Shown here: positions 1 through 64,000 of the stretch, one piece after another
Layout: the number at the start of each line of letters is the position of its first letter
Numbering within the stretch: position 1 is the first letter of the stretch
DNA from: Abditibacteriaceae bacterium
Lineage (GTDB): Bacteria; Armatimonadota; Abditibacteriia; Abditibacteriales; Abditibacteriaceae
Reading direction: 5' to 3'
Assembly: GCA_019239895.1 (NCBI GenBank)
Contig: JAFAZH010000037.1
Span: 1-64,000, forward strand
DNA length: 64,000 nucleotides
Notes under the pieces: generated by a model
The model's database searches: none
Told to the model about the DNA's origin: nothing
What the model saw: only the letters and a program-made list of their open reading frames with translations
Position numbers and translations under genes: made by a program

Positions 1-105
1 GAAATGACAAACCTCCGCGTCCGAGAAAATCTCGCGGTATACATCTTCTAAATCGGAGGGCACGAACGGGCGCAACAGAAGCCGTGCGGTGACAATTGGT
101 TGCAT
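1..105 (-). CDS. GNAT acetyltransferase, RimJ/RimL type (partial)
   Basis: Only the first 35 codons are inside the window; the gene runs off the left edge. The N-terminus contains TARLLLRPFVPSDLEDVY, the usual opening beta-strand and helix of RimJ/RimL-like GNAT acetyltransferases, which transfer an acetyl group from acetyl-CoA to an amine. It starts about 40 bp beyond the crossover end of the attC-like site at 146-209 and shares the orientation of the other cassette genes, so it is probably the next cassette of array 1. The substrate cannot be told. Confidence 0.7.
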   Translation of the reverse strand, partial: MQPIVTARLLLRPFVPSDLEDVYREIFSDAEVCHF

Positions 106-145
106 GATAAAGATTATAACGGGCACGATTAAGCTGCGCGCAGCG

Positions 146-209
146 GCCCAACGCCAAAGTCAGCCACCGCTTGGAGCGAAGCGGAAAGCAGCCGGTTGCA
201 TTGTCGGGT
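146..209 (-). other. attC-like site 1, degenerate
   Basis: On the minus strand the site ends in GTTGGGC (complement of GCCCAAC at 146-152), preceded by GGCTGACTTTGGC, the usual right-hand half of attC. The other end, ACCCGAC (203-209), is a weak match to RYYYAAC. Inner boxes pair only partly. It follows the stop codon of the CPBP gene as an attC should. This is the weakest site of the set. Confidence 0.5.
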
Positions 210-275
210 GGTGTGGCTGGTCTACGTTTTGAGCCTCCCACTGAGCCTTGCTGCTGCCTGGATGCCCATTTGCCT

Positions 276-1085
276 TCATCCGAGGATGGCATTGCGATAA
301 GCATCCATGAGAGCCTGAGCCGCTGCCGGAAAGAGCAACGTGCCGCCATTGCGCCAACAAAACGAAAGCGGAATACCGACAAGTGCGTGCATTACAACCA
401 CCGCTGGCGCGACCGTGAGCAACGCCGTCAAATTTGGAATGGGCAGGATCGGTAAATGCCATAAGCCCCAGAGCGCCGAGACAAAAAATGCTGAAGCCCA
501 AGGACGCTTGTCGCCAGTTCGATAAACATGGCTGTCCAGTGCCCCCCGAAAAACGACCTCCTCTAAGGTGAAGCACACCAAAAAATACAGATAAAATTGT
601 TTGAGCAGTGGTAGAACCTGAAAAGACGATACCGATGGAGATCGCCCCTGGGCCAGTGCCGTTATTGACATGAGGGCGCAGCCCATCAACACCGCTGTTG
701 CGAAACTCAGCACTACGGACTTGGTGATGCTATCCCATTGGAGACGACACCCGGCAAAGGCCACCAATACCGCACCGCCAAGGCAGCAGACCAACCACAA
801 GATGACTGACCAATTCCGCGTGGGAGCCAGCGTAGCAAGATCGTAAACGGGCACTATCAGGAGGCCCAGAGCCAGCATAACTCCCCGCCAACTTATCGAA
901 AAAGACTGCGCATCGCGCACCCAAAGTTTACACAGGGGTTGTTGCCGGACGAGGAGCTGAAAAACCACCACCAGGGGCACACCAAGCAGTAAGTAGTCGT
1001 TAGAGTTAAGATGGAGCAGCCCGCCCGCAGCTATCCATATTAGAGTAAAGGATGCCGCCTCGATGTAATTGCGTAACGTAGCCAT
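276..1085 (-). CDS. CPBP family intramembrane metalloprotease (cassette gene)
   Basis: 269 residues with about seven hydrophobic segments. It carries the CPBP (CAAX protease and bacteriocin-processing) signature: EEVVFR at residues 175-180, then SALWGLWH ending at His210 and a further His233 in VMHALVG. The family cleaves within membranes, and several members give immunity to bacteriocins or process prenylated proteins. An AAAGGG-like ribosome site lies about 10 bp upstream of the ATG. The gene lies between attC-like sites 2 and 1 and is followed directly by site 1, so it reads as an integron cassette. Its substrate is unknown. Confidence 0.85.
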   Translation of the reverse strand: MATLRNYIEAASFTLIWIAAGGLLHLNSNDYLLLGVPLVVVFQLLVRQQPLCKLWVRDAQSFSISWRGVMLALGLLIVPVYDLATLAPTRNWSVILWLVCCLGGAVLVAFAGCRLQWDSITKSVVLSFATAVLMGCALMSITALAQGRSPSVSSFQVLPLLKQFYLYFLVCFTLEEVVFRGALDSHVYRTGDKRPWASAFFVSALWGLWHLPILPIPNLTALLTVAPAVVVMHALVGIPLSFCWRNGGTLLFPAAAQALMDAYRNAILG

Positions 1086-1125
1086 TAGCTATACCCTTTG
1101 TGTGCCAAAAGCATCGCGTACCGCA

Positions 1126-1140
1126 GCCCAACGCCAAGCT
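1126..1140 (-). other. attC-like site 2, crossover half (split by IS110)
   Basis: GCCCAACGCCAAGCT on the plus strand is the R' half of an attC-like site. It breaks off at CT (1139-1140), where the IS110-group element begins. Joined to the segment at 2389-2452 it rebuilds a 79 bp site with complementary arms. Confidence 0.7.
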
Positions 1141-1149
1141 TGTATGTTA

Positions 1150-1320
1150 AAGAAAGAGTGCCAGTGATGCACGCGCTAAGCTCAGACTGCGAGTCTGCGA
1201 GTCTGCGGGTGAGATGAGCACCTGGCGCTCTGCTTAGTTTTGCTTGGTAGGTCGGACAGTATCCTAAGCCTCCCGCTATGGGTTAAGTTAGCATCAGTTA
1301 GCATCAGTTAGCACCGGAGA
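1150..1320 (+). ncRNA. Candidate IS110 bridge RNA
   Basis: Family knowledge: IS110-group left ends encode a structured RNA with a target-binding loop followed by a donor-binding loop. Seen here: GCTAAGCT (1175-1182) equals attC GCCAAGCT except for one change that allows a G-U pair. Next come a perfect hairpin CAGACT-GCG-AGTCTG (1183-1197) and GCGGGTGAG (1205-1213), the exact complement of CTCACCCGC present in both intact attC sites of cluster 2. Further on, ACAGTATC (1256-1263) is identical to the element's own right end (2380-2387). The order left target guide, right target guide, left donor guide is the expected one. Transcript ends are guesses, and I could not identify a right donor guide. 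Confidence 0.5.
1287..1314 (+). repeat. Tandem decamer repeat in IS110 left end
   Basis: GTTAGCATCA occurs twice head to tail and a third time in part (GTTAGCAC). It lies between the candidate donor-binding loop and the transposase gene and may form part of the RNA fold. Confidence 0.7.
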
Positions 1321-1393
1321 GCTTGCATTCACAAGGCTGACGAACCGGCAAAGCAAAACCTGATTAATCAAAAACCAGATGGGAGGTAGGCTC

Positions 1394-2371
1394 ATGTTTT
1401 TAGGCATTGATGTCAGCAAAGACTCCTTAGATGTGGCCTTGATTCAAGCCGCAGAACCGACACGTAAACCGCGTCACAAAGTCTTCGCCAATACACCGCA
1501 AGGGCATCAACAACTGCTCACTTGGCTGCACCAGTGCCAGTGTAACTCCGTCCATGTCTGCCTGGAAGCCACTGGCACCTGGGCGGACGCCATTGCCTTA
1601 GCCCTGCATCAAGCCGGGCACAGAGTATCAGTGGTCAATCCAGCCCTGATTCATGCCTTTGCCCGCAGCCAACTGCGGCGCACCAAGACCGATAAAGCCG
1701 ATGCCCACCTCATCGCTCGCTTCTGCCAGATGCACCAGCCCCCGGTATGGACGCCTCCGGCCCCTGAACTCCAAGCACTGCAAGCTTTGGTGCGGCGGCT
1801 GGAAACGCTCTTGGAGATGCACACGATGGAATCCAACCGCTTAGGTGCCGGACTCAATTGTGCTGCCGTCCAAGCTGACTTAGAAGAGCATCTGAGGGAT
1901 CTGCAAGCGCGCATCGAGAAAGTGCGCCGTCAGATTCAGGATCATCTCGACCAGCACCCTGATCTCAAAAATAAAGCCCAACTCCTGGCCAGTATTCCTG
2001 GCATTGGAGCTACCACTGCTGCGTTGCTCTTAGCGGAGTTGGGTGACATGAAGCAGTTTAGCAACGCTCGTCAGGTAGCTGCCTTTGCGGGCTTAGTGCC
2101 GCGCCTGCATGAGTCGGGCACGTCCGTGCGAGGCCGTTCTCGTCTGTCGAAAGTGGGGTCTTCCCGGCTGCGCAAAGCCTTGTATTTTCCAGCCATCACC
2201 GCCTTACGTTGGAATCCCCTGCTCAAGACCTTTGGGCAACGCTTAGCCCAACAGGGCAAAAGCATGATGGTGATTGTGGGAGCCGCGATGCGCAAACTGT
2301 TGCATCTGGCCTATGGCGTCTTGAAGTCTGGCCTACCTTTTGATCCGTATTTTGCCACCCGCACCCCTTGA
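1394..2371 (+). CDS. IS110 family transposase
   Basis: 325 residues. The N-terminal RuvC-like DEDD domain opens with FLGIDVSKDSLDVAL (first Asp at residue 6) and continues with LEATGTW and KTDKADAHLIA. The C-terminal Tnp domain carries IPGIGATTAALLLAELG and GSSRLRKALY with the serine expected to be catalytic. Start chosen at the second ATG because GGGAGG (1381-1386) lies 7 bp before it. The enzyme works with an RNA guide to excise the element as a circle and reinsert it. The frame is open and both ends are present, so it may be active. Confidence 0.92.
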   Translation: MFLGIDVSKDSLDVALIQAAEPTRKPRHKVFANTPQGHQQLLTWLHQCQCNSVHVCLEATGTWADAIALALHQAGHRVSVVNPALIHAFARSQLRRTKTDKADAHLIARFCQMHQPPVWTPPAPELQALQALVRRLETLLEMHTMESNRLGAGLNCAAVQADLEEHLRDLQARIEKVRRQIQDHLDQHPDLKNKAQLLASIPGIGATTAALLLAELGDMKQFSNARQVAAFAGLVPRLHESGTSVRGRSRLSKVGSSRLRKALYFPAITALRWNPLLKTFGQRLAQQGKSMMVIVGAAMRKLLHLAYGVLKSGLPFDPYFATRTP

Positions 2372-2388
2372 CGTTCAACACAGTATCT

Positions 2389-2452
2389 CAACGGCGCTTG
2401 GAGGCGCAGCGTAGCGGAGCCGGAAAGCGTCCGTTGCAGCGCCTGGTTGAGC
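2389..2452 (-). other. attC-like site 2, distal half (split by IS110)
   Basis: It contains CAACGGCGCTT near its left end and AAGCGTCCGTTG near its right end, complementary apart from one extra base, then GTTGAGC at 2446-2452 (RYYYAAC on the minus strand). With 1126-1140 restored, a second unpaired G appears opposite the CT core. Two unpaired bases on one arm are a hallmark of folded attC sites. It lies 25 bp beyond the stop of the HEAT-repeat gene. Confidence 0.75.
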
Positions 2453-2477
2453 CGCTGTTTATCGCTTACGGAATCTG

Positions 2478-2984
2478 TCATTCATTGCTATAGCTCAACT
2501 CTTCACGGATAAATTCACGAAGATAGTTATCTTGGGTAGTTATTATAGTCTGTCCAAGAATTTCCTTAGCCTTTTCGTCCTCAATTAAAGACAAAGCTGT
2601 AGCGGCTGCACATGGCACGTCAGGATCATTCTCTTGCAAGAGTTTACTCAGTGGCTCAATCAAATCTTTATCGGGAAAACCTGCGGCGATTTGGGCACTC
2701 CAATAACGCACACTGCGGAATGGGCTTACTAAAGCATCAAGTAAATGCGGTTTCACTTCACTGCGACTAAATTGTTCAATAACTAACTCAACCAACTGAT
2801 ATACGCCGAAGCAATCTCCCTTCCCAAAGGAGTTGAGGAATAAAGGCACACAGGCAACATCAGGAAATGACATGAAATACTTTCTTACTTCATTATACTT
2901 ATCAATTTCTGCTTGGCTGAGGTCATTATCGTCTGGCATCGGTTGATGCTGTCGTAAAAATCCAAGAGCCTCTTCCTTATCCAT
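2478..2984 (-). CDS. HEAT-repeat-like protein (cassette gene)
   Basis: 168 residues with no signal peptide or membrane segment. From about residue 45 it is a run of paired amphipathic helices. The clearest repeat units are around SPFRSVRYWSAQIAAGFPD and DPDVPCAAATALSLIED, typical of HEAT or PBS-lyase-like repeats that act as protein-binding scaffolds. An AAGGAA ribosome site precedes the ATG. It is followed by attC-like site 2 and preceded by site 3, so it is a cassette gene. AT content is higher than in the chromosomal genes around it, which fits a foreign origin. Confidence 0.75.
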   Translation of the reverse strand: MDKEEALGFLRQHQPMPDDNDLSQAEIDKYNEVRKYFMSFPDVACVPLFLNSFGKGDCFGVYQLVELVIEQFSRSEVKPHLLDALVSPFRSVRYWSAQIAAGFPDKDLIEPLSKLLQENDPDVPCAAATALSLIEDEKAKEILGQTIITTQDNYLREFIREELSYSNE

Positions 2985-3049
2985 GCTGTTCCTTATTATA
3001 TATTCTCTTGGGTTTGAGTATGATGGCTGCGATACAGTGGCGCGCAGCG

Positions 3050-3136
3050 GCCCAACGCCAAGGTCAGCCGCGCCGTAAGCCCGTAGTGAGGCACGAACGA
3101 AGGGCTGTAGGCGTCGGCTGCACCACCTGGTTGGGC
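3050..3136 (-). other. attC-like site 3 (best match)
   Basis: 87 bp. Plus strand runs from GCCCAAC (3050-3056) to GTTGGGC (3130-3136), perfect RYYYAAC and GTTRRRY ends. Inner boxes CAGCCG and CGGCTG are complementary. Aligning the two arms leaves one extra G and one extra A on the distal arm, the unpaired bases that orient attC. Both halves match the consensus behind published attC primers over about 23 bp. Orientation is minus, like the genes. Beyond the crossover it continues GCTGCGCGC, an extension shared with several other sites here. Confidence 0.8.
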
Positions 3137-3275
3137 TCGCTGTCCAGCCGTGTCGGGACCCGTAATGGGCACCTCACCATCGTGCCGCTCCTCGTGTGGC
3201 CGCGCCGCTTGGCGCGACGTCGTGTCACCAGGCTGTCATGGCTCAGTATCACCGACTTCGTCGTAACGCGCACCG
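3137..3275 (-). other. Short integron cassette without a clear gene
   Basis: 139 bp bounded by attC-like sites 3 and 4. No open frame with a credible start and ribosome site fits inside it; frames that cross it run through both attC elements and are not believable. It could be a gene-less cassette, a small RNA or promoter cassette, or a deletion remnant. Confidence 0.45.
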
Positions 3276-3372
3276 GCCCAACGCCAAGGTTCGCCGCCGC
3301 CGAAAGTCGGGGCGACGAGAGGGACCACCAAAGCGCTGGCTGTGGGCGGACGGGTGCAGCGGCTTGTTGTCC
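3276..3372 (-). other. attC-like site 4
   Basis: 97 bp. Crossover end GCCCAACGCCAAGG at 3276-3289 on the plus strand; distal end GTTGTCC (3366-3372), where only the conserved GTT triplet is kept. The distal arm GGGCGGACGGGTGCAGC has the spacing of the other sites, nine bases from CGGGTG to GTT. The inner stem has about three mismatches. It lies after the stop of the GRDP-like gene. Confidence 0.65.
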
Positions 3373-3489
3373 TTTCGGTTGGGTCCGCACTGCCAATTGC
3401 GGGTAAATGGCGTCAGGTCAGTCAATGTGGGCGCAGCCGGCGCAGAACCGCGCCGGCTGCGCCCACATTGTGAGATGGAGCGAAATTCC

Positions 3490-4038
3490 TCAAACCGAAG
3501 AGGGCAAAAGTCGCATCAACTTGTCCTCTGGAAACAGCGCAACGTCAACAAATCCCTCCAGACGCGACCCTGACTTCGGCGAGCAGCAAAGGCCAATGGT
3601 TGCATCTCTTGGAAAGAATCTCTCATCGATCTTTCCAAATATTTCCTCATGACGCTTGTACGTGTGGTTGTACATGTCCGTAACAAAGGCGACCGCCACC
3701 TTGTCTTCGAAGAGCAAGGGTATGTGATGGATGTACTGTCCAAATACCTGATTGCAGAATCCGATGTAGTCTTCGGAGTACAGCACGTGAGTATGCCAGA
3801 ACGGGTCAACTGGCAATGACATGGCCGGCGGATTTAGCGGATCCAGAATGTGGATCGCATAATATCTCTTGAGATATAGGATGCCAGTGTCCAGGTGTTT
3901 AGCATCCTTGATGCCGTGTTCTTGCGCCACTTTCTTCTTGACGAGTGAGAAATCATGAAGATCGATCATCTGCAAGGCGATGTAGTGTTGGTAGGTGATC
4001 TCCACCTTGACTGATTTTGCCAATTCTGAACTCTTCAT
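3490..4038 (-). CDS. GRDP-like (DUF1399-type) protein (cassette gene)
   Basis: 182 residues. The core VDPFWHTHVLYSEDYIGFC, followed by FGQYIHHIP, resembles the WHxH region of the glycine-rich-domain-protein-like family (DUF1399), which is found in plants and scattered bacteria and has no firm biochemical role. Start taken at ATGAAGAGT because GGAGG (4047-4051 as CCTCC) lies 8 bp upstream; a longer reading from 4128 lacks a ribosome site. It is the first cassette after head 1 and is followed by attC-like site 4. Confidence 0.7.
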   Translation of the reverse strand: MKSSELAKSVKVEITYQHYIALQMIDLHDFSLVKKKVAQEHGIKDAKHLDTGILYLKRYYAIHILDPLNPPAMSLPVDPFWHTHVLYSEDYIGFCNQVFGQYIHHIPLLFEDKVAVAFVTDMYNHTYKRHEEIFGKIDERFFPRDATIGLCCSPKSGSRLEGFVDVALFPEDKLMRLLPSSV

Positions 4039-4210
4039 TTGAGGTTCCTCCGAATCCATAGGAGTTGGCGCGTTACGAACGCCGACGCGCTGATTATACT
4101 CGAACCAAGCCATCGCGTGCAATAGCAAAACGAAGCGTCTTGGTCCTCCCTACCATTATCTGTTTATCTGTTGTTAGATCCTTTGAACTACAACCACGCC
4201 GCGCGCAGCA

Positions 4211-4400
4211 GCCCAACAATATATTATGCCGCAAAGCCGCTATTTAGCGGCATTTCTATCCTTACCGCCTGAGTATACCGCATTTTACACCCCCTGGGGC
4301 TACCCTGCAAGGCGGCTGAAGCTGCGGCATAATACGCCTATAGGCGATAATTGCCGCTCTGCGCAATTCTTGAGAGCCTGGCATGAGCATTCTCCGGTCG
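4211..4400 (-). other. Array 1 head: attI-like boundary plus conserved leader
   Basis: It starts (minus-strand reading ends) with GCCCAAC at 4211-4217, a core site with no attC arm behind it. From 4229 to 4360 it aligns with 56477-56607 at the head of array 2. The best stretch is GCAAGGCG through GATAATTGCCGCT, about 47 of 53 identical, including CTGCGGCATAAT. A shared head that ends in a core site just where the first cassette starts is what an attI region would look like. The inner palindrome CGCCTATAGGCG is intact here only. Confidence 0.5.
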
Positions 4401-4434
4401 AGTTGTCCGCGTGCTGGATGAATGACTTGACATG
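4371..4434 (+). pseudogene. Possible integron-integrase debris, array 1
   Basis: Reading away from the array, AGAGCCTGGC matches the start of the integrase fragment of array 2 (56651-56660). The same frame then gives a stop and SGRVVRVLDE, which resembles the SGxVRRHHLDE stretch of integron integrases. The following GATGAATGACTTG matches GTTGAATGACTTG downstream of the array 2 fragment. On its own this is weak; the parallel with array 2 is what supports it. Confidence 0.35.
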
Positions 4435-4495
4435 GCGCAATCGAACTTCATCACCTAACCATAAACTCCCGACAACAGTTTCTATTCAAATCAGC

Positions 4496-4577
4496 AACCA
4501 CCGATGGACACGGATGTTTTAGATGCTGGTTACTGGATGCTGGATCAGCAATCCTCGATCTTCTCTCCGTGTGCAGC
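4496..4577. repeat. Single-arm copy of the ACCACCGATG repeat family
   Basis: AACCACCGATGGACACGGAT is followed by GATGCTGG words. This is one arm of the palindromes found complete at 10750-10873 and 49648-49771; here the second arm is missing. Confidence 0.6.
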
Positions 4578-4599
4578 GCTGGTTACTGGCCGGGTGACG

Positions 4600-5694
4600 C
4601 TACCATTGCGCTTTTTCGGCGATCATCACGGCGGCGTCATCGCCGGGCACTGGCTTGGAGAAGAAGTAGCCCTGTCCATATTCGCCCGCTAAGCCGCGCA
4701 GTTGGGTCAGTTGCTCCTGGGTCTCCACGCCTTTAGCAACGACTGCCATATCATGCTGGTGCGCTAACTGAATAATGGATTGCACCATCGCCACGCCTTC
4801 TTCGCCCACTTCTTCACTGTCCAGGCAACTGACGAGGGAGCGATCCATGTTAAGGCTATTCAACGTCAAGTGTTGCAGGTAATGGCCCGCGATGCCCTCG
4901 CTGCCGAAATCGTCCACGCACACTTGCAGGCCGAGGGCGCGCAACTGGTCTACACTCGCTTCCAAAGGCTCCGGGTTCTCCACGAAGGCGCTCTCGGTCA
5001 CTTCCAGTTTCAGGTTTTCGGGGGGCAACTCGCTCTGGCGGATAATCTCTTCCAGGTGATCGGCGAAATCGGGCTGTGCCACATGCTTCTTGGACAGGTT
5101 GACGTTCATTGTAAGATGCGCCTGCTCCGGGTATTCCAACTGCCACTCCCGCATCTGGCGACACGCTTCGAGCAGCACCCAGCGGTCAAGGTGGACGATT
5201 AAGCCAGTCTCTTCGGCGAGGGGAATAAATTCGGACGGAAACGTAAAGCCGCTCTTGGCGCGTTGCCAGCGCACCAGGGCTTCAAAGCCGCTAATCTGGC
5301 CCGTGCCTAGAGCCACAATTGGCTGATAATGCAGCTTGAGGTCTTGCTGGTTGAGGCCCGTGCCCAAGATGCTGGACAGGTAGCCATCAAGCTGCCAGAT
5401 GCAACTGTCAATCTCCTGGATGGTGCGATCCAGTTGGATACGTTGCAACTCGATGGGACGAATCGCCTGCTCCAGACGCCGCCGCGCAATCGCATAATGT
5501 ACCTGGGCCGCCCGTTCCGTGGCGAGGTTGTGGTAGTTGGCGCGCATTTGGGCGCTGTTCAGCGATAATGTCTTCCTGGTCTCCAGAAATTCCTGGCGCT
5601 TGGTGCGCATCTCATTGATAACTAACTTAGTCTCTAATATCGAATCGGCCTGAACTCTTTTAATCCGCCCTGTCTCGGTATATTCAATCGGCAA
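4600..5694 (-). CDS. EAL-domain protein with degenerate active site
   Basis: 364 residues, soluble. Residues about 25-110 look like a coiled coil; an EAL domain fills the rest. Present: FEALVRW (EAL motif), NVNLS, LEVTES, VDDFG and QGYFFSKP. Changed: the catalytic lysine of the LKIDRS motif is Asn (LNMDRS), and AEGVET reads AKGVET, so an acidic residue is replaced by Lys. EAL domains hydrolyse cyclic di-GMP; these changes suggest a binding or scaffold protein instead. Whether any activity remains cannot be judged from sequence. No cyclic-di-GMP riboswitch was seen upstream. Confidence 0.88.
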   Translation of the reverse strand: MPIEYTETGRIKRVQADSILETKLVINEMRTKRQEFLETRKTLSLNSAQMRANYHNLATERAAQVHYAIARRRLEQAIRPIELQRIQLDRTIQEIDSCIWQLDGYLSSILGTGLNQQDLKLHYQPIVALGTGQISGFEALVRWQRAKSGFTFPSEFIPLAEETGLIVHLDRWVLLEACRQMREWQLEYPEQAHLTMNVNLSKKHVAQPDFADHLEEIIRQSELPPENLKLEVTESAFVENPEPLEASVDQLRALGLQVCVDDFGSEGIAGHYLQHLTLNSLNMDRSLVSCLDSEEVGEEGVAMVQSIIQLAHQHDMAVVAKGVETQEQLTQLRGLAGEYGQGYFFSKPVPGDDAAVMIAEKAQW

Positions 5695-5989
5695 TTAGCT
5701 CACCTCATCCAACCTATGTTGTCATACTCAATACGTAAAGTTGCAATAACCTCGCCTTTTATATATTCCCTATTTCGCTTGAAATTAACCATCAGTAGCC
5801 GATAATTAGCAATTATTCGCCCTATCGAGCCAGTTAGGGAGGGGCTTGTCTTTGTATGGAGACAGCGGATCACGAATGTGTGCCAGCCCGCTGAGGTCAT
5901 GACGGTATGGGAATAGTGGGATATTCTGAGGTGCGTCCTCTGAGCCATTGCGCATCCCTACGCTATTGCGCACCAAGCGGAGCCATGCT
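5695..5989. other. Divergent intergenic region, AT-rich
   Basis: About 295 bp between the EAL gene (leftward) and the HD gene (rightward). It is clearly AT-richer than its surroundings near 5755-5820 and must hold both promoters. I see no repeat or convincing short gene. Confidence 0.4.
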
Positions 5990-6619
5990 ATGACAATAGG
6001 CATGGAATCCACACCCGCCTCAGAACGCCTGGCGCAGCAGATCGCTTTTATTCTGGAGATTGACAAACTGAAAGGTGTGCTCCGGCGCACCTATCTCCTA
6101 AATGGCACCCGGCACGAGAATTCTGCCGAGCATAGCTGGCATCTGGCTCTGATGGCGATGTTGTTGGCCGAGCACGCCAATGAATCCGTAGATGTGTCCC
6201 ACGTCATTAAAATGGTCCTTGTGCACGACCTGGTGGAGATAGATGCGGGCGACACCTATTGCTATGATGCGATAGGTACCCTCGATCAAGCCGAGCGCGA
6301 AGCCCAGGCTGCCGAGCGACTCTTTGGCCTCTTACCAGCGGAGCAGGGGCTTGAATTGCACAAGCTGTGGATAGAGTTTGAAGACCGTGCCACTCCTGAA
6401 GCTCGCTTTGCGGCGGCTCTGGATCGCCTCATGCCTTTATTGCACAACTACCACACCGAGGGCCGCAGTTGGCGCGAGCATGGCATCACCCAGGATCAGG
6501 TTGTGGTGCGCAACCATCACATCGCCGACGGGTCGCAGGCACTCTGGCAGTTTGCCCAGGACTTCATTCAGCAGGCGGTGGCGCAGGGCTTCCTCCCCGC
6601 CAGCACAACTTCTGGTTGA
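5990..6619 (+). CDS. HD-domain phosphohydrolase, YfbR-like
   Basis: 209 residues. HD-domain metal ligands are visible in RHENSAEHSWHLALMA and LVHDLVEIDAGD (the HD pair), with a later Asp in AAALDRLMPLLHNY. This arrangement belongs to the HD_3 group that includes YfbR 5'-deoxynucleotidase. That enzyme removes phosphate from deoxynucleoside monophosphates. Start set at the ATG at 5990 because AGCGGAG (5976-5982) lies 7 bp before it. The exact substrate is inferred from the family only. Confidence 0.85.
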   Translation: MTIGMESTPASERLAQQIAFILEIDKLKGVLRRTYLLNGTRHENSAEHSWHLALMAMLLAEHANESVDVSHVIKMVLVHDLVEIDAGDTYCYDAIGTLDQAEREAQAAERLFGLLPAEQGLELHKLWIEFEDRATPEARFAAALDRLMPLLHNYHTEGRSWREHGITQDQVVVRNHHIADGSQALWQFAQDFIQQAVAQGFLPASTTSG

Positions 6620-6715
6620 CCGGCTGTTGTCTTATTGTCTCGCCTTTATTGTCTTATCCTTTGCTGGGTGAGGATCAGGCCATCCGACGCGCCAGGTTGA
6701 GATGCCTGGCATACT

Positions 6716-7294
6716 ATGCAGCAGATGGAAACCTACCCGAACTTTAAGCCCATCGTCATTGTATCCGATGCTTTTATGGCAACCTCGGCCACGGCAATAC
6801 GAGCCGGTTTGGAAGCCTTCGGTCTGAGAACGAGCCTTTTCCTCTGCGGCTTAGAGACTCATGTATGGGATGTCTTAGCTGGTAAATTACCCGATTGCGA
6901 CGACATCATCTTTGACTGTCACGGGGAGGAGGGCCAGTTACTCTTTGAGGTCGCCTCGCGCGACACAGCAGGATTCCAGCCCGTCAGAATCGGCCCGGCA
7001 GAAGTTCGGGCCAGAGCACAGTTGTCCCATAAGTTTGTGATTTCGTTAGCCTGCACGACCGGGACTCCTGCATTAGCCGAGGCTTTTCTGGCAGGTGGCT
7101 GCCGAGGTTTTATGGGGCCGCACGGCTGCCCGCACGTTCACGTCGGTTTCCTGTTCGTCTTGCAGTTCTACCGGCATTTACTGCAACATATCGGCAGTGG
7201 GGAAGGGAACTCACACCTTGCCGCAAGGGAGGCCCTTGAGGCGGCCCGCCACTTCGATGTTGACGCAGCCATGTTCACAATTTATGAGACATAA
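6716..7294 (+). CDS. Minimal CHAT-like (caspase-fold) protein
   Basis: 192 residues. A His-Cys pair appears in CHAT order: IIFDCHGEEG supplies the His and VISLACTTG the Cys, followed by ALAEAFLAGGCRGFMGP. This resembles the end of CHAT peptidase domains (LSACETG..LARAFLLAGA). CHAT domains are usually part of longer proteins with TPR repeats; here the domain stands alone. No ribosome site is obvious, and an ATG at 6725 is an alternative start. Protease function is inference from two motifs; it could be an inactive relative. Confidence 0.55.
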   Translation: MQQMETYPNFKPIVIVSDAFMATSATAIRAGLEAFGLRTSLFLCGLETHVWDVLAGKLPDCDDIIFDCHGEEGQLLFEVASRDTAGFQPVRIGPAEVRARAQLSHKFVISLACTTGTPALAEAFLAGGCRGFMGPHGCPHVHVGFLFVLQFYRHLLQHIGSGEGNSHLAAREALEAARHFDVDAAMFTIYET

Positions 7295-7421
7295 GCCAGC
7301 CCCAACATCTCAGCCATGCGGTGCCACTGACGCCTCCGGCTCCGTTGCACCGCGCCTGCAAACGTGGCTGACCCAGACGACCCCCATAATGCCCGCACCT
7401 CCACACTTAAAATGGAGCAGT

Positions 7422-8873
7422 TTAAAATGCAGGGGGCGCTAAGGGAAGTTGAATCTCGACCAGCAGACCGCCGCCTGCTGCGTTCACGGCGCGCACCTTA
7501 CCACCATGCAAGCGCACAGCCCGCTCGGTGATTGAAAGACCCAGGCCGACGCCACCGCTCTGGCGATCTCGCGCACCCTCAATGCGGTAGAAAGGGTCGA
7601 AGAGGCGAGTCAGAGCTTCCTCGGGCACGCCGGGGCCGCAGTCACGCACGGTGATAACAGCACGCTCTGGCTCGTCCGGTTTCTCCGTTGCTGATTCGCG
7701 GCGCAGACTGATTTCCACATCCTTTCCGGGAGGTGTATAGCGCACCGCATTGCGCACCACGTTCTCGACTGCGCTGCGCAGCAGGTTGGCGTTGCCGGGG
7801 ATAATGCACTCTTCCAGATTCACTACGCGCACCCCGCGATCTTGGCCGCTGGCCTCGAAGTCGGCATCGGAGGCAATCTCCCCCACCACATGCGCCAGGT
7901 TGACCACCTCGCCGCGCGCTTCGGCCCCGGCGGTTTCCAGGCGGGTGAGAGTCAGCAATTGGCCGATTAAAACATTCAGGCTGTCGGCTTCATGGTCAAT
8001 GCGTTCCAGGAAACCAACCGTCTCGCCCGTAGCCGTCTGCATCGCCAGGTCCAGGGCCACTTGCAGGCGAGCCAGGGGCGAACGCAATTCGTGCGAGATG
8101 TCACCCAGCAGGCGGCGTTCCGACATCAGCATACTCTCGACACGCTCGGCCATCACATCGAAATCGCGCCCCAGGTCGGCCAACTCATCACGGCGATTAC
8201 CCATTTGTGGGCCAACGCGCACCGCCAGGTTGCCTGCCGCCAGTTCGAGCGTGGCTTGCCGTAGTTTAATGGCAGGTGCCGTGAGGTAAAGCGCCAGGCC
8301 ATAGCAGACCGCGCCCAGCGTGAGGGCCACCACGAGCAGGCGCAGTAGAGCATCGGGATGGGGATGCCGCCACTCGTGGAACGGGTCGTTATGGTCATGC
8401 GGCCCACGCAGGCTTTGCATTGCGACATAGTAGCCACCACGCCGGGTTTCAATGCGGCGGGCAATCCAGGCATCGCCGTCATCTGCCGCCAGTGACGCTG
8501 TGCCCACATGGGCGGCTTCAGGTATCAGGGAGGCGGCCTTATCGGGGGCCGGTGGCCCCACCAGCAATCTTGGCACAGCCACCGGTTGCAGCGGGTCTAC
8601 AGCATAGAGTGATGCTCCGGCGCGATCTTCCGGGCCTTCGGGGTGGGGTCGCAGTGAAAAGCGCCAGGCTTCATACAGAGCCTTTTGCCCCCCGTATTCA
8701 TAAGCGACGGCGGCAGCCTGCGCCCGTGCTTCCAGGCTGTCGCCAGCCGCCCCATAAAAAAACCGGTCGAAGCCGCCGCGCTGCATGGCTAAGCCCAGCG
8801 CGAACAGCCCCGCGCCGATGAGGATTTGCGCGGCCCAGAAGCATAAAAAAATTTTGAGGAACAGGCTACGCAT
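7422..8873 (-). CDS. Sensor histidine kinase, CpxA-like
   Basis: 483 residues: one membrane segment at residues 7-30, a periplasmic region of about 140 residues, a second segment near 177-198, HAMP, then the dimerisation domain with DISHELRSPL (phospho-acceptor His261). The ATPase domain shows NVVRNAVRY, DCGPGVP and GGVGLGLSI. It follows the response regulator gene with a 3 bp gap, so the two form an operon. The pair lies beside a divergent set of secreted LTxxQ-like proteins, the layout of Cpx envelope-stress systems; that role is inferred. Confidence 0.9.
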   Translation of the reverse strand: MRSLFLKIFLCFWAAQILIGAGLFALGLAMQRGGFDRFFYGAAGDSLEARAQAAAVAYEYGGQKALYEAWRFSLRPHPEGPEDRAGASLYAVDPLQPVAVPRLLVGPPAPDKAASLIPEAAHVGTASLAADDGDAWIARRIETRRGGYYVAMQSLRGPHDHNDPFHEWRHPHPDALLRLLVVALTLGAVCYGLALYLTAPAIKLRQATLELAAGNLAVRVGPQMGNRRDELADLGRDFDVMAERVESMLMSERRLLGDISHELRSPLARLQVALDLAMQTATGETVGFLERIDHEADSLNVLIGQLLTLTRLETAGAEARGEVVNLAHVVGEIASDADFEASGQDRGVRVVNLEECIIPGNANLLRSAVENVVRNAVRYTPPGKDVEISLRRESATEKPDEPERAVITVRDCGPGVPEEALTRLFDPFYRIEGARDRQSGGVGLGLSITERAVRLHGGKVRAVNAAGGGLLVEIQLPLAPPAF

Positions 8874-8876
8874 AGC

Positions 8877-9656
8877 TTACTCGTTGGCCCCTGGCTCTGT
8901 TTCACTTTGTCCTGGTCGGGCATAGAGGTAGCCAACACCGCGCACCGCTTTGATGCGCTCGCCACCGCGTTCGTTGGGGCCAAGTTTGCGCCGCAGATTA
9001 GAAATATGCACATCAATGCTGCGGTCGTAGGGCAGGAGCGGACGGCCCAGCGCGGTTTTGGAAATCATTTCGCGGGTCACGATTTCGCCCGCTGTGCGCA
9101 ATAGCAAATCCAGTAGCTCGAACTCAGCCGTCGTCAGATCGAGTCGGGTCTTGCCCCGGTAGGCTTCACGGGTCGCGCCGTTTATTTCGAGGTCGCCGAC
9201 GCGTAGCGGTTGGAAAGGGGTGCCCGACTGATGGGACGCCTGGCTCACTTCAAGGGCGGTTTGCAACCGACGCGAAATCGCCCGCAGCCGTGCTACCAGT
9301 TCCCGTGATGAAAAGGGTTTGGGTAGATAATCGTCTGCGCCCAGTTCCAGGCCCAGCACGCGGTCTACCTCGTCGCCGCGCGCGGTCAACATCAGCACCG
9401 GCAGATGCGCCACGGCACCCCGGGCGGCGCGAATACGACGCAGCACCTCGAAGCCGCCAATGCCTGGCAACATCACATCCAGCACCACCACCGAATAGTC
9501 GCCGGTTAAAGCCTGCTGTGTCCCCGCCTCGCCGCTATGCACGGCGTGGGCGTCCATGCCTTCGCGGCGCAGGTATTCCGTGACCAGTTCGCACAACTGC
9601 ACATCGTCATCAATAATGAGCACGCGAGGCGTGCCCGCTTCCGTTGCGGTTTGCAT
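8877..9656 (-). CDS. OmpR-family response regulator, CpxR-like
   Basis: 259 residues. Receiver domain with an acidic cluster DDD at 16-18, phospho-acceptor Asp60 in VVLDVMLPG, Thr91 and Lys113 in LPKPF. The winged-helix DNA-binding domain ends with DVHISNLRRKLG and IKAVRGVGYLY. First gene of the operon with the kinase downstream. The divergent intergenic region contains GTAAA-N5-GTTAA half-sites, close to the CpxR box, suggesting autoregulation and control of the secreted-protein genes on the other side. Confidence 0.93.
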   Translation of the reverse strand: MQTATEAGTPRVLIIDDDVQLCELVTEYLRREGMDAHAVHSGEAGTQQALTGDYSVVVLDVMLPGIGGFEVLRRIRAARGAVAHLPVLMLTARGDEVDRVLGLELGADDYLPKPFSSRELVARLRAISRRLQTALEVSQASHQSGTPFQPLRVGDLEINGATREAYRGKTRLDLTTAEFELLDLLLRTAGEIVTREMISKTALGRPLLPYDRSIDVHISNLRRKLGPNERGGERIKAVRGVGYLYARPGQSETEPGANE

Positions 9657-9690
9657 AACCAGAGTTTACGTCTCACTTTGCTCCGATGGT

Positions 9691-9736
9691 GTAAACAATT
9701 GTTAAGAATTGTGCGTTGGCCTTAACAATTGCTTAC
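9691..9736. promoter_or_regulatory. Inverted operator pair, CpxR-box-like
   Basis: GTAAACAATTGTTAAG (9691-9706) and CTTAACAATTGCTTAC (9721-9736) are inverted copies, 15 of 16 identical. Each reads as GTAAR-N5-GTTAA, one base from the CpxR half-site pair. They lie in the divergent region between the response regulator and the first secreted-protein gene. A weaker related element, CTTACGGGCGCTTAACC, follows at about 9752-9768. Confidence 0.6.
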
Positions 9737-9854
9737 ATTCGGTTAGGAAAGGCTTACGGGCGCTTAACCTTTCGGCACCGCGCTACAATGAGAATAGAAG
9801 TATTGATTTGAGACGCCATAAATTAAAGCCACATCGAAAGGAGCCGCAACCGAC

Positions 9855-10748
9855 ATGAAAAGCCAGCAGAGAAGAGCTACTAACGCCCTGGTCGTGTTGA
9901 GTGTGATTGCAGGACTGTGCGCCACGAACGGCCACGCGCAGGGGCCAAAAGGTGCCGCCAAAGGCCCTGCCGGTGCCGATCACAACCGCCGACCTCCCGG
10001 CCCTGGCGGGCGAGGCTTTGGCGAACGAGGTTTTGGCGGGCCTGGATTTGGCGGGCCGGGCGGTTTTCGGCTCAATGCCAAGATGCGCCTGAGTCGCTAC
10101 TTGCATGATGTGGGTGAATTGGAAACTGGCAAGAACCAGTTGAGCAAGAGCCAGGCGAAGCAAGTTGTGCTTCTGGTGCAGCCGTGGCAGAAAAAGCCAA
10201 CCATGAGCGAAGCCGATGCGCAAGCTCTGTTGACTAAGCTCAGTGCCGTGCTGAACACGGGGCAGAAATCCGCACTTACCAAACTGGCCGCGCAAGATCG
10301 TCCTCCCGGTGGGCGCATGGGTGGCCCTGGCGGTGGCCCCGGTGGAGGGTTTGGTAGAGGATTTGGTGGCCCTGGTGGGCCGCCCCCCGATGGCCCGCCG
10401 CCCGGTGGCGGACGACGTGGTGACGGGCGACGTGGCGGCCCGCCAAACGGTCAACGGCCTGATGGCCCACCGCCTGGAGGTTTTGATGGTCGCATGGGCG
10501 GCCCCGGTATGGGTGGCCCCGGCAGAGGGCCTGGTGGTGGCCCGCCCAGTGCCAAACAGATGCAGCAAATGCGCCAGCGGATGCAGCAGATGCAGGGCTT
10601 TTTCAAGACTTTCAATCCCCTTTACCCGCCTGCTTCCTCCCCGGCGCTCAAAGCGATGCCCGCGCCCATGCGGGAAGGCGCACAACGGCGCTACCAAAAC
10701 ACCGCCGCAATAATTTCCCGGCTCAGCCACAAAGCGCAGAGCAAGTGA
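9855..10748 (+). CDS. Secreted Gly/Pro-rich protein, envelope-stress locus
   Basis: 297 residues. Sec signal peptide of about 28 residues ending in GHAQG. A Gly-rich stretch with GFGG words is followed by a helical core (LSRYLHDVGELETGKNQLSK) and a second long Gly/Pro/Asp tract (GGPPPDGPPPGG type), then a Gln/Met-rich segment. AAAGGAGCC lies about 11 bp upstream of the ATG. First of three similarly built secreted proteins in the same direction. The helical core resembles Spy/CpxP-type proteins in general form only; no family can be named safely. Confidence 0.7.
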   Translation: MKSQQRRATNALVVLSVIAGLCATNGHAQGPKGAAKGPAGADHNRRPPGPGGRGFGERGFGGPGFGGPGGFRLNAKMRLSRYLHDVGELETGKNQLSKSQAKQVVLLVQPWQKKPTMSEADAQALLTKLSAVLNTGQKSALTKLAAQDRPPGGRMGGPGGGPGGGFGRGFGGPGGPPPDGPPPGGGRRGDGRRGGPPNGQRPDGPPPGGFDGRMGGPGMGGPGRGPGGGPPSAKQMQQMRQRMQQMQGFFKTFNPLYPPASSPALKAMPAPMREGAQRRYQNTAAIISRLSHKAQSK

Positions 10749-10749
10749 T

Positions 10750-10873
10750 TTAACCACCGATGTACACAGATAAACACAGATGGAGGAGGACGGAAGATTG
10801 AGGACTTCTCATCCAGCATCGAGTAACCAGCATCCAGCATCATCCGTGTCCATCTGTGTTTATCGGTGGTTAA
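10750..10873. repeat. Intergenic palindrome, ACCACCGATG family
   Basis: Outer arms TTAACCACCGATGTACACAG and its near-complement ending CGGTGGTTAA enclose inner words GAAGATTGAGGA and CCAGCATCGAGTAACC. It fills the space between the first and second secreted-protein genes and may act as a terminator or mRNA-end hairpin. Confidence 0.85.
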
Positions 10874-10918
10874 TAATCCAGAAATTTAAGATGTAAAGAT
10901 TCAATAAGGAGATGTCAA

Positions 10919-11683
10919 ATGGCACAACAAAAATGGATGGTGGGCACAGTGGCCGTGGCGATGGGCCTCGGCTGGGTCGGCACTGCCAGTGCGCAACCGA
11001 ACCCCGGCGATGCGGGCAAGGCCGCTAATCCCCCGAACTGGCAGCAGGGGCCAGGAGGTGGGCCGGGCGGCCCTGGCGGTGGTAATCGCCCCGACTTTCG
11101 CAACATGACTCCGGCGCAACGCCAGCAGGCGATGCAGCAGATGAACACGCAACGACGCGAGCAGATGGTGCGCTTTGCCCTGGGCAATGTCGGTGTCACC
11201 AATGCCACGGTGCAAAATGCGGTCGTGGCCTATGCCAAAAATCAGGACGAAGCCCAGCAGTCGCTTCAGGAGTTAAGCAATAAGCTGGTGGAAGCGGTCA
11301 GCACTCCGGCCACACCCGACGACCAAATCGCCAAGCTGCTGGCCGACTTCCGCGCTGCCGTCGCCACGGCCCAGGAAGACCGCAAGGCTGCGCAATCGGT
11401 GCTGGATGCCAAGACGCACTATAGCCAGCAGCCGCGCCTGGCTCTCGCCCTCACCTCCCTCAACCTCATTGGCGACCAGACAGCGTTGCTCGGCACTGGC
11501 GGCAACATGGGCGGCCCAGGCAGAGGGCCAGGTGGCTTTGGCGGCCCCGGTGGCTTTGGTGGCCCCGGTGGTGGCCCCGGTGGTTTTGGCGGACGCGGTG
11601 GCCGTGGTGGATTTGGCGGCCCCGGTGGAGGTTTCGGTGGCCCCGGCGGTGGTGGGCCGGGGGGAAACGGCGCCAACAACTAA
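10919..11683 (+). CDS. Secreted Spy-like protein with Gly-rich tail
   Basis: 254 residues. Signal peptide ends near GTASAQ. After a short PGGGPGG linker comes MTPAQRQQAM, close to the LTxxQ motif of Spy/CpxP periplasmic chaperones, and a helical domain of about 120 residues. The last about 60 residues are almost only Gly, Pro, Phe and Arg (GGFGGPGG words). AAGGAG precedes the start. The helical core is paralogous to that of the next gene: compare YSQQPRLALALTSLNLIGDQ with YSKQPRLDAVLTVLGIVGNE. Confidence 0.75.
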   Translation: MAQQKWMVGTVAVAMGLGWVGTASAQPNPGDAGKAANPPNWQQGPGGGPGGPGGGNRPDFRNMTPAQRQQAMQQMNTQRREQMVRFALGNVGVTNATVQNAVVAYAKNQDEAQQSLQELSNKLVEAVSTPATPDDQIAKLLADFRAAVATAQEDRKAAQSVLDAKTHYSQQPRLALALTSLNLIGDQTALLGTGGNMGGPGRGPGGFGGPGGFGGPGGGPGGFGGRGGRGGFGGPGGGFGGPGGGGPGGNGANN

Positions 11684-11715
11684 TGACAAAATGCTTGGTT
11701 TAAAGGAGTTAACTC

Positions 11716-12585
11716 ATGACACATACACATATCACACGACCCCTCATCACACGACGCAATCGCGTCCCGCGCTGGCTCGCTGGAGCTGTGGCCTGTGGGC
11801 TGCTCGGATCGCTGGCTGTGCCATCGCACGCTCAGAACAACCCCGACCCAAATGGGGGCAACGGCGGCAATCAAGCCCCCCCCGCCGATTTTCGCAACCT
11901 CACCCAGGAGCAGCGTGACCAACTCATGCAGCAAGTGAGCGATTATACCCGCGAGCTAACCCTGCGCCTGATGCTCACTAATGCAGGCTTCGCCGATAAG
12001 ACCCTTCAGGACGCCGTGGTCGCGTTCGCTAACGAGCAAGCTAAAGCCACGCAGACCCTCGGCCAACAGCAGCGCCAACTGATGCAGGCCATGCAGGGCC
12101 AGACGGTGCCCGAAAAGCAGGTGGGAACTTTGCTCAATAACTTCAACGGGGCAGTGGAGGACGAAACCACGCGACGCGCCAACGCCCTTAAGGAACTGGA
12201 CGCCAAAATCAACTACTCCAAACAGCCGCGCCTGGACGCTGTCCTCACAGTTCTGGGTATTGTCGGCAATGAGATGGCGATTGCTGGCGGTAATAACGGC
12301 TTGATGGCTGGCTTCGGTGGGCCGGGCGGTCGCGGCGGATTTGGTGGCCCCGGTGGTGGCTTTGGTGGCCCCGGCGGTTTTGGTGGGCCAGGCGGCTTTG
12401 GTGGGCGCGGTGGTGGCTTTGGCGGACGCGGCGGTGGCTTTGGCGGGCCAGGTGGCGGCGGGCCAGGTGACGGCGGCCCTGGTGACGGTGGCGGCCCTGA
12501 TTTTGGCGGCCCCGGTGGGCCAGAGGGCGCACCTCCCAATGATCCGCCGGGTGGTCTGCCCGTTGCTGATGGGCGTCAAGCCTGA
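11716..12585 (+). CDS. Secreted Spy-like protein with Gly-rich tail, paralogue
   Basis: 289 residues. Signal peptide ending AVPSHAQ; LTQEQRDQLMQQ is a clear LTxxQ-like motif; a helical domain runs to about residue 195; then a Gly/Pro-rich tail of about 90 residues built from GGFGGPGG and GGPGDGG words. AAAGGAG lies 8 bp before the ATG, and the gap to the upstream gene is 32 bp, so they are probably cotranscribed. Likely a periplasmic or surface partner of the adjacent CpxRA-like system; that link is inference from context. Confidence 0.75.
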   Translation: MTHTHITRPLITRRNRVPRWLAGAVACGLLGSLAVPSHAQNNPDPNGGNGGNQAPPADFRNLTQEQRDQLMQQVSDYTRELTLRLMLTNAGFADKTLQDAVVAFANEQAKATQTLGQQQRQLMQAMQGQTVPEKQVGTLLNNFNGAVEDETTRRANALKELDAKINYSKQPRLDAVLTVLGIVGNEMAIAGGNNGLMAGFGGPGGRGGFGGPGGGFGGPGGFGGPGGFGGRGGGFGGRGGGFGGPGGGGPGDGGPGDGGGPDFGGPGGPEGAPPNDPPGGLPVADGRQA

Positions 12586-12639
12586 TGGTCAAGGTCGCGG
12601 GACAGACTAAGCTGCGGCTAAGCTAAGGCTGCGGCAACT

Positions 12640-12709
12640 CGTAGGGGCACCCCTCGTGGGTGCCCTTTGCTGGGCTTAAAAGAGGGCACCCACGAGGGGT
12701 GCCCCTACG
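12640..12709. repeat. Perfect 27 bp inverted repeat
   Basis: Arms at 12640-12666 and 12683-12709 are exact complements (CGTAGGGGCACCCCTCGTGG and on), with a 16 bp spacer. Each arm is itself partly palindromic (GGGGCACCCC..GGGTGCCC). It lies between the third secreted-protein gene and the propeller gene and could stop transcription, though no T-run follows. Confidence 0.9.
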
Positions 12710-12768
12710 GGTGACCACGCTCAAACATTATCTCAGCCTTTCTATTATTGCCCAGGGAAACAGTTTTT

Positions 12769-13851
12769 ATGCATTCAAGATTCGGCTTTATATTGCTACT
12801 GGCCATGCTGCACCCGGCACTTCTCCACGCGCAGCAACCTCTGACGCCCGCTTTGCTCATCCTCAATAAGCGTGACCGCTCACTGGCGATTGTTAACCCA
12901 ACCACCCGGCAGGTGGTGGCGCGGGTGCCAGCAGGTGAAGACCCGCACGAAGTGGTGGCATCGTCCGATGGAAAATTCGCCTATATTTCCAATTACGGCG
13001 GCCCGGGGAGCAACCTCAACACCCTTTCGGTGGTGGATTTAGTGGCACAGAAGGCTTTGCCCGCCATTAACTTAGGGGCGTTGCACAGCGCGCACGGTCT
13101 GGCCTTCGCAGGTGGCAAGGTCTATTTTACGGCGGAGACTAATAAGGTCATTGGCCGCTATGATCCCGCGACCCAGCAGGTGGACTGGGTATTGGGCTTA
13201 GGCCAGAACCGGACGCACATGATCGTGGTCTCCAAAGATACGACCAAGCTGTTTACCTCCAATGTCAATTCTGATACTATTAGCATCATTGAGCACATCA
13301 AGCAAACGGGTGGCCCCTTTGGTGGCCCGCCGGGTGGAGCGCCCTTTGGCCCACCGCCCAATGGAGCGCCTTTTGGCCCGCCCCCTAACGGGCCAGGCGG
13401 TAGGATGGACTGGGATGTGACCGCCGTCCATGTCGGCCAAGGCCCGGAAGGTTTCGATGTGGCCCCGGATGAAAAGGAAATCTGGGCAGCGAACTCGCAT
13501 GACGGTAGTCTTTCCATTATTGATGTTGCCACCAAACAGGTAACGCAGACATTGGATGCCCACATTAATTTTGCGAATCGTCTCAAGTTTTCGCCCGATG
13601 GCAAACTGGTCTTGATCTCCTCGCTGGGGAGTGGTGAAGTGGTTATTTTCGATGCTGCCACCCGACATGAGATCAAGCGGCTCAAGCTGGGGCGCGGCGC
13701 GGCGGGCATCCTGATGGAGCCGGGCGGGGCACGGGCTTATGTGGCCTGTAGCCCGGACAACACGGTGGCCGTAGTGGATTTAAAAACCCTGGAAGTCACT
13801 GGCCATATTGATTCAGGCCAGGAACCCGATGGTTTAGCCTGGGTCGAGTAA
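12769..13851 (+). CDS. Secreted YVTN-type beta-propeller protein
   Basis: 360 residues. Signal peptide MHSRFGFILLLAMLHPALLH then AQQ. Repeated blades carry the YVTN pattern, for example LAIVNPTTRQVVARVPAG and VAVVDLKTLEVTGHIDSG, each followed by PDGKFAY-like turns. Between blades, near residues 178-208, a Gly/Pro loop of GAPFGPPPN words echoes the tails of the three preceding secreted proteins. Start taken at the ATG at 12769; an upstream TTG has no better ribosome site. Likely an extracytoplasmic binding protein. Confidence 0.8.
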   Translation: MHSRFGFILLLAMLHPALLHAQQPLTPALLILNKRDRSLAIVNPTTRQVVARVPAGEDPHEVVASSDGKFAYISNYGGPGSNLNTLSVVDLVAQKALPAINLGALHSAHGLAFAGGKVYFTAETNKVIGRYDPATQQVDWVLGLGQNRTHMIVVSKDTTKLFTSNVNSDTISIIEHIKQTGGPFGGPPGGAPFGPPPNGAPFGPPPNGPGGRMDWDVTAVHVGQGPEGFDVAPDEKEIWAANSHDGSLSIIDVATKQVTQTLDAHINFANRLKFSPDGKLVLISSLGSGEVVIFDAATRHEIKRLKLGRGAAGILMEPGGARAYVACSPDNTVAVVDLKTLEVTGHIDSGQEPDGLAWVE

Positions 13852-13880
13852 CGCGTGCCCTATTGGGTATTAAGTTTAGT

Positions 13881-13961
13881 TTCACCGCAGAGACGCTGAG
13901 ATCACAGAGGAAGAGAAAGCTATGCTTTAAATCTCTGCGCCCTCAGCGTCTCTGCGGTTTT
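13881..13961. repeat. Intergenic palindrome, CGCAGAGACGC family
   Basis: Left arm TTCACCGCAGAGACGCTGAG pairs with CTCAGCGTCTCTGCGGTTTT. Short central loop. Same outer word as 19532-19674. Confidence 0.85.
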
Positions 13962-14075
13962 AACTTTGAGGTATTACGAGCAAGTTATCCTTTCGGTGGG
14001 TGTGTATCTCCACATTCATTTGACCTCTTGTTCTATCCAAGTCAAACTACTGGCTGGTTTAATACTGTTGTAGTT

Positions 14076-14222
14076 TCAGGGCTGACGGAGACCCGCCCCT
14101 GAAGGAGCGGGCTGAGCTGCAAAGGAAGCCACCTGAACGGAGCTAATGCGGCACACGCAGCCCGGTTCACCGGGCTTTTGCCCTTAGCCCGCTGCTTTAG
14201 CGGCGGGCTCCGTCAGCCCTGA
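14076..14222. repeat. Intergenic nested palindrome upstream of the esterase gene
   Basis: TCAGGGCTGACGGAG (from 14076) pairs exactly with CTCCGTCAGCCCTGA (ending 14222); inside lie further GCGGGCT/AGCCCGC pairs and a hairpin CCCGGTTCACCGGGCTTTTG that looks like a terminator. With 13881-13961 it fills most of the 412 bp gap between the propeller and esterase genes; no gene is seen there. Confidence 0.8.
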
Positions 14223-14263
14223 GTTTGTCTAAGCCAAAGAGCTTTAAGAATGGAGCAGTCTGC

Positions 14264-15946
14264 ATGAAATATGAATGGGCAAGGGTTGGCATAGCCTTCA
14301 GTCTAATGATAGCGTGTCTTCCGGCGCAGGCGCAGGTCAGTAATAACCAGGTCACTAACAACCAGGTCACGACCAGTGAAGTCAAGACGAGGGATGGCCG
14401 CTTAGCCGGGACATTGGATGCAGCGACGGGCATCCGCAGTTTCAAGGGCATCCCGTTCGCCGCGCCACCGGTAGGTAACCTACGCTGGCAAGCGCCGCAG
14501 CCTGTGACTAAATGGCGGGGCGTGCGCCAGGCTACCGCCTTTGGGCCACGCGCCATGCAGTTGCCGCTCTTTGGCGATATGCGCTTTCGCTCCAACGGCA
14601 TGAGCGAAGACTGCCTGTATCTCAACGTCTGGACACCGGCCCGCTCGCGCCGTGCCAAACTGCCAGTGCTCGTTTACTTTTTCGGGGGCGGCTTTGTCGG
14701 GGGCGATGGCTCGGAGTGGCGCTACGATGGCGAGCACATGGCCCAACAGGGCATCGTGGCAGTGACGGTCAATTATCGCCTGGGCGTCTTCGGCTTTCTG
14801 GCGCACCCGGAACTGACGCGGGAATCACCGCACCACGCTTCGGGCAACTATGGCCTGCTCGATCAACACGCGGCGCTGGAATGGGTGCATCAGAACATCG
14901 CCGCTTTCGGTGGCGACCCGCGCCACGTCACTATTGCCGGGGAGTCGGCGGGTTCCATCTCGGTCAGTGCGCAGATGGCTTCGCCATTATCCAAAGGTTT
15001 GATGGCGGGTGCCATTGGTGAAAGTGGCGCGATTCTCAATACTCTCGCGCCTGGCCTGCTCGCCAGCGCCGAAGCCGATGGTGTTAAATTCGTGTCTGGT
15101 CTTGACCTTGGCGGCACGCCCTCCACTGGGGCCGCGCCCTCGCTTGCCGCATTACGGGCTATTCCCGCCGAGCAGTTGCTCCAAGCCTCCGGTAAGAAGG
15201 GCCTGCCGCGCCTGCGGGCCACGATAGACGGCTATTTCTTTCCCAAAGCCCCCGCCGAAATTTACGCGGCAGGCGAGCAGATGCATGTGCCACTCTTAGC
15301 CGGGGTGAATTCCGCTGAGTCTGGCTATGGGGCGGTGCTGGAGAAGGCACAGCCAACGGTCGAGAACTATCACCACGCCTTGCAGCGTCTCTATGGAGAT
15401 AAAGCGGACGCGGTGTTTCAGCTTTATCCGGCTACCAATGAAACTGAGGTCATGCAAGTGGCGCAGGAATTAGCCAGCGACCGCTTCATCAGCTACGGCA
15501 CCTGGAAGTGGGTTGATGCGACGACCAGGACGGGTGGTCAGCCAACCTATTATTATCTATTTTCCCGTCCGCGTCCGTCGCTTCAGGCGGAGGTCAATAA
15601 GGCCCCAGCGCCACCAGTTGGAAGTGCAGCCAAAGATGCCCCAACCGCAACCACTCCACCAACTCCGCCACGCGGGGCAGTGCATTCGGCAGAAATCGAA
15701 TACGCCCTGGGCAATCTCAGCACCAACCCGGTTTATGCCTGGACACCCGATGATTACCGCATCTCGCAATTGATGCAAAGTTATTTTGCCAACTTCATTA
15801 AGACCGCGAATCCCAACGGCCCCGGCTTACCGCTCTGGCCCCCTTTCAAAAGCGGCCAGCGGCTGATTATTGATGTGAACCCGCACCCCGCCAGCACCGA
15901 CACGCTGCGGGCACGCTATAACCTGCTCGACTCCTTGTCTCATTGA
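14264..15946 (+). CDS. Type B carboxylesterase, secreted
   Basis: 560 residues with a signal peptide (MKYEWARVG..LPAQAQ). Family signatures: EDCLYLNVWTP, oxyanion-hole FFGGGFVGGDG, nucleophile elbow TIAGESAGSISV, an acidic residue in GVNSAESGYG and a catalytic His in GAVHSAEIEYALG. Length matches the para-nitrobenzyl-esterase group. It hydrolyses carboxylic esters outside the cytoplasm; the substrate is unknown. ATG at 14264 chosen because GGAG lies 9 bp upstream. A Pro/Thr-rich insert (residues about 460-480) precedes the His region. Confidence 0.9.
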   Translation: MKYEWARVGIAFSLMIACLPAQAQVSNNQVTNNQVTTSEVKTRDGRLAGTLDAATGIRSFKGIPFAAPPVGNLRWQAPQPVTKWRGVRQATAFGPRAMQLPLFGDMRFRSNGMSEDCLYLNVWTPARSRRAKLPVLVYFFGGGFVGGDGSEWRYDGEHMAQQGIVAVTVNYRLGVFGFLAHPELTRESPHHASGNYGLLDQHAALEWVHQNIAAFGGDPRHVTIAGESAGSISVSAQMASPLSKGLMAGAIGESGAILNTLAPGLLASAEADGVKFVSGLDLGGTPSTGAAPSLAALRAIPAEQLLQASGKKGLPRLRATIDGYFFPKAPAEIYAAGEQMHVPLLAGVNSAESGYGAVLEKAQPTVENYHHALQRLYGDKADAVFQLYPATNETEVMQVAQELASDRFISYGTWKWVDATTRTGGQPTYYYLFSRPRPSLQAEVNKAPAPPVGSAAKDAPTATTPPTPPRGAVHSAEIEYALGNLSTNPVYAWTPDDYRISQLMQSYFANFIKTANPNGPGLPLWPPFKSGQRLIIDVNPHPASTDTLRARYNLLDSLSH

Positions 15947-16035
15947 CTTGGTACGGTCATGAGACCAGGCGTTGGGCCTGGGCGCATGGAGTGGTGGTAG
16001 GCATGGTAAAATAAGCGTCAATAGAGTGCGACGGG

Positions 16036-16341
16036 GTGAAGCCACGCTTGGATATTTACGAGGTTATCTGGCGCTACAAATTTGTCGAGAAGTTGGCGGA
16101 CAAGCATCAAGTATCAACAGATGAAGTTGAAGCGGTGCTGATGGGCAGTCCTTTCGTCCGCTTTTGGGAGAAGGGCCAAACGGTTGGTGAAGATTTATAC
16201 GTGGCTTATGGGCAAACGAATGCAGGCCGCTATCTCGTGGTGTTTTTCATCCTCAAGCCACAGCACATGGCCTTACCCATTTCAGCCCGCGACATGACAA
16301 ATTCTGAACGGAGATATTACAATGGACAAAAAGCACGTTGA
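16036..16341 (+). CDS. BrnT-like toxin
   Basis: 101 residues from a GTG start. The pattern LADKHQVSTDEVEAVL, then a beta-rich half with LYVAYGQTNAGRYLVVFFI and ISARDMTNSERRYY, matches BrnT (DUF497)-like RNase-fold toxins. It overlaps the next gene by 20 bp, the usual translational coupling of toxin-antitoxin pairs. Toxicity is inferred from family and pairing. A distant relative rather than a textbook BrnT, so the exact family is tentative. Confidence 0.7.
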   Translation: MKPRLDIYEVIWRYKFVEKLADKHQVSTDEVEAVLMGSPFVRFWEKGQTVGEDLYVAYGQTNAGRYLVVFFILKPQHMALPISARDMTNSERRYYNGQKAR

Positions 16342-16588
16342 GCCGACTCCTGATAATTTCGAGAGTTACGAAGCTGCCGCCGATTTCTGGGACAGTCATG
16401 ATACCACAGATTATCTTGACGAGTTTCGCACCATAGAAGTCAAGGTGGAGCTGCGCGCCCGGCATTTTGAAGTGGAAATTGATGAGAACGTGGCCAAAGC
16501 TCTCCAGGTGCAGGCCAAAGCACAAGGCATTAAAATCAGTGATCTGGCATCCACGCTGCTGCGCCAACAATTAGGGCTGGGGGTATAA
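16322..16588 (+). CDS. CopG/BrnA-like antitoxin
   Basis: 88 residues. N-terminal FESYEAAADFWDSHDTTDY is typical of antitoxins paired with BrnT-like toxins. The C-terminus (VEIDENVAKALQVQAKAQG..DLASTLLRQQL) is a likely ribbon-helix-helix DNA-binding segment. It should bind the toxin and repress the operon. It overlaps the toxin gene by 20 bp. Confidence 0.75.
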   Translation: MDKKHVEPTPDNFESYEAAADFWDSHDTTDYLDEFRTIEVKVELRARHFEVEIDENVAKALQVQAKAQGIKISDLASTLLRQQLGLGV

Positions 16589-16592
16589 TCCG

Positions 16593-16976
16593 ATGGCATT
16601 TAACACAGACCGCATCGCACATGGCAACCGCCGCTTTCTGGCTCCACTGCACCGGCCAGTTCGACTGCACTTAGCGATGGCAATAAAGGCCGCTCCACTC
16701 ATCGGCGCAACTCTCACTCTGGGCGTATTAGCAGCCGCCAGCCGCGTGAACGCTTTAGACCCTAACAAACCATTAGACACCAGCAAGGGCCTGTATATCC
16801 GCAAGAGCGGCACCAAGGTCTATAAAGACCCGGCTCCGCCGCGCGCCAAAGTCTATACCTATCGCAGTCACAATGGCACCATCGTGCGCCACTATACAGG
16901 GCCGAGGCCAAGAGCGCACAGCGCAACACGGCATCCGCACAGGTCGTCGCGGCGCAGAACCCACCATCGCCGTTAG
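16593..16976 (+). CDS. Small secreted or anchored basic protein, unknown
   Basis: 127 residues. A hydrophobic segment at about residues 30-52 (APLIGATLTLGVLAAASRV) may be a signal or anchor. The C-terminus is strongly basic and His/Arg-rich (RPRAHSATRHPHRSSRRR). It starts 4 bp after the antitoxin gene and ends 9 bp before the kinase gene, so it may be cotranscribed with either. An internal ATG at 16677 would give a normal signal peptide. No family recognised. Confidence 0.5.
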   Translation: MAFNTDRIAHGNRRFLAPLHRPVRLHLAMAIKAAPLIGATLTLGVLAAASRVNALDPNKPLDTSKGLYIRKSGTKVYKDPAPPRAKVYTYRSHNGTIVRHYTGPRPRAHSATRHPHRSSRRRTHHRR

Positions 16977-16985
16977 GCCCCATTC

Positions 16986-18503
16986 ATGAACCAGAGCCAA
17001 GCGAGAACTGCCCCCGATTCCCAATATTCACTTGACCTGCGTCGCCTGCGCTTTGCGGCCCCGCTTGAACAGGCTTTTCAGGCCGATTACTACCAGAAGA
17101 CGCTACCGGGCTTACGCTTCGGCTTTCTCTTAGTAGTGCTGCTGCATCTGGGGGTGGCGGCCTTCGACTGGCTGCACATGGGGGCGGTCAATATCACCAA
17201 CTGGTTGACACCGTTGGTGGGGCTGCTGCTGATTGGCCTCACCTTCTGGCCGGGTTTCTACGCGGTGTGGCAGCCCGCGATTGTGGTGCTCTTTAGCAGC
17301 CTCGCTTTTATTATCTTATACGGCGTGGCAGTTGGCCCCAGTCATCCGCCACCCGGCATGAGGATGCCGGACAACCTCCCGTTGCCGGGTTCCAATGCGC
17401 CGTCGCGGATGACCTTTCTCGTCACCAAGGAGTTATGGCTTATCATCGTCGGGCTATTGCTCACCCGTCTGCAATTTCGTTGGTATGTGGTGGGTAGCAT
17501 CTTAGTGTGTGCGCTCTCTGTGACCGTGGCGGCCCTGGCGGGGCACATACCCTGGGATATCATTATATCTTCTACCATGATTACCGTGGTGGTTCCCGTC
17601 GGGGTGCTGATGTTTGTGGCCTATACGCGCGAGCAGGGGCCACGCGCCGAGTTTCTGGCGAACTACCTGCTCGACTTAGAGCGGGCTGGCGAACAGCGCC
17701 AACGCGAACGGACGGAAGGAATGCTGCGCGTGTTGAGCCAGGCCATTGGCGGTATTGTGCATGACTTAGGGAACCCCTTAACAGCGGTGCAGACGGGGGC
17801 TTCCAGCCTGATGATGTTCGCCAAAAAGAACAGCCTGGATCAAGAAACCACTGTGGAGTTTGCCCAGATCATTGACAATGGCGCGCAGATGCTCAATTAT
17901 CTGCGTCTCTCGCTCATCGAACAAACGCGCGTCCTGGAAGGCAAGCCAGTGCCCTTAGAATGCAAAGTCACCTCGCTGCGTTCTATCCTGGATGCGGGCG
18001 CACTCTACCAGAAGCCGCGCTTTGCCAGTGGCCATAAAATTTCCTTTGTGGGCGAGGATCGGGAAGTCTATGTGGACGAAATGAAGATGATCGCCGTCTT
18101 TATGAACCTCATTGGCAACGCCCTTAAATATAGCGATGGCGAAGTCCAGATTACCTGGCGTGCAGAGGGCAATAAAATGTTGATCGGCGTCCTGGATATG
18201 GGGCAAGCCGGGCAGGGGATTACGCAACAGCAAGCGGAGCAACTCTTTGTCGCCTTTGGACGGTTAGAAACGCATAGCCAAATCGAAGGCACGGGCCTGG
18301 GCCTGCTCTCAGCCCAGAAAATCGTCGAGGCCCACACGGGGGAAATCTTCATCGAAGGCTACACCGACGGCACCCCCGCATCCACCCCCTTTTCCACCGC
18401 TCACGGCTACTATCCCAGCCTCTTATGCGAGCCGTTCCGCACCGCCTTCGTCGTCGCCTGCCCTTTCCAGCCCACTAAGCCCGTGCCTGGCATTCCCACT
18501 TGA
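16986..18503 (+). CDS. Membrane sensor histidine kinase, orphan
   Basis: 505 residues. About six membrane helices between residues 35 and 220 with no large external domain, then a dimerisation domain with GGIVHDLGNPLTAV (His as phospho-acceptor). The ATPase domain has FMNLIGNALKYS, a DxGxxGxG-like MGQAGQGI and GTGLGLLSAQKIVEAHTG. The C-terminus has an extra segment with TAFVVACPFQ. No response regulator is adjacent. A degraded copy of its 3' end lies beyond vapBC at 19268-19379. Confidence 0.88.
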   Translation: MNQSQARTAPDSQYSLDLRRLRFAAPLEQAFQADYYQKTLPGLRFGFLLVVLLHLGVAAFDWLHMGAVNITNWLTPLVGLLLIGLTFWPGFYAVWQPAIVVLFSSLAFIILYGVAVGPSHPPPGMRMPDNLPLPGSNAPSRMTFLVTKELWLIIVGLLLTRLQFRWYVVGSILVCALSVTVAALAGHIPWDIIISSTMITVVVPVGVLMFVAYTREQGPRAEFLANYLLDLERAGEQRQRERTEGMLRVLSQAIGGIVHDLGNPLTAVQTGASSLMMFAKKNSLDQETTVEFAQIIDNGAQMLNYLRLSLIEQTRVLEGKPVPLECKVTSLRSILDAGALYQKPRFASGHKISFVGEDREVYVDEMKMIAVFMNLIGNALKYSDGEVQITWRAEGNKMLIGVLDMGQAGQGITQQQAEQLFVAFGRLETHSQIEGTGLGLLSAQKIVEAHTGEIFIEGYTDGTPASTPFSTAHGYYPSLLCEPFRTAFVVACPFQPTKPVPGIPT

Positions 18504-18510
18504 AGTTTGC

Positions 18511-18972
18511 TCAGGGATGGGTATTCGGGTCTTCTACCGCCAGCCCTTCCATCAGCGCTGCCGCGTTAAGCTCCATATCGGCGGATACCAGCGTCAATGA
18601 CAATCCCACAGCAAGATAACGAGCGTTCAGTTGCATCGCGGCTGCTAACTGCACGGCATCGTAAGCGCGCAGAGCATGAGTTTGAGCCAGGGACATCGCC
18701 TGCTGGATTAATGCCAGAGTCATTTCCGCCAGCAGATATTCGTTGGCAAACTCATGCTGAAATTGAGTCAACAGAAGTGCCGCAGCGGGTGCGGAGACGC
18801 TGCCAATCCGTTGTCGTCTGGCAATAGCCGCAACCACTTCAACCCCGGTGATGCGGGCCAGGTGATTGAGGTTGCCTGCCAGCGGGTCTACAGGGCTGTT
18901 CACCCAGGCAGTGCCAGTTTCGTTTACATATCGCTTTACTATCGCACTGCTATCGAAGAAGTAAATGGCCAC
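18511..18972 (-). CDS. VapC-like PIN-domain toxin
   Basis: 153 residues from a GTG start. PIN-domain acidic residues are visible: Asp in YFFDSSAIVKRY, Glu in ITGVEVVAAIARR, Asp in RAYDAVQLAAAM and Asp in LTLVSADMEL. PIN toxins are Mg-dependent RNases. The start overlaps the antitoxin stop (TAGTG), so the pair is translationally coupled. The module lies between the kinase gene and a duplicate of that kinase's 3' end. Confidence 0.88.
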   Translation of the reverse strand: MAIYFFDSSAIVKRYVNETGTAWVNSPVDPLAGNLNHLARITGVEVVAAIARRQRIGSVSAPAAALLLTQFQHEFANEYLLAEMTLALIQQAMSLAQTHALRAYDAVQLAAAMQLNARYLAVGLSLTLVSADMELNAAALMEGLAVEDPNTHP

Positions 18973-19241
18973 TAATGGCGTTCCTCAATAATCGTCTGCG
19001 ACAGCGGTTGGCCCCCAACGTCAATGGGTTGCCAGTCGCGGTGGCGGGTCAAATCCGTAGGCGATGACGGTATCCCGCTGATGACGCCTTCCTCCAATAA
19101 CTTGCGCACCGCTGTTGCCTGCCTATCCCGCTCCTCCCAACCAACGCGCAACGACTCCAGCCATTCCCACAATTGGCGTTGCTCGTCGGGCGGCAATGCC
19201 TGCACTTCGACCATGACTTTTTCTAAGGTCGTTGTTGCCAT
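18972..19241 (-). CDS. VapB-like antitoxin
   Basis: 89 residues. N-terminus MATTTLEKVMVEVQALPPDEQRQLWEWLE is typical of antitoxins paired with PIN toxins, followed by a disordered acidic and Pro-rich tail that would wrap the toxin. Start chosen at the ATG at 19241 because TAGGAGC lies 8 bp upstream; a longer form from 19274 is unlikely. Confidence 0.8.
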   Translation of the reverse strand: MATTTLEKVMVEVQALPPDEQRQLWEWLESLRVGWEERDRQATAVRKLLEEGVISGIPSSPTDLTRHRDWQPIDVGGQPLSQTIIEERH

Positions 19242-19267
19242 GTTATTCGCTCCTAGACTGAGTTTAA

Positions 19268-19379
19268 CCGCCACCGCCCAAGGCCACTACCCCCGCTGCT
19301 AACTGCGCCTTTCCACACTGCCTTCGTCGTCGCCTGCCCCTTTCAGTTGGCTCAGCCGGGGCCAACTCCTTCCCGCTAA
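19268..19379 (+). pseudogene. 3'-end fragment of a histidine kinase paralogue
   Basis: The segment aligns with the last about 115 bp of the kinase gene at 16986-18503, including an identical GCCTTCGTCGTCGCCTGCCC. In frame it reads TAFVVACPFQ then LAQPGPTPSR and a stop, against TAFVVACPFQ then PTKPVPGIPT and a stop. The rest of the second copy is missing; vapBC occupies that place. Confidence 0.7.
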
Positions 19380-19445
19380 AGACCCAGCCCCGCCAATACC
19401 GCATGAGGCAGCGATAGCAGAATAGTTTGTGCGACTGGAAGCCCT

Positions 19446-19503
19446 AGCCCTCACCCCAAGCACCCAGAGGTCGCCCAATCTCCCAATACCGGGAGGGGGA
19501 GGG
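19446..19503. repeat. Degenerate CCCTCACCCC palindrome
   Basis: CCCTCACCCCAAGC on the left and GGGAGGGGGAGGGC on the right, a decayed member of the family at 36099-36244 and 37206-37353. Confidence 0.5.
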
Positions 19504-19531
19504 CACAGGATAATGACTCATACCGCTAAAA

Positions 19532-19674
19532 TAACCGCAGAGACGCGGAGCACACAGAGAGGGGAACGAGGAGAGAAGATTGAGGATAGCTATTGTAAGG
19601 AGTGAATGCGATCCTCGATTCTCCATCCTCGATCCTCAAATTCCCCTCTGCGCCCCCAGCGTCTCTGCGGTTAC
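19532..19674. repeat. Intergenic palindrome, CGCAGAGACGC + GAGGAT family
   Basis: Outer arms TAACCGCAGAGACGC and GCGTCTCTGCGGTTA; inner arms carry GAGAAGATTGAGGAT and ATCCTCGATTCTCC words. The outer word is shared with 13881-13961 and the inner vocabulary with 24471-24626 and 28020-28146. Confidence 0.85.
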
Positions 19675-19763
19675 ATCGCCCGTGTCCCCAAAGTAACCGA
19701 CATTGCTCAGGGCGTTACTCCTACTGCTTGGTAGCGGGGTAAAGTTGGCTGTAGAATAGCTAT

Positions 19764-19816
19764 ACCAGCAAGGGCGCAGTTCGCTGAATAAGCAAACTGC
19801 GCCCGCCCTACTGGTA
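19764..19816. terminator. Hairpin after the fibronectin-like gene
   Basis: TACCAGCAAGGGCGCAGTT and AACTGCGCCCGCCCTACTGG form a strong imperfect stem around a short loop, 28 bp downstream of the stop of the minus-strand gene. No T-run is present, so it may be a Rho-type or mRNA-stability hairpin. Confidence 0.5.
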
Positions 19817-19843
19817 TGGACTCACTGCCACAGATCGCTAATG

Positions 19844-20551
19844 CTATTTAGCCTTATCCGCTAATTCCACAACTTGCGCGTGGAGCATGGGATGCGGGAC
19901 GCCAGCGCCCAGGCTGCTGTCCTTGTGGCCGACGACGACCACCGCCTGGCCTATTGTTAGTTTGACAGATGCAGTGGGGGTGCCATTAGCGGCTTCAAAG
20001 AGGGCATGAGACAAATCCACCTCATAGGTGATGCTATCGTTGGCGGGGCCAGTGGTTTTTACCAGCACGGGCTTGCCATTACTTTGCACCACGTTGCCCT
20101 GAATCACCACTAAGGTATCAGCGCCGGGCAAGCCGGGCGCAGCCTTATTCGATTTGGCGCTCTCGCCTGCTGCGTTGACTGCTGTGACCTGATAGACAGG
20201 AATCGAATCTACGCCCATGCTCACGCTGCCATCCACGAAAAAGGTGTCCTTGACGCCCTTCTCTAAGAGGATGGTATCCCCGGCAGGACGCGGTGCGATC
20301 TCGAAGGCGCGATAGATGTTGTAGCTAGTCGCGCCGGGCACCGCGTTCCAGGTCAAGACCGCGCCGGTGGGATGCCCATTGGCATCGGTGCCAGCCCAAT
20401 GCACTTTGAGGTCGGTGGGCGCAGCGGGTTTGCCCCCAGGCGTGTCCACCGCTTGTGCGGCAGTGCCCAGCGCCATCCCGCACAGCAACGCTGTGACTCC
20501 GGCCACGACAATGGAAGTTACTGCTTTTCTTCTGGTTAACATTCTCCGCAT
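19844..20551 (-). CDS. Secreted protein with fibronectin-III-like domain
   Basis: 235 residues with a signal peptide (RRKAVTSIVV..GTAAQA). Residues about 40-140 look like a fibronectin type III fold: VLTWNAVPGATSYNIYRA, then YQVTAVNAAGESAKSN. The rest (VIQGNVVQSNGKPVLVKTTGP) is beta-rich and unassigned. Start chosen at the third codon ATG because GGGAG lies 7 bp before it. Probably an envelope or surface protein; no enzymatic motif seen. Confidence 0.7.
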   Translation of the reverse strand: MRRMLTRRKAVTSIVVAGVTALLCGMALGTAAQAVDTPGGKPAAPTDLKVHWAGTDANGHPTGAVLTWNAVPGATSYNIYRAFEIAPRPAGDTILLEKGVKDTFFVDGSVSMGVDSIPVYQVTAVNAAGESAKSNKAAPGLPGADTLVVIQGNVVQSNGKPVLVKTTGPANDSITYEVDLSHALFEAANGTPTASVKLTIGQAVVVVGHKDSSLGAGVPHPMLHAQVVELADKAK

Positions 20552-20718
20552 GTTCATTCTCCCTGGGGTATTTGCACCTTGACGGGCTGCACGAGGCAGC
20601 TTGCTCGAAACGGGTGCAACGTGTTCGACGGTAGCTTCATTATAACGGTTCCGCCCCTGGCGTTTCCTGAGAAAATCTTAATGGTGCGCGTTATAGCCAC
20701 TGTCAAGGCAAGCTCAGA

Positions 20719-20735
20719 ATTGGTTCGATGAAAAG
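20719..20735 (+). repeat. 17 bp direct repeat, copy 1 (flanks HigBA)
   Basis: ATTGGTTCGATGAAAAG is identical to 21564-21580. The two copies bracket the HigBA-like module 829 bp apart. Confidence 0.85.
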
Positions 20736-20814
20736 CGATGTGGGTTTGAGCTAAGCGTGACACCGGCTCAGCCTAAGATGGCGCAGTCAGCCGGGTCAGG
20801 GAACGCCAAGAGCT

Positions 20815-21180
20815 TTAGTCATTTACCTTGACGGAGGGGGAACGACGCTTGACTCGCTTCGCCGGGGTCATTGGAGAATGCTGAAGCGGGTCTGGACGCA
20901 CCGCGTTCCATACAATCTGTGGATGTTTAGCGGCAATAGACAGCAACACTCTGGCCGCGCCTTCGGGTTGACGGCGACCCTGTTCCCAGTTGCGTAATGT
21001 GGCTGGGCTGATGCCCAGCAACGTAGCGAACTCGCGTTGCGAGAAGCCTGCTGCCTCGCGCATCCGGCGCACGTCCGGCGCGGGCACCTCAAAGCGACGG
21101 GCCGCCTGGCATTCACCCCGCAAAATCGCGCCCCCCTCACGCACGCTGGACAACAACTCTGTAAACAGTTCGTCTTTCAT
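20815..21180 (-). CDS. HigA-like XRE antitoxin
   Basis: 121 residues. Helix-turn-helix at about residues 37-75: VRRMREAAGFSQREFATLLGI..TLRNWEQGRRQP. A basic tail (AKRVKRRSPS) follows. The start overlaps the toxin stop by ATGA, the usual coupling in toxin-first HigBA modules. It should neutralise the toxin and repress the operon. Confidence 0.88.
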   Translation of the reverse strand: MKDELFTELLSSVREGGAILRGECQAARRFEVPAPDVRRMREAAGFSQREFATLLGISPATLRNWEQGRRQPEGAARVLLSIAAKHPQIVWNAVRPDPLQHSPMTPAKRVKRRSPSVKVND

Positions 21181-21494
21181 GGGTAGGTTTCCTCCAGCAC
21201 AGCACGCAGTTGTTGAAGTTGTGTGGTCGTCAAGTCGTCGGCTTCATTCTTGGCGAAAAGGAATAGTAACAAGATTTGGTCGCTCGCTTTAGCCCAGTAA
21301 TAGATGACGCGCGCCCCACCACGTTTACCCCGTCCTGCCAGTCCCCAACGGAGCTTACGAATTCCACCGCTGCCCGGAATCACGGCTCCCGCCTCTGGCC
21401 GGGCCACCAGTGCATTTTGAAGCTGCCGGTATTCATCATCCGACAAAAGCTGGATCACCCGTCGCGTGAAAGCCTGCGTTTCCAGAAAAACCAT
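21177..21494 (-). CDS. HigB/RelE-type toxin
   Basis: 105 residues. RelE-fold features: LLSDDEYRQLQNALVARPEAG, GSGGIRKLRW, and GKRGGARVIYYW followed by LLFLFAKNEADDL, the pattern of HigB2-like ribosome-dependent mRNA interferases. First gene of a two-gene operon with the XRE antitoxin. Exact 17 bp repeats on both sides suggest the module arrived as a unit. Confidence 0.88.
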   Translation of the reverse strand: MVFLETQAFTRRVIQLLSDDEYRQLQNALVARPEAGAVIPGSGGIRKLRWGLAGRGKRGGARVIYYWAKASDQILLLFLFAKNEADDLTTTQLQQLRAVLEETYP

Positions 21495-21563
21495 GCTTGT
21501 TCTTCAGTATACGCCAATGGCGCACCATCCGCGAGATTGCCTATTGACACGTTTCAATTCCAC

Positions 21564-21580
21564 ATTGGTTCGATGAAAAG
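21564..21580 (+). repeat. 17 bp direct repeat, copy 2 (flanks HigBA)
   Basis: ATTGGTTCGATGAAAAG, exact copy of 20719-20735, upstream of the HigB-like gene. Confidence 0.85.
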
Positions 21581-21705
21581 ACACCTCGAGGGCAACAAAA
21601 GATAACCACTTTAAGCGGTGGAATTGCACAGATCCTAATTGTCAGAGAACTTGCCACGGGTCGAATAACAGCGGAGTAAGATTCCCTGATAGCCGACGCA
21701 GCTCG

Positions 21706-22449
21706 TCATGCCTCCATCAATTGTAGACGCAGCCAGGCGGGGCGGTCGGTGGTGATGCCATCCACTCCCGCTGCCACGAGCCGCTGCGCCACGACAGGAT
21801 CATTGACCGTCCAGACGTAGCATTGCAGTCCAGCCTCCTGGATTTGTGTCACAGTTCGAGCCTCTAAGGGGCCGTCGTAATGTAAGTCGAGGCCATCAAA
21901 CTCAGCGGCCTTGGCCTGCGCGATTAAAGTTTCGATAGTTGGCTCCCACGCTCCGCTATCTTGTGCTGCTCGGAAGCTGGATAGCCAGTAGGCGGGCACG
22001 GCGGGGAAGGCTTGCTTGATGGCCTGGAGCGTCGGGTGGGAAAAAGCGATAAAGCAGCACTGCTGCCCACTCCGTGCAGCGTCGCCCATTGGACGTTGCA
22101 AGGCCGGGATAATTTCTGGCCCGCATTTAATTTCGATGATGAGCCGCTTTTGCGGTGGCATGGTCGCTACAACCTCGTCTAACGTGGGGATGCTCTCCCC
22201 GGCAAAGCTCTCCTGCTTCCAGCGTCCCGCATCCAGTTGACGTAGCTCCGCCAAGGTCTGCTCGGCCACTTTTTTGTCCACGCCCGCGACGCGTTTGGTA
22301 TTGTCATCGTGCAGCACCACGATGGCACCATCGCGCGACAGATGAACGTCAATTTCCACGCCATCGGCCTGTGGCCAGCCACGCTCAATGGACGCTAAAG
22401 TATTTTCCGGCGCTTCGTCCGAAGCCCCACGATGTGCCCAGATTTCCAT
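21706..22449 (-). CDS. Glycerophosphodiester phosphodiesterase
   Basis: 247 residues. GDPD signature from the start: IWAHRGASDEAPENT, then GVEIDVHLSRDGAIVVLHDD with the metal-binding Glu and Asp and catalytic His, LIIEIK, and GVDGITTDRP at the end. It hydrolyses glycerophosphodiesters to glycerol-3-phosphate and an alcohol. A longer frame reaches 22560, but its extra 37 residues are a translation of the GATGAGGGATG palindrome, so the ATG at 22449 is preferred. No good ribosome site is visible there; the palindrome lies just upstream. Confidence 0.9.
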   Translation of the reverse strand: MEIWAHRGASDEAPENTLASIERGWPQADGVEIDVHLSRDGAIVVLHDDNTKRVAGVDKKVAEQTLAELRQLDAGRWKQESFAGESIPTLDEVVATMPPQKRLIIEIKCGPEIIPALQRPMGDAARSGQQCCFIAFSHPTLQAIKQAFPAVPAYWLSSFRAAQDSGAWEPTIETLIAQAKAAEFDGLDLHYDGPLEARTVTQIQEAGLQCYVWTVNDPVVAQRLVAAGVDGITTDRPAWLRLQLMEA

Positions 22450-22465
22450 AGAGAGATGAGGGGAC

Positions 22466-22545
22466 GAGGGATGGGGGATGAGGGATGAGAGGTTAACCAA
22501 ATCGTTTTCTGCGGGCTTCCTCTCATCCCTCATCCCCCATCCCTC
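22466..22545. repeat. Palindrome with perfect 27 bp arms upstream of the GDPD gene
   Basis: Arms 22466-22492 and 22519-22545 are exact complements made of GATGAGGGATGGGGG-type words. It separates two minus-strand genes, ending 5 bp before the stop codon of one and 16 bp before the start of the next. Confidence 0.9.
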
Positions 22546-22549
22546 ATCC

Positions 22550-22843
22550 CTACTTAACACAATGCACGACGACCGGGCCTTCGATGGTTTGGGCTAAGCC
22601 CTGCACCAGGTTGCCCACGTTGGGAGCCACCCAGTTGGCCGCGATGCGGTTCGATTCTTCGGCGCCTTCCTGATCGGTAAACAGGCTGATGGAAATGAGC
22701 GTATGGTCGCTGACCTGTATCAAGTTATAAGACACCAGGCCGGGGGCGCGGCGGATGAGCGGGGCAAATCCCTCTTCGACCTTTTGGACCATCTCTGTCA
22801 TGGCACCTGGATTCACGTTATAGCGTCGGATACTGGCATACAT
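22550..22843 (-). CDS. Small ABM-like monooxygenase-fold protein
   Basis: 97 residues. MYASIRRYNVNPGAMTEMVQKVEEGFAPLIRRAPGLVSY is the usual first half of a dimeric alpha-beta barrel as in antibiotic-biosynthesis-monooxygenase-type proteins. The later half has TLISISLFTDQEGAEESNRIAANWV. AAAGGAG lies 7 bp before the ATG, which rules out a longer frame from 22996. Substrate unknown; many such small proteins have no proven activity. Confidence 0.75.
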   Translation of the reverse strand: MYASIRRYNVNPGAMTEMVQKVEEGFAPLIRRAPGLVSYNLIQVSDHTLISISLFTDQEGAEESNRIAANWVAPNVGNLVQGLAQTIEGPVVVHCVK

Positions 22844-23269
22844 CAGAGTCTCCTTTGCGTTACGACCGAGGATCAGAGCGGCAAGATGTGGCGGCTGAAA
22901 GGCCATCGCTCTTGTGCTTACCCCTATTATAAGCTCTCTGACGCCCTGCGCACAATAGAAGAATCGCCTAGGCCGCCGCCGGAACACTCCTAACAACCAT
23001 ATTTCTCAAGCCTTGGAATTGGGTATGGGTTTTGCAATGCTCTTCAAATCTCAGCCAATTGTGTCCGGGGAGAGGTGGGGGCTGGCAGCGCTGGCAGCCG
23101 CAATGGGGTGAGCGCGAACTGGAGCTTAAAGCTCCCGTGCGACCAGGCTCAGCAGCGAACAATTCTGCTCATTAAACGGCATCCGCGCCGCTAAGCTTCA
23201 GGCCATAGAACAAGGGGGCTAAGACACAACACGAGTGAGGGCACATCAACAATTTAAGAGGAAGCACCC
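22844..23269. other. Intergenic region with no recognised feature
   Basis: About 425 bp between the ABM-like gene and a small zinc-ribbon gene on the other strand. A weak hairpin GAGCTTAAAGCTC lies at about 23120. I see no gene, repeat family member or attachment site. Confidence 0.5.
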
Positions 23270-23524
23270 ATGCGTAAAGCGATAAATAAGGTGCGGCGGC
23301 GCCGCGTGAACCTTAAATGTGCCTTCTGTGGCTACGCCTATCCCTTGTCCTGCCGCGTCTCATTGAGTCATGTGCGTTGTCCCAAGTGCCGCCGTCGCCC
23401 GACTCATATCAGTCCCCTGCTGCGCTTGCGCCATTGGTCGCGGTGTCACTTGCTGAAGCAGCACAACCACTCATGTCAAGATGAAAACGCTAGGCACGGA
23501 ACGAACGGCAGCGACAATTCATAA
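23270..23524 (+). CDS. Small zinc-ribbon-like protein
   Basis: 84 residues, very basic at the start (MRKAINKVRRRRVNLK). Two CxxC knuckles (CAFC and CPKC) lie 21 residues apart, with an extra Cys between them, giving a likely zinc ribbon. The C-terminal half is His/Cys-containing and probably flexible. AAGAGGAAG lies just upstream. No family recognised; it may bind nucleic acid. Confidence 0.5.
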   Translation: MRKAINKVRRRRVNLKCAFCGYAYPLSCRVSLSHVRCPKCRRRPTHISPLLRLRHWSRCHLLKQHNHSCQDENARHGTNGSDNS

Positions 23525-23609
23525 AGCTGGGCTAATACAACTTCTAATAGGGGATGCGGCGCGTGGCTTAGATCATCAAGCTTCGATGATAACGCTTAGA
23601 TTATAAAGC

Positions 23610-23813
23610 TTAGATCATAAAATGACTGTGTCCCGCGGGCAGACCTAGGGCGGTGGCAATGGTGCCAGGATTGAAATACGGGCGGGCCACGGCCAGTAAA
23701 ATCACAACCACTAAAATCAGCAAGCCGGTGCCTAATAGCAACTCGATAAGACTGTTGATGGTGCCGACGACTTTGAGTCCCTTATCTTCTTCTGGTCTGT
23801 AATGCTGGTTCAT
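23610..23813 (-). CDS. Small single-span membrane protein
   Basis: 67 residues. A polar N-terminus (MNQHYRPEEDKGL) is followed by one long hydrophobic helix (LLLGTGLLILVVVILLAVA) and a short tail with NPGTIATALGLPAG. AGGAGG lies 8 bp before the ATG, a strong ribosome site that supports a real gene. No family recognised. Confidence 0.65.
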   Translation of the reverse strand: MNQHYRPEEDKGLKVVGTINSLIELLLGTGLLILVVVILLAVARPYFNPGTIATALGLPAGHSHFMI

Positions 23814-24029
23814 AATAGCAACCTCCTGGCTCACTCACAGCAGTTTTTGGTGCCTCTTTCCGGGCCTCATTAAACCGCCTGTAAACCCTAATTTTGCACG
23901 GAAGTTGCCAAATTTTTACACCTGGAAAATGGGGTGGATTTTTGGGTAATACATCCTTCTCTTACTGACTATGAAAGAGTCACATCCACTGGTAAATGAC
24001 AATTGAGAACTTAAATCGGTAAGAGTCAG

Positions 24030-24100
24030 AACCCTCCCCTAACCCCTCCCGTTGGAGGGGAACTATCTCCTCCCCCAGTGGGGGAGGTCGGGTGGGGGTC
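24030..24100. repeat. CCCTCCCCTAACCCC palindrome
   Basis: ACCCTCCCCTAACCCCTCCC pairs with GGGGGAGGTCGGGTGGGGGT, with inner TTGGAGGGG/CCCCCAGTGG words. It lies in the 360 bp gap between two minus-strand genes; the rest of that gap is AT-rich without a visible gene. Confidence 0.75.
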
Positions 24101-24176
24101 GCATTAACAATTGAGTTTGTCAAACATCATAAACCAGTGGCTGTCAGCGCGCTCGATTCCCAGCTTGCCCGTTGGT

Positions 24177-24398
24177 TTAAGTGGTCTTCTCTTCCACTGT
24201 AATATTCAACTCAAAGCCCATGAAGGCATACGATTCTTCCTCGTCTTCCCCCTCGCTTTCGGTATCTTCGACAATGATGTTACCGGGCTCGACTTTGGTG
24301 ACGCGGTGCCCTTGTTGTAAGAGGGCGTTTAGCTCATCCACCCCATAAAACTCCAGAGTCCCGTCATTCATCTGCGCTCCAATAATATGCTCGCTCAT
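24177..24398 (-). CDS. Small acidic protein, unknown
   Basis: 73 residues, no signal peptide. MSEHIIGAQMNDGTLEFYGVDELNALLQQGHRV suggests a small beta-alpha fold; a strongly acidic stretch EDTESEGEDEEE follows. AGGGAG lies 12 bp upstream. A longer frame from 24584 translates a palindromic repeat and is not credible. No function can be assigned. Confidence 0.55.
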   Translation of the reverse strand: MSEHIIGAQMNDGTLEFYGVDELNALLQQGHRVTKVEPGNIIVEDTESEGEDEEESYAFMGFELNITVEEKTT

Positions 24399-24470
24399 GT
24401 ACTTAAAATGCTCCCTGAATTTTGCAACAAAACCACGACGCTGCAAAATCCGTGCGCCAAGCTTTTGCCG

Positions 24471-24626
24471 TGAACCACAGAGGCACAGAGAAGAGGATAG
24501 AAGATGGAGAATAGAGGATAGAAGATCGAGGATAGCCACTGGCAGTGTTACGGCGATCCTCCATCCTCTATTCTCGATCCTCAAGCTCTTCTCTGTGCCT
24601 CTGTGCCTCTGTGTCTCTGTGGTTCA
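24471..24626. repeat. Intergenic palindrome, CCACAGAGGCACAGAG + GAGGAT family
   Basis: Outer arms TGAACCACAGAGGCACAGAG and CTCTGTGTCTCTGTGGTTCA; inner arms GAATAGAGGATAGAAGATCG and CGATCCTCCATCCTCTATTC. 156 bp in all, between the small acidic protein gene and the anti-sigma gene. Confidence 0.88.
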
Positions 24627-24636
24627 TTTACAAGCA

Positions 24637-26136
24637 TTAAGACTTGGGTGCAGGATGGCTATAGATGCGGTTCAGGAAGAAGAAGGCGACGAGGACGGGT
24701 GCCCACAGGGGCGAGTAGGCGAGCAGCCAGATGACGAGGTTGACGGGCACGCGGGCGGCGAGGCCGAAAGTCTCGTAGGCCGACGCGGTGGTGTCGCTTA
24801 GATCACCTAAGACGCCAGTGGCTTTGGGCGAGTGCGCTTTTTCGGTCAACTCAACGGAGATATTAGCTAAGTCAGAGATGCGCTTGAGCAGGGTGAGCCG
24901 CGCCCGCATTTGCGCCGCCTGGATGCGCAGTTCCCGCACTTCGGCGCGTTGCTCCCAGGGCACGAGGGACACTTTCTTTTTGCGCAGGGCTTCCTTTTGC
25001 AGAGCGGCTTTGAGTTGCGATTCTTTCACGCCCAACTCGCTGCCTAAGATGCGGTCGGCGGTTTCGACATCGCTAAACTTTTCAGTGATGTCTTCCCCGG
25101 TTACGTTCTTGGCTTTGACCTCGCCCAATTTAGAAATCTGGCCCATGATGCTCTCGAACTGCTTGACGGGCACGCGGATGGTGAGCGAGGCCGTCTTAAG
25201 GCCATCGCCCCCGGTGGTCAGTTGGTTGTCGGCCACAAAGCCCCCGGCACTTTTGACCATCTGCGTCACCGCATCACTTTGCTCTTCGACCTTGGCGACC
25301 TCAACAGTTAGCCTTCCCTCTTTATGGACGCGGCGCAATGAGGATGGCATGTTATCCGTCGAGAATGCACCAGGGGGAATGGTGGGTGAGCCTGTGACGT
25401 TTCGGTTCCATCGCACACGCCCATCAGCGTAGAGAACTTCGCCTTTGGCTAAACTGCGATGGGCGGAGGGCGCAGCAGCACTTGAGGTGCTTGAGGAGGG
25501 GGTTGTCTTGATCGCACCGGGTGCGAAATTGTCGCTGCTCGACGCAGCACCGCCTGCTCCTGAAGATGGGGTTGTGTCACGTTCAGTCAGCCCCCCATTG
25601 TAGTGTATTCCTGCGCCACCCGCCGCCACGGGAGACCGGAAGGTGTCTGGTGCGCTCTCGTCTGCGCCCCCTGTGCTGGTGTTGATGGCGCTGGCAGCGG
25701 TGCTAAAGCCCCCCTTTAATCGTGTGCCCCTCATGGTGACAAAGGCTACACCAAAAAACAAGACACACGCTCCAATGGCCGCCCATTCACGCCATAATAC
25801 AGATGGTCGTGCTCTGGGCGTGACGGTTGCTGTAGAGTCCCTGTCAGCTTGCTCGATCTTGTTGTCCGTTAAGGGAGCCGTGCCCGTATCTGGCGCGGTC
25901 GCCACCGATGAAAGAATTTTGTGGCGCAACGCCGGGTCTAAAGTCGCCGTTGGGCCAAGGGTCTCGCTCTCACTGGAGCGGATTTTTTCACTGATCTGTT
26001 CCATAATCATAAGCTCCTCACGACACGCCGCGCAGTGCGCCAGGTGCCAGCGCACCAGCCACCGTCGTAGCGGCGGGAGTTCCCCGTCACGGTAGGCGAT
26101 GAGATCATCACGGTAGGTGTCGCAGTTTGGTGTCAT
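24637..26136 (-). CDS. Anti-sigma factor fused to DUF4349
   Basis: 499 residues. N-terminal zinc-binding anti-sigma domain with HLAHCAACREEL (HxxxCxxC) at about residues 35-46; a membrane helix near residues 127-147; a long Ser/Ala/Thr-rich external linker; a DUF4349 domain with VEEQSDAVTQMVKSAGGFVADNQ and TIRVPVKQFESIM; a coiled coil; and a C-terminal membrane helix. The start overlaps the sigma gene stop by 4 bp. It should hold the sigma factor at the membrane until an external signal acts on DUF4349. The signal is unknown. Confidence 0.85.
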   Translation of the reverse strand: MTPNCDTYRDDLIAYRDGELPPLRRWLVRWHLAHCAACREELMIMEQISEKIRSSESETLGPTATLDPALRHKILSSVATAPDTGTAPLTDNKIEQADRDSTATVTPRARPSVLWREWAAIGACVLFFGVAFVTMRGTRLKGGFSTAASAINTSTGGADESAPDTFRSPVAAGGAGIHYNGGLTERDTTPSSGAGGAASSSDNFAPGAIKTTPSSSTSSAAAPSAHRSLAKGEVLYADGRVRWNRNVTGSPTIPPGAFSTDNMPSSLRRVHKEGRLTVEVAKVEEQSDAVTQMVKSAGGFVADNQLTTGGDGLKTASLTIRVPVKQFESIMGQISKLGEVKAKNVTGEDITEKFSDVETADRILGSELGVKESQLKAALQKEALRKKKVSLVPWEQRAEVRELRIQAAQMRARLTLLKRISDLANISVELTEKAHSPKATGVLGDLSDTTASAYETFGLAARVPVNLVIWLLAYSPLWAPVLVAFFFLNRIYSHPAPKS

Positions 26137-26720
26137 AACGTCTCTCCGAGGGCATCCGGGCAAAGCGTTGGTGCTTCGCCCAGCACATAGGTGCCAAGAC
26201 TGCCGCGCAGACAGCGAAACGCGTTGGCCAGACGCGACTTCACGGTGCCTACGGGCACGCCCAGCACCACCGCACATTCACGGTAGGTCAAGCCATGCAG
26301 TTCATGCAAGATAATCACATCGCGCTGCACAGCCGAAAGGTCGTCGAGCGCGACCTGCACCTGATTGGAAAGCTCGCGGCGGGCGACGTGCCGGGCCGGA
26401 TCGCTGCCCCGGTCTGGCGATTCCTGCGCCACATCGTCATAAGACTCAACCACCGGCCCACGCCGCTCCCGATGGCGCAGGCAATGGTTGAGGGTCACGC
26501 GATAAACCCAGGTGGCCAGGGTAGAGTCGCCACGAAAACTGCTGATGCTGCGATACAGGTCGAGAAAGACTTCCTGCGTCACATCTTCGGCATCGGCTTC
26601 CTGCACGACATAGCGCCGCACCAGGCGATGCACCCGCGCCCCGTAGAGGTCAACGAACTCCTCAAAGGCATGAGTTTCACCTCGCCCAATTCGCCGCGCT
26701 AAGTCTGCATCGTTTGGCAC
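26133..26720 (-). CDS. ECF sigma factor
   Basis: 195 residues. Region 2: FEEFVDLYGARVHRLVRRYV, DAEDVTQEVFLDLYRSI, TWVYRVTLNHCLRHRERR. Region 4: AVQRDVIILHELHGLTYRECAVVLGVPVGTVKSRL. It is translationally coupled (ATGA) to the anti-sigma-DUF4349 gene. It directs RNA polymerase to a stress regulon, possibly including its own operon. Confidence 0.93.
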   Translation of the reverse strand: MPNDADLARRIGRGETHAFEEFVDLYGARVHRLVRRYVVQEADAEDVTQEVFLDLYRSISSFRGDSTLATWVYRVTLNHCLRHRERRGPVVESYDDVAQESPDRGSDPARHVARRELSNQVQVALDDLSAVQRDVIILHELHGLTYRECAVVLGVPVGTVKSRLANAFRCLRGSLGTYVLGEAPTLCPDALGETL

Positions 26721-26796
26721 CGTGGCTCCCTCTAATTAGCTTTCCGTCTCTTTAGTTACACAATGCGGGAAAAGGGTTCACTGTTGGGAGAAAACT

Positions 26797-26938
26797 GTTG
26801 CCGGGCATTGAAATACCCGGCAGGGAGGCTAAAGCCAAACGTCCTCGCGGACGGCTCTGGCTATCACTGTATCGTGGCGTCCGGCAGGACGCTTGGCCAA
26901 CGGCCTTCCCGCCGGGTATTTCAATGCCCGGTGTTCAA
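26797..26938. repeat. Palindrome, GGGCATTGAAATACCCGG family
   Basis: Arms of about 60 bp: GCCGGGCATTGAAATACCCG..AACGTCCTCGCGGACGG on the left and the near-complement on the right ending CGGGTATTTCAATGCCCGGT. The right arm overlaps the 3' end and stop codon of the PaiB gene. Confidence 0.85.
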
Positions 26939-27550
26939 CTCTGTCTCCATGACCGCCGCAAGCTCTTGCTCTTCGGCAAACGACGATTGCCGCAATGCAG
27001 CATAAACGCCCTGCTGGTCAGACTGGGAGCGGTTCTGACCTAACTTCCACTTGCCTTGAAGCCGGGTGATAGGAATTTCAAACCCCACGATGCCGCGCAT
27101 CATTTTAAGCTTGTAGTCAGCGGGCAAGTCGCCCGGCCAGGGTTCGGCCCTGCCAGCTTCATAGGTTTCAATTTGGGCTTGCAGCAAAGCCGCAAGCTGC
27201 TCCTGGTCTTCAATGATGTGGGGCACGCCGTAAGCATGGACAGCCACATAATTCCAGGTCGCCACAGCAGGAGCAACCTCATAATAAGAAGGCGAAACAT
27301 AAGCGTGTGGCCCGTGGAAAATCACGAGGACTTCTTGCTCCGCGGTGAAGTGTTGCCACTGCTCATTCGACCGCGCCAGGTGGCCGCGCAACGTGCCATG
27401 CGGGCCACAGTCGGCATCCAACAGTAGGGGCAGATGCGTGGCATAGGGCACATGGTCATGGTAAGTGATTAAGGTGGCGAAGCTATGCTGGCGCATAAAA
27501 GTGGCCAGCTTCTCAAAGTCCTCAACACGATTGAAAGATGGGATATACAT
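26921..27550 (-). CDS. PaiB-family FMN-binding protein
   Basis: 209 residues. Opens MYIPSFNRVEDFEKLATFMRQ; core FATLITYHDHVPYATHLPLL, HLARSNEQW, VIFHGPHAYVSPSYY and GKWKLGQNRS match the PaiB/FMN-binding split-barrel family, often called a negative transcriptional regulator. The last residues (ELNTGH) and the stop codon lie within a palindromic repeat, so the native C-terminus may have been replaced. Its role here is not clear from context. Confidence 0.9.
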   Translation of the reverse strand: MYIPSFNRVEDFEKLATFMRQHSFATLITYHDHVPYATHLPLLLDADCGPHGTLRGHLARSNEQWQHFTAEQEVLVIFHGPHAYVSPSYYEVAPAVATWNYVAVHAYGVPHIIEDQEQLAALLQAQIETYEAGRAEPWPGDLPADYKLKMMRGIVGFEIPITRLQGKWKLGQNRSQSDQQGVYAALRQSSFAEEQELAAVMETELNTGH

Positions 27551-27553
27551 GAT

Positions 27554-27997
27554 CTAAGGGTTGGCCTTGAGTAAGGCTTCCAGACCTTCTGGCACCAAGC
27601 GAATCTGGCGGGCTGCTAATTCCTCCACCGTGCGCCAGACGGCCTGAAACTCCTCGTTCACTTCCTGTTCATGGCCGGGCAAAAATGGTTGCTCATACAG
27701 TCTCTCATCCACGAAGGCGGCATCATAGATAAAAACGATTTCATGTCCCGTCGCACCGCGATAAGTAAAGATATTCTCTATTATCCCCAATAACTGCGCC
27801 TGGTGAATCTCGACGCCCAATTCCTCGCGGATTTCGCGCACCAGGGCCGCCTGGCTCGCTTCGCCAAATTCAATGCCGCCACCTAAAGGGCGACAGAACC
27901 AGTCTCGTTTCTCTGGGTCATACTCTTCAAACACCAGTATGCGGTCGCCATGCCGCAAAAGACAGATGACAATCGGTCGGATACGCTGTTGATTCAT
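27554..27997 (-). CDS. Nudix hydrolase
   Basis: 147 residues. Complete Nudix box: GGGIEFGEASQAALVREIRE then ELG, fitting GX5EX7REUXEEXGU. The N-terminal strand RPIVICLLRHGDRILVFEEYD is typical of the family. It hydrolyses a nucleoside diphosphate linked to another group; the substrate cannot be told. Three bp separate it from the PaiB gene downstream, so the two are probably cotranscribed. Confidence 0.92.
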   Translation of the reverse strand: MNQQRIRPIVICLLRHGDRILVFEEYDPEKRDWFCRPLGGGIEFGEASQAALVREIREELGVEIHQAQLLGIIENIFTYRGATGHEIVFIYDAAFVDERLYEQPFLPGHEQEVNEEFQAVWRTVEELAARQIRLVPEGLEALLKANP

Positions 27998-28019
27998 GGT
28001 TTTATTTTAGCGAGGCAGC

Positions 28020-28146
28020 ACACAGAAAGAGACGAGGATCGAGGATCGAAGATAGAGGATCGAAAACGTTAAGCGCCAGCCAGTTATCCGCTGCGTGCCG
28101 TGGCGATTCTCTATCTTCGATCCTCGATCCTCGTCTCTTTCTGTGT
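28020..28146. repeat. Palindrome with 43 bp arms, GAGGATCGAAGATAGAGG family
   Basis: Arms 28020-28062 and 28104-28146 are complementary with one mismatch (ACACAGAAAGAGACGAGGAT and on). Spacer 41 bp. It lies between the Nudix and PhyH genes. Confidence 0.92.
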
Positions 28147-28155
28147 CGAAAAATT

Positions 28156-28866
28156 TCACGCATCAGGAGTATACTGGTGCAAGTCCCAGGCGGGCATTTT
28201 GACGCCCAATAGGCGCAGGCGTTGCTCCCCCGCATTTTGCAGCGCCTGCCAGGGCAGAGGTCGGTCGAACTCATAGCGTTTGAGCCACCAGTAACCATAG
28301 TAAAGGTAGATGCCCCGACGCAAGCCTCCGGTGGTGTTGCACCCGCCACTGTGCCAGATGGCGCTGTTGATAAAGACGGCATCGCCGGGCTGGGCGTAGA
28401 CGGCCAGCTCGTCCGCTAAGGGTTGATGCCGTTGCTCGACAGGTGGCTGCGCCGTGCCTCGGTGCGAGCCAGGCACCACAAAAGTGGGGCCACGCTCCGC
28501 CGTCATTTCATCCAGATACAGAATGGTGTTAATGGAAAGCGGATAGTCGCCAGGAAAGGCAAAATCGCGGTGCCAACTGCGCTCTGGCGTGTTGCTGTGC
28601 GGCCCCTGGCGCAAGAGGTCATATTGCAGGAGTTGCGTCTGATGGCCAAAGATGGCCCGTTGCCGCTCTAAAATCGGCGGATGCTCAATTAAATCAATAA
28701 ACACCGGATGCTTGAGCAACTTTAATTGGTTGACGGGTGGCCCCTCGGTTTCCCATACTTGGTCAAACGCTGCTTGCACCGCCTCCAAATACTTCCCACT
28801 CAACACGGCTGGCGCGTGATAATAACCTTGCTCTAAAAATGCTGTCTTCTCGGCTGCATTCCACAT
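28156..28866 (-). CDS. Phytanoyl-CoA dioxygenase (PhyH) family protein
   Basis: 236 residues, soluble. PhyH-type iron ligands: WHRDF supplies His and Asp, IWHSGG the distal His; GGLRRGIYLYYGYWW carries the Arg expected to bind 2-oxoglutarate. GPTFVVPGSHRGT is another family motif. These Fe(II)/2-oxoglutarate enzymes hydroxylate varied small molecules. The substrate is unknown and no pathway partner is adjacent. Confidence 0.88.
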   Translation of the reverse strand: MWNAAEKTAFLEQGYYHAPAVLSGKYLEAVQAAFDQVWETEGPPVNQLKLLKHPVFIDLIEHPPILERQRAIFGHQTQLLQYDLLRQGPHSNTPERSWHRDFAFPGDYPLSINTILYLDEMTAERGPTFVVPGSHRGTAQPPVEQRHQPLADELAVYAQPGDAVFINSAIWHSGGCNTTGGLRRGIYLYYGYWWLKRYEFDRPLPWQALQNAGEQRLRLLGVKMPAWDLHQYTPDA

Positions 28867-28930
28867 AGCTCATTTAACCCGTAATCCAGTCGTTCCTGCT
28901 GCGCACCTTTAGACAATACAGCATTCGTTC

Positions 28931-29914
28931 TCACATCGGCAAGTCCGCCCAACGGCGCGGTGGGTACTGGTTGCGACACTCGGCAATGACACGGCCTATA
29001 TCGTGCCGCGTTTGTGTCTCAAATAGTTCCTCGCTGTATAACAGGCGTTGCACCACCGCATCCAGGCGAAAGCACCACAGTAGGGTCATCAGGGGATTGA
29101 TAAACAAATAACTGCTTTGGGTGCGATACGTGGCGTGATAGTCACCAAAGTGACCTTCAATCGCGGAGAGAATGGAGGACGACACAATACTCGGATGATG
29201 CGGCATTTGGAGAAAAACGAAAGTGGCGGCCTCTTGATAAAGCTGCACTTCGGGCATGTCTTGCATCAGGCTCCACATGCCCAAGAATCCACCGGACTGG
29301 GTGATGGCGGCAACCGATTCCAGGAACTGAGCATGACACACGCCATGAAAGGTATCCACGCCGAAACCGATGCAGGTGATTAATTTGCGTGGCACTTGCA
29401 ATTGGCTCACTGCCGCCAGGCTCGCCAGGTCTTCGTGCGGTGTGCCCAGGCCCGCTTCGTCGCCACGCATTAGGCTATCCGTGCCGCCGTCTACAAGAAT
29501 AATGGTATCGAGGTCAAGGTCTTTGACTAATTTCTCATAGCCCTCGCGGATCGGCACCACACCCGTGTTCTCAAAGCAATAAATCGGCACCGCTTCGCCG
29601 CGTTGATGGAACCAGTGTGCCAGGAAGAGTTCAGGAAAATAATACTCGCTGCCCGTCGTCTCGGCAGTGACTTCAACCAGGGCGGGCGTGAGTTTGCGTC
29701 CCGTGGATGCGCCGATATTAGCAAAGGAAAGATTCGCCAGATGAACTTGCTTGCCCATGCGCCGTAAGCCGAAATAAAGCGGCAGCCCTGTAAAGACATC
29801 AAAGCCGCCACCGGCCCCGGCGACTAAGATGCGTTCAGCAGGGGCGAGGTGGTCAAAGAAGGGTAAACGCAGAAAATCCATAAAAGTTACGCTCTCATCG
29901 TGCCATCGGCGCAT
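28931..29914 (-). CDS. DUF1152 family protein
   Basis: 327 residues. RILVAGAGGGFDVFTGLPLYFGLRRMG looks like a nucleotide-binding loop; later ILVDGGTDSLMRGDE..GTPHEDLASL and GFGVDTFHGVCHAQFLE are typical of DUF1152. The family is thought to hold a Rossmann-like fold; its activity is unknown. No clear ribosome site; an ATG at 29881 is an alternative start. Confidence 0.8.
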   Translation of the reverse strand: MRRWHDESVTFMDFLRLPFFDHLAPAERILVAGAGGGFDVFTGLPLYFGLRRMGKQVHLANLSFANIGASTGRKLTPALVEVTAETTGSEYYFPELFLAHWFHQRGEAVPIYCFENTGVVPIREGYEKLVKDLDLDTIILVDGGTDSLMRGDEAGLGTPHEDLASLAAVSQLQVPRKLITCIGFGVDTFHGVCHAQFLESVAAITQSGGFLGMWSLMQDMPEVQLYQEAATFVFLQMPHHPSIVSSSILSAIEGHFGDYHATYRTQSSYLFINPLMTLLWCFRLDAVVQRLLYSEELFETQTRHDIGRVIAECRNQYPPRRWADLPM

Positions 29915-30109
29915 ATCAGGCCAATGGCCTTAATGGGCTGATTTCCCTGCAAAGTTTAACGTTGTTGCCCTATCGCCAGGCAGGGCGCGGGTTGCTATAC
30001 TGTCTCCTTAACGCGGATACTGACGCGGATTCCCATTGCTGCCCCTCATTGCTGCCCTTGTTCTTTAACGCGCCATCTGTCCGCATCCCAAGTGCGAGGA
30101 GTGAGCATC

Positions 30110-32239
30110 ATGCAAGCATGGTTCGGGGCAGTTTGCGCCACATTGCTATCTTCTTCCGTCTGTGGCAACGGTAAAGTTCCAGAAGCAGCGATCAACTCTT
30201 TTTGGCCCTGTGCATCGCAGGGCATCATACTCAAATGGCGTGCGGCCTTTTGGTGTGCGCTGTTGATGTTTGCGTTGCTTGCCCTTGCCCCCGCCCATTC
30301 ATCGTTGACTCCTGCTGCCTGGGCACAAACTCCGCCACCCATCCCCGATCAAGTGCAGGTTGTAACCGAAATTTTGACTTCCTTTGGTCTGAAGCTTAAC
30401 CCTCCAAAATGGCAGCCTCCTTATGTTGCCATCCTGCCAGGAGTCCCCGAATACTGGTTAGTTACCACGGGTGCTGGGGAAGCCCACTCCTTAAACGGTT
30501 CGATTTGCGGTGGAGATTTTTCTGTAGGCCAGAGAGGCGCGCAAAGCGATATTTTTATGCAATATGATGTTGGCAGACACTTTTTGCATGATCTGTATGA
30601 GAAAGATCTCAGTGTGCCCGTCGCTCAACAGCGTAAGATTGAGACCATTGAAGTTGGCACTGGTGCATCGGCATGGGTTACAAGTGTCTGGGAAGGCTAT
30701 GCAGCCCACGGCAGCTTGAAATGCGGCAACCTAGAACTGAATTTCAACTGGGAGCCATCAAAAGAAAACCTTAAGGGGCCAGTGGACGCCATAAATTGGC
30801 CTGCTCACGACGCAGCGGTAGCCGCCTTGAAAGACCTCATTCCCAAGATCGCTAAGGCGCTGGACGAACATAATGCCTGTCAAGGCGGGGACAGTCTCGA
30901 TCAAGTAGTGCGGCGCACCCTGAAAGCTCTCCGCCAGCTTCAACCCGGCACGGCCCCGGCACTCCCGGCGGCTTATAAAAGACAAGAGTCGGATAGGCCA
31001 CAGGTGTCTTATCTGGAAGACGTTATTTCTGATAGCCATCGCTCCCCTATGCGCCACTCCGCTACTCGCCGCTCCGCGCACGGTAATCAATTGTGGCGTA
31101 ATGGCGCTAGAGTCATCCCCAATCGAGGTTCACGAGCCAGCCGTGGATGGCACAACGAGTTGATTGCCGTGACCTGCCCGCCCTGGGATGATAACACATT
31201 TTTTAGAATGGACGAAAAGTTGGCCCCCGATGTCAAGCGCATCATCGCAGAATCCACCGAGCATCCGGTGGAACTACGCAACATTCTGTTGAAGTGTCTT
31301 TATGATCCAGAGGTGCATAACCAGGTTTACCTGCTGCTGATGCTCAAACCCTCGGCACAAGGACTGAGGAAAGCGTCCTTACCCGACACCAGTGTCGTCT
31401 TCCACAACCTCTCGCAGAAGTTGCGCGCCTCCGACAAGCTGTTGCGCTACTGTCGCGGGCGTGACCGCTACTGCCATAAGGAGCAGGAAGAAGAATGGAA
31501 AAAGTTCGTCCGCAACGGGCAATTGGCCTTCGATATTCTGACTACAACCCTCACGAGCAGCCTGGCCGCCATGCAAATAGCGATGCCTTCACCCAGTAAG
31601 GCCGTTAGCTTTCTGGACATCTGGACCAAGGCCCAGAACCATGACCCCGACATCCAGAAGACGCTGCCCCAGGACATGCAGGCTCTGTTGTTAGACGCTT
31701 TTACTTCCATACCCGACATTCCTCACACCTTATACACGCCGTCCACGCCGCCCACGCTTGACCCAAACAGCACGCTGCGCACCGGCCCCATTTGGAATTA
31801 CGACATTACCGAGAATCTGGGCACGCTCGATATGAGTAAAAGCATTGGCTCGGCCTATGCCTCTGAGGCATGGCAAAAGTGGGTCACGGTGCATAGCAAC
31901 GAGCTATTGCCGGAGATCAAGGAGCGCATTGATGGTGCCGCCACCGAGGGTGAGTGGTTTGATCGTCTTGAAAACGAAAGGCAAAAACTCGGAGATACCC
32001 TCGTGTGGCATCGTGCTACGCTCGCTCGCTTTAATCAAATCTTTAAGAGTAACGGCTGGGAACTGGATCCCCCGGAAGATCAGTTGTCCCATGTGCTGCG
32101 CACCTATCTTAAGCATGATTATAAAGAATATGTCACTGCCCGCCGCGAAGTGCTGCGCCGCCTGGATGCCACACGCGAGCAGATTATCCTCACCGGGTAT
32201 TACAGCGGTGTTGCGGAGTATGAGAACACCAATCCTTGA
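30110..32239 (+). CDS. Large secreted or anchored protein, unknown
   Basis: 709 residues from the ATG at 30110, with GAGGAG 9 bp upstream. A hydrophobic stretch near residues 40-57 (AFWCALLMFALLALAPA) ends in AAWAQT, like a signal cleavage site. The 37 residues before it are unusual for a signal peptide, so the true start may be further in. The mature part is mostly soluble, with helices (IPKIAKALDEHNAC, ENERQKLGDTLVWHRATLARF) and scattered cysteines. No known domain recognised. It opens a run of three secreted-protein genes on the same strand. Confidence 0.6.
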   Translation: MQAWFGAVCATLLSSSVCGNGKVPEAAINSFWPCASQGIILKWRAAFWCALLMFALLALAPAHSSLTPAAWAQTPPPIPDQVQVVTEILTSFGLKLNPPKWQPPYVAILPGVPEYWLVTTGAGEAHSLNGSICGGDFSVGQRGAQSDIFMQYDVGRHFLHDLYEKDLSVPVAQQRKIETIEVGTGASAWVTSVWEGYAAHGSLKCGNLELNFNWEPSKENLKGPVDAINWPAHDAAVAALKDLIPKIAKALDEHNACQGGDSLDQVVRRTLKALRQLQPGTAPALPAAYKRQESDRPQVSYLEDVISDSHRSPMRHSATRRSAHGNQLWRNGARVIPNRGSRASRGWHNELIAVTCPPWDDNTFFRMDEKLAPDVKRIIAESTEHPVELRNILLKCLYDPEVHNQVYLLLMLKPSAQGLRKASLPDTSVVFHNLSQKLRASDKLLRYCRGRDRYCHKEQEEEWKKFVRNGQLAFDILTTTLTSSLAAMQIAMPSPSKAVSFLDIWTKAQNHDPDIQKTLPQDMQALLLDAFTSIPDIPHTLYTPSTPPTLDPNSTLRTGPIWNYDITENLGTLDMSKSIGSAYASEAWQKWVTVHSNELLPEIKERIDGAATEGEWFDRLENERQKLGDTLVWHRATLARFNQIFKSNGWELDPPEDQLSHVLRTYLKHDYKEYVTARREVLRRLDATREQIILTGYYSGVAEYENTNP

Positions 32240-32308
32240 AAGAATACGCTGCCAGCAATCATGAGGATAAAGTAGTGGTCAGATAATGTTGGTCGGACGA
32301 GGAGGCCC

Positions 32309-33970
32309 ATGATGCAACGTCAAATAGTCCCTTTCAACGTCAGGAAGCTCTCTTGCTGGCCTGGCTCAACTATGCTCGTCTGTTTGCTCGTTATGAGTAT
32401 GGCCCATGCCCAGGCACCACAGGCGGTGACGATTAAGCAGGTGGCCTTCTGGAAGGATATGGGACTCTCCGATGCAGCGATTCAAGCTCGCTTGGCCGCG
32501 CTTGAGCCACCACCACAATTTTCAGAAGCCGACTTAGCCTGGCTGCGCGATACGGGAGCCGAGCCGTCTTTGATTCAGGATGTGAAGCCTTTTACCCCTG
32601 GCGGAGACGCTGCCACAGTGTCCCAACCATCTCCACCATCGAATGGCCCGACGAACATCCCAGAGAGTAATGGTGGCATTATTCCTGGCACCGGCAGCAA
32701 CGGCACCAGCAGCACTATTCCTACCAGTCCTTTGACCTTTAGTGTAAAAGCCGGGGCGTGGCAGCCCACAGGCGTGCAACTGCGGCAGGGGCAGACTTTT
32801 ACGGTGCAGGCCAGTGGCAACCTCCAGGGCTACAATCACACCTGGGGGCCGGATGGCTACGCGTTGCTGGGCTTCATGGCCTACAACCTGAAAGGTAAAG
32901 TTGGCACGCAGATTATTGAACTGGGCAGCAATCGTAGCAGCCTCGCCAAAGAAGCTGGCGAGTTGTTGCTGGGCATCACCAAGACCAATGACATCAACCC
33001 GGATGATGCCAATAACATCTCCGGTGCTTTCACTGTAACGGTAAATAATGGGGATGGCAATGCGACAGGCAACGGAGTTGTAACCTCCTCACCGGTATCA
33101 TTTCCCGCTACGCCCGCACTGCCGCCCACCGTAACGCGACCAGCCCCTGCTTCGCCTCCGGTTACGGCCAACCCGCTTCCGACTGGCGCGGTCAGTAAAG
33201 GCCGCTTAGCTGGACAATGGCGTGATGGCAACGGCGCGGTGCTGACGTTGCGCCAGGCGGGCAGCATCGTCACCGGCACTTACACTGGCGGGCCGGGACA
33301 CGATAGTCTCAAGGGAAGGATTAACGGAGCTGTCATTGGTAATCAGTTCACGGGTCTCTTTGAAAGCCATGAGGGGAATAGTGCTAATACTGGCCTTTAT
33401 ACCTGGAAATTGTTAGATGAGAATACGATTCAGGGCGAATGGTCATCTGTTGATCACAAACAAGGTGACCGATTTACCTGGCAGCGCGTCAACGGTGTGG
33501 TGCTAGGTGGAGTGCCGCCAAGTGCAGTGCCGCCAACCGAGGTGGTGCCCAATCCTGGCCGCGACGCTAACACCACTGAATTCACTTTCGTAGATCAAGC
33601 GACTGATGTAGTCAATCACAACGGAGCTACGCCCGACGGGAACAACGACGGGCACTTCCGCTTGCGCCTGGGTCTCAATGGCACTCAGGAGCTACAAAAG
33701 ATGAATCTGCGACAAACCGATGCCAATGGCAACCCCACAGTGGAGCGCTGGTCTTCCTATAGCGGTGACTATTGGCTGCTGGCTGTGGCGCAGAACGGTA
33801 AAGTGTTAAACACGCAATTTCTGCCGACGCTGGGCCCGTTCACCGGCCCCGTGACGCTCGACCTGTATGCCAGTCCCGCCTCCGGCTTTAACCCCGGTAA
33901 TTCTTACCAGGTTGAGGTGGTTTTGGGTAACGGTCAGGTTATTAAGAAAGTGGCCCGCGTGCCGGGTTAG
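32309..33970 (+). CDS. Secreted multidomain protein with lectin-like domain
   Basis: 553 residues with a signal peptide ending AHAQAPQ. Residues about 140-250 (VKAGAWQPTGVQLRQGQTFTVQASG, then GELLLGITKTNDINPDDANN) resemble the PA-IL-like galactose-binding fold. A Pro-rich linker follows, then a beta-barrel-like unit (GRLAGQWRDGNGAVLTLRQAG). The C-terminal unit begins at TTEFTFVDQATDVVNHNG. No ribosome site is obvious. Probable extracellular carbohydrate-binding protein; that is inference. Confidence 0.6.
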   Translation: MMQRQIVPFNVRKLSCWPGSTMLVCLLVMSMAHAQAPQAVTIKQVAFWKDMGLSDAAIQARLAALEPPPQFSEADLAWLRDTGAEPSLIQDVKPFTPGGDAATVSQPSPPSNGPTNIPESNGGIIPGTGSNGTSSTIPTSPLTFSVKAGAWQPTGVQLRQGQTFTVQASGNLQGYNHTWGPDGYALLGFMAYNLKGKVGTQIIELGSNRSSLAKEAGELLLGITKTNDINPDDANNISGAFTVTVNNGDGNATGNGVVTSSPVSFPATPALPPTVTRPAPASPPVTANPLPTGAVSKGRLAGQWRDGNGAVLTLRQAGSIVTGTYTGGPGHDSLKGRINGAVIGNQFTGLFESHEGNSANTGLYTWKLLDENTIQGEWSSVDHKQGDRFTWQRVNGVVLGGVPPSAVPPTEVVPNPGRDANTTEFTFVDQATDVVNHNGATPDGNNDGHFRLRLGLNGTQELQKMNLRQTDANGNPTVERWSSYSGDYWLLAVAQNGKVLNTQFLPTLGPFTGPVTLDLYASPASGFNPGNSYQVEVVLGNGQVIKKVARVPG

Positions 33971-34009
33971 CCCCACTTATTGGCCCGTTGCTCCGACTGC
34001 GGCCTGCAC

Positions 34010-34042
34010 CTGACGGAACATCCGTGTCTGGTGTTCCGTCAG
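34010..34042 (+). terminator. Perfect 11 bp hairpin after the lectin-like gene
   Basis: CTGACGGAACA (34010-34020) and TGTTCCGTCAG (34032-34042) are exact complements around an 11 base loop. No T-run follows. Confidence 0.55.
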
Positions 34043-34101
34043 ATGAAGCGACCATTTCATTGTAGATCAGGTTTTTGTGCATTATAGGTTGAAAGGTTCC
34101 C

Positions 34102-36006
34102 TTGAGACAAACCTCATTCTGGGTGCTGGCGGGCTTGGTGGGCAGCAGCGTTCTGGCAGGGGCAAACCAGCCCTCGGCGACCCAGGCTCCGCCGCGGGCC
34201 ACAGCGGAGCCGGTTCCTACCCCAAACCCTATACAAGTTGAGAACGCCAAGCCGGGCACGCGTGGCTGGTATATCACCAAACCGGCCATGAATGGCGAGA
34301 TTCAAGCCTATGCCGGTGAAGATAGCATTAACAAGGGCGAGGATGTGCACCTTTACGTCAGCAGCCAACGGCCCTATACGATGCAGCTTTATCGTTTGGG
34401 CTATTATGGTGGGGCCGGGGCGCGGCTGATGGCGAACTTCGCCGTTAGTCCAGCTATTCCGCAGGGTTACTGGGTGTTTAATATGGATGCGCCCAAACCG
34501 CAGAATGGCTTGCCCGTGAATTGCCCGACCTGCATCATCAGCCAGAAAGATGAAAAGGGCCAGGAAACCAATATCCGTGATGTCAACTGGAAGCTCACCA
34601 ACACCGTGCATTTTCCGGCGAGTTGGACGAGCGGCATTTACCTGTTTAAGCTGACCGAAAGCGCGGGCAACCAGTGGATGGTGCCCCTTGTGCTGCGCGA
34701 TGATGGAGCCAAAGCCGATCTAGTGTTTCAAGACCCGGCCAACACTGACCAGGCTTATAACCGCTGGGGCGGCACCTCGCTTTATAAGAACTACCTGTTG
34801 GCCGATGATGGCTCTGGCGGTCACGCTTTTTACGAATCGTGGAACCGGCCCTTCGATCAAAAGTATGGCAGTGGCCATGTCCTGGTGTGGACGTATACCA
34901 TGCTGCGCTTTCTGGAAGAGCAAGGCTATAACGTCACCTATAGCACCAATAATGCGGTGGCGCTAGGGCTAACCAACCTGCTGAACTACAAGGGGTTCGT
35001 GTCGGCTGGACACGATGAATACTGGAGCCAGGCCGAACGCAAAAAGCTGGAGGACGCCATCGCTTCCGGGGTGAGCGCGGCTTTCTTTGGCGGCAATGAC
35101 ATCTATCGCCAGGTGCGTAACTATCCCGATCTGCAAGGCCGCGCCGCCCGCTGGATGGCTGGTTATGATAATCCGCCCCTTGACTCGATTCAAACCAAAG
35201 GCCCATTAGGAGTCTCGCTGGCCACCGGGCAATGGCGGCTTCCCGCGATCAACGACCCGGAGGACAAGATTCTGGTCTCGATGTATAACGCGATTAACTA
35301 TCGCAACCAGAACCTTATCGTCAAGAACACCGGGCACTGGGTCTTCACTGGCACGGGCTTGCAAGAGGGTGACGCTATCCCCGGCATCTTAGGTTATGAA
35401 GTGGATTCCCTCCTCAACCCGGCGCGACTCACCGTGCCCGGCGAGCGTGTCACCATCATCGGCCAGTCACCGTTTCAAAACGCCGACCGCATCCCCAAAA
35501 CATTGGTCTCAGTTGCCGCGTTGCGCGAGATTACGCGCACCAATAACATTGTCTTCAACGCGGGCACTATCTACTGGCCTTATGGCCTGAACAACTTTCA
35601 CCTCGAATATCACGAGGAAAGCCAGGTGCCGGTTTCCGCTGCTTTGCGCCAGATGACCAACAACATCTTGCAGCGCATGATTACCGGCAAGGTGCCTGCT
35701 ATTACTGCCGCTTCGGTTATTTCCCAGACCTGGGCCGACGCCTCAACCCAATCCATTCATCTGCGCCTGACCACCGCCCTGAATGCCACCACTGCTAGCG
35801 ATGCAGTTCACTACACCATCACAATTAACGGGCAAGCTGTGCGGGCGGAGAGTGCAGGGTATAATGCGAACAACCAGACCATCACTCTCAGCTTGCCCGT
35901 TGATACATTGCACATTGGAGATGTGGTGGCGGTGCGCTGGGATGGCTTATCCGATAACGCAGGGGTGGTATTGAAGCCGGGTGAGGTGCGGCTGGGTGTG
36001 AGGTGA
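34102..36006 (+). CDS. Secreted N,N-dimethylformamidase beta-like protein
   Basis: 634 residues from a TTG start with GAAAGG just upstream; signal peptide FWVLAGLVGSSVLAGA. The core matches the dimethylformamidase beta-subunit C-terminal-like family: GEIQAYAGEDSINKGEDVHLYVSS, YRLGYYGGAGARLM, and GYNVTYSTNNAVAL..YKGFVSAGHDEYWS. A C-terminal domain (residues about 545-634, VHYTITINGQAV) is Ig-like. Family members are found in extracellular proteins of unknown substrate; amidase activity should not be assumed. Confidence 0.78.
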   Translation: MRQTSFWVLAGLVGSSVLAGANQPSATQAPPRATAEPVPTPNPIQVENAKPGTRGWYITKPAMNGEIQAYAGEDSINKGEDVHLYVSSQRPYTMQLYRLGYYGGAGARLMANFAVSPAIPQGYWVFNMDAPKPQNGLPVNCPTCIISQKDEKGQETNIRDVNWKLTNTVHFPASWTSGIYLFKLTESAGNQWMVPLVLRDDGAKADLVFQDPANTDQAYNRWGGTSLYKNYLLADDGSGGHAFYESWNRPFDQKYGSGHVLVWTYTMLRFLEEQGYNVTYSTNNAVALGLTNLLNYKGFVSAGHDEYWSQAERKKLEDAIASGVSAAFFGGNDIYRQVRNYPDLQGRAARWMAGYDNPPLDSIQTKGPLGVSLATGQWRLPAINDPEDKILVSMYNAINYRNQNLIVKNTGHWVFTGTGLQEGDAIPGILGYEVDSLLNPARLTVPGERVTIIGQSPFQNADRIPKTLVSVAALREITRTNNIVFNAGTIYWPYGLNNFHLEYHEESQVPVSAALRQMTNNILQRMITGKVPAITAASVISQTWADASTQSIHLRLTTALNATTASDAVHYTITINGQAVRAESAGYNANNQTITLSLPVDTLHIGDVVAVRWDGLSDNAGVVLKPGEVRLGVR

Positions 36007-36098
36007 ACAGGTCTCATTCAGGTTCCCCTTTAACAGAGGGACGCTGAGTCTCACCGGCGACGGTAATTGCCTGGGCAAGGAGAATGATGCGTGGGTTG

Positions 36099-36244
36099 GC
36101 CCTCACCCCCGGCCCCTCTCCCGATAACAGGAGAGGGGAGCACAAACTCAAAGTGGCTCGTCGGAGTATTGCTGTTGTCCTACGCTGGCGTTAGCCTGTG
36201 AACTCCCCTCTCCCTTGTATGGGAGAGGGGCCGGGGGTGAGGGC
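36099..36244. repeat. Palindrome, GCCCTCACCCCCGG family
   Basis: Perfect 24 bp outer arms at 36099-36122 and 36221-36244, with inner GGAGAGGGGAG/CTCCCCTCTCC pairs. Same family as 37206-37353. Confidence 0.9.
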
Positions 36245-36300
36245 TACCAGCCGTGCCTTCCTCTACCCCCTGGCCAGGAGGATGGGTGGGGGTCTGTCAT

Positions 36301-37164
36301 CTAAACCAGCCGTTGCGTATCTTTATTCTTGTCTTTTGCCTGCTGCGATGGCTCGCCCGCAGCGCGCACCTCGGCCCACTCCTGCGAGAGACGGGCTTGC
36401 TCCTGGCTGAGTTGCCCCAGTTGATCGGCCAGTTCCACTCGCTGGGCATCGTTCAAGTCGCTTCTCCTGAGTTGCTCCGCCACCGCGTGCAATTGCTGGC
36501 TGATGGAACGATGTTCACTTTCGATGCGGGCCGCGACCTCGGCTGTGTCAGGTGCATTGGCTGGCCCCGCGTGTGGTGGCATCGGCGGTTGGGGCGGTAT
36601 GGGTGGCTGCGGCGGATGTGGGGGATGCGGTGGGTGGTGTGCCTCGTTTTCGTGGTGGTGCGCCTCCGGTGCTCTGTCCTCGGCTTGGCCCCAGCCGGGT
36701 ATACACTGGCGCATGATATGGTCGCGGTCGCGCATCACCTGCTCCATGACCTGCTCGCGGATTTTCTGACCCAACCCGCGTAGTTCCTGCAAATCGGGCA
36801 TATTGCCGATGTTGACATGGACATTCTTGCCGCCAAAGGGATGGGGCGGTTGGGGCGGATGCACCGCATGAGGTGGGGGCGGCGGCGCGGGCGCTTCGTC
36901 TTCGATGAGATAACCCGCGAGTTGGGCCGAAGCGATGCCGACCTCATCAAAACTGGCCTCGTCGGGTAGGGGACGAAAGAGGCCACTGACGACGATGCCA
37001 GTGCGCTCTAAGTATTCCAGCACCGCATTGTATTGTTGCACCGAGGCGCGTCCTCCTTCGCGCAAACTGCCGGTGAGACTGGCTTCTTTGGCCATCTGCG
37101 CCGTCTCGCGCAGGAGATGCCGGATACGTCGAATCTCTTTAGCTTGGTCGTTTTGTTCTTGCAT
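36301..37164 (-). CDS. His/Pro-rich coiled-coil protein, sigma-linked
   Basis: 287 residues. Helical N-terminus (QAKEIRRIRHLLRETAQMAKE). Two Pro/His tracts flank a helical middle (PDLQELRGLGQKIREQVMEQ): the first about residues 90-110, the second about 168-200 with HHPPHPP words. A Gln/Glu-rich coiled coil closes the protein. No membrane segment or zinc motif of a classical anti-sigma factor is visible. It lies downstream of an ECF sigma gene in the same direction, separated by a palindrome. The His/Pro tracts could bind metal; that is speculation. Confidence 0.6.
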   Translation of the reverse strand: MQEQNDQAKEIRRIRHLLRETAQMAKEASLTGSLREGGRASVQQYNAVLEYLERTGIVVSGLFRPLPDEASFDEVGIASAQLAGYLIEDEAPAPPPPPHAVHPPQPPHPFGGKNVHVNIGNMPDLQELRGLGQKIREQVMEQVMRDRDHIMRQCIPGWGQAEDRAPEAHHHENEAHHPPHPPHPPQPPIPPQPPMPPHAGPANAPDTAEVAARIESEHRSISQQLHAVAEQLRRSDLNDAQRVELADQLGQLSQEQARLSQEWAEVRAAGEPSQQAKDKNKDTQRLV

Positions 37165-37205
37165 AATTGCTCCTTTTGATTTTTGCGGGGAAGCAGGCGG
37201 AAGAG

Positions 37206-37353
37206 GCCCTCACCCCCGGCCCCTCTCCCAACCTTGGGAGAGGGGAGCACGAGGGACTACCTGCTCGTGCCGCCATGACTTTGGTGTTGTGAGAATCGCT
37301 TGCGTGTGACCTCCCCTCTCCCAACCTTGGGAGAGGGGCTGGGGGGTGAGGGC
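37206..37353. repeat. Palindrome, GCCCTCACCCCCGG family
   Basis: GCCCTCACCCCCGGCCCCTC with an inner hairpin CTCTCCCAACCTTGGGAGAG on the left. The right side repeats CCAACCTTGGGAGAGGGG and ends GGTGAGGGC. It lies between the sigma gene and the His/Pro-rich gene. Confidence 0.9.
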
Positions 37354-37372
37354 CGCGCACCCCCTCACCTTG

Positions 37373-37996
37373 TCACCCCCTCACCCTTTCTCCTCTTCTT
37401 CTTTTCCGTGTGCTTCCTTGGCTAAAATTAATCTGGCGACGCATCAGTTGGCGGCCATGATGCAAGCGCCATTTGACGGTGGTTACTGGGAGCAAGAGAA
37501 AGGCTGCGATTCGTTCCACGGGCCATTCCTGGAAGTAGCGCAGGCGCAACACCATCTGATAATCCGCAGGGAGTCGCTCTAAAGCCGTGCTGATGGTGGC
37601 GCGTTCGACTTTGCGCATCAGTTCATCTACCGGGGATACTCCCAACTCATGGCTGTTGGCGACAATCAGGCGGTCTAACTCCTGGTCTTCGGTGGCCTGG
37701 CTATAACCTTCGCGGGTCGCTACCCGGTGGGCGCGGTGGCGGGTGATCGTATACAACCAGCCGCCAAACCGGGCCGGGTCTTCCAGTTGCGGCAGGGCTT
37801 TAAAAGCCAGCAGCAACGCTTCCTGGGCCACGTCCTCCGCCCCTTCCCGGCTGCCCAAGACCTGCTCGGCAGTGGCCATGACCGCCCCACGATAACGCCG
37901 CACGAGTTCATCATAGGCGGCCAGGTCACCGATGAGCGCATCTATGACTAACTCTTCGTCACTCAGTTGTGGTAGCTGCCCGCGATAAAGCGCCAA
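37373..37996 (-). CDS. ECF sigma factor (second)
   Basis: 207 residues. Region 2: YDELVRRYRGAVMATAEQVLG, GAEDVAQEALLLAFKAL, GGWLYTITRHRAHRV. Region 4: RLPADYQMVLRLRYFQEWPVERIAAFLLLPVTTVKWRL. The tail is very basic (STRKRRRGERVRG). Probably cotranscribed with the His/Pro-rich gene downstream, which may be its regulator. The region 4 helix has TVKWRLHHGRQLM, a common variant. Confidence 0.9.
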   Translation of the reverse strand: MALYRGQLPQLSDEELVIDALIGDLAAYDELVRRYRGAVMATAEQVLGSREGAEDVAQEALLLAFKALPQLEDPARFGGWLYTITRHRAHRVATREGYSQATEDQELDRLIVANSHELGVSPVDELMRKVERATISTALERLPADYQMVLRLRYFQEWPVERIAAFLLLPVTTVKWRLHHGRQLMRRQINFSQGSTRKRRRGERVRG

Positions 37997-38064
37997 ATTT
38001 CTTGCTCCTATTTATAGAGAGTCTACGCGGAGCGATAAAGATAGTGATTTAGAAAATTATTTTT

Positions 38065-38210
38065 AACCACGAATGCACACAAATTAGAAAGAGGATAGAG
38101 AATCGAGGATGGAAGATCGAGGCTAGCAGATCAAGTATCCAGCTTCCAGTAACCAGCTTCCAGTCTCTATCCTCTTTCGCATTCGTGTCTCTTCGTGTGC
38201 ATTCGTGGTT
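38065..38210. repeat. Intergenic palindrome, ACCACGAATGCACAC family
   Basis: Outer arms AACCACGAATGCACAC and GTGTGCATTCGTGGTT; inner GAAAGAGGATAGAG and CTCTATCCTCTTTC; central words CAGCTTCCAGTAACCAG. Between the SnoaL gene and the second ECF sigma gene. Confidence 0.88.
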
Positions 38211-38218
38211 CCCACAAA

Positions 38219-38635
38219 TTATTCAGATTTGATTTGCTCATAGAGGGAAGCGATGTCGAAGTTGTTCCAGCCCTCGACGATTTTGCCGTTTTCGAGGCGC
38301 ACCATCGTCATGCCGGTGATCTGGACAGGTTTGTGTGAAGCGGCGATACCCAGGCTGTCGCCGGTGTGGGTGCCGCGCACGCTGCAACGCGCTGCCGCCA
38401 TGTTGCCCTCGCTAATGACAGCCTCCACCGTAAACTGGATGTCGGGCAGGGCACCACGAAACGTCTGCACGAAAGGCGCAAACTCGGCAGGCCCGCATTT
38501 ACTGTCCGGGTTGGTGACCGGCAGGTTATGCACGATTGCGTTCTCATCCAGCATCTCTTGCAGGGCGTCCAGATTGCCCTTGTTCCAGACTTCCGCGAAC
38601 CAACGCCGCACAAACGCTTTATTGTCGCTTTCCAT
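38219..38635 (-). CDS. SnoaL-like ester cyclase family protein
   Basis: 138 residues. VRRWFAEVWNKGNLDALQEMLDENAIVHN and FRGALPDIQFTVEAVISEGNMAAAR followed by GKIVEGWNNFD are the standard SnoaL/NTF2-like pattern. Members form a small cone-shaped dimer; some are polyketide cyclases but most have unknown substrates. The gene stands alone, with a palindrome on its 3' side. Confidence 0.85.
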   Translation of the reverse strand: MESDNKAFVRRWFAEVWNKGNLDALQEMLDENAIVHNLPVTNPDSKCGPAEFAPFVQTFRGALPDIQFTVEAVISEGNMAAARCSVRGTHTGDSLGIAASHKPVQITGMTMVRLENGKIVEGWNNFDIASLYEQIKSE

Positions 38636-38729
38636 AAACTCTCCTTATGCCTAAGATTATTGCCTACATTATAAAACGAAAACGCGGACGTTTGGCATAT
38701 ACTTCTTGATTAGCTGCCAAGGAGCTTGT

Positions 38730-39698
38730 ATGAGCAATTCTCAACATCCGGGTGAAGATAGCAATGAACCGACGCCAGAACGCGCGGAACAGTTGAAAGA
38801 GGCTGGGGAGCTTTTGAAGGAGTGGGCTGAGGCTACGAAGGGTGAAGACAGCCAGGCCGCAGCCATCGCCAGGTTAAAGATTTGGGCACAGTTTGGCAAG
38901 ATGAAAGAGGAGCCTTCGCCCTGGTTAGACGCCATGCGTGAGGCGCGTCGGTGCGAGGCTGCCTTTGACTGGGCCGGAGCGGAGGCGTCCTATCAGCGGG
39001 CTATCGCATCCAGCCCAGACAGTCCAGGATTGCAGTATGGAGGCTATCGGGAACTGGCTTATTTTTATCGCTTATTGGGTCGTGATGCTGAGGCGTTGCA
39101 GGCCAAACGGCAAGCGACTGACTGGGCGAGGTTAGATGGTCTCGCCATCAAAATTGCGATGGCTTTGGAGGCGGAGGCTGCTGGTTATTTACTCCTGAAA
39201 GATCTCCCAACGGCTTGGGCTAAACTGGAGGAGGCATTTAATTTTATTGGAGATGATCTACTCCTAAGGTTACCCCGCGCCCGTGGCTTTATCTTACGCG
39301 CCGACTATTTCTTGGCTGTGGATGATATAACTCAGGCGCACAACGCCTTGAACGCGGCCTGGCCTCTCGTGCAACCACACGCAGATGCGTTCTCCAGTTT
39401 AGGCTGGCAAAGCAGTCTGGCTCATGGGTGGTCTACCATGGCGCGGCTGCGTGCCGCCCAAGATGATCTGGTGGGGGCCATAGCTCCCTACCGCGAAGCG
39501 GTGCATCGCTGGCGCATTATAGCCCAGGCTCCGCACGCACAAGGGCCTTATAAGTTCAATTCCTTGGCCGGAGCATTACGTGACTTAGGTTGCGCCTTGC
39601 GTGCTGTCGGTGATCCGTTGGCCAAAGATGCCTTCCAGGAAAGCCACTCCATCCGCCGCTCCATTGGCTTACTGCCCCTGGAAGAATCACCCCTTTAA
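38730..39698 (+). CDS. TPR-like repeat protein
   Basis: 322 residues, soluble. Charged helical N-terminus; TPR-like helix pairs follow: AFDWAGAEASYQRAIASSPDS, YRELAYFYRLLGRDAEALQAK, KDLPTAWAKLEEAFNFIG and LVGAIAPYREAVHRWRIIAQ. Start at the ATG at 38730 with AAGGAG 5-6 bp upstream. Probably a protein-interaction scaffold. Confidence 0.7.
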   Translation: MSNSQHPGEDSNEPTPERAEQLKEAGELLKEWAEATKGEDSQAAAIARLKIWAQFGKMKEEPSPWLDAMREARRCEAAFDWAGAEASYQRAIASSPDSPGLQYGGYRELAYFYRLLGRDAEALQAKRQATDWARLDGLAIKIAMALEAEAAGYLLLKDLPTAWAKLEEAFNFIGDDLLLRLPRARGFILRADYFLAVDDITQAHNALNAAWPLVQPHADAFSSLGWQSSLAHGWSTMARLRAAQDDLVGAIAPYREAVHRWRIIAQAPHAQGPYKFNSLAGALRDLGCALRAVGDPLAKDAFQESHSIRRSIGLLPLEESPL

Positions 39699-39730
39699 TC
39701 GTGTAAAATAACGAAGACGGTTTCTGTCGT

Positions 39731-39877
39731 TAGATTTAGCCACAGCAGCACAGGAAAATTCGAGGATCGAAGATAGAGGATCGCTACTGCACTGAGAGAC
39801 TAACTGGCCTCGGCTTAGCCTTTTCAATCCTCTATCTTCGATCCTCGAATTTTCCTGTGCTGCTGTGGCTAAATCTA
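39731..39877. repeat. Palindrome with perfect 51 bp arms
   Basis: Arms 39731-39781 and 39827-39877 are exact complements over 51 bp: TAGATTTAGCCACAGCAGCA outermost, then ACAGGAAAATTCGAGGATCG and AAGATAGAGGAT. Spacer 45 bp. The inner word is shared with 28020-28146. Perfect identity over this length in non-coding DNA points to a recent event or active correction. Confidence 0.95.
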
Positions 39878-39897
39878 AAACATATCATGGAGCGCAA

Positions 39898-40683
39898 ATG
39901 ACGAATTACCGGGGCTTTGATAGATTTCTTTCGACCAGTTTCGTATTAAGCTTGCTCGTATTGGGCGTCTATGTCGTTTTGGAGCATTATAATATTCCGG
40001 CGGGGCGATTCCTCGACTGGCTGATTGGTGTCGGTAGTTTCTGGTGGTTGCTCGTTATTGTGACCGTGCCGTGGAACATTCATTTCCAGGCCCGCCAGGT
40101 CATCGCTGATGCGGCCCAGTCGCAGGAGCGTAACATCGCGGTGAATCCGGCGCATGTGCAGTTCGCCCGCACCTGGGTGCAGCGTTCGCTCTGGCTGGCT
40201 ATCGTCTTACACCTGCTGTCGGCAGCGGGGCTGTATGCCCTGGCCTATTTTGGCATCAGTAGTGTCGGCTATGTTACCTCCGCAGCGGCCCTCTTGCTGA
40301 CAGGTTTGCGCCCCACGGTGCGCGCTTATGAATATATCGCGGCGCAACTGGCAGCTATGCAGCAGGAAATCCGCTATCCCCGTGAAGACGTAGCCACCCT
40401 GCGGGGTGATGTCGAAGAACTCAAAGGGCGCACCCGCGCCCTGGAACAACTCTTAGACTTAGCCAACGGTGAGGGCTGGGCCTCTCAAACGCAGGCGTAT
40501 GCGGCCCACACGCGGGAGGAAGTGCAACAACTCAAGCGTGCCCTGGAACAGTTGCAGAACACTAATATCGTGGAGCATGAGCGCATCTCCCGTGAATCGC
40601 AACACGCCATCGCCCAGATTACCGCCGATGGACAATTTTTGGAGCATGTGCGCGAGATTATCCGCTTTGTCAAAAGTGCCTGA
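39898..40683 (+). CDS. Membrane protein with C-terminal coiled coil
   Basis: 261 residues. Four likely membrane helices in two pairs (FVLSLLVLGVYVVLE, FWWLLVIVTVPWNI; LWLAIVLHLLSAAGLYALAYF and GYVTSAAALLLTGL). A long cytoplasmic coiled coil follows (YPREDVATLRGDVEELKGRTRALEQ). GGAG lies 5 bp before the ATG at 39898; an upstream start would run into the palindrome arm. No family recognised. Confidence 0.65.
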   Translation: MTNYRGFDRFLSTSFVLSLLVLGVYVVLEHYNIPAGRFLDWLIGVGSFWWLLVIVTVPWNIHFQARQVIADAAQSQERNIAVNPAHVQFARTWVQRSLWLAIVLHLLSAAGLYALAYFGISSVGYVTSAAALLLTGLRPTVRAYEYIAAQLAAMQQEIRYPREDVATLRGDVEELKGRTRALEQLLDLANGEGWASQTQAYAAHTREEVQQLKRALEQLQNTNIVEHERISRESQHAIAQITADGQFLEHVREIIRFVKSA

Positions 40684-40847
40684 AGCTTTATCTTTTAGCA
40701 GGAAAGCAGGGGAAAAGGAGAGCAGGAATTTAGGTTGTGTCATCCTTGGGAGAGTGCCTTGCGGCGTGCTCACTCCATAATTTCCGGTTGCCTTAACTGC
40801 CTGCTAAACTATGAGCAGTTTAAGGTGAGGAGGGGCCAACCGAGACC

Positions 40848-41261
40848 ATGCCGAGGCCGAGCAAAACTGAGCAGGTGCGGCGTAAGTATTTGAAAACTTC
40901 CTGCCGTGCCAGGGGCCGGGAGGAACGCACCAACCCGGACGACATCGCCGAGTTTTTGAGTCTCACCCATGACCCGGATGCCAGGGTGCGCCGTGAAGCG
41001 GTGCAGTGCTTGTGCCCCTGCCATGTGCAGACCAATCATCCGGGCGTCTGGGATCGCCTCTTAGAAATGGTGACTGACCCTGACCTCAAGGTGCGCGCGA
41101 CGGTGCTGCATACCCTGGGTGATGGCTCACCACGGGCGCGCGAGGCCGAAGTGGTGGCGGCTATCGAAAAAATATATCACGAGCCCGACCTGAAACTGCG
41201 CCGCCATGTCCGCCAACTCCTGGCGAGCTATCGGCGGCAGGGTAACATTAACGTGCTGTAA
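40848..41261 (+). CDS. HEAT-repeat-like protein
   Basis: 137 residues. Basic N-terminus, then two to three HEAT-like helix pairs: FLSLTHDPDARVRREAVQCL, LLEMVTDPDLKVRATVLHTL and KIYHEPDLKLRRHVRQLLASY. Likely a protein-binding scaffold. A GGAGG lies about 20 bp upstream, rather far. The next gene starts within a few bases, so they may share a transcript. Confidence 0.7.
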   Translation: MPRPSKTEQVRRKYLKTSCRARGREERTNPDDIAEFLSLTHDPDARVRREAVQCLCPCHVQTNHPGVWDRLLEMVTDPDLKVRATVLHTLGDGSPRAREAEVVAAIEKIYHEPDLKLRRHVRQLLASYRRQGNINVL

Positions 41262-41267
41262 ACGTCT

Positions 41268-42416
41268 TTGTATAAAGACGAATGCAGCGGGATGGGGTGC
41301 CTATCAGAGCCAATGATTAACAGCGTGCAACAAGAGATTATGGCCGCCTTTGGGACGCTCCCTGTTCCTGCTGCGGATCAGTTACTTGGCCCGTCCAGAG
41401 GGGATGAGGCGGGTGAGCAACTCATCCAGCAAGCACTGGCCGGACAAAGGTGGCAGGCTTTAGGCGCGGCCTATTTGCAGGAGCGATGGCCTTACTTCTG
41501 CTATCTGAGTAACGCAGGCTTCCGCTATTATCTACCAGCGTTGTTGATGAACTGTTTAGACAATTTTACTCCCGAAAATAAGCTTTTGCACTCCACTGTC
41601 TACTTTCTCACTCCCAGTTATTGGAGCCTTTACTTTCGCGGCGCAGATGAGGTTTCTGAATATCAAACGTCGCTCTTCACTGAGGCGCAATATAAAGCAG
41701 TGTGTTCTTTCCTGGGATTGGTTTTTGACCAGCAACCCTACCTGAAAATGCTGGCTGCCAAAGCCCTGAAATGGGGCTGGAATCGTTACGAGCATACGGC
41801 GTTAGTGAGGTGTCGAGATTTCTATCGGGACTTGTATCATTATCAATATCCACCGTCCTCTGATCCTACAGTCGCAAGCTTAGTCGCGCAAATTAGGGCA
41901 GCTTTTGCCAACACACCTTATCCAGGTGACGATCAGCTTTGCGGTTCCAGCCAGGGCGATGAACCAGCCGAGTATGCGTTAGAGTTTCGGGATCTCAACT
42001 GGCAAACCATACACCCCGATTTTCTGGCTTATCATTATGCTGCCTTGAGTTTCTTCACAGAGGCAGGCTTTCGCTATTTTCTACCGGCATTTTTGATCGC
42101 TGAGGTCATGGGGACTGATTCCAATGCCAACCCCGTCTTTCACCTCACACATGGTCTGGTGCCGGATAAGACGCAACAGATTCGGGAGCAATTGATGGCC
42201 AGTGGGGCCTTGCCAGAGGATGTCGTGCAACAAATGCGGCAAAATGAAGAGCGGGCTACTTACGACTGGCAGCAGATCGCCCTGGACAAGTTCTCTCACT
42301 TCAACGGGGAAGAAAGAAAAGCGATTGTGGCTTACCTGCAATATGCGGCTGATGAATATTCAATGGACGACATTAACAGGGCTTTGGAAAGCTACTGGTT
42401 AAAACCACCTCCCTAG
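41268..42416 (+). CDS. Tandem DUF6714 protein
   Basis: 382 residues made of two copies of one unit. Copy 1 (about 20-175): VQQEIMAAFGTLPVPAADQL, then AGFRYYLPALLMNCLDNF. Copy 2 (about 205-375): LVAQIRAAFANTPYPGDDQL, then AGFRYFLPAFLIAEVMG. Both resemble DUF6714, usually present once in a protein of about half this length. Function unknown. The start could also be an internal ATG at 41313 (MINSVQQE). Confidence 0.72.
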   Translation: MYKDECSGMGCLSEPMINSVQQEIMAAFGTLPVPAADQLLGPSRGDEAGEQLIQQALAGQRWQALGAAYLQERWPYFCYLSNAGFRYYLPALLMNCLDNFTPENKLLHSTVYFLTPSYWSLYFRGADEVSEYQTSLFTEAQYKAVCSFLGLVFDQQPYLKMLAAKALKWGWNRYEHTALVRCRDFYRDLYHYQYPPSSDPTVASLVAQIRAAFANTPYPGDDQLCGSSQGDEPAEYALEFRDLNWQTIHPDFLAYHYAALSFFTEAGFRYFLPAFLIAEVMGTDSNANPVFHLTHGLVPDKTQQIREQLMASGALPEDVVQQMRQNEERATYDWQQIALDKFSHFNGEERKAIVAYLQYAADEYSMDDINRALESYWLKPPP

Positions 42417-42456
42417 TGCTTGCTCTCACTGGCAAGTTATGCCATAACTCTTGGAG

Positions 42457-42885
42457 ATGAAACACATAGCCATCGCCCAGAGCGATTCCGAAATCGAACG
42501 CTGCTTGCCCGTTATGCGGGAACTGCGACCGCACCTGACCGACGACACTTTTGTAGCGCGTGTGCGGCAGCAGGAAAGCCTGGGCGGCTTTAACCTGGTC
42601 TATCTCGAAGATGCGGGCGAGGTCAAAGCGGTGGCTGGTATTCCCATCATGGAGAATCTGGCGTGGGGCAAATTTCTTTATGTAGATGACCTCGTGACAG
42701 CCGCTGCGGAACGCTCCAAAGGCTATGGCGATGCCCTCTTCGACTGGTTGGTGGGGTATGCCCGGCAGCAAGAGTGCCAGCAACTCCATCTCGATTCCGG
42801 CGTGCAGCGTTTCGACGCCCACCGCTTCTACCTCCGCAAGCGCATGAGCATCAACTGCCATCATTTTGCCCTGCCGCTCTCGTGA
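42457..42885 (+). CDS. GNAT family acetyltransferase
   Basis: 142 residues. SEIERCLPVMRELRPHL opens the fold; FLYVDDLVTAAAERSKGYGDALFDWLV holds the acetyl-CoA-binding pattern (R-S-K-G-Y-G), and AHRFYLRKRM the typical last helix. Transfers acetyl from acetyl-CoA to an unknown amine. GGAG lies directly against the ATG at 42457, so the upstream TTG at 42451 may be the real start. Confidence 0.85.
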   Translation: MKHIAIAQSDSEIERCLPVMRELRPHLTDDTFVARVRQQESLGGFNLVYLEDAGEVKAVAGIPIMENLAWGKFLYVDDLVTAAAERSKGYGDALFDWLVGYARQQECQQLHLDSGVQRFDAHRFYLRKRMSINCHHFALPLS

Positions 42886-42934
42886 TGGGATAGAATATGC
42901 TGCCGTGGCGGTGGCCCAGGTTTACACGTTTAAC

Positions 42935-43936
42935 ATGAAGCATCTTCAGGCTGACAAAATCTTAGCTCATCTGGGCACTTATCTGCGGAGCCTGCCGCCC
43001 TACCTGGACATGCTGGAAGAGTATTATGAAGTTGCTGACCAGCGGATGACGGTATTCCGCTCGCCGCGACACTGGGTGCTCTTTTTTGAATTTGTGCTCT
43101 ATGATGCCAGGGCGGATGAGTTCATGGTGAATTTGTGGGCTTTTGGCGATTGCTTAAACGATTACAATGGGGGTGAGGAACGACAGGAGGGCAATGGACT
43201 GCTGTGGCAGTTTACGCGGCAGCCCTTTGCGAGTTGCTCTCGAACGGCGCGAGGGTCGTTTAAGGCTCGCCGCAACAGATTTTCAATCCTCTTTAAGGGA
43301 GAATGCTTGAAGTTCAAGCCGACGGCTGAACAATATGCCGCAGCGGGTATTAAATTCACCAGGGCACAGCAGGCACCAGATGCCATGCTTACCCCCGCGC
43401 AGCTTTTGCGTTTTTTATGTCATCACCTGGATCATCCTTTCTTTGCGGGGGAGGACTCTTTGCGCAGCATTATAGACGCGTGCCGCCGCCAGCGTCTCGC
43501 CCCGCTCTGGCATGAAATGGCATTGCTGCTTCAGACTCGTGAATGGCGACACCCAAATATTGAGGAGATGGCTGAGCCTGCGGCCTGGGAACCGTTTCAG
43601 ATATTAGCGCGCACTATTGCTACGGGTGATTTAACGGAGTGGCAGGCACAGAATCCGGCGACGTTCAATACGCATTGGAGTCACTGGGCTACCGATTACG
43701 AGGCAACCGAGAAACTCCTTCACGAGGAGAGACAACGATGGCACAATAAAATGCAACAACTCCCGCCGGAGGCACGACAGCAAATCGAGGCAACGTTGAG
43801 CAACATAAGCCAACTGCCCTTAAGCCCTGGTATCTTGTATCAATCAGAAATCATCATTGATGGCGAGAAATTTACTATTACGCCTGACTATCTGGTGAAC
43901 TCTTCAGAGACACCCGACTTAGAAGATGAACAATAA
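42935..43936 (+). CDS. Uncharacterised protein, DUF7003-like
   Basis: 333 residues from the ATG at 42935. ILAHLGTYLRSLPPYLDMLEEYYEVADQRMTVFRSPRHWVLFFEFVLYD resembles the opening of DUF7003-type proteins; a central KFTRAQQAPDAMLTPAQLLRF follows, and the C-terminal third is helical. An earlier ATG at 42866 would overlap the GNAT gene by 20 bp and is possible. No catalytic motif visible. Confidence 0.55.
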   Translation: MKHLQADKILAHLGTYLRSLPPYLDMLEEYYEVADQRMTVFRSPRHWVLFFEFVLYDARADEFMVNLWAFGDCLNDYNGGEERQEGNGLLWQFTRQPFASCSRTARGSFKARRNRFSILFKGECLKFKPTAEQYAAAGIKFTRAQQAPDAMLTPAQLLRFLCHHLDHPFFAGEDSLRSIIDACRRQRLAPLWHEMALLLQTREWRHPNIEEMAEPAAWEPFQILARTIATGDLTEWQAQNPATFNTHWSHWATDYEATEKLLHEERQRWHNKMQQLPPEARQQIEATLSNISQLPLSPGILYQSEIIIDGEKFTITPDYLVNSSETPDLEDEQ

Positions 43937-43983
43937 AAAATATGAGTCAGAATTCATTCGCTTTGTTATGGTGCAGATGACAG

Positions 43984-44331
43984 CTAAGCCACTAACACAA
44001 CGCGCGCGTCTTCTGGATCGGCTTCTCGCTTGAAAACACGCACCTCAATATCACGTCCCAGTCTATTCAAGATGCTAAAAAGGCGGTCGGTAGAACAATT
44101 GAGAAACTGCCCGCGTAGCATCTTAGAAAGCGTAGGTTGATCCATACCGATGAGTTTGGCGGCTTCGGTTTGGCTTAGCTGCCGGTCTTCAATACACCGG
44201 GTAATTTCATAAATGAGTTGGGACTTAAATTGTAAATTAGGGGCATCCGGCAAATCCAGGTCAGCAAAGACGTTGCCCGAACCCGTTTCAATGACCGTCC
44301 CAGCCCTGGTCGTTTTCTTGTTAAGTTTCAT
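43984..44331 (-). CDS. HigA-like XRE antitoxin (second module)
   Basis: 115 residues. The N-terminal half may contact the toxin; the helix-turn-helix is QLSQTEAAKLIGMDQPTLSKML, followed by RLFSILNRLGRDIEVRV. AGGGG lies 6 bp before the ATG at 44331, and the gene overlaps the toxin by 11 bp. Probably represses its own operon. Confidence 0.85.
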   Translation of the reverse strand: MKLNKKTTRAGTVIETGSGNVFADLDLPDAPNLQFKSQLIYEITRCIEDRQLSQTEAAKLIGMDQPTLSKMLRGQFLNCSTDRLFSILNRLGRDIEVRVFKREADPEDARVVLVA

Positions 44332-44731
44332 AGTGGCCCCTTTTACGCTGTTGGCTGCTCTGAGCGATTCTTTCCTGATAGTCATCCTCGGCATCACGCA
44401 AGCGGTGCCGAATAACTTCTATCTCCTGTTGCGGCGTGGCGATGTCGCGTTTCGACTTTTTCTGGAAGCAGTGCAAGACATAGATTGCCTCGGCGAAGCG
44501 TACCGTATAAACCGCACGATAGGTGTCCGAATGGAAATCCTCCACAACTTCCAGGACGCTCGCCCCCGGAAAGCTCTTACCCCTGAGTGGTTTGGCAGCG
44601 AGAGATTTGCCCCCACGGTGTGCCGCATCCAGAGCCAAACCAATGTTGCGTCGCACCGGAGCGGGAAACGCTTTCAAATCTTTGCGTGCTGAAGCCACCC
44701 AATAAACGGGTTTCAGACCGCTTTCACTCAT
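44321..44731 (-). CDS. Gp49/HigB-like toxin (second module)
   Basis: 136 residues. VYWVASARKDLKAFPAPVRRNIGLALDAAHRGGK and KPLRGKSFPGASVLEVVEDFHSDTYRAVYTVRF followed by YVLHCFQKKSKRDI match the phage-Gp49/HigB RelE-superfamily pattern. Ribosome-dependent mRNA cleavage is expected from the family. First gene of a two-gene operon with the XRE antitoxin. Confidence 0.88.
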   Translation of the reverse strand: MSESGLKPVYWVASARKDLKAFPAPVRRNIGLALDAAHRGGKSLAAKPLRGKSFPGASVLEVVEDFHSDTYRAVYTVRFAEAIYVLHCFQKKSKRDIATPQQEIEVIRHRLRDAEDDYQERIAQSSQQRKRGHYET

Positions 44732-44887
44732 ACCTCTATTATGGCATATATACCATAATTTAGCAAGGCTGAAATAGCCATTCCAATATTCCTGTAACCT
44801 GCGCTACACTCTGGTGCGTTGAGGCTTTTGATTAAGCATCGAAGAATCAGGATTGAGAATTGCAGAGAGGAACGATGAGGAAACTAT

Positions 44888-45682
44888 ATGGATTTACAAC
44901 TACAGGGAAAACGGGCTTTAGTGACTGGCTCGACGGTCGGAATAGGTTTCGCCACGGCGTTAGGTTTGGCTAAAGAGGGTGCGACGGTGGTGCTCAATGG
45001 GCGCACAAAGGAGCGGGTGGAGGAGGCGGTGCAACGCGTGCAGCGGAAGGTTGCCGGGGCGCAGGTTTCCGGGGTAGCGGCTGACCTGGGCACGGCAGAG
45101 GGGGTGGCCCACTTGCTGCAACAGGTGCCGGAAGTCGAGATTCTGATCAACAATCTCGGCATCTTTGAGCCGAAGGCGTTTGAGAACATTGAGGATGAAG
45201 ATTGGCTGCGCTTTTTTGAGACCAATGTGCTGAGTGGAGTGCGCCTGACGCGCCATTACCTGCCCCACATGAAGAGCCGTGACTGGGGCCGCATCATTTT
45301 TGTGTCCAGCGAATCGGCGCTCAATATCCCCGCCGAGATGATTCACTATGGCATGACCAAAACCGCGCAACTGGCGGTGGCGCGCGGCGTGGCCGAAACG
45401 ACTGTGGGCACGGGTGTCACCGTCAATTCCATTTTGCCTGGCCCGACCAGTTCCGAGGGCGTCTCCGAGTTTGTGAATCAACTGGCCCGCGAGCGCGGCG
45501 TGGATTTCGCCACGATGGAAGCCGAGTTCTTCAAGACGGCGCGGCCTTCCTCGCTGCTGCAACGCTTTATCACGCCCACAGAAGTCGCCAACTTCATCGT
45601 GTTTGTGTGCAGCCCCTTGTCGTCGGCCACCAATGGAGCCACCTTGCGCGTCGAAGGTGGCGTGGTGCGTTCAATTGCCTGA
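44888..45682 (+). CDS. Short-chain dehydrogenase/reductase
   Basis: 264 residues. TGSTVGIG is the NAD(P)-binding glycine motif; NNLG replaces the usual NNAG; catalytic Ser in VSSESA and YGMTK for the YxxxK pair. The end TNGATLRVEGGVVRSIA is the usual classical-SDR C-terminus. The substrate is unknown. It stands alone between a toxin module and a small gene on the other strand. Confidence 0.93.
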   Translation: MDLQLQGKRALVTGSTVGIGFATALGLAKEGATVVLNGRTKERVEEAVQRVQRKVAGAQVSGVAADLGTAEGVAHLLQQVPEVEILINNLGIFEPKAFENIEDEDWLRFFETNVLSGVRLTRHYLPHMKSRDWGRIIFVSSESALNIPAEMIHYGMTKTAQLAVARGVAETTVGTGVTVNSILPGPTSSEGVSEFVNQLARERGVDFATMEAEFFKTARPSSLLQRFITPTEVANFIVFVCSPLSSATNGATLRVEGGVVRSIA

Positions 45683-45686
45683 GACT

Positions 45687-45717
45687 ACCTTAATAGCAGT
45701 TACTGCTGCGTTAAGTA
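45687..45717. terminator. Bidirectional hairpin between convergent genes
   Basis: CTTAATAGCAG and CTGCTGCGTTAAG form an imperfect stem just after the SDR stop codon. It overlaps the end of the convergent small gene. No clear T-run. Confidence 0.4.
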
Positions 45718-45900
45718 GGATCGGATGATCTGCCAGAGTTGCTCGTCCGCCGGCGGTAGATAAAGCCAACTGGCAAAGAACTGGTCTGAGTACTCCGTCC
45801 AAACGGCAACGGCCTGTTCATCAGTTATGTCATAACCATGACTGCTGGCAACGCTTTTTAAGCGTGCCACATCTTCAGGAAACATGTGTGTGCTGGTCAT
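45700..45900 (-). CDS. Small protein, unknown
   Basis: 66 residues. MTSTHMFPEDVARLKSVASSHGYDITDEQAVAVWTEYSDQFFASW reads as a compact helical domain rich in aromatic residues at the end (SWLYLPPADEQLWQII). No ribosome site is obvious. Coding-like composition supports a gene but no family is recognised. Confidence 0.5.
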   Translation of the reverse strand: MTSTHMFPEDVARLKSVASSHGYDITDEQAVAVWTEYSDQFFASWLYLPPADEQLWQIIRSYLTQQ

Positions 45901-46014
45901 GGGAACTCTGGTAGTTCTGGTTACTGGGCTGGTTGCTGCTCGCCGGTGGTTGACCGCTCCTAAGAGTACCGCACAATATGCCACGGCTGATTCTACTCTG
46001 TTGGAGTCTCTTCA

Positions 46015-46770
46015 TCAGACGTGCTGCATTTCTTTTTCCAACAGTGCCCAGGCTTGACTCATCTTCGCTTGAGCCAGGGGTGAAATGCTGTCACCTCGTA
46101 GAGACGCTATGCACAAATACTCAACAGTCCCGTCAGTAAAACCGACTGATTTAGAATCTTCCATTTGTCCGTCCGTGAGCGATGGTCCGGTTATGTGCAT
46201 GATACCGGCGGTGTGGCCGTGGAATTTGATGAGGCCATGTTCCTGAATAGTCGGAGTTTTATGGTTCGACTGGCCACAAAGATAAAAGAACATGGTAGCC
46301 GCGACCATACCATTGTAAATTTTCTCCGGCTGGGTAGATTCTGTTTTAAATATAGTCTGGATGTTGAATCTTAAGTCATCCCCATCCACACTTGTGCTGA
46401 AAGTCACTTCTTTGGTGGCGGGTGTGGTGTAGTCGTATGGTTTGCCACGCTTGGATACCCCCTGGTATCGCTTCGCCGGTTTCTCTTCAATCGCTCTAAG
46501 CCAGCCCTGCAATGGCGGCACCCAGTAAGTGCCAAGCACTGTGCCCTGCGACCATAGTATGTGGCGATGGACTTGCCATGCTCCCGCTCCCGTCAGGAGC
46601 AGCAACGAGAGCGCAACCGCGATGCCGCGCATCGTTCTCTGCTGGGGTGCCATCTGGACTTGAGACCTCACCGAAGCAGGCTGTGGTAAGCCCAGCCCGT
46701 GGCAGCGCGGACACTGTGTATCGAACGCTTCCAGGACATAGTTGCATTGAGGACAGGCCATAGTATCCAT
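46015..46770 (-). CDS. Zinc-ribbon membrane protein
   Basis: 251 residues. N-terminal zinc ribbon MACPQCNYVLEAFDTQCPRCHG (split by its two CxxC knuckles), a short linker, one membrane helix (IAVALSLLLLTGAGAW) and a soluble C-terminal domain of about 180 residues. That domain has repeated beta-strand patterns (KEVTFSTSVDGDDLRFNIQ). Start at the ATG at 46770; a longer frame to 47037 overlaps the next gene. The ribbon-plus-helix layout is common in bacterial sensors; function unknown. Confidence 0.65.
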   Translation of the reverse strand: MDTMACPQCNYVLEAFDTQCPRCHGLGLPQPASVRSQVQMAPQQRTMRGIAVALSLLLLTGAGAWQVHRHILWSQGTVLGTYWVPPLQGWLRAIEEKPAKRYQGVSKRGKPYDYTTPATKEVTFSTSVDGDDLRFNIQTIFKTESTQPEKIYNGMVAATMFFYLCGQSNHKTPTIQEHGLIKFHGHTAGIMHITGPSLTDGQMEDSKSVGFTDGTVEYLCIASLRGDSISPLAQAKMSQAWALLEKEMQHV

Positions 46771-46843
46771 TATAGTAATTGCGGCTCTTTCAGGCAGTAT
46801 TCCAAGCTCTACTGTCTGCATCTCTAAACCAAAGATACGCGGC

Positions 46844-47314
46844 TTATGTGACATTATCTGTCTGCTCCGGGGCGACGGTAAATACTTTGTTGCCTGCTTT
46901 CGCACCAGCTTGCCAGGTGAGTCTGAGGCGGATTGGGTGAGTGCGCTGCTTTTTGATGTTGCACAACCCAAACCAACAATAGGTTCCGGTGGGAGCGCGG
47001 AACTCCATAAAAAGCTTTTCTCCCGTGGCCGCAGCAATCCATCGCCCAGGCGTATCTATTTCCGACATTCCACTCTGGACATAAAGCTTGGCGTGCAGTG
47101 GCGCAGGTTCCCGGTTGCAAACGGGCACCATCAATGCGTAAGTCGGAGTGTTCTTGCCGGTTGCATCAGTCCCAGATGCTAAAATCGGTTCACCGACGAG
47201 AGGCGCATTCTGTGGCAGGTCGGCGATTAACGAACGCTTGCAGCCAACTACAGGCATGAGCAACGCTGAGGCCAGCATAGAATAGAGTATAGTGTGAGGC
47301 ATGAGTCTCTTCAT
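46844..47314 (-). CDS. Putative lipoprotein, unknown
   Basis: 156 residues. Signal peptide with a lipobox-like end, LLMPVVGC, followed by KRS. The mature part is beta-rich (LHAKLYVQSGMSEIDTPGRW, RLRLTWQAGAKAG). It lies 73 bp upstream of the zinc-ribbon gene on the same strand, and the two may be cotranscribed. No family recognised. Confidence 0.6.
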   Translation of the reverse strand: MKRLMPHTILYSMLASALLMPVVGCKRSLIADLPQNAPLVGEPILASGTDATGKNTPTYALMVPVCNREPAPLHAKLYVQSGMSEIDTPGRWIAAATGEKLFMEFRAPTGTYCWFGLCNIKKQRTHPIRLRLTWQAGAKAGNKVFTVAPEQTDNVT

Positions 47315-47418
47315 AATAGTATGTGACGGTAGTCTCTTGTTTGTGGGTTAACGAATAAGCTGAGCCATCTCAGGGGGCTTATATGACTTTATCCCACTGG
47401 TGCCAGCCATAGTCAGCA

Positions 47419-48132
47419 TTAATGCGGGAGCAATGTTGCAAAAAAGGCAATGCCCTCACTGGCAAAAGGCGAATGGCCCGCACCGGCGATTATGGTGCGG
47501 GAGATATTCTGATAGCCATGAGCGCGGGCCGTCTGCTCGGCATTATCCCATTGCCGGTTAAGCGCCGTCAGGTAGGGGTCTTTATCGCCCTGCAAGGCAT
47601 GGATGGGGAGTTGGGCGCGCTCCGGGGCAGTCGAGAAGGTGGTCACACCGCGTCCCAGGAAGTTAGCCGCCGCGGGCACCGCTCCGGCGAGCAGTTCAGG
47701 ATGCATCAAGATAAGCTGCCAGGCCAGATGCCCACCGGCTGAGAAACCCGTGACAAAGAACTTCGGCTGGCCATGCTCATCCTGTTGCACTTCGCGCGCA
47801 ATCGCCAGCACCGCCTGCATGTCGGCGGGGTCGTTGCCGTTAGAGGATACACACGGCGTCACAATGATAAACGGCTGCGCTTTACGCGCCCGCATAAAAG
47901 CCTGGCAGTTGCGCAGGAAATTGTGGCCCGACCCCTCCAGCGTGACGAGGATCGGCCAGGTTGCTTGCGGCGTCCAGCCATCCGGTAAGGCGAGATAATA
48001 TTGCGTCGCCACAGCACGGGCCGTTTTGAGTTCGGGCTGGGCGACGGGTGTTCCCGGCCCCGGCCCGCTCTCGCACCAACCGCATCTCCCCCACAGCATC
48101 AGCAGTAGCGCGATATAAGTTATTAATTTCAT
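47419..48132 (-). CDS. Secreted alpha/beta hydrolase, esterase type
   Basis: 237 residues with a signal peptide (MKLITYIALLLMLWGRCGWC). Hydrolase features: YYLALPDGW, the nucleophile elbow VTGFSAGGHLAW, an Asp in LQGDKDPYL and a His near the end (GAGHSPF), as in LpqC/PHB-depolymerase-like esterases. AGGAGG lies 5 bp before the ATG at 48132, which rules out a longer frame. Substrate unknown. Confidence 0.85.
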   Translation of the reverse strand: MKLITYIALLLMLWGRCGWCESGPGPGTPVAQPELKTARAVATQYYLALPDGWTPQATWPILVTLEGSGHNFLRNCQAFMRARKAQPFIIVTPCVSSNGNDPADMQAVLAIAREVQQDEHGQPKFFVTGFSAGGHLAWQLILMHPELLAGAVPAAANFLGRGVTTFSTAPERAQLPIHALQGDKDPYLTALNRQWDNAEQTARAHGYQNISRTIIAGAGHSPFASEGIAFFATLLPH

Positions 48133-48229
48133 CCTCGCCTCCTGAATGAATATTTTAATCCACATTATACCGGCATCCCAACGATGCACGGCAGCATGAT
48201 GCAGATCAATATGCGATAGTCTGCGCCCC

Positions 48230-48421
48230 CGAACCCAGAGTGTTGGGTGCCCACAGCACTGCATATTGATGCAGTGCTGTGGGCTGAGAGCGACGGGCGT
48301 TCGACAGCAGGGTGCCGGGTCTGGGGTATAGAGTATAGGAATCAGTAGTAAGAGCCTCGCCAAACCCTAAACCCTGACCCCTAAACCTTCCTCATAGCCC
48401 GTCGCTCACGCTCTGGGTTCG
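48230..48421. repeat. Nested inverted repeats between the esterase and ada genes
   Basis: Outer pair CGAACCCAGAGTG (48230-48242) and CTCTGGGTTCG (48411-48421). Inner pair GAGCGACGGGC (48288-48298) and GCCCGTCGCTC (48397-48407). Between the left members lies a perfect 15 bp hairpin CCCACAGCACTGCAT-ATTG-ATGCAGTGCTGTGGG (48250-48283). Together they could fold into a branched structure. The 410 bp gap holds no gene that I can see. Confidence 0.8.
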
Positions 48422-48545
48422 TAACGGTAGCCTCTTTATCGCTAACTGCTATAGCTTCTACACCCTTTGAATTTTTCACTTTGAAAGCAAGGAGCGGATA
48501 GTTTTGAGGTGATGCCTGGCGTATTGTAAAATCAGAGGTGTCACT

Positions 48546-49649
48546 ATGCACGAGAATCAAAAGTCAGATGTCACAACATTGGAAATTGATGAAGACGCGC
48601 TATGGCGGGCGGTGCAGAACCGCGACAGCCGCTACGATGGCGTCTTTGTTTATGGGGTTGGCTCGACGCGCATCTACTGCCGCCCGGCTTGCCCGGCCCG
48701 GCGGCCCCGCCGCGAGCAGGTGCGCTTTTTCGCGGCTCCCGCAAATGCCCAGTCTGCCGGGTTTCGCGCTTGCCAACGCTGCCATCCCGCAACCCTGAAT
48801 TACGCGACGCGCGAGGTGGAACGGGTGGCGCAAGCTTGCCGCCAAATCGAACAAAATGCGGCAGGAGAGGTTTCGCTAGGAAAGGTGTCGCTGCACACGC
48901 TCAGCCAGGGGGCCAAACGCAGCCCGCATCACTTTCACCGCACCTTTAAGCAGGTGACGGGCGTCACGCCGCGCCAATATGGGGATGCGGCCCGCCTCGC
49001 CCAACTCAAAGATCATTTGCAAGCGGGTGAAACGGTCACCCAGGCGCTCTATGACGCGGGCTATGGCTCCAGTCGCGGCCTCTATGAACGCGCCGCCGCT
49101 CAACTGGGCATGACACCGGCCAGCTATCGCAAGGGTGGCCAGGGGGCCGTTATTCACTATGCTATCGCAGCTTGCTCGTTAGGCTACCTCTTAGTGGCGA
49201 CTACCGATAAGGGTATCTGCGCGGTGAGCTTAGGCGATGATCCCTCCGCCTTGACCACAGGCTTGCGCCAGGAGTTTCATGCGGCCACCTTGCAACTCGA
49301 TAACAGTCGTTTACAAGCCAACGTGCAAGCTATTTTGGAGTATCTAACAGGCCAGCAGCCGCACCTTGATTTGCCCCTGGATGTGCAGGCGACGGCCTTT
49401 CAGCGCCGGGTGTGGCAAGAACTCCAGGCGATTCCCTATGGGCAAACGCGCACCTACACTCAGATCGCCGAGGCTATCGGGCAGCCCACAGCGGCGCGGG
49501 CGGTGGCGCGAGCGTGTGCCACCAACTCCGTCGCCCTGGTCATTCCCTGCCACCGCGTGGTGCGCGAGAATGGCTCCCTCAGCGGCTATCGTTGGGGCGT
49601 GGCGCGTAAGCAGAAGCTATTGCAAACGGAGTGCAGCACGAAGAAATAA
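48546..49649 (+). CDS. ada: Ada: bifunctional DNA-alkylation repair protein and regulator
   Basis: 367 residues. Zinc-binding methylphosphotriester acceptor domain at the N-terminus (YCRPACPARRP, then CQRCHP), an AraC-type helix-turn-helix region (HTLSQGAKRSPHHFHRTFK, GYGSSRGLYE), and a C-terminal O6-methylguanine methyltransferase with the acceptor PCHRVV. Methyl transfer to the N-terminal Cys turns the protein into an activator of alkylation-response genes. All three parts look complete. Confidence 0.93.
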   Translation: MHENQKSDVTTLEIDEDALWRAVQNRDSRYDGVFVYGVGSTRIYCRPACPARRPRREQVRFFAAPANAQSAGFRACQRCHPATLNYATREVERVAQACRQIEQNAAGEVSLGKVSLHTLSQGAKRSPHHFHRTFKQVTGVTPRQYGDAARLAQLKDHLQAGETVTQALYDAGYGSSRGLYERAAAQLGMTPASYRKGGQGAVIHYAIAACSLGYLLVATTDKGICAVSLGDDPSALTTGLRQEFHAATLQLDNSRLQANVQAILEYLTGQQPHLDLPLDVQATAFQRRVWQELQAIPYGQTRTYTQIAEAIGQPTAARAVARACATNSVALVIPCHRVVRENGSLSGYRWGVARKQKLLQTECSTKK

Positions 49650-49771
49650 CCACCGATGAACACCGATGGACACGGATAGAAACGAGGATAGAGGATCGAG
49701 GATCCAGCATCCAGTATCTTGTATCCAGCATCCCAAAACATCCGTGTCCATCTGTGTTTATCGGTGGTTAA
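49648..49771. repeat. Intergenic palindrome, ACCACCGATG family
   Basis: TAACCACCGATGAACACCGA on the left and TGTGTTTATCGGTGGTTA on the right, with inner GAGGATAGAGGATCGAGG and CATCCAGTATC words. It begins within the ada stop codon. Confidence 0.85.
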
Positions 49772-49784
49772 TTTTCTTATCGAG

Positions 49785-50522
49785 CTATAGTTTTACGGCT
49801 TTGACTACAAGGAGCGTCGGACGGCGGCGTTCGGTTTTTAAAGGGGGTTGTTTTTGTTCATGGGCTGGTGTTGCCACTGGCTCCAGCACAGCCGAGATTT
49901 GCAGGCTGCTACGGAGCAGTGAATTCAGAATGGTGGACAGGGTGTGATGATAGCGGACAACACCATCTACGAACCAGTGACTCTCGCGTCGGCCTTCGTC
50001 GCTGTAGCAATCGAACGGCCAGTAGAGTGGCGCACCCGTCTCGTCCTCAATGCAATCGGGGTGGATGCCCTGGGCGCAGGTAAACGCTGGATGTTCCATT
50101 GAAAAGAGGAAGGTGCCGGGAGTTTTTAACCAGCCGTGAATCCGGCGAAATAGCGTTTCCAGATCAGCCAGATAATGCAGCGCCAGCGAACTGACCACGA
50201 GGTCAAAAGTGTTGTCCTGCGCCGTGAAGTCTTCCATCGCCATATGGCGAAATTCAATGCCCGCCGGGGCATCTTTTTGGGCTAAGGCCAGCATATTACG
50301 CGAGATGTCCACACCGACCACGCAGGCACTGCCCAACTCTATCAGCTTGCGGCAGAGACCGCCCGCTCCACACCCTAAGTCAAGTGCCGTCGCACCCGTG
50401 ACATCCGGCAGCAAAGACAATATGGCTGGTTGTTCGACAAACTGATGCAACCCGGTCTGGTTATCGCGCATCGCCTGGTAGCCGTTAAAGAACGATGGGT
50501 TGTCGTAAATGTTCTGCTTCAT
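49785..50522 (-). CDS. Class I SAM-dependent methyltransferase
   Basis: 245 residues. ATALDLGCGAGGLCRKL is motif I, VVGVDISRNMLALA motif II, FDLVVSSLALHYLADL motif IV. A short C-terminal stretch is basic (KTERRRPTLLVVK). Close to the ubiquinone/menaquinone and small-molecule methyltransferase group; the substrate is unknown. ATG at 50522 preferred over an upstream GTG. Confidence 0.9.
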   Translation of the reverse strand: MKQNIYDNPSFFNGYQAMRDNQTGLHQFVEQPAILSLLPDVTGATALDLGCGAGGLCRKLIELGSACVVGVDISRNMLALAQKDAPAGIEFRHMAMEDFTAQDNTFDLVVSSLALHYLADLETLFRRIHGWLKTPGTFLFSMEHPAFTCAQGIHPDCIEDETGAPLYWPFDCYSDEGRRESHWFVDGVVRYHHTLSTILNSLLRSSLQISAVLEPVATPAHEQKQPPLKTERRRPTLLVVKAVKL

Positions 50523-50592
50523 ACCAGGCACCAGTAAGTCAGAGCTGAGGGTGATTGCGGTCGCAAGGTCGTTGTCTTCAGCCTCTAACCCA

Positions 50593-51642
50593 TCATCGCT
50601 TGCCTAATTGCTCATGCGCCTGGCGCAAAATGCGTTCGGTGGTATCCCAACTGATGCAGGCATCGGTGACACTGACCCCATACTTTAAGGCATCCCGGTC
50701 AGACACGACGGGCTGATTGCCCTCGAAGAGAAAACTTTCAATCATCAGCCCAATGAGAGCCGTGTCTCCGGCCACGCGCTGGGCAATCACGCTGCGCGCG
50801 ACTTCTTCCTGCTGGGCGTGCTGTTTATTGGAATTCGCATGGCTGCAATCCACCATGAGAGCCGGGTTCTGGCCCGCTTTTTTGAGGTCGGCCACCGCTG
50901 CCGCGATGCTCGCCGCGTCATAGTTGGTGCGCGCCCGCCCGCCCCGCAATACCACATGGCCACAGGTGTTGCCCCGTGTGCGGACAATGGCCGTGAAACC
51001 ATCCTGGTCAATACCCAGAAAAGAGTGTGACGCTTGCGCCGACTGCATGGCGTCCAGGGCGATTTGCAGGCTGCCATCGGTGGCGTTCTTGAAGCCGACT
51101 GGCATCGAAAGGCCACTCGCCATTTCGCGGTGCGTCTGCGATTCCGTGGTGCGCGCCCCAATCGCGGCCCAACTGATGAGGTCATCCAGGTATTGGGGCA
51201 CAATCGGATCGAGAAACTCGGTGGCAGCAGGCAGGCCCCTGGCGGTGATAGTCAGCAAGAGCTTGCGCGCTTCTTTCAAACCCGTTTCAATATCATAGGT
51301 GCCATCGAGATGCGGATCGTTAATCAAACCTTTCCAGCCCACAGTAGTGCGCGGCTTTTCAAAATAGACGCGCATAATGATATACAGCCGGTCGCCCACT
51401 TCCTGGCGCAAGCGCAGCAACTTCTCGGCATATTCGAGGGCGCCGCGACTATCATGAATCGAGCATGGCCCCACCACCACGAGAAGGCGCGGGTCTTCGT
51501 GGCGCAAAATACGCTGCACCGTCTCACGGCCTTCAATCACGGTGCGATTGCACGCCTCGGTCATGGGAAAAGCGTCTTTCAAGACGCGGGGTGGGGCTAA
51601 ACGCACAGTTTCTAACACATTCAAATCTTGAGTCGGCAACAT
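50593..51642 (-). CDS. 3-deoxy-7-phosphoheptulonate (DAHP) synthase
   Basis: 349 residues, the usual length of type I-alpha (AroF/G/H) enzymes. [62 protein letters not shown] and [10 protein letters not shown] are all present, including the metal and phosphoenolpyruvate ligands. It condenses phosphoenolpyruvate and erythrose-4-phosphate, the first step of aromatic amino-acid synthesis. Which feedback amino acid it responds to cannot be read safely. Confidence 0.95.
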
Positions 51643-51831
51643 AAAAAGGTATCTTCGTTCTCCAACAATCCTGACAATTCATACTTTCTGCGATGTTATT
51701 GGGTGGCATGATAACCACCACAAAATAAGTATATCCCACCCGCTCTAAATGCCGCCCTTATCTTGCGGCCTGACGACAAGACCATGCGAGCCGCAGGAGG
51801 AACGCCGCCTTAGCTGTGGCTGGTTAAGGCG

Positions 51832-52257
51832 TTACAGCGACGCTTGAATGGCAGCGGCCAGAGCATCTAAATCTCTTTTTCTCCCTTTGGGAGTTGTGGT
51901 GAGTGTAATGAGTGCAATGGCTTCTTCAATAGTTACCCAACGAACTTCTGCCGTCTCGAAATCAAAATTTGGCACCTGGTTCACTGGCCGCATAAGAAAA
52001 TACTGCGTGAAGCAGGTGTCAGACTCATAGCGTCCGGGTATAGCCGACACGACTTCGCAAGTGACGCCGGTTTCCTCCCGGACTTCGCGTAAAGCGGTTT
52101 GTTCAGGAGTGGCATCCAGTGCTAAGTCAGGAGCACCTTTAGCAAAAGTCCAGGCGTAGCCGCCCCAGCCATTGGCAGGCTTACGCAGCAACACGCGCTT
52201 TGCGGCATCGAATACGATGCCGCCATAGGCCACTTCCGTTGCAGGAACTTCGTTCAT
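51832..52257 (-). CDS. Nudix hydrolase (second)
   Basis: 141 residues. VAYGGIVFDAAKRVLLRKPANGWGGYAWTFAKGAPD is followed by a Nudix box, GAPDLALDATPEQTALREVREETG, the first part loosely spaced. The C-terminal VRWVTIEEAIALI is typical. It hydrolyses nucleoside-diphosphate-linked compounds of unknown identity. Start at the ATG at 52257; no clear ribosome site. Confidence 0.85.
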   Translation of the reverse strand: MNEVPATEVAYGGIVFDAAKRVLLRKPANGWGGYAWTFAKGAPDLALDATPEQTALREVREETGVTCEVVSAIPGRYESDTCFTQYFLMRPVNQVPNFDFETAEVRWVTIEEAIALITLTTTPKGRKRDLDALAAAIQASL

Positions 52258-52390
52258 ATCATCTATTTTAGCGCACTCTGCAACCCTGCACGCCGCCACA
52301 CATTGCCAGGCTCAGCCGCCCCGTGCGAAGTGCCATGACTGGCAGTGTCGGCTGCTACGCCTTGTGGCGTGGCAAGCCAGAGTCGTAAAA

Positions 52391-52960
52391 TTAATAGAAG
52401 GTGAGCCATTGTTGCGGCGTAAAGTCCCAGCCGAGGGCGTGGCAGACTTCCTCCCACATCTCATGAGACTCAATATGGTCAAGGCACGGTGTATAACCCA
52501 GTTTGAGGTAAGTCTTGATAGCCGGGAGCCGATAATGCTCCGTGTGCAGCTCAATCTGCGTATAGCCAGCGTCCATAAAGCGACTCGTCACAGCCGCCGC
52601 CAACACCAGGCCCAGACCTTGACCCGTATGCTGCGGGTCACAGGCTAACCACCCCAAGTCGCCCCAGAAGGGATGTCTTTGGGTGTAGTTATGCAGGGCC
52701 ATGCAAGAACCTACAATATGATCCGACTCTTCCTGTATCGCCATAAGCCAACCGGATGGAATAATGCGCGACAGTGAGAACTGGAGCTTGTCGGCATTCC
52801 AGTCCGTCCACCCGACCAGGTGCATGATCTCATTGCATCGTGTCTCATCTCCTGGGCGATAGGTGCGAATTGCGTAGCCATCGGGCGGATTAACATCCGG
52901 CGGGCGGTTGCGGTGCGCAAGCCAAACCATGCGCAGTTGGGGTTGTTCCCTTTGATTCAT
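52391..52960 (-). CDS. GNAT family acetyltransferase (second)
   Basis: 189 residues. GYAIRTYRPGDETRCNEIMHL begins the GNAT fold; GDLGWLACDPQHTGQGLGLVLAAAV holds the Q/RxxGxG/A acetyl-CoA-binding loop; LPAIKTYLKLGYTPCLDH completes it. The extra C-terminal EEVCHALGWDFTPQQW is conserved-looking but unassigned. Substrate unknown. Confidence 0.88.
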   Translation of the reverse strand: MNQREQPQLRMVWLAHRNRPPDVNPPDGYAIRTYRPGDETRCNEIMHLVGWTDWNADKLQFSLSRIIPSGWLMAIQEESDHIVGSCMALHNYTQRHPFWGDLGWLACDPQHTGQGLGLVLAAAVTSRFMDAGYTQIELHTEHYRLPAIKTYLKLGYTPCLDHIESHEMWEEVCHALGWDFTPQQWLTFY

Positions 52961-53330
52961 GCTGCGCGTTGGCGGCGCAAATCAGTTGCCGTCCTTGTGC
53001 TGAGATCAATAACTGCTGTGTTGGCTTAGGTTTATGGGGGCTGTGTTTAAACGCCTGCTTGCTGCCTGCTGAACGCGACAGTTATTGACCCTGGAGGGGA
53101 GAACCAATGCGCATTAGGAATCCATTGCTCGTCGGGAGTTCTATGGCTCGATGCTTTTATAGCAGAGCATCAACGTTTATGGCTAACAATCAAATTCTCT
53201 GATTCGGGCGGCGCGGGAGGGGTAGAGGGCAGAGTGGGCAACCAAGCGGGGGTGAATGTGTCAAACTTAACCTACCGTAATTTTATGTCGTAACGACAAT
53301 TTTATGCTGTTACCATAAGGAGAAGTAAAC
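52961..53330. other. Upstream region of the Gfo/Idh gene
   Basis: About 370 bp with GC and AT patches. It contains a possible 31-codon leader frame (53107-53202) and, just before the oxidoreductase start, TACCGTAATTTTATGTCGTAACGACAATTTTATGCTGTTACC in which AATTTTATG occurs twice. Nothing else is recognised. Confidence 0.4.
53107..53202 (+). CDS. Possible short leader ORF
   Basis: 31 codons with GGAGGGGAG 6 bp before the ATG, a strong ribosome site for so short a frame. The product (MRIRNPLLVGSSMARCFYSR and on) matches nothing known. It could be a leader peptide or chance. Confidence 0.25.
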   Translation: MRIRNPLLVGSSMARCFYSRASTFMANNQIL

Positions 53331-54806
53331 ATGACCGCACGACTCAAGCGGCGCGAGTTTATCAAGACCGCCGCCGCTTCTGCCGGGGCCGCCGCTGGCC
53401 TGGGACTCCTCGATTTACCCTATCTTTTAGCTGCACCGGCCCCCACCGGGGACAAGGCGAAGGTGCGCGTGGCGATGATTGGCTGTGGAGGCCGGGGCGT
53501 GAGCGCCCATGTGCCCGAACTCGCGCGCCAGAACCTGGTCGCGGTGATAGACCCGGATGAGAAGCACATTGGCGACGCGCTCAAGAAAGCCGGGCAGGAA
53601 AAGGGCGTTGACACCACCAAGATCAAGACCTATAGCGACTACCGCAAGTTCTTCGACGAAATGAGCAAAGAGGTGGACGCGATTTTCGTCGCCACGCCCA
53701 ACCATCATCACGCCCTGCCGTCGCTGATCGCCATGTCGCATGGCATTGGCGTCTATGTGGAAAAGCCGATGGCCTTTAACATCTGGGAAGCGCGCACGAT
53801 GGCCCAGTATGCGAATAAATATAAAGTGGCGACGCAGATGGGCAATCAGGGCCACTCCGGTGAGGGCTACCGTCGTCTCTGCGAATATATCTGGGCCGGG
53901 GCATTGGGCAACGTTACTGAAGTTTATCACTGGACGAACCGCGCCAATGGCGGCGTTGGCCCGCGTCCGCCCGCGCTCCCGGTGCCCGCTGGCATGAACT
54001 GGGATAGCTGGATCGGCCCGGCTCCCTTCCGCGAATATCATAAAGACCTGCATCCCCACGAGTGGCACGGCTGGTATGACTTCGGCAATGGCTCCCTTGG
54101 CAACATGGCCTGCCATGTGATGGACGGCGCGGTGTGGGCCTTGGGCCTGAGCAAGCCCACCTCCATCGAAGTCGAGGACATTCTGGGTGGCAGCGACGAG
54201 CGTTATCCGGTCGGCACGCGCATCCGCTGGGACTATGCAGCCCGCACGGGGGTTGGCCCCAAGAACCTGGCCATGCCGCCCGTTAAGGTCTGGTGGTATG
54301 ACGGCAAGAAGGCAGGCGCGCAGAATGCCAGCGCACAACAGGCTGGCCAGGCACTCACCGCAGATAGCGTCAATGCCGCTGCCGCCAATCGCCCGCCCAT
54401 CATGGACGAGTGGGAAAAGAAACTCGGACGCAAGTTCAACACCGATAGCTGCACGTTCTATGTCGGCGACAAGGGCGTGATGTATACCGGCACTTATGGC
54501 AATGGCGTGCGCTTATTGCCGGATGAATTCCAGGCCGCCACCCCGGTGCCCCCGGAGATGATCCCGCGCATTCTCCACCAGAGCCATCAGGACAACTTCT
54601 TTATCGCCGTGAAAGGCGGCCCCCCCGCCGTGGCGAGCTTCGATTACTCCTCGATCTTAACCGAGGTCATGCTCTTAGGCGACCTGGCGATTATGGCAGG
54701 CAAAGGCAACAAGATCATGTGGGACGGCAACCAGGTAACCAACATACCAGCGATGAACGCCCACCTGCGCCGCCAACCCCGCAAAGGCTGGGTCTACCCA
54801 GCCTAA
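53331..54806 (+). CDS. Gfo/Idh/MocA oxidoreductase, Tat-exported
   Basis: 491 residues. Twin-arginine signal KRREFIKTAAASAG followed by a hydrophobic stretch and APAPT. Rossmann domain VRVAMIGCGGRGVSAHVPEL, then FVATPNHHHALPSLIAM and YVEKPMAFNIWEAR, the EKP motif of the family; QGHSGEGYRRLCEYI and MACHVMDGAVWALGL follow. NAD(P)-linked sugar oxidoreductases exported folded are common in Armatimonadota and Planctomycetota. AAGGAG lies before the ATG. Substrate unknown. Confidence 0.93.
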   Translation: MTARLKRREFIKTAAASAGAAAGLGLLDLPYLLAAPAPTGDKAKVRVAMIGCGGRGVSAHVPELARQNLVAVIDPDEKHIGDALKKAGQEKGVDTTKIKTYSDYRKFFDEMSKEVDAIFVATPNHHHALPSLIAMSHGIGVYVEKPMAFNIWEARTMAQYANKYKVATQMGNQGHSGEGYRRLCEYIWAGALGNVTEVYHWTNRANGGVGPRPPALPVPAGMNWDSWIGPAPFREYHKDLHPHEWHGWYDFGNGSLGNMACHVMDGAVWALGLSKPTSIEVEDILGGSDERYPVGTRIRWDYAARTGVGPKNLAMPPVKVWWYDGKKAGAQNASAQQAGQALTADSVNAAAANRPPIMDEWEKKLGRKFNTDSCTFYVGDKGVMYTGTYGNGVRLLPDEFQAATPVPPEMIPRILHQSHQDNFFIAVKGGPPAVASFDYSSILTEVMLLGDLAIMAGKGNKIMWDGNQVTNIPAMNAHLRRQPRKGWVYPA

Positions 54807-54912
54807 AGGATGAAGGCGGAAGGATGAAGGGTAAGGCCACGCTATGACGACATAGTTTTGCTCTCAGCGTGTCACAATCCTTTGGGCGCCTCTTTCATCC
54901 TTCATCCTTGCC
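54807..54912. repeat. Palindrome, GGATGAAGG family
   Basis: AGGATGAAGGCGGAAGGATGAAGG on the left, CTTTCATCCTTCATCCTTGCC on the right (each read as its two halves). It lies exactly between the Gfo/Idh stop codon and the end of the integrase fragment. Confidence 0.75.
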
Positions 54913-55022
54913 TCAAAAGTCCAACGGACTTTGCACCGCCTGGCCCGGCTTGTGGCTGACATGGATTTAAATTATGGTGGTGCTCACGTTTTTGTGTCTC
55001 AGTAGCTCCTGCACGGTGCGTG
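54913..55022 (-). pseudogene. intI: Integron-integrase C-terminal remnant, Tyr codon now stop
   Basis: In one frame: RTVQELLRHKNVSTTII, a TAA, then IHVSHKPGQAVQSPLDF and a TGA. Integron integrases and related tyrosine recombinases end TVQELLGHxDVSTTMIYTHVLN..GVxSPLD. The TAA stands exactly at the catalytic tyrosine. Homology begins at RTVQ; the sequence further upstream is unrelated and attC-like site 6 starts 62 bp away. It points left, opposite to the fragment at 56653-56808, as if one gene had been cut by an inversion. Confidence 0.75.
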
Positions 55023-55083
55023 TGGTCGGTCGCACCCCAGGCGGCGAGGTTAATCTGGCGCACCTCAAAACCACACGCAAGCG

Positions 55084-55165
55084 GCCCAACCCCAAGCTCA
55101 CCCGCCGCCGTAGCGTAGGGAGGAACGACCGGAGCGTGGGCGGTCGGGTGCAGCGCTGGTTCTCT
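55084..55165 (-). other. attC-like site 6
   Basis: Crossover end GCCCAAC (55084-55090) followed by CCCAAGCTCACCCGC; the distal arm has CGGTCGGGTGCAGC and GTTCTCT (55159-55165). CACCCG and CGGGTG pair with an extra base on the distal side. It lies 13 bp after the HNH gene stop. It contains AAGCTCACCCGC, the exact complement of the proposed IS110 right target guide, and is unoccupied. Confidence 0.72.
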
Positions 55166-55178
55166 TGCTGTTGGGCGG

Positions 55179-55709
55179 TCACAATGTCGGACTTAGTGCC
55201 TCCGCAACTTCGTTACGATCTCCTTTCATCCATGCCTCTATAAGGTGTAATCCTTTGGGCGAGAGTGATACTTTGTATCCATAAAACATCATGCTGTTCA
55301 CTGTGTCACCCTTCCATTCGCAGACCACTAAACCATTCCCGATTAAACGTGCGAATTGCAGGAGCGCATCTTGACGCACTAAAAACCTGCGATCATCCTG
55401 CATCTTATATAGGAACAACATAAGGTTAATAGTTTCTTGGTCAAATGCGAAACTGAGGCTCACCAAAACCTGTTTCCAAGCATAAATCGCTTCCTTAGGA
55501 ATGGTTCCTCTATGATAAAGAGCGTGGCAGTTTGGACAAAGAGCTAACAGGTTGGCGAGCGTGTCCCCTCCACTCTCGTTGACCTGAACGATGTGGTGCA
55601 AATCAATAGCAAGAATATTACGACAAGTGGGCACTCCACAGCGATAGTCCGACTCAATAAGTACTTGCCGCCTCACGTCATCAGGTATTTTCTGTCTACT
55701 TTTAGACAT
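55179..55709 (-). CDS. HNH endonuclease (cassette gene)
   Basis: 176 residues. N-terminal HNH domain: RCGVPTCRNILAIDLHHIV, then GGDTLANLLALCPNCHALYH, with both CxxC-type zinc ligands and the catalytic His. Residues 80-176 are a helical domain of unknown role (FLVRQDALLQFARLIGNGLVV). HNH proteins of this form are found in restriction, phage and mobile-element contexts. It lies between attC-like sites 7 and 6 with its stop next to site 6, as a cassette gene should. AT-rich compared with its neighbours. Confidence 0.88.
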   Translation of the reverse strand: MSKSRQKIPDDVRRQVLIESDYRCGVPTCRNILAIDLHHIVQVNESGGDTLANLLALCPNCHALYHRGTIPKEAIYAWKQVLVSLSFAFDQETINLMLFLYKMQDDRRFLVRQDALLQFARLIGNGLVVCEWKGDTVNSMMFYGYKVSLSPKGLHLIEAWMKGDRNEVAEALSPTL

Positions 55710-55755
55710 ATGTCATATTTTACATCGTTGCCTTAGAGCGACACCGCGCGCAGCA

Positions 55756-55853
55756 AGCTAACGCCAAGCTCACCCGCCGCGGAAGCCGGAGCGGAGCCGA
55801 GGCACGAGGCAAAGCGCAGGCTGTAGGCGGTCGGGTGCAGCACCTTGTTCTGT
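55756..55853 (-). other. attC-like site 7
   Basis: 98 bp. Crossover end AGCTAAC (55756-55762), then GCCAAGCTCACCCGCCGC; distal arm GGCGGTCGGGTGCAGC with GTTCTGT (55847-55853). CACCCG/CGGGTG pair with one extra base. The flank CAAGCTAACGCC is identical at the other end of this cassette (56468-56479). Its inner sequence (GAGGCACGAGG..GGCTGTAGGCGG) resembles that of site 3, so the sites here are a homogeneous family. Confidence 0.75.
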
Positions 55854-55888
55854 TGCTGTTAACGCCGTTTGAAATTGAGGTCGTTAAA

Positions 55889-56452
55889 TTATTTTTGCCT
55901 TAGCTCAATTTTAATCTCATCAAGCGTTGTCTGTTTCATCAAGTCTGTAGCAACAAAAATGGGAGTCTTGACGCGCAGGGCCAAAGCCAGAGCATCACTG
56001 GGCCGGCTGTCAACTTCTGTTTCGATGCCGTTGCCCACCACTTTAATAGTGGAGTAAAAGGTATGCTCATCTGCCCCACGCATCACATAAACAGCTTCCA
56101 CACGTCCCCGTAAGGCTTTAATCAACTCAGCCATGAGGTCGTGGGACATAGGACGAGATGGTTTGGAGTTGTCAAGCCCAAATGCAATGCTGTAGCTTTC
56201 GAGAGCGCCAATCCAGATAGGTAAATAGCGTTCTTGGTCACGCGCCTTGAGGATGACGACCGGAGCCGTTGTTTCTCCCACCCCCTCAGCCTTAGAGGTC
56301 GCTTGATAAATTCCTTGCACAGTTGCCTCAGTGACAGCAGGCTTTGCTGTTTTGGCTTCCGTTGGAGCAGCACCAGGCTCAGCCAAAACTTTGTTGGCTG
56401 CCGCTAAACCCGCGACTGAAACCGCACCCGCTATCAAATCTCGACGTTTCAT
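55889..56452 (-). CDS. Tat-exported DUF151 (bifunctional-nuclease-like) protein (cassette gene)
   Basis: 187 residues. A twin-arginine-like leader KRRDLIAGAVSVAGLAAANK is followed by a DUF151 domain: VVILKARDQERYLPIWIGALESYSIAFGL, MSHDLMAELIKALRGRVEAVYV, EVDSRPSDALALALRVKTPIFV. DUF151 proteins are usually cytoplasmic; an export signal is unusual. GGAGG lies 6 bp before the ATG at 56452. First cassette after head 2, followed by attC-like site 7. Nuclease activity is inferred only from relatives. Confidence 0.85.
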   Translation of the reverse strand: MKRRDLIAGAVSVAGLAAANKVLAEPGAAPTEAKTAKPAVTEATVQGIYQATSKAEGVGETTAPVVILKARDQERYLPIWIGALESYSIAFGLDNSKPSRPMSHDLMAELIKALRGRVEAVYVMRGADEHTFYSTIKVVGNGIETEVDSRPSDALALALRVKTPIFVATDLMKQTTLDEIKIELRQK

Positions 56453-56469
56453 GTGCATCCTCCAAATCA

Positions 56470-56652
56470 AGCTAACGCCATTTCGCCATGATTTAACGGT
56501 ATTTGTGGATTTATCATCTGATTGTACCGCAGTTTAGGGGTCATAGCGACAACTGGCAAGGCGAGTGAGGCTGCGGCATAATCCGTCTTTAGGCGATAAT
56601 TGCCGCTGTGGGGGTCGGGGACGTCACTCTCTTATTCACTCGCTTATCTTAG
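56470..56652 (-). other. Array 2 head: attI-like boundary plus conserved leader
   Basis: It begins with AGCTAAC (56470-56476), a core site with no attC arm, just upstream of the first cassette gene. From 56477 to 56607 it aligns with the head of array 1; GCAAGGCG to GATAATTGCCGCT is the best block. Integrase debris follows immediately. This is the position and direction expected of attI plus the start of intI. Confidence 0.5.
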
Positions 56653-56808
56653 AGCCTGGCGCCGTACGAGTGGGCCTGGCAATGGGTGTTCGCGGGAGCT
56701 AAACCATCTCTTGACCCGCGTGACGGTGGGGAGATTGTACGCCAGAGTGAGCCGTTGAAGCCTGATGACTGGAGCGACTTTATGACTGTCTGCTCTCCGA
56801 TGAGTTGA
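56653..56808 (+). pseudogene. intI: Integron-integrase internal remnant
   Basis: 51 codons ending in TGA: SLAPYEWAWQWVFAG, then AKPSLDPRDGGEIVRQSEP. Integron integrases carry EWxWQWVFPSxxLSxDPRSG after their family-specific insert, so the match is specific to that group, not to tyrosine recombinases in general. The first two thirds of the gene are missing (about 50 bp remain between the head and this motif), and the frame opens with a stop. It reads away from the array, the normal intI direction. Confidence 0.7.
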
Positions 56809-56873
56809 ATGACTTGCCAGCAACCCTGCGGTGATTGATACTATTGACAACTTTGGGATGATAAGGAGAATTG

Positions 56874-57323
56874 ATGGAACCGTTTAATACGCCGTCGCCC
56901 TTGCCTGACCCTTATGGACAACTGACCCCTACCGCCCTACCCCCGCTGGTCAACCGCGATTGACAGAGCGCCCCCAAGATTATTAAAGGTTGGGCCTATC
57001 CTCTGACCTGGTTGGGCATCGTGGTGCTGCCCCTTATTATTCTGGCTAATCTGGTTATGTCCAGTAATATGGTGCCTGGTGCAGCCGCCAGAGGCGCGGG
57101 GCCAGTCGGAGGCATTGTCATGGCTTTCTTCTATGGCCTTCTCTTAGCGGTGGACATCTGGCTCAACCGTGCCCTCAAGCAAGGCACACCCGCGGCCTGG
57201 ACGGTGCAGATTGTCCTCTCGGCCTTGGGCTTGTGCGGCTTCCCCATTGGCACCCTGATTCATGGCTATATTCTGTCGCAGTGGTTCAGCCCGGAGACCA
57301 AAGCCTGGTTCGGTTTAAGCTAA
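56874..57323 (+). pseudogene. Small membrane protein gene with premature TGA
   Basis: AAGGAG lies 5 bp before an ATG; the frame runs MEPFNTPSPLPDPYGQ and on for 29 codons to a TGA at 56961-56963. It then continues open in the same frame for 119 codons. The downstream part has three to four membrane helices (PLIILANLVMSS, GGIVMAFFYGLLLAVDIWL, VQIVLSALGLCG). Either a nonsense mutation has broken the gene or translation restarts downstream (a TTG at 57012). An assembly error is also possible. Confidence 0.65.
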
Positions 57324-57329
57324 AGAGTT

Positions 57330-57436
57330 TTGAGTTTTGAATGTTGAGTTCTAAATTATAAAGAGGGACAATGAATTATGAGTTTTGCGTCGGCTTCCTG
57401 CATTCAAAATTCAAAACTCATAATTCAGAACTTATA
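57330..57436. repeat. AT-rich palindrome, GAGTTTTGAATT family
   Basis: TTTTGAGTTTTGAATGTTGAG on the left (in parts) and CATTCAAAATTCAAAACTCATAATTCAGAAC on the right, with a central GAATTATGAGTTTTG/CAAAACTCATAATTC pair. It ends directly at the start codon of the kinase gene. Confidence 0.8.
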
Positions 57437-58063
57437 ATGCTAAATCGCAGCTTTGTCGTTGGCCTGGCCGGAGGCTCGGCAGCGGGCAAGAGCACCCTCG
57501 CCCAAGCCCTCGCCGATTACCTGACCACGACTACGCCGCATCGCGGGGTCGAGGTTATCAGCACCGACCGCTATATTAAACAGGATCGGACGCAGGGGCC
57601 AAATTTTATATCGCCTTCGACCGGCGAGCCGACCTTCCACTTCAATCATCCAGACGCGCTCGAACTACCGCGCTTGCTGGCGGACTTAGAAACCCGCACC
57701 GCGACGGACGATGCGCCCTCTGTACTGCTGATTGAGGGCTTAATGGTGTTGCATCTGCCGCCCTTACGAGAAAAGCTTGATCTGCGCCTGTTCGTGGAAC
57801 TGGATGCCGACGAGCGGGCCTTGCGCCGCCTGCTGCGCGACATGAAAGGCGGACGCGCCAGCACCGACCCGGAGTTTATTGCCCGCTACTATCGGGAGAG
57901 TGCCCGCGTCGGCCATGCGCTCTATGTCGAGCCATCGCGTGTTTATGCCGATTTTATTGTGCGCGGCGATGCCGACTTTGCCCGTGTCGTGCCCCTGCTG
58001 GCGACCATCATTCGCGCCAACCCCGTTTCGAGTTCTGACGCAACTTCCGGTAAATTGACATGA
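57437..58063 (+). CDS. Uridine-kinase-like P-loop kinase
   Basis: 208 residues. FVVGLAGGSAAGKSTLAQAL is a Walker A motif of the uridine kinase/phosphoribulokinase type; ISTDRYIK, FNHPDALELPRLL, and VLLIEGLMVL (Walker B-like) follow in family order. It would phosphorylate a nucleoside or related alcohol with a nucleoside triphosphate. A longer frame from 57371 translates the palindrome, so the ATG at 57437 is preferred; it has no visible ribosome site. Confidence 0.85.
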   Translation: MLNRSFVVGLAGGSAAGKSTLAQALADYLTTTTPHRGVEVISTDRYIKQDRTQGPNFISPSTGEPTFHFNHPDALELPRLLADLETRTATDDAPSVLLIEGLMVLHLPPLREKLDLRLFVELDADERALRRLLRDMKGGRASTDPEFIARYYRESARVGHALYVEPSRVYADFIVRGDADFARVVPLLATIIRANPVSSSDATSGKLT

Positions 58064-58220
58064 ACATCAGCCGCTTTGATAACGTCTCGCAATGGGGGGC
58101 TTTTATTTTCTGTGAGAAGCCGCGTGGGTAACCGTTTCAAACTTCCAAGTCAAGCGGAAATTCTCGTCCTGGCTCCTGCACAGAGAGAAGCCTCTACTCT
58201 CAGTACAGGGAGGTGGAAAT

Positions 58221-58532
58221 ATGAAGCAAATTAAGCCGTTGAAAGGTGCCGTTGTAGCGACCGTGATGGGTCTGGCGGTGGCGTTGTCCCTCGCGGGCAC
58301 AGCGACTCCGGCCCAGGCGGACGGTATCAACTGGGGCGTCACCATTCATATCGGCGGTCATCACAGTGATTACGATTACCGTGAGGACTATCGCTACCAC
58401 GAGCGGTATCGCCGCCCGGATTACGACGATTACTACTATCGCCGTGACCGCGACGACTATCGCTATCGCCGTGACCGCGACGATTACCGTTATCGTCGTG
58501 ATCGGGACGACCGGCGTTATCGTGGCTGGTAA
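58221..58532 (+). CDS. Secreted protein with Tyr/Arg/Asp repeats
   Basis: 103 residues. Signal peptide ends TATPAQAD. Then GINWGVTIHIGGHHSDYDY, followed by a tail of tandem nine-residue units YRYRRDRDD (about three copies) and similar words. At DNA level the repeats differ in codons (CGCTATCGCCGTGACCGCGA against CGTTATCGTCGTGATCGGGA). GGGAGG lies 8 bp before the ATG. Charged repeats of this kind are often surface or matrix proteins; no function is known. Confidence 0.7.
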   Translation: MKQIKPLKGAVVATVMGLAVALSLAGTATPAQADGINWGVTIHIGGHHSDYDYREDYRYHERYRRPDYDDYYYRRDRDDYRYRRDRDDYRYRRDRDDRRYRGW

Positions 58533-58574
58533 CGCGAGGCGTTGCTGATGGTAGCAACGGTGCGGGTAGTAGCC

Positions 58575-58614
58575 AAAAGCAGGCATGTGAGCTGCGGCTC
58601 GCGTGCCTGCTTTT
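58575..58614 (+). terminator. Rho-independent terminator
   Basis: AAAAGCAGGCATGTGAGC, a TGCG loop and GCTCGCGTGCCTGCTTTT give an 18 bp stem with two weak pairs and a terminal TTTT, 43 bp after the Tyr/Arg/Asp repeat gene. The AAAA at its start would let it work in both directions. Confidence 0.8.
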
Positions 58615-58701
58615 GCTTCGCTGCTGCCTCGCTACTTTTGATGGCTGTTGAGGGTTTTGTTACGGCTTGCAGGCCACCTGGTCGCGTGCTGTAATAGAAG
58701 C

Positions 58702-59073
58702 ATGGGAACCTGGGGGAGTGGCAATTTTGAAAACGATGGGGCGCTTGATTATGTTGGCTCTATCATTGTTGAACTGCGTTCACGCATTGAAAGGTGCCTG
58801 GCCGACGAGGACGCGGTGGCCCTCGATGAAGAAGGTGAAGCGGTAGTCGTGCCCAGTGTGCAGATTATCGCTCTGCTCTGTGAACACTGCAAAGCCGCCC
58901 CGCCAGAAGCGTCGGTGGTCGCGCGTTGGAAAGACGAATATTTCGCTGTCTTCGATGAGCAGATAGACAGCCTGGAGCCTAAACCCGGCTTCAAAGAACG
59001 CCGCCGCGCGGTTATCCTGGCGACCTTCGACCATCTCGAAAAAGAAGCCACCGAATTTTGGAGCCGGGTCTAA
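58702..59073 (+). CDS. DUF4259 family protein
   Basis: 123 residues. It opens MGTWGSGNFENDGALDYV, the hallmark of DUF4259. The rest is helical (IIVELRSRIERCLADED, QIIALLCEHCKAAPPEA). Function unknown; members are widespread and often stand alone. ATG at 58702 chosen because the signature starts there. Confidence 0.88.
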   Translation: MGTWGSGNFENDGALDYVGSIIVELRSRIERCLADEDAVALDEEGEAVVVPSVQIIALLCEHCKAAPPEASVVARWKDEYFAVFDEQIDSLEPKPGFKERRRAVILATFDHLEKEATEFWSRV

Positions 59074-59107
59074 ACGAGCAAGCTGTCTCCGGTCAATTAT
59101 CTTTGCT

Positions 59108-59524
59108 ATGGAACCTCGTATTAGTCTCATCACGCTTGGCGTCACCGATTTAGCCCGCTCCACCGCCTTTTACCGAGACGGCCTGGGTCTGCCCACGGAA
59201 GGCGATTATGAAGGCGTGACCTTTTTCAAGCTGCGCGGCACCTGGCTGTCGCTCTATCCCCGCGTGGCTTTAGCTGCCGATGCGGGAGTGCCTGCTGATG
59301 GCGAGGTGCCCGCCGCAGGCGGGGCCTTCCCCGGCTTTGCCCTGGCGCATAATGTGAGTTCTAAAGCAGCCGTAGATGCCACCCTGCAACAAGCGCAAAG
59401 TGCAGGGGCGCGTCTGGTCAAGCTGGCCCAGGATGCGGAATGGGGCGGTTACTCCGGCTACTTCGCCGATCCCGATGGCTATCTGTGGGAAGTGGCCTGG
59501 AACCCCGGTCTTGACCTAACGTGA
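59108..59524 (+). CDS. VOC (glyoxalase/dioxygenase) family protein
   Basis: 138 residues. ISLITLGVTDLARSTAFYRDGLGL and GGYSGYFADPDGYLWEVAWNP are the two ends of a vicinal-oxygen-chelate unit; metal ligands may include the Glu of WEVAWN. Enzymatic role unknown. Its stop overlaps by 9 bp the end of the convergent CRTAC1 gene. Confidence 0.9.
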   Translation: MEPRISLITLGVTDLARSTAFYRDGLGLPTEGDYEGVTFFKLRGTWLSLYPRVALAADAGVPADGEVPAAGGAFPGFALAHNVSSKAAVDATLQQAQSAGARLVKLAQDAEWGGYSGYFADPDGYLWEVAWNPGLDLT

Positions 59525-61654
59525 GGATGCTCCCATAACACCCTTAGAGCCGAAAGCCTCACTTGAACGCCGCAGCGGTTGCTGTTGCACAATACCAACA
59601 TCTTCGCGCACCGTCAGCATTTGATTGACCTGCAAGTTATGGAGTTGTGTGCGCTGGCCGGAGGGCCACAGGATGGAGAGGCTTTTAATCTGGGAGGCGC
59701 GACCTAAACCGAAGGTGAGCGGCAACTCGCTCTGAGATAAATAGGATGAGCCGCTCTTGACCATGCGCCGCAAGCTGACATCCTTTGGTTGACCGGGCAA
59801 TTGAATGGTAACAGTGACCTGGGCACCGATGGCGCTGCGATTGCTGCGGGTGCCTTCGAGGGTGAGCCGCAGGACATTATTGAGTTGTGCCTTCGCCCCC
59901 AGGTCATTGCGCAGCAGCATAGGTGCGCTGCCATTAGTAGTCAGCAGCACGTCGAGATCGCCATCTAAGTCAATGTCGGCACAAGCCAGGCCGCGTCCCA
60001 CGACAGGGCGGGCCAAGGCCGCGCCGCTTTGCAAGCCTACCTCGTCAAATTTGATGGGTTGCTGCTGGCCGCGATTAATATAAAAGAGGGGTCGCTCCGC
60101 GTATTGCAGTTCGTGATGCAGGTTGTGGATGGTGTCTTGCACATGGCCGTTGGCCGCCAGAATATCCAGCCAGCCATCGTTGTCAGCATCTAAAAACAGG
60201 CAGCCAAAGGTCACGAAAAAACGGCTGGGGCGGGCGACCTCGGCCACTGAGGCGATGTCGGTAAAAACGTGTGAGCCGTCGTCATGAAAGAGGGCGAGGT
60301 TGTCATAGCTGAAATTACCAACCACAATGCTGTCCTGGCCGGATTGGTCTATATCGCCTACGTCCACTCCCATCCCGGCGCGGCGGAAGGTACCCTGGCC
60401 GTAAGCCACGCCGCGCTGGACTCCCACTTCGGCAAAAGTGCCATTGCCCTTGTTCTCATACAGGTAATTGGGCACGCCGTCATTGGCTACCATCAAGTCG
60501 GGCCAGCCATCGTGGTTGAAGTCGCAAATCGCCACGCCCATCGCCTTGCCGCGCCGCTTTTCCGGGCGGGCCAGCAGCGCCTTTTCTTCGCCCACCGTTT
60601 GCACCGACATTTCTGATGCGGTGGGCAGCGGAGTGGGGAGAGTAGGAGTGGTAGGAGTGGTAGGTTGCTTCCGGTCTGGTGATTGAGGCGCGGCGGTAGC
60701 GGCATTAGGTGGCGTGTCAGGCGTGGCAAAATGGACATTGATGCCTGCGGAGGTTGATACGTCCTTAAAATGGCCCTGCCCCAGGTTGCGGTAGAGACGG
60801 CTCGGCTCGCCATCAAAGGCAGCGGGCGCAGTATAAGTTTTTAAATAACCCCGCCCCGGATAGCGAACTTTCGAGCCAAAATCCCACACATCTAAAGCCG
60901 GTGTCCAGTGGACATAGTGGCCCACAAACAAGTCCAACTTGCCGTCGCGGTCATAATCTACCCAGGCGGCGCTGGAACTGAAACCACCGTCTTGCACCCC
61001 GGCAGCGCGGGCGACCTCCTGGAAATGAGGCTGGCCCGGCGTGCTCTGGTTATGAAACAGGTAATTGCGTCCATAGCCCGTCACATAGAGGTCAGGTTTG
61101 CCATCGTTATCATAGTCTCCCACCGCCACTCCCATGCCCATCATGACGATGTCCAACCCGCTCCCGGCGGTGACATCGGTAAAGGTGCCATTGCGGTTGT
61201 TATGGTAAAGAGCACCCGTGCTATGGCGTGGTGGGCGCGGCGTGGGGGCCACAAAACCAAATTGCTTCCTAAAATAGCGGTTGGGGCCTTGGTAGTAGCC
61301 TTTGAGTTCTGCGGCGGTCCAGTCGCGGCCATTGACCAGGAAAATATCCTGATAACCATCGCCATCGTAATCTATAAAAGTGACCCCGCTGCCCATTGTC
61401 TCAGGATATAACTTCAAGCCAAACGCGCCGTTGTTATGATGAAACGTAAGGCCAGCGGCACGCGTGATGTCGGTAAATTGCACCGGCGAGGCCACGGTTG
61501 GATGGGGAAGTGGTGTGGGGAGGATATTCGGCAGAGCGGGATCAGTGTTGTTGGTTCTCCCGCACCCGCCTGTCAAGGCCAGCAGCAGCGCCAGCCAAAG
61601 CAAATTTATAGTTTGCAAACTAATATTACTTATGCTAATATTAAAGAGAGGCAT
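59516..61654 (-). CDS. CRTAC1/ASPIC-UnbV lipoprotein with FG-GAP repeats
   Basis: 712 residues. Signal peptide with lipobox LALTGGC. Repeated FG-GAP/VCBS units with calcium-binding DxDxDG loops (FIDYDGDGYQDIFLVNG, VGDYDNDGKPDLYVTG, ICDFNHDGWPDLMVAND, DADNDGWLDILAANG). The C-terminal ASPIC/UnbV domain has GARSN-like EGTRSNRSAIGAQVTV and GSSYLSQSELPLTFGLG. A Pro/Thr-rich linker sits at about residues 310-345. Likely a surface beta-propeller lipoprotein; ligand unknown. Confidence 0.92.
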   Translation of the reverse strand: MPLFNISISNISLQTINLLWLALLLALTGGCGRTNNTDPALPNILPTPLPHPTVASPVQFTDITRAAGLTFHHNNGAFGLKLYPETMGSGVTFIDYDGDGYQDIFLVNGRDWTAAELKGYYQGPNRYFRKQFGFVAPTPRPPRHSTGALYHNNRNGTFTDVTAGSGLDIVMMGMGVAVGDYDNDGKPDLYVTGYGRNYLFHNQSTPGQPHFQEVARAAGVQDGGFSSSAAWVDYDRDGKLDLFVGHYVHWTPALDVWDFGSKVRYPGRGYLKTYTAPAAFDGEPSRLYRNLGQGHFKDVSTSAGINVHFATPDTPPNAATAAPQSPDRKQPTTPTTPTLPTPLPTASEMSVQTVGEEKALLARPEKRRGKAMGVAICDFNHDGWPDLMVANDGVPNYLYENKGNGTFAEVGVQRGVAYGQGTFRRAGMGVDVGDIDQSGQDSIVVGNFSYDNLALFHDDGSHVFTDIASVAEVARPSRFFVTFGCLFLDADNDGWLDILAANGHVQDTIHNLHHELQYAERPLFYINRGQQQPIKFDEVGLQSGAALARPVVGRGLACADIDLDGDLDVLLTTNGSAPMLLRNDLGAKAQLNNVLRLTLEGTRSNRSAIGAQVTVTIQLPGQPKDVSLRRMVKSGSSYLSQSELPLTFGLGRASQIKSLSILWPSGQRTQLHNLQVNQMLTVREDVGIVQQQPLRRSSEAFGSKGVMGASSR

Positions 61655-61928
61655 AAAAGGAACGCGAACTAACTCAGCCGTCTCTGAGTTTAACAGGTCT
61701 TTATTTAGGGGTTAAAAGCGCAGCCAAAGGCACCGAGGTGATGAGATAACCAAAATTGAGGCAGATTTCTCCGCACAGCCGCCTGGTGTGGCACGGAGTT
61801 TGTAGGTTTTTATAGTGAATATATTGCCAGCGTCAATAAATCAGAGGGAAAACCGGGTTAGGGATGGGTAACAAGCCTGAGAAGAGTTGTCGCGTTACCA
61901 TTGCTAACCATCATGAAAGGGAGAATGT

Positions 61929-62729
61929 ATGTTAGGAGCCAGTTGTAACCCACGTCGTAACCGTCGTCCACAGCGCAGCCGCGCCCAGTCCGGCTTTACG
62001 CTGATTGAGCTTTTGGTCGTTATTGCAATTATCGCAATTCTGGCGGCCATCCTGTTCCCCGTCTTTGCCAAAGCGCGTGAAAATGCGCGCCGTGCCAGTT
62101 GCTCAAACAATGAGAAGCAGATCGGCCTGGGTATCATGCAGTATTCGCAGGACTACGATGAAACCCTGCCGCCCTATCAGGAATCCAATGGCGGCGGTAG
62201 CTGGCGTCAGACCATCTACCCCTACATTAAGAGCGTAGATGTCTTCCGCTGCCCCTCTAATTCGGCCAGCAAAACCATTACCAATAACGCTACGGCGACG
62301 GCCCCGGCTATGCCAGTCTCCTATGCGGCCAGTTATCATTTCTTTGGTAACGATCCGCAGCGGGTGCAAGCAATAGCCAACGTGCAGAGTCCGTCTAGCA
62401 AGATTATGGTCGCCGAGCAGATCAATGTGGAAGATGGTATCGGTGCCGCCGACTGGTCTACCAACACCCTGTTCCGCGACCGGGGTTTTGCCGGACATAT
62501 CGGCACCGCCAACTACCTGTTTGGTGATGGTCACGTCAAAGCGATGAGGCCCAACGCCACGATGGCTGGCATCAATATGTGGGGTGCCTGGGTGGATAGC
62601 AATAAGAGCGCCCCTTCCTGTAACGCGGGCGGTTGGAATACCAACGACGATGCCTGGAACCCGAACTGCGATGACCTTTCCGGTAACGGCAGCAACGCTC
62701 TGGGGCAGTTAGCCAACAAATATCAATAA
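61929..62729 (+). CDS. DUF1559 type II prepilin-like protein
   Basis: 266 residues. Class III/IV prepilin signal: basic leader, then [20 protein letters not shown] with cleavage before Phe and the Glu at +5. It continues [32 protein letters not shown] and ends with H-X9-DG (from GHIGTANYL to GDGH). This version of the N-terminus is typical of Armatimonadota, where many paralogues occur. Processed pseudopilin of a type II secretion or pilus-like system; no other part of such a system is in the window. Confidence 0.93.
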
Positions 62730-62750
62730 GCTGAAAGCCTGAAGAGACCA

Positions 62751-62792
62751 GCCCGCACCACGTAAAGGATATGACGTGGTGCGGGCTTTTTT
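62751..62792 (+). terminator. Rho-independent terminator of the prepilin gene
   Basis: GCCCGCACCACGT (62751-62763) and ACGTGGTGCGGGC (62774-62786) form a perfect 13 bp stem around a 10 base loop, followed by TTTTTT. Confidence 0.93.
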
Positions 62793-62879
62793 GTGCGCGG
62801 TTTTAGAGTTATGGCGCTATCCCTCTCCCTAACACCATTCGTTAAACTTAGGCGGTATCACTGAGGGGGAGTAACATTC

Positions 62880-63629
62880 ATGAAGCAGGCGGGGTATCAT
62901 CGTAAATCCTACGGCACCATTACAGCGTTGGTCGCTATCAGCGGCGGAACTTGTATGATTGGCGGCATCAGCCACAGCGCACCGGCGGCCAAAGAAGCCA
63001 AGGAGCAATTGATAGCGACAGTAGACATGCAGCGCGTTTTTAGCGACAACTGGAAAACCTTCAAGACGGCAGATGCCACTGTGCAAGCGCAACAACTGAA
63101 ATATAAAGCTATCATCCAGGAGTTACTGCCCGATAACACAACGGATGCCGGAGTGCCGCCAGTCGAAGCGAATACTGTCGCCTCCTGGCTGCATCTCAAA
63201 GAGCAGGAGCAATTGCATCCCGCTGCCATGAGCGCGGCGGAGCGCCAGAGCCTTAAGGATTACGAAGCGCAGGGCAAAAAGGCGGTGGAACGCTTGCAAG
63301 CTCTGGAAAACAAGTATCCTAACGTCACGGCGGACGAGCAGACCGAACTCGATAAGCTGCACGACCTGCGCCAGAAGGCCGCGCAAGCCATCAACGGGCA
63401 AGCTCATCAGTATTCAGAGCAGCTACAAGATCAGTTCCGGGAACTCCAGACGCGGCTCGAAGGCCAGGTGCAAGCGGCACTCAAACAAGTCTGCGCCCAG
63501 CAGCACATCACTTACGTTTTTAACGCCGCCTTCGTCAGTGGTTCCGGCGACATTCAGAAAAGCCTCCTGTTTTCGACTGACCAGAACACGGATATTACAC
63601 CCCTGGTATTGAATGCGCTCAATAAGTAG
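62880..63629 (+). CDS. OmpH/Skp-like periplasmic chaperone
   Basis: 249 residues, about 80 longer than typical Skp. Signal-like N-terminus (ALVAISGGTCMIGGI). The OmpH beginning IATVDMQRVFSDNWKTFK and ending ITYVFNAAFVSGSGDIQKSL..DITPLVLNALN flank a long helical hairpin (LQALENKYPNVTADEQTELD). Skp-like proteins hold unfolded outer-membrane proteins in the periplasm, which would fit a diderm cell. The longer helices may suit a larger client. Confidence 0.85.
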   Translation: MKQAGYHRKSYGTITALVAISGGTCMIGGISHSAPAAKEAKEQLIATVDMQRVFSDNWKTFKTADATVQAQQLKYKAIIQELLPDNTTDAGVPPVEANTVASWLHLKEQEQLHPAAMSAAERQSLKDYEAQGKKAVERLQALENKYPNVTADEQTELDKLHDLRQKAAQAINGQAHQYSEQLQDQFRELQTRLEGQVQAALKQVCAQQHITYVFNAAFVSGSGDIQKSLLFSTDQNTDITPLVLNALNK

Positions 63630-63671
63630 GGGGTTGGGGTTTAGGGTGTGACTAAGCACCTAACGGGTTAG

Positions 63672-63765
63672 GCGGGGCTGGCTTCCCTCTTCCAATCCAG
63701 TAGCCTTAGCCACAACTTCCGGCACTCACCGAGGAAGATGATTGGAAGAGGAAAGCCAGCCCCGC
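63672..63765. repeat. Palindrome with 26 bp arms, GCGGGGCTGGCTT
   Basis: Left arm GCGGGGCTGGCTTCCCTCTT..CCAATC and right arm complementary with one mismatch (ending AAGCCAGCCCCGC). Spacer about 42 bp. Between the OmpH-like gene and the last partial gene. Confidence 0.9.
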
Positions 63766-63795
63766 TGTTGCGAACAATAAGGTGGAGACCATCTG

Positions 63796-64000
63796 ATGAA
63801 ACAGCAAATTACTCATATCTCGGTGCAGCAGGCGGGTAAGCTATGCGGCCTTATATATTTTTTCTTGACATGCTTAATTGTGCCCGTTGGCGTCGTGAGC
63901 TTGCTGGCCGGTGGTAAGGATCGAATAATGGGCCTCATCTTCCTCTTCGCGCCCCTCATGTACGGTACTGCTGGCTACTTGATGGGGCTGTTCATGGCCT
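63796..64000 (+). CDS. Small multi-span membrane protein (partial)
   Basis: Runs off the right edge after 68 codons. GGAG lies 9 bp before the ATG. The frame reads MKQQITHISVQQAGKLCGLI then hydrophobic segments (YFFLTCLIVPVGVVSLLAGG; LIFLFAPLMYGTAGYLMGLF). The start resembles short bacterial membrane proteins that open with I-x-I-S-x-x-Q. No function can be given. Confidence 0.65.
   Translation, partial: MKQQITHISVQQAGKLCGLIYFFLTCLIVPVGVVSLLAGGKDRIMGLIFLFAPLMYGTAGYLMGLFMA

What the first reader, a model, noticed from the sequence alone, without database searches (positions are those of the whole stretch)
1..4440. Fossil integron cassette array (cluster 1) in a probable Armatimonadota genome
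Seen: four attC-like elements (146-209, 1126-1140 plus 2389-2452, 3050-3136, 3276-3372), each right after the stop codon of a minus-strand gene and all in the same orientation. Ends fit RYYYAAC/GTTRRRY, inner boxes are complementary, and unpaired bases sit on the distal arm (best in the 3050 and rebuilt 1126/2389 sites). Known: this is the definition of attC and of cassette arrays. Inferred: a CALIN-type array (no integrase) continuing past the left edge, carrying GNAT, CPBP, HEAT-like and GRDP-like genes plus one gene-less cassette.
Basis: partly seen in the sequence, partly recalled or inferred. Interest (0 to 1): 0.9.

Follow-up and report, generated by a model that had tools for sequence, protein, structure and literature searches.

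The report
Decayed integron hit by RNA-guided transposon
The left end of this window is a real but partly decayed integron (a row of gene cassettes separated by attC recombination sites) that still has its attI landing site but has lost its integrase gene; one attC is split by a transposon whose predicted guide RNA matches attC, so the array looks like the chosen target of a second mobile element.

Summary
A covariance model built only from attC sites of integrons in other bacteria finds the 3050 site at 51 bits. A model built from this genome, with no window site in training, finds all four sites (40-76 bits, E about 2e-9 or better) on one strand. The stems covary and the sites follow gene ends. 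The array starts at an attI/Pint region (4199-4358), homologous to the one beside the genome's single intact integron-integrase gene on another contig, but here no intI follows. Cassettes run leftwards from attI: unknown gene, gene-less, HEAT, CPBP, GNAT. A second decayed integron, with intI fragments, lies at 54.9-56.8 kb. Genome-wide there are at least 100 attC-like sites, six attI-like regions and one intact intI. So 'CALIN' is right locally; 'fossil' is only partly right, because an integrase that could act in trans exists. New here: the third attC is split by an IS621-like IS110 element, and a 78%-identical copy elsewhere splits another attC at the same base. The predicted target guides of both pair with their attC targets, by the rule that also fits IS621. 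The phylum name could not be verified with these tools.

The parts
1..105 (-). GNAT acetyltransferase gene, first 35 codons (cassette 5, cut by the contig end)
   Evidence: PF13302 E 7e-4 on 35 aa; bases 1-147 identical to an end of contig C16
146..214 (+). attC of the CPBP cassette, degraded outer box (bottom strand = window +)
   Evidence: R2 44.8 bits; R1 17.1 bits
276..1085 (-). CPBP/Rce1-like protease gene (cassette 4)
   Evidence: PF02517 E 6e-10
1126..1140 (+). R' core, spacer and first bases of L' of the split attC
   Evidence: sequence GCCCAACGCCAAGCT; joined with 2389-2452 gives a regular attC
1141..2388 (+). IS110 element (IS621-like) inserted in attC
   Evidence: two Pfam IS110 domains; second copy with same ends in another attC, C4:265-1498
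1174..1182 (+). predicted bridge-RNA left target guide CGCTAAGCT
   Evidence: pairs with target CGCCAAGCT with one G-U
1210..1213 (+). predicted right target guide TGAG (one of two TGAG copies, 1210 or 1215)
   Evidence: pairs with target CTCA
1256..1263 (+). predicted left donor guide ACAGTATC
   Evidence: matches the IS right end ACAGTATCT, as in IS621
1379..2371 (+). IS110 transposase (DEDD + Transposase_20)
   Evidence: PF01548 E 2e-26, PF02371 E 8e-30; 47% identical to IS621 transposase
2373..2452 (+). hybrid attC: IS-derived core GTTCAAC plus the remaining attC arms
   Evidence: R2 75.8 bits, R1 33.6 bits
2389..2452 (+). rest of the split attC (HEAT cassette)
2478..2984 (-). HEAT-repeat protein gene (cassette 3)
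   Evidence: PF13646 E 3e-12
3050..3136 (+). attC of the gene-less cassette; best site of the window
   Evidence: R1 51.4 bits, R2 73.9 bits
3276..3372 (+). attC of the first cassette, degraded outer box
   Evidence: R2 40.5 bits; R1 10.6 bits, not significant alone
   Evidence: ORF; no Pfam match at E<=1
4199..4358 (+). attI-like region with intI promoter, no intI behind it
   Evidence: 76% identical to C5:445-665 beside intact intI, E 4e-27; alignment of six copies
4305..4333 (+). sigma-70-like promoter (CTGCAA, 17 bp, CATAAT) pointing to where intI should be
   Evidence: block shared by the six copies; promoter reading is mine
7313..7385 (-). solitary attC-like site 19 bp after the stop of gene 6716-7294 (+)
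   Evidence: R2 31.7 bits
54919..55023 (-). intI C-terminal fragment with a stop codon (cluster 2)
   Evidence: 69% identical over 35 aa, E 8e-7
55084..55165 (+). attC, cluster 2
   Evidence: R2 50.0 bits
55179..55709 (-). HNH endonuclease gene (cassette, cluster 2)
   Evidence: PF01844 E 3e-7
55756..55853 (+). attC, cluster 2
   Evidence: R2 59.1 bits
55889..56470 (-). bifunctional nuclease-domain gene (cassette, cluster 2)
   Evidence: PF02577 E 2e-33
56521..56620 (+). part of an attI/Pint region, cluster 2
   Evidence: 82% identical to the C5 region, E 1e-20
56659..56766 (+). intI fragment (residues 216-248, integron-integrase-specific stretch)
   Evidence: tblastn E 1.6e-4 in the searched stretches

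Best explanation
Window 1-4358 is the attI-proximal end of a chromosomal integron that has lost its integrase gene. attI (core GTTGGGC on the minus strand) is at 4199 onward, and five cassettes read leftwards from it, each a gene (one is gene-less) followed by an attC able to fold as a bottom-strand hairpin with two extrahelical bases. Shown: the sites, their structure and covariation, placement and orientation, the attI homology, the absence of intI here and an intact intI elsewhere in the same genome. Inferred: that cassettes were inserted one by one at attI, and that IntI from contig C5 could still act here in trans. The third attC was later hit by an IS621-like IS110 element. Its upstream non-coding region carries a predicted bridge RNA whose target guides pair with the attC sequence around the CT core, so the insertion was most likely RNA-guided to attC rather than random (inferred, about 0.85).
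For: attC models R1 (foreign training set) and R2 (same genome, window left out) hit the sites; stem covariation 0.296 against 0.122 shuffled and at most 0.071 slid; gene-end test 42/66 against 4/66; attI/Pint homology to the region beside intact intI, TIGR02249 440 bits over the 265 cut-off; no intI match in window 1-12000; second IS copy in another attC at the same base; guide pairing in four elements including IS621, 0 and 43 of 5000 shuffled NCRs reach the C4 and window matches; transposase 47% identical to IS621.
Against: Sites 146 and 3276 are weak with the foreign model. attI function is inferred from position and homology only. Only two attC-inserted IS copies are known, and 16 of the 29 exact genome matches to the guide motif lie outside listed attCs. 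The fold of the IS non-coding region is no more stable than shuffles. Draft assembly broken at repeated cassettes.
Confidence: 0.93

Rival explanations
1. The elements are a dispersed intergenic palindromic repeat family (REP- or MITE-like) that only resembles attC.
For: At least 100 copies spread over many contigs of one genome, and some solitary ones.
Against: A model trained on attCs of other phyla finds them; arms, spacers and two extrahelical bases match attC; nearly uniform orientation in clusters; placement after gene stops on one strand only; attI and intI in the same genome.
Confidence: 0.02
2. The missing integrase is an assembly artefact: a complete integron was broken, and its intI is the one at the start of contig C5.
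For: Arrays break contigs in this draft; draft genomes inflate CALIN counts (PMC9024848).
Against: The window has its own attI-like region, 24% different from that of C5, and contig C17 runs on unbroken for 84 kb on the side where intI should be; C5 has its own attI next to its intI.
Confidence: 0.03
3. The array is not a fossil: intI was lost here, but the IntI encoded on C5 keeps this array and the other attI-like regions working in trans.
For: Intact IntI with the tyrosine-recombinase residues present; attI core conserved at 4199; identical cassette ends found at different loci.
Against: Two of four attCs have degraded boxes and one is split; identical ends could be ordinary duplications, and where they can be compared the attC beside the shared gene differs.
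Confidence: 0.35
4. The IS landed in attC by chance; the guide match is coincidence.
For: Only two copies; one guide match has a G-U pair and shuffles reach it in 43 of 5000.
Against: Both copies are at the same base and in the same orientation in two different attCs; the C4 match is exact and was reached by 0 of 5000 shuffles; the same rule works in IS621 and in a relative with a non-attC target.
Confidence: 0.08

Closest known systems
CALIN / sedentary chromosomal integron (IntegronFinder definition, PMC9024848)
   Same: Two or more attC sites in one orientation, cassettes with and without genes, no intI at the locus.
   Different: An attI/Pint remnant is still present; at least six such regions and over 100 attC-like sites sit in one genome with one intact intI.
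Integron integrase IntI (TIGR02249)
   Same: Intact copy on C5 scores 440 bits, cut-off 265; up to 63% identity to IntIs of Pseudomonadota.
   Different: In the tree it lies with 8 of the 10 other IntI sequences of its own phylum, apart from 80 IntIs of other phyla, weak support 79/86.
IS621 (IS110 family, bridge RNA; PMC11208160)
   Same: 47% transposase identity, CT core, donor end ACAGTATCT, upstream non-coding region, guide order and spacing.
   Different: Target guides spell attC instead of REP; the right end carries GTTCAAC.
IS1111-attC group (ISKpn4, ISPst6, ISPa25; PMC11187229)
   Same: An insertion sequence at a fixed position in attC, with guides in its non-coding region.
   Different: Here the non-coding region is upstream of the transposase gene (238 against 17 nt) and the bottom-strand guide comes first, the IS110 arrangement.

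Membership tests
Integron cassette array (CALIN) | At least two attC sites found by a covariance model | tested here: met
   four sites in 1-4440 with R2, two to three with R1; IntegronFinder's own attc_4 model was not available
Integron cassette array (CALIN) | attC hairpin: paired R and L boxes, spacers, extrahelical bases on one arm, covariation | tested here: met
Integron cassette array (CALIN) | Sites at gene 3' ends in one orientation | tested here: met
   42/66 against 4/66 opposite strand and 8.6% random; strand lists
Integron cassette array (CALIN) | No intI at the locus | tested here: met
   no match in window 1-12000 nor in the whole-genome protein search
Complete integron | intI adjacent to attI | tested here: not met
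   attI-like region present at 4199, intI absent; met only on contig C5
attI site | IntI-mediated insertion at this site | not testable with these tools
   only position and homology to the intI-adjacent region
IS110 family, IS621-like | DEDD + Transposase_20 domains and upstream non-coding region | tested here: met
IS110 family, IS621-like | Left and right target guides pair with the occupied target, including the core | tested here: met
   window and C4 copies, with G199 and IS621 as comparison
IS110 family, IS621-like | Expressed RNA bound by the transposase | not testable with these tools
   needs RNA sequencing of a purified complex
IS1111-attC group | Non-coding region downstream of tnp, top-strand guide first | tested here: not met
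   region is upstream and the order is reversed (rule from PMC11187229)
Armatimonadota genome | Taxonomic placement by marker genes | not tested

The most novel reading that the evidence does not exclude
The IS621-like element is an attC specialist that does not simply wreck its target. Its right end carries GTTCAAC, an R'-type core found in both attC-inserted copies but not at that place in IS621 or two other relatives. The split site is thereby rebuilt as a hybrid attC that still scores 75.8 bits, so IntI could recombine at it and carry the IS, or part cassettes at it. This would be an RNA-guided transposon living inside the integron cycle.
Probability: 0.12. Interest if true: 0.85.

Novelty: new variant of a known kind. 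Interest (0 to 1): 0.57.

Why it matters
One genome here carries at least 100 attC-like sites, six attI-like regions and one intact integrase gene, a layout in which intI loss and service in trans can be studied directly. The attC-targeting IS ties two recombination systems together: a guide-RNA transposon whose predicted guides spell the integron's own recombination site, in a branch (IS110/IS621) separate from the known IS1111-attC elements. That is a natural, testable case of guides tracking a repeated, slowly varying target.

Tried and rejected
Rfam on the whole window gave only mir-16-like matches at 39734-39874, on both strands. An IMG/VR scan for the transposase found no relative. Single-strand folding of sites 146 and 3276 and of the IS non-coding region was uninformative. 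A first gene-end test with ORFs of 40 aa or more was too permissive (61% at random) and was replaced by stricter thresholds. Membership in the IS1111-attC group was considered and rejected on the position of the non-coding region and the guide order. Paper searches for integrons in Armatimonadetes or Armatimonadota returned nothing relevant. The classic IS1111-attC paper (PMC2447020) is not held.
Full report
Observation. The four sites of the finding are real. The window is the first 64 kb of contig C17, so its left edge is an assembly break. Two covariance models were built. R1 came from 27 attC sites next to intI genes of other, named bacteria. On the window it gives 3050-3136 51.4 bits, 2373-2452 33.6, 55757-55853 24.6, 55084-55176 23.6, 146-212 17.1 and, not significant alone, 3276-3384 10.6 bits. 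R2 came from 40 sites of the same genome, none from the window. It gives all four sites of the finding E values of about 2e-9 or better, all on one strand, plus two sites at 55 kb and a solitary one at 7313-7385. The stem covaries: 88% of cells pair, with a covariation score of 0.296 against 0.122 in shuffles and at most 0.071 when slid. Of 66 sites in the fetched arrays, 42 follow an ORF of at least 100 aa ending within -10 to +60 bp on the predicted top strand, against 4 on the opposite strand and 8.6% at random positions.

Anatomy. In window + orientation (the attC bottom strand) the best site reads GCCCAAC-GCCAA-GGT-CAGCCG ... T-CGGCTG-C-ACC-ACCTG-GTTGGGC: seven paired core bases, 5-nt spacers, two paired arms and two extrahelical bases, the same layout as in known integrons. 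Cassettes read on the minus strand, leftwards from 4199: an unknown gene (3490-4128), a gene-less cassette, HEAT (2478-2984), CPBP (276-1085) and a GNAT gene cut by the contig end.

attI and intI. Window 4199-4358 is 76% identical to the DNA just before the only intact integron-integrase gene of the genome (C5:661-1629; 440 bits, cut-off 265). The shared block holds the core GCCCAAC-AATATATTATGCCGC and a sigma-70-like promoter (TTGCAA or a variant, 17 bp, CATAAT) pointing at intI (the promoter reading is mine). After it the window has no significant intI match up to base 12000. Six regions of this type exist. One has an intact intI. On C8 intI C-terminal fragments follow. Window cluster 2 has an intI fragment at 56659-56766 and a second at 54919-55023. 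The other three have none detected near them. The window thus holds two decayed integrons. R2 lists 115 sites in the genome at E <= 1, most far below that. IntI over the cut-off is found in 10 of 291 genomes of the phylum, and attC sites in 8 of 16 chosen genomes, 42 of them in one member of the same family. The own IntI groups with 8 other IntI sequences of its phylum, with weak support.

The split attC. 1141-2388 is an IS110 element whose transposase is 47% identical to that of IS621. Joining its flanks gives a normal attC. A second copy, 78% identical, at C4:265-1498 splits another attC at the same base. In IS621 the bridge RNA pairs with the target through a left guide that includes the CT core and a right guide that pairs over 4 bp (PMC11208160). 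The same rule was applied to four elements. IS621: ATCGGGCCT for target ATCAGGCCT, plus GTAG. Window copy: CGCTAAGCT for CGCCAAGCT, plus TGAG. C4 copy: CGCCCAGCT exact, plus TGAG. A relative in genome G199: GCCTGCCCT for GCCCGCCCT, plus GTAG, at a target that is not an attC as far as I can see. In all four the left guide lies 64-82 nt before the donor guide ACAGTATC. Shuffled non-coding regions reach the window match in 43 of 5000 cases and the C4 match in none. Of 29 exact genome matches to CGCYMAGCTCA, my comparison with the R2 list puts 13 inside attCs, so the guides are strongly enriched for attC but not exclusive to it.

Mechanism. Most likely, cassettes entered at attI by IntI, intI was then lost here, sites decayed, and an RNA-guided IS used attC as its landing site. 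The sequence facts are shown; IntI action, service in trans and RNA guiding are inferred. Whether the platform is dead cannot be decided, because an intact IntI exists in the genome.

Comparison. This is a CALIN with a surviving attI. The IS works like the IS1111-attC elements (PMC11187229) but belongs to the IS110/IS621 branch: non-coding region upstream, left guide first. I found no IS110-type attC insertion described in the papers I could read; much of the older IS literature was not held, so this is not proof of novelty.

Limits. The draft is broken inside repeated cassettes, with three pairs of contig ends sharing exactly 147 bp. The phylum is not named by the tools. Model E-values are rough. 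No experiment was done.

Noticed in passing
G000:C48:3427-23258 and C4, C5, C12, C34, C37, C40, C45, C52, C54, C57 (L050, L211-L240): At least 34 small membrane-protein genes (mostly 33-107 aa) with different bodies but the same end ...HSVTVEVD*, written with the same 27 bases in 17 copies, tandem on C48 among attCs. 10 of 34 have a strict GTTRRRY core within 75 nt after the stop against 6% at random, and in 19 an RYYYAAC overlaps the end of the gene. Possibly a second cassette type or a hot spot for cassette insertion; unexplained.
   Followed up: partly
window 54919-56766: A second decayed integron: partial attI/Pint, two intI fragments, two attCs, an HNH gene and a bifunctional-nuclease gene.
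   Followed up: yes
G000 contig ends: C17 left/C16 right, C8 right/C28 right, C5 left/C16 left: Each pair shares exactly 147 identical bases and then diverges at or near a cassette boundary: assembly breaks inside duplicated cassettes. The shared gene end on C8 and C28 is followed by different attCs, which simple cassette movement would not give.
   Followed up: partly
window 2373-2379: The IS right end carries GTTCAAC, an R'-type core, in both attC-inserted copies but not at that place in IS621, G199 or G022 relatives.
   Followed up: partly
G000:C32:47609-47634 (L057): A 26-bp remnant of the IS left end beside a copy of the HSVTVEV tail.
   Followed up: no
window 39734-39874: An Rfam mir-16 match on both strands, surely a palindrome and not a microRNA in a bacterium.
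   Followed up: no
window 1184-1206: The window IS copy has an extra GCGAGTCT-type repeat inside the predicted target-binding loop, absent in the C4 copy.
   Followed up: no
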